This document shows, piece after piece, positions 1-15,691 of a DNA stretch of 15,691 nucleotides (position 1 is its first letter; every line of letters starts with the position of its first letter). The notes under the pieces are model-generated. The model saw only the letters and a list, made by a program, of their open reading frames with translations, made no database searches and was not told where the DNA came from. The DNA comes from Symbiobacteriaceae bacterium. Lineage in GTDB: Bacteria; Bacillota_E; Symbiobacteriia; Symbiobacteriales; Symbiobacteriaceae. The translations under genes were made by a program, and so were the position numbers. The stretch covers positions 1-15,691 of the forward strand of contig DAHVXO010000013.1 of assembly GCA_027356675.1 (NCBI GenBank). The letters are read 5' to 3'.

Positions 1-2474
1 AGGAGTTTGGGGCAAGATTTTTCGGCAACGATGCTCGGCCGGGAGTGGTGCTGAAGCACCCCCAAAAGTTGAGCGACGTGGCCTACAACAGGCTTAAGGA
101 ATCCTGGAACGAACAGCATCAGGGTTTAAGCAACGCCCACAGGGCGGCCATCCTTGAAGAGGGAATTGACATCAAGGAAATCGGCATCCCTCCGGAGGAC
201 GCACAGTTTCTTCAGACCAGGGAATTCCAACTCGAGGAGATAGCGAGAATCTTTCGGGTGCCTCTTCACCTGGTGGGCGACCTGAAGCATGCTACGTTTT
301 CCAACATTGAACACCAGTCCATCGAGTTCGTTGTGCACACCATCAGACCCTGGTTGGTTCGGTGGGAACAGGCGATCAATGCCCGCCTGTTAGGGGAAAC
401 CGAGCGCCGGACCTATTTCGCGGAGCATTTAGTCGACGGCCTTCTTCGCGGGGACGCCAAGGCGCGGAATGAAGCCCTGGCAATCCAGAGACAGAACGGC
501 ATCATCAACGCCGACGAGTGGCGCGAGATTGAAAACATGAACCCGCAACCAGACGGCCAGGGGAAGGTTTACCTCGTACCCCTCAACATGGTCCCCGCCG
601 ATCAGATTGGGAAAGAGCCGCCGCCAGAACCGCCGCCGGATGAAACCAACGGTCGTCGCGAACATCGGGCGGCTGCCTCTCGCCGCAGGATCGCGAACGC
701 CTATAAGCTAGTGTTCGCCGATGCTGTCTCTCGTATCATCCGACGCGAGGAAGCCGACGTGATGCGGGCGGCCGGCAAGCACCTGGGTAAACGCGATGCG
801 GTAACCTTTGATGCTTGGCTCGAAGAGTTCTATCGCGATCACCGGGAGTTCGTCGGACGGAACATGCTCCCCGTCTACCGGTCTTACGCCGAAGCAATTC
901 AGGCCGAAGCCGCAGACGAAGTCGGGGCGGAGCCCGGCATGACCCCGGAGTTGGAGGAGTTCATCCGGGCTTACCTGGGAGTCTACGTGACCCGGCACGT
1001 TGCGTCCTCTCAAGGGCAGATCCGGGAGATTGTAACCAGGTCTGAATCGGCCGGGGAAGATCCAGTTCCGGCCCTTCAGGAGCGGTTCGACCAGTGGAAG
1101 GAGCGCCGACCTGAGAAAGTCGCCAAACAGGAAACAATCCGGGCGGGAAGCGCAATAGCAAAAGCCGTTTTCCTGGCCGCCGGGGTGACCCGGATTCGCT
1201 GGCAGGCATGGGGAGAAAACTGCCCATATTGTAATAGCCTGGACGGGCGAGTGATCAGCATACACGGGAACTTTGTGCTTGCCGGTGAAGAGTTGAAACC
1301 CGAGGGCGTTGATAAGCCGTTGACCTTCAGCACCAACATCGGGCATCCTCCAGCGCACCAAGGATGTTTAGCGGGGGGCAGCCTTGTATTGTCCCGTGAT
1401 GGGATCACGGGTGCCAGTAAACGGTGGTATGATGGAGATGTTGTCGTCATCGGCACATCCGGTGGTCACAAACTCACCTGCACGCCAAATCACCCGATAC
1501 TCACGTCGAGCGGTTGGATTGCCGCGGGCGCCCTGAACATAGGAGGCGACGTAATCTGCGACGGTAGCGGTAAGCGGGGAAGCGTTTGTAACGGGGATAA
1601 CGAGGATGTTCCAGCCCGCATTGAGGATGTAGCGGAAGCGTTTCTCGGTTCCGGTAAGGCGTTCGCCATGCCAGTGCCAGTATCCGCCGAATACTTCGAT
1701 GGCGACGGGGCAGGTTCCAAGATCGCAGTTATAGGGACCGATTGCCTGCTGATGGATGGTGACTATTCCGCGATCGAAGAGCATGTCGCTAAGTCTGATT
1801 TCGTAAGAAGAGATGCCGATCCCCCGTTCCTCTCGTGTCCTCGCTGCATGACACTGTTCGGTGAAAGTCTTTCGGCGTCCCGTGGCGGCCCTGTGAGCCC
1901 CGGCAGCTTGGGAGCAACGTTCAGAGACGGTCATTTGACTGGCACGGATAAGGCCGGCCTCACTGCAACCTCGGGGATGGATTCCGCTTTCGAGCAGGTG
2001 ACGACGTATAACGCCTCGTCCGACACCAAAACTCTCGGCGATGGCATATTCGGATTTGCCGGCCAAGTAAAGGGAGGCAATTCCCTCGACGGACAAGTTG
2101 ATTCTCTTGGAAGGCGCAATGCCGTTGGCATGCAGGCATCGAGAGATAATTCTTTGTCCGACACCCAGCTCGCGCGCGATATCCTTGACGGTCTGGCCGG
2201 ACCTGTACTTGTCGATCAGGTCGTTAACATTGAACGAACTCCTTTTCATGGCTATGTGTACAACCTCCAGACTCCAAAGGGATTTTATGCCGCTGAGTCC
2301 ATTATAACACATAACTGTGATTGTTCAATGGTCGCGGAATTAGGCGCCCGGGGGCAACCCAGAGCGGGCGAGGAACTACGAAAGACACTTCGGGTTCTGA
2401 TCCGGCAAATAGAGGACGAGGACCACCCGCACGACTGTAAGTGCGGGTTATGTTTTGAGGAAATGGAGGGGTAA
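1..2474 (+). CDS. Portal protein fused to MuF-type head morphogenesis domain, intein-interrupted (5' partial)
   Basis: The reading frame is open from base 3, so the true start lies upstream; the GTG at 45 is only an internal codon and residues below are counted from it. Residues about 1-115 look like the C-terminal half of an HK97-family portal, including the stretches REFQLEEIARIFRVP and ATFSNIEHQSIEF; portals form the dodecameric ring for DNA entry and exit. A Pro-rich hinge (about 195-205) leads to a helical region and then a MuF (PF04233-like) domain with C393-x-x-C396 and the motif HPPAHQGC. An intein (residues 441-757) splits that motif exactly before its Cys; splicing would restore HPPAHQG-CDC. 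The stop TAA is followed 2 nt later by the protease start. Portal-MuF fusions are known in phages. Portal and MuF calls rest on recognised motifs, not on a search. Confidence 0.92.
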   Translation, partial: EFGARFFGNDARPGVVLKHPQKLSDVAYNRLKESWNEQHQGLSNAHRAAILEEGIDIKEIGIPPEDAQFLQTREFQLEEIARIFRVPLHLVGDLKHATFSNIEHQSIEFVVHTIRPWLVRWEQAINARLLGETERRTYFAEHLVDGLLRGDAKARNEALAIQRQNGIINADEWREIENMNPQPDGQGKVYLVPLNMVPADQIGKEPPPEPPPDETNGRREHRAAASRRRIANAYKLVFADAVSRIIRREEADVMRAAGKHLGKRDAVTFDAWLEEFYRDHREFVGRNMLPVYRSYAEAIQAEAADEVGAEPGMTPELEEFIRAYLGVYVTRHVASSQGQIREIVTRSESAGEDPVPALQERFDQWKERRPEKVAKQETIRAGSAIAKAVFLAAGVTRIRWQAWGENCPYCNSLDGRVISIHGNFVLAGEELKPEGVDKPLTFSTNIGHPPAHQGCLAGGSLVLSRDGITGASKRWYDGDVVVIGTSGGHKLTCTPNHPILTSSGWIAAGALNIGGDVICDGSGKRGSVCNGDNEDVPARIEDVAEAFLGSGKAFAMPVPVSAEYFDGDGAGSKIAVIGTDCLLMDGDYSAIEEHVAKSDFVRRDADPPFLSCPRCMTLFGESLSASRGGPVSPGSLGATFRDGHLTGTDKAGLTATSGMDSAFEQVTTYNASSDTKTLGDGIFGFAGQVKGGNSLDGQVDSLGRRNAVGMQASRDNSLSDTQLARDILDGLAGPVLVDQVVNIERTPFHGYVYNLQTPKGFYAAESIITHNCDCSMVAELGARGQPRAGEELRKTLRVLIRQIEDEDHPHDCKCGLCFEEMEG
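1365..2315 (+). mobile_element. Intein (class 1, Cys1 ... His-Asn/Cys+1), 317 residues, inside the MuF domain
   Basis: The intein starts with Cys441 (tgt at 1365) in block A (CLAGGSLVLSRDG). Block B carries T480-x-x-H483 in TCTPNHPIL. The C-terminal block F/G reads GYVYNLQTPKGFYAAES followed by IITHN, ending His756-Asn757, with Cys758 as the first C-extein residue. These are the residues expected for standard protein splicing: N-S shift at Cys1, transesterification to Cys+1, Asn cyclisation. The Hint fold occupies roughly residues 441-508 and 735-757. The roughly 225 residues between show no LAGLIDADG or HNH motif on this strand and read like a shadow sequence. The reason is an endonuclease gene on the opposite strand over the same bases. 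The inserted DNA is 951 bp, a multiple of three. Confidence 0.95.
1368..2249 (-). CDS. Antisense Vsr/DUF559-like homing endonuclease nested in the intein
   Basis: This 293-residue protein is encoded on the strand opposite the intein, codon-aligned with it. Two tandem helix-turn-helix modules occupy residues about 8-45 (QTVKDIARELGVGQRIISR) and 52-90 (YAIAESFGVGRGVIRRHL). A basic linker follows, then a Vsr-fold/DUF559-like nuclease core at about 147-225: E150 in SSYEIRL, D176 in GPYNCD, E185 in PVAIEVFGG, H192/H194 in YWHWHG, then RFRYILNAGWNILVIPV. This resembles the EDxHD homing endonuclease family, whose members cut DNA to drive insertion of their element. The start is ATG 2247-2249, with GGAGGT 13 nt upstream and an upstream promoter. 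The frame also opens from an ATG at 2312, but that has no ribosome site. The TAA stop (1368-1370) is the complement of intein codon 2. The last 40 or so residues are opposite the Hint N-terminal blocks and may be passenger sequence. Confidence 0.85.
   Translation of the reverse strand: MKRSSFNVNDLIDKYRSGQTVKDIARELGVGQRIISRCLHANGIAPSKRINLSVEGIASLYLAGKSEYAIAESFGVGRGVIRRHLLESGIHPRGCSEAGLIRASQMTVSERCSQAAGAHRAATGRRKTFTEQCHAARTREERGIGISSYEIRLSDMLFDRGIVTIHQQAIGPYNCDLGTCPVAIEVFGGYWHWHGERLTGTEKRFRYILNAGWNILVIPVTNASPLTATVADYVASYVQGARGNPTARREYRVIWRAGEFVTTGCADDDNISIIPPFTGTRDPITGQYKAAPR
2301..2328 (-). promoter_or_regulatory. Sigma70-type promoter of the antisense endonuclease gene, spanning the intein-extein junction
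   Basis: On the minus strand the bases read TTGAAC (2328-2323), a 16-nt spacer, then TATAAT (2306-2301). The -10 is preceded by TG one base upstream, giving the extended -10 motif TGTTATAAT. Transcription would start near 2294, giving a leader of about 45 nt that holds GGAGGT at 2268-2263 before the ATG at 2249. The splice junction (2315/2316) lies in the spacer: the -10 is in intein DNA and the -35 in C-extein codons. Function is inferred from consensus match and position. Confidence 0.75.
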
Positions 2475-2476
2475 AC

Positions 2477-3571
2477 ATGGACCTCAGAAAGGCGATGCCG
2501 GTACATCACACCCCGACGATGGACGAGAAGTGGGATGCTGGCGCTAACGTCAAGCGCATTCCGGACGATGCTGGGGCCAAAGTCTTAAAGCAGATGTATG
2601 CCTGGATGGACCCGGAAGGAGATCCCGACAAGAAGAGTAGCTATAAAATGCCTCACCACATGGTCGATGACTCCGGAAACGTCGGGGCCGCGAACATGAA
2701 GGCGTGTTCGTCGGCTATGGGTGCCCTTAACGGTGCCCGGGGCGGGGTTGACATTCCAGAAGAGGACCGGAAGGCCGTCTGGAAGCATCTTGCGGCCCAC
2801 ATGATGGACGGCGACATGGAGCCTCCAGAGATGATGAATTCGTTCTCTGGGGGGATTGAGCGCCGGGCGTTCCCATTCATGGAGATCCGGGTGGACAGCG
2901 GAGAGCAGCCCAAGATCGTCGGGCATGCCGCCGTGTTCGACAAACTGAGCGTCAACCTCGGAGGGTTCCGGGAGAAGATCGCTCCCGGAGCCTTTGCGAA
3001 TGCCATCAAAAAGAACGACATCAGAGCCTTGTGGAACCATGACCCGAATTTCGTGCTCGGTCGGAATAAGTCCAAGACGCTGACGCTGGCTGAGGACGAA
3101 AAGGGTCTGGCCATTGAGATTGTTCCTCCTGATGCTCAATGGGCCAAGGATCTCATGGAGACTATGCGTCGGGGCGATGTCGACCAGATGTCATTTGGAT
3201 TTCGCGTGATCAAGGACAACTGGGAGTTCGTCGAGGGAAAGGACAGTATCCGCACCCTGCAGGAAGTGGAACTGTGCGACGTGTCCCCCGTTACCTTTCC
3301 GGCCTATCCGCAGACGGATGTGAAAGTTAGGTCAATTTTGGCCGGTGCTGGTCTTGACTTCGACGGCCTTTCGGCCGTGATGATCCGGGCGCAGCGCGGT
3401 TTGCCGGTGCAACCGGCCGACCGCGACCTGATAAATGCGTCAATCCAAGTCCTTCGGAGCTATCTCCCCGAGGTGAGGCAGGAGCCCTCCTCGGAGGACG
3501 CTGCGAAGCAGGTGCAGGCGCGCCTGGCTATGCGCAGACGGCGATTGGAGATAGCTGAAAGGGCGGTCTGA
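2477..3571 (+). CDS. Prohead maturation protease (HK97 / S78 family) with extra N-terminal domain
   Basis: The 364-residue protein has three parts. Residues 1-115 form a conserved-looking N-terminal domain (AWMDPEGDP, YKMPHHMVDD, MGALNGARGG, HLAAHM). I recall it as a common fusion partner of phage proteases, but its role is not known to me. Residues about 119-285 are the serine protease: catalytic His188 in LWNHDPNFVLGR and Ser239 in DQMSFGF, with the ending VSPVTFPAYPQTD. Residues about 300-364 are a charged helical tail that may act in scaffolding or be cleaved. The enzyme cleaves the capsid delta-domain and scaffold inside the prohead. The start ATG follows the portal stop by 2 nt, with GGAGGGG just upstream. 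The order portal, protease, capsid is standard for HK97-like phages. Confidence 0.93.
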   Translation: MDLRKAMPVHHTPTMDEKWDAGANVKRIPDDAGAKVLKQMYAWMDPEGDPDKKSSYKMPHHMVDDSGNVGAANMKACSSAMGALNGARGGVDIPEEDRKAVWKHLAAHMMDGDMEPPEMMNSFSGGIERRAFPFMEIRVDSGEQPKIVGHAAVFDKLSVNLGGFREKIAPGAFANAIKKNDIRALWNHDPNFVLGRNKSKTLTLAEDEKGLAIEIVPPDAQWAKDLMETMRRGDVDQMSFGFRVIKDNWEFVEGKDSIRTLQEVELCDVSPVTFPAYPQTDVKVRSILAGAGLDFDGLSAVMIRAQRGLPVQPADRDLINASIQVLRSYLPEVRQEPSSEDAAKQVQARLAMRRRRLEIAERAV

Positions 3572-3590
3572 AAAAAGGGGCACATAAAGG

Positions 3591-3618
3591 AGCCGTCCTC
3601 GACGGGGGCGGTTTTCTT
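3591..3618 (+). terminator. Hairpin with T-run between protease and capsid genes
   Basis: A 10-bp imperfect stem (3591-3600 with 3604-3613, three G-U pairs, loop GAC) is followed by TTTTCTT. It looks like a weak rho-independent terminator or attenuator just 5' of the capsid gene. It lies upstream of the capsid Shine-Dalgarno at 3631-3639. Confidence 0.5.
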
Positions 3619-3646
3619 GTCGCCGAAAAGAAGGAGGACGAAAACA

Positions 3647-4945
3647 GTGGACATCAACGAACTGCGGCGCGCCAGGGCCGCGATTATCAAGCAGGCCCGG
3701 GATCTGGTGGACAAGGCGACCACCGAAAAGCGCGACCTGACCGACGAGGAAAACACCGGGTACGAATGTCTTCTGGCCGAAGCTGACAAGATGCTTCGGA
3801 CCATCGAGCGCGAGGAGCAACTTCAGGGTCTGGAGCGTGGTCTTGGCCAGCCTCAGCAGGAGCCCATTCGCCCCGATCCCAGTGATCCAGCTCCGGGACA
3901 ACAGCGCGTCTGGAAGAGCTTTGGTGAGCAGTTGCGCGCCGTGGTCGAGGCCGCGAGGCCCGGCGGGACGATTGATTCCCGCCTGACCACCCGCGCCGCG
4001 TCTGGGGCTTCAGAGTCCGTGCCTTCTGACGGCGGCTTCCTGGTCCAGGAAGACTTCGTCTCCGAACTGCTTAAGCGGACCTACGAAACCGGCGTTCTGG
4101 CTTCCAGATGCCGGAAGATCCCCATCAGTCCCAACGCTACCGGTCTGAAAATCAACGCAGTTGACGAGACCAGTCGGGTTAACGGCTCTCGTTGGGGCGG
4201 GATCCAGGCGTACTGGACCAATGAAGCTGATACGCCCACCGCGACCAAGCCGAAGTTCCGTCAGATGAACCTCATTTTGGAGAAGCTGACGGGTTTGTGT
4301 TACGCCACCGACGAGCTGCTCCAGGACGCCGCAGCCCTCGAATCCGTACTCACGCAGGGGTTTGCTGAGGAGTTCGGTTTCAAGATCGACGACGCTCTCA
4401 TCAGCGGTACCGGATCGGGACAACCCTTGGGCATTCTCAATAGTCCCGCACTGGTGACGGTCGCCAAGGAGACCGGCCAGTCGGCCGCTACCGTTGTAGC
4501 TGAAAACATCATCAACATGCGGGCAAGGCTTTGGGCGCGCTCCAGGCCCAACTCGGTCTGGCTCATCAACCAGGATGTGGAGAAACAACTCCACCAGCTC
4601 TCCCTCCCGGTTGGCACCGGCGGCATTCCCGTATATTTACCGGCGAATGGGCTCTCGGGGCTCCCGTACGACACCCTCTACGGCCGGCCCGTCATCCCGA
4701 TTGAGCAGTGCTCGACTCTGGGAACCGTTGGTGACATCATCCTTGCCGATTTCAGCCAGTACCTGCTGATCGACAAGGGCGCCATGCAGTCCGCCGCGTC
4801 CATCCACGTGCGGTTCCTCTACGACGAGTCCGTCTTCCGGTTCATCTACCGCGTCGATGGGGAGCCCATCTGGAACAAACCCTTGACCCCGTACAAGGGC
4901 ACCAATACGCTTTCGCCCTTTGTGGCGCTTGCGACCCGTGCGTAA
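3647..4945 (+). CDS. Major capsid protein, HK97 fold
   Basis: This 432-residue protein fits HK97-type capsid proteins. Residues about 1-70 are a charged, coiled-coil-like delta domain (ELRRARAAIIKQARDLVDKA ... LLAEADKMLRTIEREEQ) that acts as built-in scaffold and would be removed by the upstream protease. A linker rich in Pro and Gln follows. The capsid domain then starts near SVPSDGGFLVQEDFVSELL, with typical stretches KLTGLCYATDELLQDA, ISGTGSGQPLGIL and YRVDGEPIWNKPLTPYKGT. GTG at 3647 is chosen because AAGGAGGAC lies 8 nt upstream. An in-frame TTG at 3617 would add 10 residues but overlaps the hairpin T-run and lacks a ribosome site. The gene is flanked by hairpins on both sides, consistent with separately tuned high expression. 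Confidence 0.95.
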   Translation: MDINELRRARAAIIKQARDLVDKATTEKRDLTDEENTGYECLLAEADKMLRTIEREEQLQGLERGLGQPQQEPIRPDPSDPAPGQQRVWKSFGEQLRAVVEAARPGGTIDSRLTTRAASGASESVPSDGGFLVQEDFVSELLKRTYETGVLASRCRKIPISPNATGLKINAVDETSRVNGSRWGGIQAYWTNEADTPTATKPKFRQMNLILEKLTGLCYATDELLQDAAALESVLTQGFAEEFGFKIDDALISGTGSGQPLGILNSPALVTVAKETGQSAATVVAENIINMRARLWARSRPNSVWLINQDVEKQLHQLSLPVGTGGIPVYLPANGLSGLPYDTLYGRPVIPIEQCSTLGTVGDIILADFSQYLLIDKGAMQSAASIHVRFLYDESVFRFIYRVDGEPIWNKPLTPYKGTNTLSPFVALATRA

Positions 4946-4963
4946 GGATGATTCGGAGAGATA

Positions 4964-4994
4964 GGGCCGCTCAATCGTGAGCGGCCCTTCTCTC
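4964..4994 (+). terminator. Strong hairpin after the capsid gene
   Basis: A perfect 10-bp stem (4964-4973 with 4978-4987, GGGCCGCTCA / TGAGCGGCCC, loop ATCG) is followed by the pyrimidine tract TTCTCTC. It is placed 18 nt after the capsid stop. It may be a partial terminator or a 3' stabiliser of capsid mRNA. Downstream genes have no obvious promoter of their own, so some read-through is expected. Confidence 0.7.
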
Positions 4995-5026
4995 TGGGAC
5001 TCACTTGAGAAAGGGGAACAGTGAAA

Positions 5027-5506
5027 ATGCCTAAAGGTTGTGTAATCGCCGAGTGCTGCCATGTGGTCAACGTCATTCCCCCGATTGACATCACCGGAGG
5101 CGTGACCGGCGACATCTTCAGCATGGCTGAGTACCATCACGCAACAATCATCGTTCAGGTCGGCGTGAGCGCCGCTGCGTTCACCAAGATCATCGTCAAC
5201 CAGTGCACCGACTTCGCCGGTACCGGGGCGGCGGCTATTGCCTACTCCATCTACAAGGCGGAGACCTCGGCCGGGGACACTCTGGGAGCCAGGACTGCGG
5301 TCGCGGCCGCCGGGCTCACTCCATCCGCCAACGACAACATCTTCTACGTGATCGAGATCGACGCCAGCGAACTGAGCGATGGCTACAACTTCATCCAGTT
5401 GAGCCTGACCAACGGCGTCAACAGTGTCATCGCGTCTGCCGTGGCTATCTTGAGCGGTACCCGGTACGCCCAGAACGCCACGCCTACACCCACCGCCATC
5501 GCGTAA
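5027..5506 (+). CDS. Small probable virion (decoration-like) protein
   Basis: The product is 159 residues from ATG 5027; AAAGGGGA lies about 9 nt upstream. A GTG at 5021 would add two residues but sits too close to that site. The sequence is rich in Ala, Ile, Val and Thr with alternating hydrophobics, suggesting an all-beta fold; no signal peptide or membrane segment is seen. N-terminal Cys residues (CVIAECC) are notable. The segment SANDNIFYVIEIDASEL and then YNFIQLSLTN resembles in layout the ANDN-Y...YIRV stretch inserted in the connector at 6761. Its place directly after the capsid gene, between hairpins, suggests a head decoration or head fibre protein made in high amounts. I do not recognise a named family; the role is inferred from position. 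Confidence 0.75.
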   Translation: MPKGCVIAECCHVVNVIPPIDITGGVTGDIFSMAEYHHATIIVQVGVSAAAFTKIIVNQCTDFAGTGAAAIAYSIYKAETSAGDTLGARTAVAAAGLTPSANDNIFYVIEIDASELSDGYNFIQLSLTNGVNSVIASAVAILSGTRYAQNATPTPTAIA

Positions 5507-5513
5507 TTTGACG

Positions 5514-5535
5514 GGGCCGCTCTTCGGGGCGGCCC
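5514..5535 (+). terminator. Hairpin with UUCG tetraloop
   Basis: A 9-bp stem (5514-5522 with 5527-5535, one G-U pair) closes a C(TTCG)G tetraloop, one of the most stable RNA loops. Its 5' arm GGGCCGCTC is identical to that of the hairpin at 4964. There is no T-run right after it, so it may act as an RNA-stability or processing element more than as a terminator. Confidence 0.6.
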
Positions 5536-5588
5536 AACCAACTTTGCCCGCAAGGGTGGCCCGAAAAGGGTCGGAGGAGGTCTAACAA

Positions 5589-6116
5589 ATGCCTGTTACC
5601 AGCGTGAAGAGCAAATGGGTTTCCGGGGATCTGGTCTTCTACGATAAGACTACCGGAACCACGATTGTAACCATCAAGTCAGATGGAACCGTGAAGGTGG
5701 AGACGGCCGACAAGCTCGACCTAGCCGGAGTGAAGGTGCCCGCCACACTCGTGGTCACCGAAACCCTTCAAAGCGGTGCGGCGACTGCGGCCAATTATGG
5801 GGTGTTTTTCGTCGCCCCGTTTGCATGCGAAGTTGTTTCGGTGCGCGAGGTCCATACTGCGGCTGGCACTGATGCTGGCGCCGTCACTCTCGATGTCGAA
5901 AAACTGACCGGTACTCAGGCCCTCGATGCTGGCGTGTCAGTCCTGGCCGCTACTGTCAACCTCAAGGGTGCAGCGAACACCGTGGTGAACCCGGCTCTGA
6001 CCGCGACGACAGCGAACAAGCAACTGGCTGTCGGTGACCGCCTCGCACTCAAAGATGCAGGCGTTCTGACGGCCGTGGCCGGAGTTGCAGTGGTGGTTGA
6101 ACTGAAGAAGATCTAA
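5589..6116 (+). CDS. Probable virion protein (head decoration/fibre-like), unknown family
   Basis: The protein is 175 residues, starting at ATG 5589 with GGAGGAGGT about 9 nt upstream, an excellent ribosome site. The N-terminus (SGDLVFYDKTTGTTIVTIKSDGTVKV) looks like a short beta motif often seen at the start of phage surface proteins. The rest (LVVTETLQSGAATAANYGVFF ... LDVEKLTGTQALDAGVSVLAA) is Ala/Val/Thr-rich and beta-like. No signal peptide, Cys motif or catalytic signature is seen. It lies in the capsid neighbourhood between two hairpins, which suggests a structural product. I do not recognise a specific function. Confidence 0.75.
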   Translation: MPVTSVKSKWVSGDLVFYDKTTGTTIVTIKSDGTVKVETADKLDLAGVKVPATLVVTETLQSGAATAANYGVFFVAPFACEVVSVREVHTAAGTDAGAVTLDVEKLTGTQALDAGVSVLAATVNLKGAANTVVNPALTATTANKQLAVGDRLALKDAGVLTAVAGVAVVVELKKI

Positions 6117-6125
6117 TGACGGGAG

Positions 6126-6157
6126 GTGTGGGGAGTAGCCCTCCCCACACTGTTTTA
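6126..6157 (+). terminator. Terminator-like hairpin
   Basis: A perfect 10-bp stem (6126-6135 with 6141-6150, GTGTGGGGAG / CTCCCCACAC, loop TAGCC) is followed by TGTTTTAT. This is the best rho-independent terminator match in the window and lies 9 nt after the preceding stop. The next gene begins only about 20 nt later, so termination is probably partial. Confidence 0.75.
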
Positions 6158-6175
6158 TAGCGGGAGGCTGAGATT

Positions 6176-6541
6176 ATGGCTGGGACAGTAACTATTGCCG
6201 AAGAGACCTACGGGACCGTCAGAAAGGTCAAGTTTGCCTGGACTTCAGATGCCGCCGGCGCCGCGGACGGGATCACGACTAAAGCCTATTCGGGCGCAGT
6301 CGAACGGCTGGTTACGGTCCCGGGTACCGCTGGAGACCAGCCGACCGACCTCTATGATGTCGTTGTCAATGACGAAGACGCGACGGATGTACTAATGGGT
6401 GCCGGGGCGAATCGTAGCAATGTGACCACCCAACAGGTGTTGGCCTCATCGTTGGGTGTCGTGGCCAACGACAAACTTACCTTGGCGGTGACGAATGCCG
6501 GTGCGACCAAAAAGGGCACCGTCTATGTTTACATCCGTTAG
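6176..6541 (+). CDS. Small probable virion protein, unknown
   Basis: The product is 121 residues, from ATG 6176 preceded by GCGGGAGGCTGAG. The sequence is beta-rich, with many Thr, Val and Ala (GTVRKVKFAWTSDAAGAADG, LASSLGVVANDKLTLAVTNAG, GTVYVYIR). No membrane segment, Cys pair or enzyme motif is visible. Its composition resembles the two preceding genes, so it may belong to the same group of capsid-associated proteins. It is followed after 9 nt by the next small gene. Function is not recognised; a virion role is inferred from context. Confidence 0.7.
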   Translation: MAGTVTIAEETYGTVRKVKFAWTSDAAGAADGITTKAYSGAVERLVTVPGTAGDQPTDLYDVVVNDEDATDVLMGAGANRSNVTTQQVLASSLGVVANDKLTLAVTNAGATKKGTVYVYIR

Positions 6542-6550
6542 GGGGCGATA

Positions 6551-6757
6551 GTGGTGCAAATTAGGATGCTCAACAAAGGCCCCAACGAAAACTACGAGCC
6601 CGGTTCCGTGATCCTGGTCGACGAGGTCCGGGCCGCCGTACTGATTTCAGGCGGCCACGCTGAACCCCTCAATGAGTTGGAGACCGCTACCGCTATGTCC
6701 CCCGAAAACGCGATGATCAAGCGCCCACCGCCCAGGAAGGCCGGGAAGAAGGGATAA
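6551..6757 (+). CDS. Small hypothetical protein of the head region
   Basis: This 68-residue protein has several possible starts: GTG 6551, GTG 6554 or ATG 6566. GTG 6551 or 6554 is preferred because GGGGGCGATA lies just upstream. The N-terminal half (YEPGSVILVDEVRAAVLISGG) looks like a small folded module in which a residue group recognises a boundary, as in short phage head proteins with an E-P-G-x-x-x-x-x turn. The C-terminus is basic and Pro-rich (KRPPPRKAGKKG), which suits nucleic acid or capsid interior contact. It is followed 3 nt later by the connector gene. The function is unknown. Confidence 0.65.
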   Translation: MVQIRMLNKGPNENYEPGSVILVDEVRAAVLISGGHAEPLNELETATAMSPENAMIKRPPPRKAGKKG

Positions 6758-6760
6758 CAA

Positions 6761-7771
6761 ATGGCCCTCACCTTGATAACCGCGCCCACATCGGAACCAT
6801 TGACGCTGGCCGAGGTGAAGGCGCATCTCCGGATCGATTCGACCAGCTTCGCCGACGACATTTCCTCGGTCCAGTCCATCGCCCCCGGATCTCATGCCAT
6901 TGCCGCAGCATACAGCCTCAAGGGTAAGGGGGTCAACATCCTGGGCTACTCTGCCGTCGTCGTTCTCGAAGCAGGAACTAACGGCGCCGGGGGAACGGTG
7001 GACGTAAAGATCCAGGAGTCGGACACCGACGTTGATGCCGATTACGCGGACTGGGCCGGGGGCGCCTTCACGCAAGTTACCGAAGCCAACGACAATGCAA
7101 CGTATGAGAAAGCCTACACCGGAACGAAGCAGTACATCCGGGTGGTCGCGACCGTGGCCGTGGCCTCCTGTGAATTTGGCGTCTCCGTCCTCAAAGATGC
7201 TCCAACAAGCGCGGAAGACGACATGCTGAACGCTTTGATTACCGCAACCCGCGAATATGCTGAAAGCTATCAGCGGCGGGTATACATCACTCAAACGTGG
7301 GAATTGACTTTGGACCGCTGGCCCGGTCGGGGGACCAACAACTCCGGTTATGTCTACAACCGCCACCACGTGGCCTATGTGCCCGCCATCAGTTACATCA
7401 CCGTCCCTCTCCCGCCGCTCCAGAGTGTGACCTCGATCAAATACTACGGGACGGATGATATGGAATACACCATGGACGCGGCGGATTACTTCGTGGATAC
7501 CAAGAACGCGCCGGGGCGGATTGCGCTGGCATATAGCAAGGTTTGGCCCACAACCACACTGAGACCGGTGAATGGGATTGTGGTCCGATTTGTTGCCGGA
7601 TATGGGGCGGCTTCGGCTGTGCCTAAAAGGGTGAAGCAAGCCATGCTGATGCATATCGCCTGGCTCTACGAACAGCGCGAGGCGGTCATAGTCAGCAACA
7701 GAACCGTCGTGAAAGAGGCGCCCCTGGCCGTGGATGCGTTACTCTGGCAGGACCGGGTGTTCAACTTCTGA
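6761..7771 (+). CDS. Head-tail connector, gp6-like, with inserted beta domain
   Basis: The 336-residue product starts at ATG 6761 behind GAAGGGAT. The N-terminal signature SEPLTLAEVKAHLRID (11-26) and the region from about 152 on (DDMLNALITATREYAESYQRR, TQTWELTLDRWPG, PPLQSVTSIKYYGTDD, GRIALAYSKVWP, VRFVAGYG, LAVDALLWQDRVF) are those of phage gp6-type connectors, which form the ring below the portal. Residues about 34-148 break this family pattern. They form a separate Ser/Thr/Asp-rich, probably beta-sandwich domain (LGYSAVVVLEAGTNGAGG, KIQESDTDVDADY, YTGTKQYIRVVATV). Without the insert the length would be about 220, normal for the family. I recall similar inserts or stand-alone copies in other phages but cannot verify this here. 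Confidence 0.88.
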   Translation: MALTLITAPTSEPLTLAEVKAHLRIDSTSFADDISSVQSIAPGSHAIAAAYSLKGKGVNILGYSAVVVLEAGTNGAGGTVDVKIQESDTDVDADYADWAGGAFTQVTEANDNATYEKAYTGTKQYIRVVATVAVASCEFGVSVLKDAPTSAEDDMLNALITATREYAESYQRRVYITQTWELTLDRWPGRGTNNSGYVYNRHHVAYVPAISYITVPLPPLQSVTSIKYYGTDDMEYTMDAADYFVDTKNAPGRIALAYSKVWPTTTLRPVNGIVVRFVAGYGAASAVPKRVKQAMLMHIAWLYEQREAVIVSNRTVVKEAPLAVDALLWQDRVFNF

Positions 7772-7780
7772 GGTGATGTC

Positions 7781-8461
7781 ATGCGATGTCGTCACTGTGG
7801 GAATGAGTGTGAAAGAACCGGCCGAAATCAAAAACTCTGTCCAGACTGCAGACGCGAAATTGGGAAGGATCTGAAACGGACTTGCCGACAGAAGAACCGC
7901 GAAAGATACAACAAGACTAGCAAGGAAAGAAGGCGATCGATAAGAGCGGCTAAACGGAGGCCGTTCTTTTGTTCGAATTGCGGGATCGGCACCACCAAGA
8001 ACGGCCCACGGCAGAAATACTGTGGAAACTGCGCCGAGAGGTTAAAAAAGGCGCGTAGCAAGTATTATTATCAAACAGAGATTCGAATAGGTGAAAGGAT
8101 GGTGTGCGAACTTTGCGGCCAGGAATGTATTAGAAGATCTGCCATTCAACGAACATGTCCGGATTGCCGTCCGAAACTTGCCGTGTTTGCTGAAAGAAGA
8201 AGGAATCTAAGAAAGCGCGGAATCGGCGGATCACATACGGTCTCCGATTTCCGCGCTCTTTGCGAAAAATACAACTGGCGTTGCGCGTATTGCGGTAAGA
8301 ATCTTACAGCAAAAACGGTTACCAAGGATCACGTGATACCAATTTCGCGCGGCGGGACCGATGTAATAGGCAATATCGTTCCGGCCTGCTTATCATGCAA
8401 CGCGGCCAAACAAGCAAGGACAGGAGAAGAGTTTTTGGGGACAAGGGTGGCGGGGACATGA
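7781..8461 (+). CDS. HNH endonuclease with three N-terminal zinc-ribbon modules (probable homing endonuclease)
   Basis: The 226-residue protein has three Cys-rich modules: C3/C6/C20/C23, C64/C67/C81/C84 and C109/C112/C126/C129. A basic helical stretch follows, then a C-terminal HNH nuclease: C168-x-x-C171, D183-H184, N198, C203-x-x-C206-N207 (TKDHVIPISRGGTDVIGNIV). The Cys pairs bind structural zinc; His184 is the expected catalytic base. It sits between two structural genes where no nuclease is needed for assembly. It uses the ribosome site GAGGTGA right after the connector stop and overlaps the next gene by ATGA. Its codons look more A-rich (many AAA, AGA, AAT) than its neighbours, which suggests a separate origin. 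A free-standing homing endonuclease is the best reading; a role in cos cleavage is less likely at this site. Confidence 0.9.
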   Translation: MRCRHCGNECERTGRNQKLCPDCRREIGKDLKRTCRQKNRERYNKTSKERRRSIRAAKRRPFFCSNCGIGTTKNGPRQKYCGNCAERLKKARSKYYYQTEIRIGERMVCELCGQECIRRSAIQRTCPDCRPKLAVFAERRRNLRKRGIGGSHTVSDFRALCEKYNWRCAYCGKNLTAKTVTKDHVIPISRGGTDVIGNIVPACLSCNAAKQARTGEEFLGTRVAGT

Positions 8462-8781
8462 GGATCGGAGAACTCAGACAGCGTATCACCTTACAACAAA
8501 AAACAGTGACGCGTGATTCTTATGGCGCTGAGGTTATTTCCTGGACCGATGTTGCCACAGTGTATGCCTTCGTTCAACCTCTCCAGGGGAGAGAATTCTT
8601 CGAATCTCAACGAATCAACGCCGAGATCACCGCCAAGATTACAATTCGATTCCGGGCAGGGATCAGGCCGTTCGACCGGATCAAGTATGGCGACCGTTTG
8701 TTCGACATCCAGTCCGTGATCAATCCAGATGAACGCAGGCGGGAGCTCCAGCTGATGGTCAAAGAGGTGATCGTCGGATGA
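8458..8781 (+). CDS. Head closure / head-tail adaptor protein (SPP1 gp16-like)
   Basis: The product is 107 residues. The start ATG 8458 overlaps the HNH stop as ATGA; a longer in-frame opening from 8395 encodes only HNH shadow sequence. The sequence follows the head-tail joining family: MRIGELRQRITLQQKT at the N-terminus, then YGAEVISWTDVATVYAFVQPL, GREFFESQRINAEI, IRFRAGIRPFDRIKYGDRLF, ending in VKEVIVG. Members bind under the connector ring and close the DNA-filled head. The gene itself ends in an ATGA overlap with the next one, so translation of this run is coupled. The ribosome site here (GGTGGCGGGGAC) is weak, consistent with coupling to the HNH gene. Confidence 0.88.
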   Translation: MRIGELRQRITLQQKTVTRDSYGAEVISWTDVATVYAFVQPLQGREFFESQRINAEITAKITIRFRAGIRPFDRIKYGDRLFDIQSVINPDERRRELQLMVKEVIVG

Positions 8782-9194
8782 TCACGGTGAGTCTCAGCGG
8801 TGACCGGGAGCTTTATCAGAAACTCAGCGCCATGTCCAACGTGGCGGCCTCGGACGTGCTGGAAAAGGGTGTTGTGGCCGGGGCGACTATCATACAAAAA
8901 GGCGCTCAGGCACGTGTCCGGCGGCGGAGCGGTAAATTGGCCGGTTACATCAAGGTCGCGGTCGGCGAGAAGGGTCGGGATCGGGCAGTCGCCGGGGTGA
9001 GAATTAGCAGGAAGGGCTTCTATTGGAAGTTCATCGAGTTCGGGCATGTGGTGAAGCGGAAAAGGAAGGGCGCCGTAGTCGGACATGCACCGGCCTATCC
9101 CTTTCTCCGGCCGGCCTTCGATGAAGCGAAGGACCGGGTTAAGGATGTGGTAGCGGACACCATCCGGAACGCGATACTGGGGGCGGCGAGATGA
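8778..9194 (+). CDS. HK97 gp10-like tail component
   Basis: The product is 138 residues, starting at ATG 8778 in an ATGA overlap. The N-terminus MITVSLSGDRELYQKLSAM leads into a helix, then a basic loop (GAQARVRRRSGKLAGYIKV). The C-terminal half carries WKFIEFGHVVKRKRKG and APAYPFLRPAFDEAKDRV. The pattern of R-S-G-x-L, then the W/E-F-G motif, then P-A-x-P-F-L-R-P-A is typical for the HK97 gp10 family. This family is placed between head closure and tail terminator genes and assigned to the neck or tail junction. Gene order here matches that exactly. The function is by family and order. Confidence 0.9.
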   Translation: MITVSLSGDRELYQKLSAMSNVAASDVLEKGVVAGATIIQKGAQARVRRRSGKLAGYIKVAVGEKGRDRAVAGVRISRKGFYWKFIEFGHVVKRKRKGAVVGHAPAYPFLRPAFDEAKDRVKDVVADTIRNAILGAAR

Positions 9195-9607
9195 CGTTAG
9201 AGGAAGGCTTGTACTCCTATCTTTCGTCGACCGCGGCCTTGACTGCCCTCGTGGGAAATCGAATCTACCCGGTCGTACTGCCCCCGAACGTCGTCTACCC
9301 GGCCGTCACCTACCAGCGAATCAGCGGGCCTCGGGTGCACACCATGGGCAACGACCCAGGTTTGGCTTATCCGCGGATTCAAATATCTTGCTGGTACCGG
9401 GACATCAGTGATCCGCAGAAGGGCTACGGTCAGGTGAAGGCTGTCGCGGAGCAGATTCGATTGGCCCTCCAGGACCAGAAAAATACCACTTGGGGCGGAT
9501 CGGTCACAGTCCGGGCTGTATTGTTCGATGGCGATACCGACCTCTACGATTTCGAAACCCAGGTGCACCAGGTGGCCCTCGATTTCATTATTTGGTATAC
9601 GGAGTGA
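9191..9607 (+). CDS. Tail terminator / tail completion protein (DUF3168-like)
   Basis: The product is 138 residues. ATG 9191 overlaps the previous stop as ATGA. Family-like segments are GLYSYLSSTAALTALVGNRI, PPNVVYPAVTYQRIS, PRIQISCWYRDISDPQKGY, VKAVAEQIRLALQ and the final VHQVALDFIIWYTE. Proteins of this type cap the tail tube at the head-proximal end and set the join with the neck. The position right before the tail-tube-like genes supports this, with only a small zinc-ribbon gene in between. Length is normal for the family. Confidence 0.9.
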   Translation: MTLEEGLYSYLSSTAALTALVGNRIYPVVLPPNVVYPAVTYQRISGPRVHTMGNDPGLAYPRIQISCWYRDISDPQKGYGQVKAVAEQIRLALQDQKNTTWGGSVTVRAVLFDGDTDLYDFETQVHQVALDFIIWYTE

Positions 9608-9798
9608 TGGTTATGAAAGCGGAAACTATCAGGGGCATGATCCTGTCCGCCAAGTCGATCCTGGATGCGGCCGTGGAACTGATGGAAGAGGAAGAGGAAT
9701 GCCGTCACCCTCCCGACCGCCGCAAGGATCTATCCACCATGGGGCATGCCCGCTGGCAATGTCTCGACTGCGGCTATGTTGAGGAGGTGAGCGCGTGA
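9607..9798 (+). CDS. Small zinc-ribbon protein
   Basis: The product has 63 residues from ATG 9607 (TGATG overlap with the terminator gene) or 61 from ATG 9613, which is better spaced (9 nt) from GGAG at 9600-9603. An N-terminal helix (AETIRGMILSAKSILDAAVE) is followed by an acidic run and a Cys/His cluster, C-R-H ... GHARWQCLDCGY, which looks like a C-x-H / C-x-x-C zinc-binding ribbon. It ends in a GTGA overlap with the tail tube-like gene, so it is translated within the tail operon. A longer open frame upstream (from 9490) is only shadow of the terminator gene. The function is unknown. Confidence 0.75.
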   Translation: MVMKAETIRGMILSAKSILDAAVELMEEEEECRHPPDRRKDLSTMGHARWQCLDCGYVEEVSA

Positions 9799-10520
9799 GC
9801 CTGCTCGTCTGGAAGAATTCGAAGCTCTATTTGGGCGGGTACGACCTGTCGGGGGACATGAATCAGATGTCCCTGAAGTATGAGGCCGACGCTCTGGATA
9901 CAACGGTGTTCGGCCAGTCAACGAAACGTCGTCTGGCCGGGCTACTGGACATCGTCGCAGACCACAAAGGGTTATGGCAGGCCGGGACAAACCTCGTTGA
10001 GGATACCCTATGGAGCAAGTTCGCCGTGGCGAACGAGGTCATGACGGTATTCCCCGAAACCGGCGCCGCAGGGGAAATTGGGTTCTCATTCAAATCCCTC
10101 GAATCATCCTACTCTCCCGGAGCCAAGGTCGGGGAGGTGCTGGCCTTCGATGTTTCGGCCAAGGGGGTGGGGACGCTTATCCGTGCTACCGCCCTGGAGA
10201 ATGGAGTTAAATCTGCGACAGCGAGCGGCACGGCGCGAAACCTCGGGGCTGTCTCGGCGACACAAAAACTCTATGCGGTCATGCATGTCCTGGCCAAGTC
10301 TGGGACAACCCCAACCTTGGATGTCGCGATCCAGTCCGACGATGCCCAGGCGTTCACGACGCCTATAAACCGCATCACGTTTGCCCAGGCGACCGACATC
10401 GGGGCGCAGTGGGCCACGCCGGTGAATGGTGCTATAACGGACACTTGGTGGAGGGCGTCTTGGACCATCGGCGGTACCGGCCCCAGTTTTACGGTTGTCA
10501 TTGCGATAGCGATTCAATGA
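9795..10520 (+). CDS. Tail-tube-like protein 1 (long paralogue)
   Basis: The product is 241 residues from GTG 9795, which overlaps the previous stop as GTGA, with GAGGTGAG upstream. The N-terminal part (SLLVWKNSKLYLGGYDLSGD, KYEADALDTTVFGQSTKRRLAGLLD) aligns by eye with the gene at 10545, so the two are paralogues. It extends over a further C-terminal beta-rich region (KLYAVMHVLAKSGTTPTLDV ... WWRASWTIGGTGPSFTVVIA) that the second copy lacks. Position between tail terminator and chaperone genes is that of the major tail protein. I infer that it builds or decorates the tail tube; which paralogue is the main tube subunit cannot be decided here. Confidence 0.82.
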   Translation: MSLLVWKNSKLYLGGYDLSGDMNQMSLKYEADALDTTVFGQSTKRRLAGLLDIVADHKGLWQAGTNLVEDTLWSKFAVANEVMTVFPETGAAGEIGFSFKSLESSYSPGAKVGEVLAFDVSAKGVGTLIRATALENGVKSATASGTARNLGAVSATQKLYAVMHVLAKSGTTPTLDVAIQSDDAQAFTTPINRITFAQATDIGAQWATPVNGAITDTWWRASWTIGGTGPSFTVVIAIAIQ

Positions 10521-10544
10521 TGAATTCGAAGGAGGCGAAATGAA

Positions 10545-10955
10545 GTGGCATTGCTTGTCTTCAAGGACGCGTCGGTCGTGGTTAACGCGGTCGACCTCAG
10601 CGACCACGTTCGGAGCGTCGCAATCAAGTACGAAGCGGACACGCCAGAGTCCACCACCATGGGCGCGACCACCAAAACGCGAATCCCGGGACTCCTGGAT
10701 TGGAGCATTGACGTGGAATTCGCACAGGACTACGCAGCCGCGAAGGTGGACGCTACCCTGTTCAGCCTGGTTGGGGCGGCGGCGTTCACAATCACCGTGA
10801 AGCCCACTAGCGCAGCGGTGAGCGCCACTAACCCGAGCTTCAGCGGATCGGCGCTCTTGCAGAACTACGAACCTGTGTCGGGTAAGGTCGGCGACCTGGG
10901 GACTGCAAAGGCGTCGTTCAAGGCGGCTGGCGTTCTGACCAGAGCTACGGTCTAA
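10545..10955 (+). CDS. Tail-tube-like protein 2 (short paralogue)
   Basis: The product is 136 residues, from GTG 10545 with GGAGG (10531-10535) 9 nt upstream. An ATG at 10540 lies in another frame and opens only a shadow frame. The start ALLVFKDASVVVNAVDLSD, then IKYEADTPESTTMGATTKTR and IPGLLDWSIDVEF, matches the first part of the gene at 9795 residue group by residue group. The C-terminus (SFSGSALLQNYEPVSGKVGD, AKASFKAAGVLTRATV) is typical of small tail tube proteins. At 136 residues it is closer than its neighbour to a minimal tube subunit. A strong AAGGAGG follows for the chaperone gene. Confidence 0.85.
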   Translation: MALLVFKDASVVVNAVDLSDHVRSVAIKYEADTPESTTMGATTKTRIPGLLDWSIDVEFAQDYAAAKVDATLFSLVGAAAFTITVKPTSAAVSATNPSFSGSALLQNYEPVSGKVGDLGTAKASFKAAGVLTRATV

Positions 10956-10967
10956 GGAGGTTAGTCC

Positions 10968-11315
10968 ATGTCTCTTCGTGACAAGATCCTGGCCATCAAG
11001 GACATCCAGGAAGAGTTGGTCGAGATCCCCGAATGGAATTGCAAGGTCCTGGTCCGGGGCCTCACCGGCAGACAGCGGGCGATTTTCCTCCAGAACAGCA
11101 TCGACCCCAAGGGCAAACTGGACATGCAGAAGGCATATCCGGATCTGGTGATCCTCTCCGCCCGTGACCCCGAAACCGGCGAACCGATATTCGGGGCTGG
11201 CGATGCCGACGCCGTGATCGAGAAGTCCGGGGCTGCCCTGGAACGAATCGCACAAGCAACCATGCGACTATCCGGCCTCGGGCCTGACACAGTGGAGAAG
11301 GCGGGAAAAAACTAA
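10968..11315 (+). CDS. Tail assembly chaperone, 0-frame product (lambda gpG-like)
   Basis: The product is 115 residues, ATG 10968, with AAGGAGGT 10 nt upstream. The protein (SLRDKILAIKDIQEELVEIP, CKVLVRGLTGRQRAIFLQN, YPDLVILSARDPETGEPIFG, ERIAQATMRLSGLG) has the pattern of tail chaperones that lie directly before the tape measure region. The frame ends GGA AAA AAC TAA, a slippery heptamer with the stop immediately after it. Most ribosomes would give this short form; a fraction would shift by -1 into the extension at 11312-11467. Both forms are expected to bind the tape measure protein and recruit tube subunits, as known for lambda gpG and gpGT. Confidence 0.9.
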   Translation: MSLRDKILAIKDIQEELVEIPEWNCKVLVRGLTGRQRAIFLQNSIDPKGKLDMQKAYPDLVILSARDPETGEPIFGAGDADAVIEKSGAALERIAQATMRLSGLGPDTVEKAGKN

Positions 11316-11369
11316 AGGAGCACCCCGAGCGCCTCTTGTACTTCCGATTGGCCGAGACGTTCGGGGTGC
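11306..11369 (+). promoter_or_regulatory. Programmed -1 ribosomal frameshift signal
   Basis: The slippery heptamer A AAA AAC (11306-11312) is in the correct phase for simultaneous slippage. After a 7-nt spacer, bases 11320-11331 pair with 11358-11369 (GCACCCCGAGCG / CGTTCGGGGTGC, one G-U) over a 26-nt loop. Slippery site, spacer and downstream stem match the known layout of -1 frameshift signals. Confidence 0.88.
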
Positions 11370-11467
11370 CCATTTCCGAAGTGCTGGACAGGGTTTCGTC
11401 TGCAGAAATCACTGAATGGATGGCGTATTTCAAAATGCAAGGAGAAGAAGCGGAAAGGGAAAGGTGA
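11312..11467 (+). CDS. Tail assembly chaperone, -1 frame extension (lambda gpT-like)
   Basis: The -1 frame continues from CTA at 11312 for 51 residues to TGA at 11465-11467: LKEHPERLLYFRLAETFGVP, then ISEVLDRVSSAEITEWMAYF and an acidic end. The E-W-M-A-Y-F motif and the preceding AExxGxP-like stretch are typical of the second chaperone part in siphoviruses. It has no start codon or ribosome site of its own near the beginning, so it is expected only as a fusion of about 166 residues with the upstream product. The stop is followed 6 nt later by the next gene. Confidence 0.88.
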   Translation, partial: LKEHPERLLYFRLAETFGVPISEVLDRVSSAEITEWMAYFKMQGEEAERER

Positions 11468-11473
11468 GGACAA

Positions 11474-11698
11474 ATGTCTGGCGTAATGACCTTCAAAGGT
11501 ACCAGGGCCCCGAAATCGATCCTGATGCCGGAGGGTTACCGGCCCACCGGCGTCATGGCAGGCGGGAGCTCTGCCAGGTTAGCCATAGCGGATATCGAGA
11601 ACGTCGATGGAGCTGACTTCATGATTCGGGGCGACCGTCTGGAGAACCTGACCGGCAAGGCGGATGTTACTGTTTTCCTTCGCGAAGTGTCTTTCTGA
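11474..11698 (+). CDS. Small hypothetical protein before the tape measure region
   Basis: The product is 74 residues from ATG 11474, with AAAGGTGAGGAC just upstream. The sequence has a Gly/Ala-rich middle (TGVMAGGSSARLAIADIENV) and a beta-like end (DRLENLTGKADVTVFLREVS). No known motif is seen. It lies directly behind the chaperone pair in the tail operon, so a tail assembly role is possible but not shown. The last 32 bases are also covered by the 3' end of a possible small gene on the opposite strand. Confidence 0.7.
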   Translation: MSGVMTFKGTRAPKSILMPEGYRPTGVMAGGSSARLAIADIENVDGADFMIRGDRLENLTGKADVTVFLREVSF

Positions 11699-11855
11699 GT
11701 TCTGACAGGACACAGGCCAAGAAGCGGTGCAGGCCGACCTCTGGAGCACCTTCCGTGCCGCCGAAAGTAGCCTTCATGCTGTCTTTGGCCCTATCGAGAA
11801 CGCCAAGCGCCCACCAATCATCTTGAGACAGCTTTTCTGGGTCAATGTCGTTCAG
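11667..11855 (-). CDS. Possible small minus-strand gene with CTG start
   Basis: On the minus strand a frame of 62 residues runs to TAA at 11667-11669. Its sequence looks protein-like: N-D-I-D-P-E-K-L-S-Q-D-D-W-W-A-L-G-V-L-D-R, then KDSMKATFGG, and LHRFLACVLSELRKTLREG at the end, with amphipathic helices. No ATG, GTG or TTG lies between the upstream in-frame stop and this region. The best start is CTG 11853-11855, with GGGAGG about 8 nt upstream. The next ATG would cut the protein to 36 residues. The opposite + frame (11727-11951) is codon-aligned and probably its shadow. It may belong to the same minus-strand cassette as the membrane gene. A pseudogene is also possible. Confidence 0.4.
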   Translation of the reverse strand: MNDIDPEKLSQDDWWALGVLDRAKDSMKATFGGTEGAPEVGLHRFLACVLSELRKTLREGKQ

Positions 11856-12006
11856 TTGGTTTCCCTCCCTTCCTATGTCCCCACCTCAAGGGACATCTTT
11901 CGTCGGGGAGGGAGGGAATCCTTTCCGGAGCTTGAGAAAGCGAAGAAATAGCCGCAAAAGCGGGACAACTCAATAGGGATAGCTTCTTTCAAAGTACAGG
12001 CGGAAG

Positions 12007-12037
12007 AGAGGCCCGAAGGCTAATCCTCCGGGCCTCT
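12007..12037 (-). terminator. Terminator hairpin of the minus-strand membrane gene
   Basis: A 13-bp stem with one G-U pair (12007-12019 with 12025-12037, outer arms AGAGGCCCG / CGGGCCTCT, loop of 5 nt) begins 5 nt after the stop codon of the minus-strand gene. No clear T-run follows on either strand, but the stem is strong and well placed to insulate the cassette from the + strand tail operon. Confidence 0.6.
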
Positions 12038-12042
12038 GACGC

Positions 12043-12774
12043 CTATTCGGTGACAATTTGGGTCTTGATCTGTGCGGGTTCGCCGGGGACTGCGGTCATG
12101 GACTGGAACGCAGCTTCAACGCCGGGCTCCATCTTGCTGAGGAACTGTCCCGCAATAAGGGCTATATCCTCAGCCAGTAGCACCTTGCCGGTCTCATCAT
12201 AAATACGCACTTTTACTACCGGGCTTATAGCCGGGGCATCTCCCGCGTTCTTGACGGTTCCAACCACCTTGAAGAACCCGTACTCGTATTTCCTGGAAGT
12301 TATCTTGACCTCGAGTTTCGGTTCTTTTTTCTTTGGTAGCTCAGGTGGTGGCGATTTGGGCGGTTCAGGCTGACTTATTTGAGATGGTTTCGGGTCTGCC
12401 TTTTTGGGTGTTTCCAGGTTTGGTTTTGTTGGCAAGTTTGGCGTAACTGTTGAGCCCAACGCAACCATACCAACCAAGATCAACACAATGCTGGCAGAGA
12501 AAACAGCCGCCCCGCCGGTGCGACTCTTGATATGCAGGCGGGCAATAGGCTTGATGATACTAATGAGTCCGACCATCGCTCCCAGTAGACCCGCGAACAC
12601 CAGGAGCCCTGGTGCCTTTAAGCTTCCGCCAATGACGATGAGCAAAGAACCGAGGATAAAATTCCCCCAGCTTCCCATACGGTTTTTTATTCCCATCCAT
12701 CCCGGAGGTTTTCTGAAACTGATGAGTCCCAGCACAAAAGGGATAAGGCCCACGATAAGCACAAACCAGCCCAC
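12043..12774 (-). CDS. Minus-strand membrane protein with C-terminal FxLYD-like domain (moron)
   Basis: The product is 243 residues. GTG 12774 is chosen because AAGGAGGT (12791-12784) lies 9 nt upstream. Four hydrophobic segments (about 2-20, 37-52, 54-74, 88-107) predict an inner-membrane anchor. A Pro/Lys-rich linker (112-152) leads to a domain of about 90 residues (153-243). That domain has G-T-V-K-N, then VKVRIYDETGKVL, and a following M-E-P-G, the pattern of FxLYD-type beta-sandwich domains found in bacterial envelope proteins. It lies opposite to all flanking tail genes, with its own ribosome site and a terminator, which is the layout of a phage moron. A role at the host envelope, such as exclusion of other phages, is possible but only inferred. 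No clear promoter was identified in the AT-rich 12792-12830 stretch. Confidence 0.85.
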   Translation of the reverse strand: MGWFVLIVGLIPFVLGLISFRKPPGWMGIKNRMGSWGNFILGSLLIVIGGSLKAPGLLVFAGLLGAMVGLISIIKPIARLHIKSRTGGAAVFSASIVLILVGMVALGSTVTPNLPTKPNLETPKKADPKPSQISQPEPPKSPPPELPKKKEPKLEVKITSRKYEYGFFKVVGTVKNAGDAPAISPVVKVRIYDETGKVLLAEDIALIAGQFLSKMEPGVEAAFQSMTAVPGEPAQIKTQIVTE

Positions 12775-12825
12775 GACTCATACCTCCTTGGTAATTGCTA
12801 AATCTCAAAAAACATTCTCTACGAA

Positions 12826-12842
12826 AAGGAGGATTCCTCCTT
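12826..12842 (+). promoter_or_regulatory. Inverted repeat sequestering the tape measure ribosome site
   Basis: AAGGAGG (12826-12832) is followed by ATT and then CCTCCTT (12836-12842), directly before the ATG at 12843. The Shine-Dalgarno can thus fold into a 7-bp hairpin (loop of 3) that ends right at the start codon. This would lower initiation unless opened, for example by a passing ribosome or a protein. Confidence 0.65.
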
Positions 12843-15691
12843 ATGGCGACACTGGCAGAGATGTTGGTAAAGATTGGGGCCGATGTCTCCGGTTTCCAGC
12901 AGGGCGTCACTCGCGCTCAATCCGGCATTACCTCCTTGAGCAAAGCCACCGAGGGCTTCGGCCAGACGGCGAAGGGCTTATATGTTCCGACGTCTGCCCT
13001 GGAGAGCATTGCCCCTGCCGCAGAGCAGGCCGGGCAGGCCACGAAGACAATGGGCGGCCACATGCACAATACCGGAGTTCAGATCGGCGGGTTCGTTGGG
13101 AAGCTGGCGGATATGCAGACCCAGATGAATCTGATGTTCGGCGGGATGGCTTTGTCCGGGGTGTTCACCGTGCCGTTTGTAAAGTTCACCAAGGCCGCAT
13201 TTGATGCCAGCGTCGGGTTTGAGAGCGCCTTTGCCGGCGTCCGGAAGACCATGGATGCCACCGAGGGGGAGTTCAAGCAACTTGAGTCCAACTTCCGAAA
13301 TATGGCTAAGGCTGTGCCTACCACCGCGGAGGAATTTGCTCGGATTGGCGAACTAGCAGGGCAATTGGGCGTCCGTGGAGTTTCCGGCATTACGGCCTTT
13401 TCGGATGTTGTCTCAAAGCTGGCCGTGACGACAAATCTTACTACGGAACAGGCCGCAACAGACATAGCGCGATTTGCCAACATTATGCAAATGCCTATGA
13501 GTAACGTGGGACGCCTGGGCGCCACGATTGTGGATCTGGGGAACAAATTCGCGACAACGGAAGCCGAGATCACGGATTTTGCAATGCGCATTGCTGGCGC
13601 AGGTAAACAGGTTGGTCTGAGTGAACCCCAGGTCTTGGCGTTCGGTGCGGCCTTGTCTAGTGTGGGGATTAATGCCGAGGCTGGCGGTACCGCGATCAGT
13701 AGGGTGTTTGTTGAACTATCCAAGGCCGCAGCCAGCGGCGGAGAGTCCTTGGACCTGTTCGGTCGGGTGGCGGGCCTGAGCGCGGCGCAGTTCAAGCAGG
13801 CATTTCAGACCGACGCAGCCGGGGCCACGCTAACATTTGTTCAGGGGCTGAAACAAATCCAGGATAGCGGCGGGAATGTGTTCGCCGTATTGGACAAGTT
13901 GGGCCTGGATGAAATCCGGGTTCGCGATGCCCTGTTGAGGACCGCTGGGGCTGGCGATCTGTTGAGCAAAAGCCTCGGAGTCGCGAATCAGGCGTGGAAG
14001 GAGAGCACCGCGCTAAATATTGAGGCGGCCAAGCGTTTCGGTACGACGGAGTCCCAGATCAGAATCATGGTCAATAACTTCAATGAACTGGCTAGAACTT
14101 TCGGTGAAACGTTCGGACCAGCGCTCAATAAGGTAATCACAGGGCTAACGGCAGTATTCCAATGGATGCAGAGGCTGCCCGAGTCGGTGAAGTGGGTTGT
14201 CACAGGCTTCTTCGCGCTTCTGGCCGCTGTTGGCCCCGTCCTCTTGGCCCTCAGTGGACTCGGGGCGGCGGCCCTCGCTCTACATACTGGACTGCCGCTC
14301 CTGGGCAAGGTGCTCTCGGTTTTGGTAATCCCGCTGAAGGCCGTGGCTGGCGGGTTCCTGGCGATACAGGCAGCGGGTGGGCCTCTCCTTTGGGCGATCG
14401 AAGCCCTGATCGCTGTCGGTGCTCTGCTTTATGTGGCCTGGACCAAGAACTGGGGCAACATCCAGGAAAAAACCAGGGCTTGGTGGGAGGCTACCTCGGC
14501 CGGATTCTCGCGTCTGGCTGCCGATATTTCCGCCGCCTGGAACAGCATCAAAGCCAAGGCATGGAGCGCTGTTGTATCAATCATGGACGCGGTCCAACCG
14601 CTTCTGAAGTGGCTCCCGGATTCGTGGGCTGAGGGCTTTGAGGAGATGCGCCAGAGTGCTGTCCAGAACATGGAAGCCGCCCAGAAGGCAGTTGAAGAGG
14701 CGGCGGCCCGGGCAGAGGCGGCTTCGGTGCGAATCAAAATCGCCCAAGATCAGGTGGCTGCGGCGTGGGGTAAAACAAGCGACGTTGCAAGATCCACGGC
14801 GGACGTTACCACGGTAGCCTATGGCAAGATGATGCAGTCCGCTTGGGACGAGGTAAAAGCGACCGAGGAGGCAAACACACGAAAACGAGACGACTGGAGC
14901 GGCTTTACTGGAGGGGTCGCGCAATCGGTATCTGAGATGGTAAAGAAAATCACCGACCAATACACCCTCATGTCCAATATCGCCCAGGAGAAGTATAGCC
15001 TGATCATCGCCTCTCAGCGGCTCAACGAAGATTCCATGGTGGCCCTTCGGGCGAAGTCCGTCATGCTCTCGGAGCAGTATTCGGCACAGTCCCAGAAAGT
15101 GAATGACCTCCGGACGGCCTACGAAAACATGGTCGCCATCAAGGGTGCCGCCGCGACCGAGAGTCAGGAATTTCTCCTCGAACTCCTCAAGGAGGAGACG
15201 GCCCAAGCAAAGCTGGCGGCCTCGATTGATGAGACCAGTAAGGCCCTGAAGGGCATGACCGATTCGATGCGGAAAGCCGCCGAGGAAGCCAACAGTCTGT
15301 ATCGCGCTCAACTCACCGGGGCCATGGCAGCCGTTTCGGGCGGGCAATTAAGCTACCAGAGTGCTCGAACCTACGCGGGCAGCACGTTGACCCTGGCGCA
15401 GAAAAGGGCTGCATGGGAAGGCATCAAAAGGGATTACTATGCGGCCGACAGCGACACTCAGGCATATATGTACCGACAGCAATTCGGGGAAGCGCCCCCC
15501 GGCCTCGCCTTGGGTGGCAATGTCCTTTCCCCGGGTTCTGTCCTCGTGGGCGAACGTGGACCGGAACTCCTCAACTTGCCCAGGGGGGCTCAGGTATCTC
15601 CGCTGGAGCGGGGCGGAGTCGCCGAGCAAACCATCATCATCCAGCTCGACGGGCGGGAGATTGCCAGGTCCACGATTAAACACATGCCCAC
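12843..15691 (+). CDS. Tail tape measure protein (3' partial)
   Basis: The frame opens at ATG 12843 and is uninterrupted to the window end (949 complete codons). The N-terminus MATLAEMLVKIGADVSGFQQ is typical, followed by the TP901-like core: VGFESAFAGVRKTMDATEGE (about 124-143), IGELAGQLGV, LAVTTNLTTEQAATDIARF, and FGETFGPALNKVITGL. Hydrophobic helices at about 451-480 (FFALLAAVGPVLLALSGLG) and 515-538 (LIAVGALLYVAW) are likely membrane-active parts used at DNA injection. A long Ala-rich helical part follows. Near the end of the window the C-terminal motif ALGGNVLSPGSVLVGERGPE appears, so little of the protein is missing. Tape measure proteins set tail length inside the tube and work with the chaperones encoded at 10968-11467. 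The minus-strand cassette separates it from them. Confidence 0.95.
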   Translation, partial: MATLAEMLVKIGADVSGFQQGVTRAQSGITSLSKATEGFGQTAKGLYVPTSALESIAPAAEQAGQATKTMGGHMHNTGVQIGGFVGKLADMQTQMNLMFGGMALSGVFTVPFVKFTKAAFDASVGFESAFAGVRKTMDATEGEFKQLESNFRNMAKAVPTTAEEFARIGELAGQLGVRGVSGITAFSDVVSKLAVTTNLTTEQAATDIARFANIMQMPMSNVGRLGATIVDLGNKFATTEAEITDFAMRIAGAGKQVGLSEPQVLAFGAALSSVGINAEAGGTAISRVFVELSKAAASGGESLDLFGRVAGLSAAQFKQAFQTDAAGATLTFVQGLKQIQDSGGNVFAVLDKLGLDEIRVRDALLRTAGAGDLLSKSLGVANQAWKESTALNIEAAKRFGTTESQIRIMVNNFNELARTFGETFGPALNKVITGLTAVFQWMQRLPESVKWVVTGFFALLAAVGPVLLALSGLGAAALALHTGLPLLGKVLSVLVIPLKAVAGGFLAIQAAGGPLLWAIEALIAVGALLYVAWTKNWGNIQEKTRAWWEATSAGFSRLAADISAAWNSIKAKAWSAVVSIMDAVQPLLKWLPDSWAEGFEEMRQSAVQNMEAAQKAVEEAAARAEAASVRIKIAQDQVAAAWGKTSDVARSTADVTTVAYGKMMQSAWDEVKATEEANTRKRDDWSGFTGGVAQSVSEMVKKITDQYTLMSNIAQEKYSLIIASQRLNEDSMVALRAKSVMLSEQYSAQSQKVNDLRTAYENMVAIKGAAATESQEFLLELLKEETAQAKLAASIDETSKALKGMTDSMRKAAEEANSLYRAQLTGAMAAVSGGQLSYQSARTYAGSTLTLAQKRAAWEGIKRDYYAADSDTQAYMYRQQFGEAPPGLALGGNVLSPGSVLVGERGPELLNLPRGAQVSPLERGGVAEQTIIIQLDGREIARSTIKHMP

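Follow-up and report, generated by a model that had tools for sequence, protein, structure and literature searches.

Can an intein carry its homing endonuclease on the opposite strand of the same DNA? The question is raised by a stretch of 15,691 nt (hereafter the window) from a Symbiobacteriaceae bacterium (GCA_027356675.1, contig DAHVXO010000013.1, positions 1–15,691). We consider it very probable that the locus is an intein in a phage head gene with an exact-register antisense gene for a predicted Vsr-fold nuclease, likely its homing endonuclease.

A phage head gene interrupted by an intein

The plus-strand ORF at 3–2474 encodes a portal protein and then a MuF-type region, in which the intein is inserted.

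3..1364, plus: N-extein, portal protein with fused MuF-type head morphogenesis region (Pfam, NCBIfam and PHROGs matches)
1365..2315, plus: intein of 317 codons, from Cys1 to the terminal His-Asn (Pfam Intein_splicing; predicted fold; Foldseek)
2316..2474, plus: C-extein, first residue Cys+1 (sequence; uninterrupted in 7/7 loci of an extein-only scan)

The portal part matched Pfam Phage_portal (PF04860, E=2.6e-64) and NCBIfam portal_HK97 (1.8e-45), and the entire ORF matched the head protein family phrog_15127 (5.1e-35). Comparison of the window's first 5 kb with phages by blastn gave short matches, with a portal or hypothetical gene among the matches listed.

The initial annotation described a complete plus-strand intein (Cys1, TxxH, HN/C), and its motifs are all in place at 1365–2315: Cys1 (1365–1367), block B TPNHP, block F VYNL, block G HN, and Cys+1 at 2316. 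Pfam Intein_splicing covered intein residues 14–317 with E=8.3e-9, only 0.1 bit above the cut-off, and the score dropped under the cut-off when the entire ORF was scanned. In an alignment of 73 inteins, Cys1, Asn42, His43 and Asn317 were kept in 73/73 and H316 in 66/73. The predicted fold had block-mean pLDDT of 92–98 in residues 1–60 and 94–97 in residues 281–317; between these ends it was 86–93 in residues 81–100 and below 50 in residues 187–259. Foldseek with this model returned the Mtu RecA intein in its top rows, and the predicted ends are HINT-like. No in-frame endonuclease domain was found by Pfam in the window's plus reading, which matched Intein_splicing and, weakly, PT-HINT only.

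The insert might instead be removed as RNA, by an intron or by bypassing, which would leave the plus middle untranslated and the dual coding unreal. Antisense homing genes have a precedent in group I introns, according to the accessible text of PMC9548176. However, no Rfam family was detected in the window at gathering scores, and hence no match to a catalytic group I intron RNA; Cys1, Asn42, His43 and the last Asn are invariant in the aligned inteins; the predicted ends of the window's intein are HINT-like; and the plus frame is open in 113/113 delimited inteins, needlessly for an RNA intron. This explanation is very unlikely, and we rejected an RNA intron on the Rfam result, the splicing residues and the open plus frame.

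A predicted Vsr-fold nuclease on the minus strand

1371..2249, minus: nuclease gene of 293 codons, ATG 2249–2247, TAA 1368–1370 (sequence; AlphaFold2; 121 homologues)
1368..1370, minus: TAA stop of the nuclease gene, complementary to the TTA (Leu) of intein codon 2
1521..1811, minus: predicted Vsr-fold (EDxHD-type) catalytic domain, residues 147–243, with E150, D176, E185 and H192
1989..2090, minus: second helix-turn-helix (HTH) module, residues 54–87 (model; Pfam HTH_38 2.4e-5, under the cut-off)
2127..2228, minus: first HTH module, residues 8–41

As first described, the 293-codon minus gene lies wholly inside the intein in exact codon register, and its stop reads as the complement of the TTA codon of intein residue 2. 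AlphaFold2 predicted the minus protein with pLDDT 93.2 and pTM 0.74, as two HTH modules and a Vsr-fold core. The solved folds closest to this model were Vsr (best by Z) and I-Bth0305I (Foldseek rank 1), whose PDB records name a homing endonuclease and a 'mobile intron protein'. The two HTH modules of the initial annotation are clear in the model and matched in many relatives, and in the window they score under the Pfam cut-offs. Among its core residues, E150, D176, E185 and H192 were kept in 116–118 of 118 aligned minus proteins, whereas H194 is not a conserved column. Residue 197 is Arg in the window and His in 110/118.

A profile search of the minus protein, proposed as a check, succeeded in part. 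No nuclease-domain family was found for the window's copy in Pfam, NCBIfam or PHROGs, only HTH-type matches; the PHROGs matches, even one named HNH endonuclease, fall in the HTH half. PF18741, on the other hand, was matched in 28/40 relatives. We call the window's protein a nuclease because of these matches in relatives and the predicted fold.

Both frames are open in a large family

The scans were capped at 80 of 545 relatives and, for a second set, at 80 of 263; the second set kept redundancy and overlaps the first. The 143 loci correspond to 120 non-redundant ones at 90% identity. C-terminal intein ends were found by pattern in 117, and 113 inteins were delimited (L127 and L064 fall outside this set, and L127 has a normal C-terminal block). 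Codon tests used 110 inteins, without L078, L093 and L045 (ends misplaced), and wobble tests used 108, with L080 and L049 also left out.

In 142/143 loci, the exact-register plus frame was open across the nuclease for 277–1322 codons, whereas the other two antisense registers reached at most 233 codons and were mostly far shorter; chance is therefore excluded. No plus stop was found inside the delimited inteins (0/113). The absence of TTA, CTA and TCA codons, suggested as a test, was complete: none occurred among 3963 minus-reading Leu and Ser codons of 108 inteins, against about 612 expected from wobble composition. The exact register is the antisense phase in which all opposing stops (TTA, CTA and TCA, read as Leu, Leu and Ser) are avoidable synonymously, and it is likely for this reason that the Vsr-type members use it.

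More than a hundred distinct relatives came from phages and bacterial genomes, and the genomes with relatives span many phyla. Matches occurred in phage records of Salmonella, E. coli, Pseudomonas, Klebsiella, Vibrio and Gordonia, and one plasmid record had a relative. A label for the arrangement was absent from 20/20 annotated phage regions examined.

Different parts are constrained by different strands

1365..1547, both strands: N-terminal splicing blocks A/B (plus) over the nuclease C-terminal part (minus), apparently doubly constrained
1548..2123, plus: shadow stretch of the intein, open, mainly minus-constrained, much of it predicted disordered (wobble pattern; pLDDT)

Base changes were counted in 31 disjoint pairs at position +1 (the minus wobble base) and position +3 (the plus wobble base). 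The intein middle had 2747 changes at +1 and 1805 at +3, with the +1 excess in 31/31 pairs, whereas the C-terminal splicing blocks had 226 at +1 and 408 at +3. The N-terminal blocks had 508 and 589, and differed from the C-terminal blocks (Fisher p=1.7e-5). Selection on both frames, another suggested test, is thus visible in different places. Judged by these counts, the middle is constrained mainly as nuclease (the plus reading need only stay open), and the C-terminal blocks are constrained as splicing protein while carrying the putative minus expression signals. Protein-level constraint on both strands looks confined to the N-terminal blocks (1365–1547). The idea that the plus middle is the shadow of the nuclease stands, but 'fully dual-coded' is too strong.

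These counts also bear on the possibility that the minus ORF mirrors the intein without being expressed, stays open through plus codon bias and resembles a nuclease only spuriously. The exact antisense register in GC-rich genes is prone to long shadow ORFs, and the two frames are partial mirrors of each other in the N-terminal blocks. Yet the middle favours the minus wobble base in every pair, the minus protein is predicted with pLDDT 93 while plus residues 187–259 stay below 50, both frames remain open in members as low as 40% GC, and two loci (L196 and L222) have gathered six minus stops while plus stays open. A pure shadow ORF is extremely unlikely and was rejected on the wobble pattern and the confident minus fold. 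An antisense-coded homing nuclease with the intein middle as its shadow is supported at the level of sequence and predicted fold.

Signals of the minus gene lie in splicing-motif codons

2264..2268, minus: Shine-Dalgarno-like GGAGG, complement of the block F Asn-Leu-Gln codons, 14 nt upstream of the ATG, a long spacing
2301..2306, minus: TATAAT -10 box with TGn before it, complement of the block G Ile-Ile codons ATT ATA
2323..2328, minus: -35-like TTGAAC within codons of the C-extein, spaced 16 nt from the -10 box (10/12 matches; by chance 0.7 sites of this quality expected in the stretch)

Codon choice in 110 inteins was compared with the flanks. At the -10 box, Ile at intein position -4 was ATA in 36/51 (flanks, 118/575), Val at the same position was GTA in 26/40 (113/893), and Ile at -5 was ATT in 59/83 (178/575). 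At the Shine-Dalgarno site, the block F Leu was CTC in 69/102 (193/918). A His of the kind that yields a minus ATG was present at one of two places in 96/110 inteins, with CAT in 62/76 and 22/22 at the two places (144/342). As an internal control, the catalytic block G His was CAT in 41/92, which is flank-like. For the stop, Leu2 was TTA or CTA in 68/73 inteins when Cys1 was assigned by motif alone, compared with 41/337 Leu codons in N-extein flanks; a Cys1 rule leaning on the minus stop gave 69/71. The Cys1 position was the same under both rules in 107/111, and the four shifted cases were kept as before in other tests. In sum, the minus gene's -10 box, Shine-Dalgarno sequence, start and stop lie in synonymous choices within the splicing motifs, and their working as signals is predicted.

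Empty alleles, decay and probable mobility

The presence of the element is sporadic, and alleles empty at the intein site were also seen. All seven loci of the extein-only scan (7/7) were uninterrupted. In the Jerseyvirus group, 25/60 among the matches listed were in two pieces (54–57% covered, 85–90% identity) with the 816-nt intein absent. Sequence comparison shows a large family in which the two frames stay open and conserved, with empty alleles besides.

In plus-strand-only sampling, the minus gene was broken while plus was intact in 3/75 loci. L196 and L222 have six stops each within the minus gene, and L221 has one stop and has lost the HTH part. Plus constraint alone therefore does not keep the minus frame open. 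A conserved plus insertion with a broken minus frame had been named in advance as evidence against the proposal; such cases are real but limited to these three, and they are consistent with decay of the nuclease as part of a homing cycle. The antisense slot of L196 contains an HNH endonuclease ORF. In L113 the nuclease gene is free-standing and overlaps a MuF gene, itself uninterrupted, at the latter's 3' end; a Pfam intein search of the L113 genome gave one weak sub-cut-off match, on a different contig. In a quick tree, L113 fell among intein-borne nucleases within a group of SH-aLRT support 97; by this nesting, escape is more likely than ancestry, although the root is arbitrary.

The antisense protein could also be expressed but ride in the intein with another role, either in repair or defence as a Vsr-like nuclease or in control of the head operon as an HTH protein. 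Its weak family matches are dominated by the HTH modules, the Z score puts Vsr itself first among structural matches, and the window's copy lacks a near-invariant His. However, the homing endonuclease I-Bth0305I ranks first by Foldseek, and the element is present or absent at otherwise similar alleles and spread over genomes of many phyla. Decay to mini-inteins, the L113 copy that stands free next to an uninterrupted MuF gene, and the HNH ORF in the L196 slot likewise speak against such a role, which we regard as unlikely.

Discussion

For a homing element, we propose that the plus product would splice itself out of the MuF protein, and that the minus gene would be transcribed from its own promoter, separately from the late head operon. 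The minus enzyme would make its cut at the HPxC|RC motif of MuF genes that lack the intein, and the element would then be copied into the cut gene during repair. The family probably represents a mobile-element class of its own, the 'antisense homing intein': a splicing protein and a homing enzyme from one DNA stretch, the entire transcription unit of the enzyme, from promoter through ribosome-binding site and start to stop, being placed in synonymous splicing-motif codons.

Homing inteins such as Mtu RecA (PI-MtuI) and PI-PfuI share with this element Cys1, blocks B, F and G, HINT-like ends (here predicted), insertion in a conserved gene and empty alleles. Their enzyme is in frame, whereas here it is on the opposite strand with its own putative signals, and its gene has base pairs in common with the splicing blocks. 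I-Bth0305I is located in an intron; compared with this and other EDxHD (Vsr-fold) enzymes, the protein here has HTH modules ahead of the core, and its gene is the reverse strand of an intein. EDxHD-type enzymes are also linked to the split inteins of phages ('fractured genes'), in which the homing gene lies between two separate gene halves, unlike the reverse of one continuous intein found here.

Among nuclear group I introns, the accessible text of PMC9548176 describes homing enzymes antisense to the host gene, e.g. I-DsqI, shown to be active; there the carrier is a self-splicing RNA, and the sense strand need be neither open nor coding. ShiLan-type insertions, as far as the accessible text of PMC11855218 describes them, encode an out-of-frame HNH enzyme in the third frame, starting at a GTG 18 bp inside the insert; we take this frame to be on the same strand as the host gene. 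As here, a phage insert is open in the host frame while the real product is a nuclease in another frame, and the host-frame reading is predicted disordered for Pacc40, comparable to our shadow stretch. Those inserts are described there as having no splicing domain, and splicing is called unlikely; here the nuclease is on the opposite strand and a splicing domain is present. Searches of the open-licence PMC literature turned up antisense nucleases for introns and out-of-frame nucleases for unspliced inserts; an antisense nuclease inside an intein was not among the reports listed.

A long conserved overlap of opposite-strand proteins in exact register is hard to prove; with more than 100 non-redundant members, the sharing of bases by two proteins and a promoter can be tested directly. 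Gene callers report one strand and can miss such nucleases or miscall the head gene. Inteins gain a new way of carrying a nuclease without loading the splicing domain. If the antisense homing intein is true, homing could be switched on apart from the late head gene around it, and unrelated nucleases could retake the antisense slot, as with the HNH ORF in L196. Head genes of common phages may owe a hidden mobility to this arrangement.

A predicted nuclease gene antisense to the phage intein

The window is the structural region of a tailed phage and holds the following features.

3-2474 (+): portal-MuF fusion
1365-2315 (+): intein of 317 codons within the portal-MuF frame (Cys1, TPNHP, VYNL, ITHN, then Cys)
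2249-1368 (-), ATG 2249 to TAA 1368: predicted nuclease gene, 293 residues, wholly within the intein
2477-3571: S78 prohead protease
3617-4945: capsid protein
also in this region: connector and minor tail genes

These coordinates bear out the initial annotation, which had placed a 293-codon minus gene inside a plus-strand intein in exact register; base 1 of one codon lies opposite base 3 of the other. The predicted spliced product reads HPPAHQG-CDCSMV at the extein junction. A free-standing HNH endonuclease gene (7781-8461, +; Pfam HNH_5, 1.6e-13), which adjoins a head-tail connector gene, is possibly a second mobile gene. The late region also contains a 243-codon ORF with hydrophobic stretches (12043-12774, -), for which no Pfam family was found at E 0.001.

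An AlphaFold2 model of the plus intein, built from 73 inteins, was confident at its ends (ten-residue pLDDT means of 92-98 for residues 1-60 and 94-97 for 281-317) and in a short stretch at residues 81-100 (86-93), with pLDDT below 50 at residues 187-259 and about 30 at 211-240. The model matched intein splicing domains, Mtu RecA ranking first, with no row at E < 0.001.

Both frames are open across the family

Using tblastn, matches to the nuclease were found in 127 phage records (19 covering at least 80% of its length) and to the intein in 133; further members came from viral contigs, for which 80 of 545 relatives were kept, and from genome contigs, with 29 loci spread over many phyla. The exact-register plus frame was open for 277-1322 codons across the nuclease in 142 of 143 sampled loci, window included, which upholds the architectural part of the proposed opposite-strand homing nuclease. 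After removal of 90% duplicates, 120 loci were left and 113 inteins were delimited, with no plus stop in any. The expected absence of TTA, CTA and TCA from the homologues' minus frame was confirmed: in 108 inteins, read from codon 33 onward, none of the 3963 codons for Leu or Ser was one of these three, versus about 612 predicted by wobble composition. The nuclease therefore gives up some of its codon choice so that the head protein can still be read, and the exact register permits plus stops to be avoided through synonymous change in the nuclease.

The intein of Escherichia phage BEU35 (L142, 665-1558, -), the longest branch of a quick tree, lies at the MuF site STTC...NCRARDG, unlike most members. 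A nuclease relative (L127:2988-4371) has a long N-terminal part resembling, by eye, extra HTH repeats, and homologues P0005, P0011 and P0060 also exceed 390 residues; thus, HTH number seems variable.

We also sampled by the plus strand only, using the first 65 intein residues as query (80 of 263 loci, duplicates kept). The C-terminal intein end was found in 75 of the 80, and the minus strand was open for at least 241 codons in 72 of these 75, so that the pattern named as contrary to the reading, a broken minus frame in a retained intein, occurs in three. With minus starts placed by eye, L222 (176 codons) has six stops inside the minus gene and no nuclease by tblastn, L221 (188 codons) has one stop past the likely start, its core kept and HTH part lost, and L196 (350 codons) has six stops inside its Vsr-type gene. 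The L196 intein (2501-3550, +) has an open plus frame and carries an HNH endonuclease ORF (2862-3416, -) in another antisense register (Pfam HNH 4e-8, over the cut-off). Read from these sequences, the nuclease appears to have decayed and the antisense slot to have been invaded again.

Constraint differs along the intein

For 31 disjoint pairs with DNA identities of 58-90%, we set base changes at the minus wobble position (plus base 1) against those at the plus wobble position (plus base 3). The middle had 2747 base-1 versus 1805 base-3 changes, in the same direction in 31/31 pairs, whereas the C-terminal blocks had 226 versus 408 (27 pairs in that direction, 4 ties). The first HTH was even (215 versus 216), and the N-terminal blocks had 508 versus 589 (binomial p=0.016; the pairs split 18 to 11, with 2 ties), differing from the C blocks at p=1.7e-5. 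More diverged pairs leaned more to plus in the N blocks (ratio 0.75-0.92), though not as far as in the C blocks (0.56-0.74). Hence, the middle codes for nuclease while its plus-strand shadow stays open, the C blocks code for splicing protein and the N blocks for both. Full dual coding appears to apply to the N blocks and is too strong a term for the middle and the C blocks.

Candidate minus-gene signals in plus codons

Codon choice was compared with flank codons in 110 inteins. Block G favored Ile ATA (36/51 versus 118/575), Val GTA (26/40 versus 113/893) and Ile ATT (59/83 versus 178/575); the minus reading of these Ile/Val-Ile codons gives TATAAT in 26 and TACAAT in 21. Block F Leu was CTC in 69/102 (flanks, 193/918), with minus-strand GAGG or GGAGG from this codon in 56/110 and AAGG in 17 more; 23/110 had none of GAGG, GGAGG, AAGG or GAG at this ribosome-site position. 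A His, whose CAT reads ATG on the minus strand, lies directly before VYNL in 74, two codons earlier in 20, at both in 2 and at neither in 14, and CAT was used in 62/76 and 22/22 at the two positions versus 144/342 in flanks. In 40/110, a -10 site matching at at least 5/6 positions is accompanied by both a ribosome site and an ATG. Catalytic codons without a minus signal were split nearly evenly, with CAT for 41/92 block G His and AAT for 45/110 terminal Asn. Kinship of members makes p-values too small; the contrast with these control codons is the more reliable evidence. The minus stop noted opposite intein codon 2 recurs in relatives: Leu2 is TTA or CTA in 68/73 (Cys1 by motif alone; 69/71 under the first Cys1 rule) versus 41/337 in N-extein flanks.

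In the window, a TTGAAC-16-TATAAT pair with TGn scores 10 of 12 (0.7 such sites expected by chance), and GGAGG lies 14 nt from the minus ATG. A sub-clade with SYYIANGIASHN-like ends (L041, L044, L045, L049, L050, L055, L059, L101) has a degraded -10 site at the usual position; TATGAT-like and AAGGA motifs with an ATG further inside, read by eye, appear to serve there, as a likely relocated promoter.

Uninterrupted alleles

The window's exteins, joined and used as a scan query, gave seven loci at 43-47% identity; none carries an insertion at the intein site, as read directly in five and from a continuous match in two. In Jerseyvirus and kin, the intein-bearing gene matches 436 records, 58 of which contain at least 80% of it; among the matches listed, 25/60 were in two pieces (54-57% covered, 85-90% identity) spanning 1026-1046 nt, the gene minus its 816-nt intein. 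In L113, a Thermoleophilia MAG, a free-standing nuclease relative and a MuF gene (at 2965-3660, +, and 3644-4690, -) are convergent with a 17 bp overlap. The MuF gene is uninterrupted at its SHPQ-CRCAMAP site, and intein motif patterns were absent in every frame of the locus. This arrangement suggests MuF as the likely nuclease target.

Relation to known elements

Among 21 phage regions viewed, one was unannotated and none of the other 20 had an antisense nuclease label. The annotation of phage Snoke labels the intein, one phage record lists small hypothetical ORFs across the intein stretch, and some sources list the minus ORF as 'very-short-patch-repair endonuclease' or 'transposase-like protein'. 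Among the open papers searched, we found no antisense nuclease in an intein; the nearest published kinds are an insert that is not spliced and holds an HNH gene out of frame (PMC11855218), and group I introns whose homing genes run antisense (PMC9548176). Homing inteins normally carry the nuclease in frame, a feature that sets the window's element apart from them. Judged from sequence comparison, the antisense architecture is real and conserved. Homing is the best reading of the minus nuclease's role, and a highly probable one; the element should function as a homing intein does.
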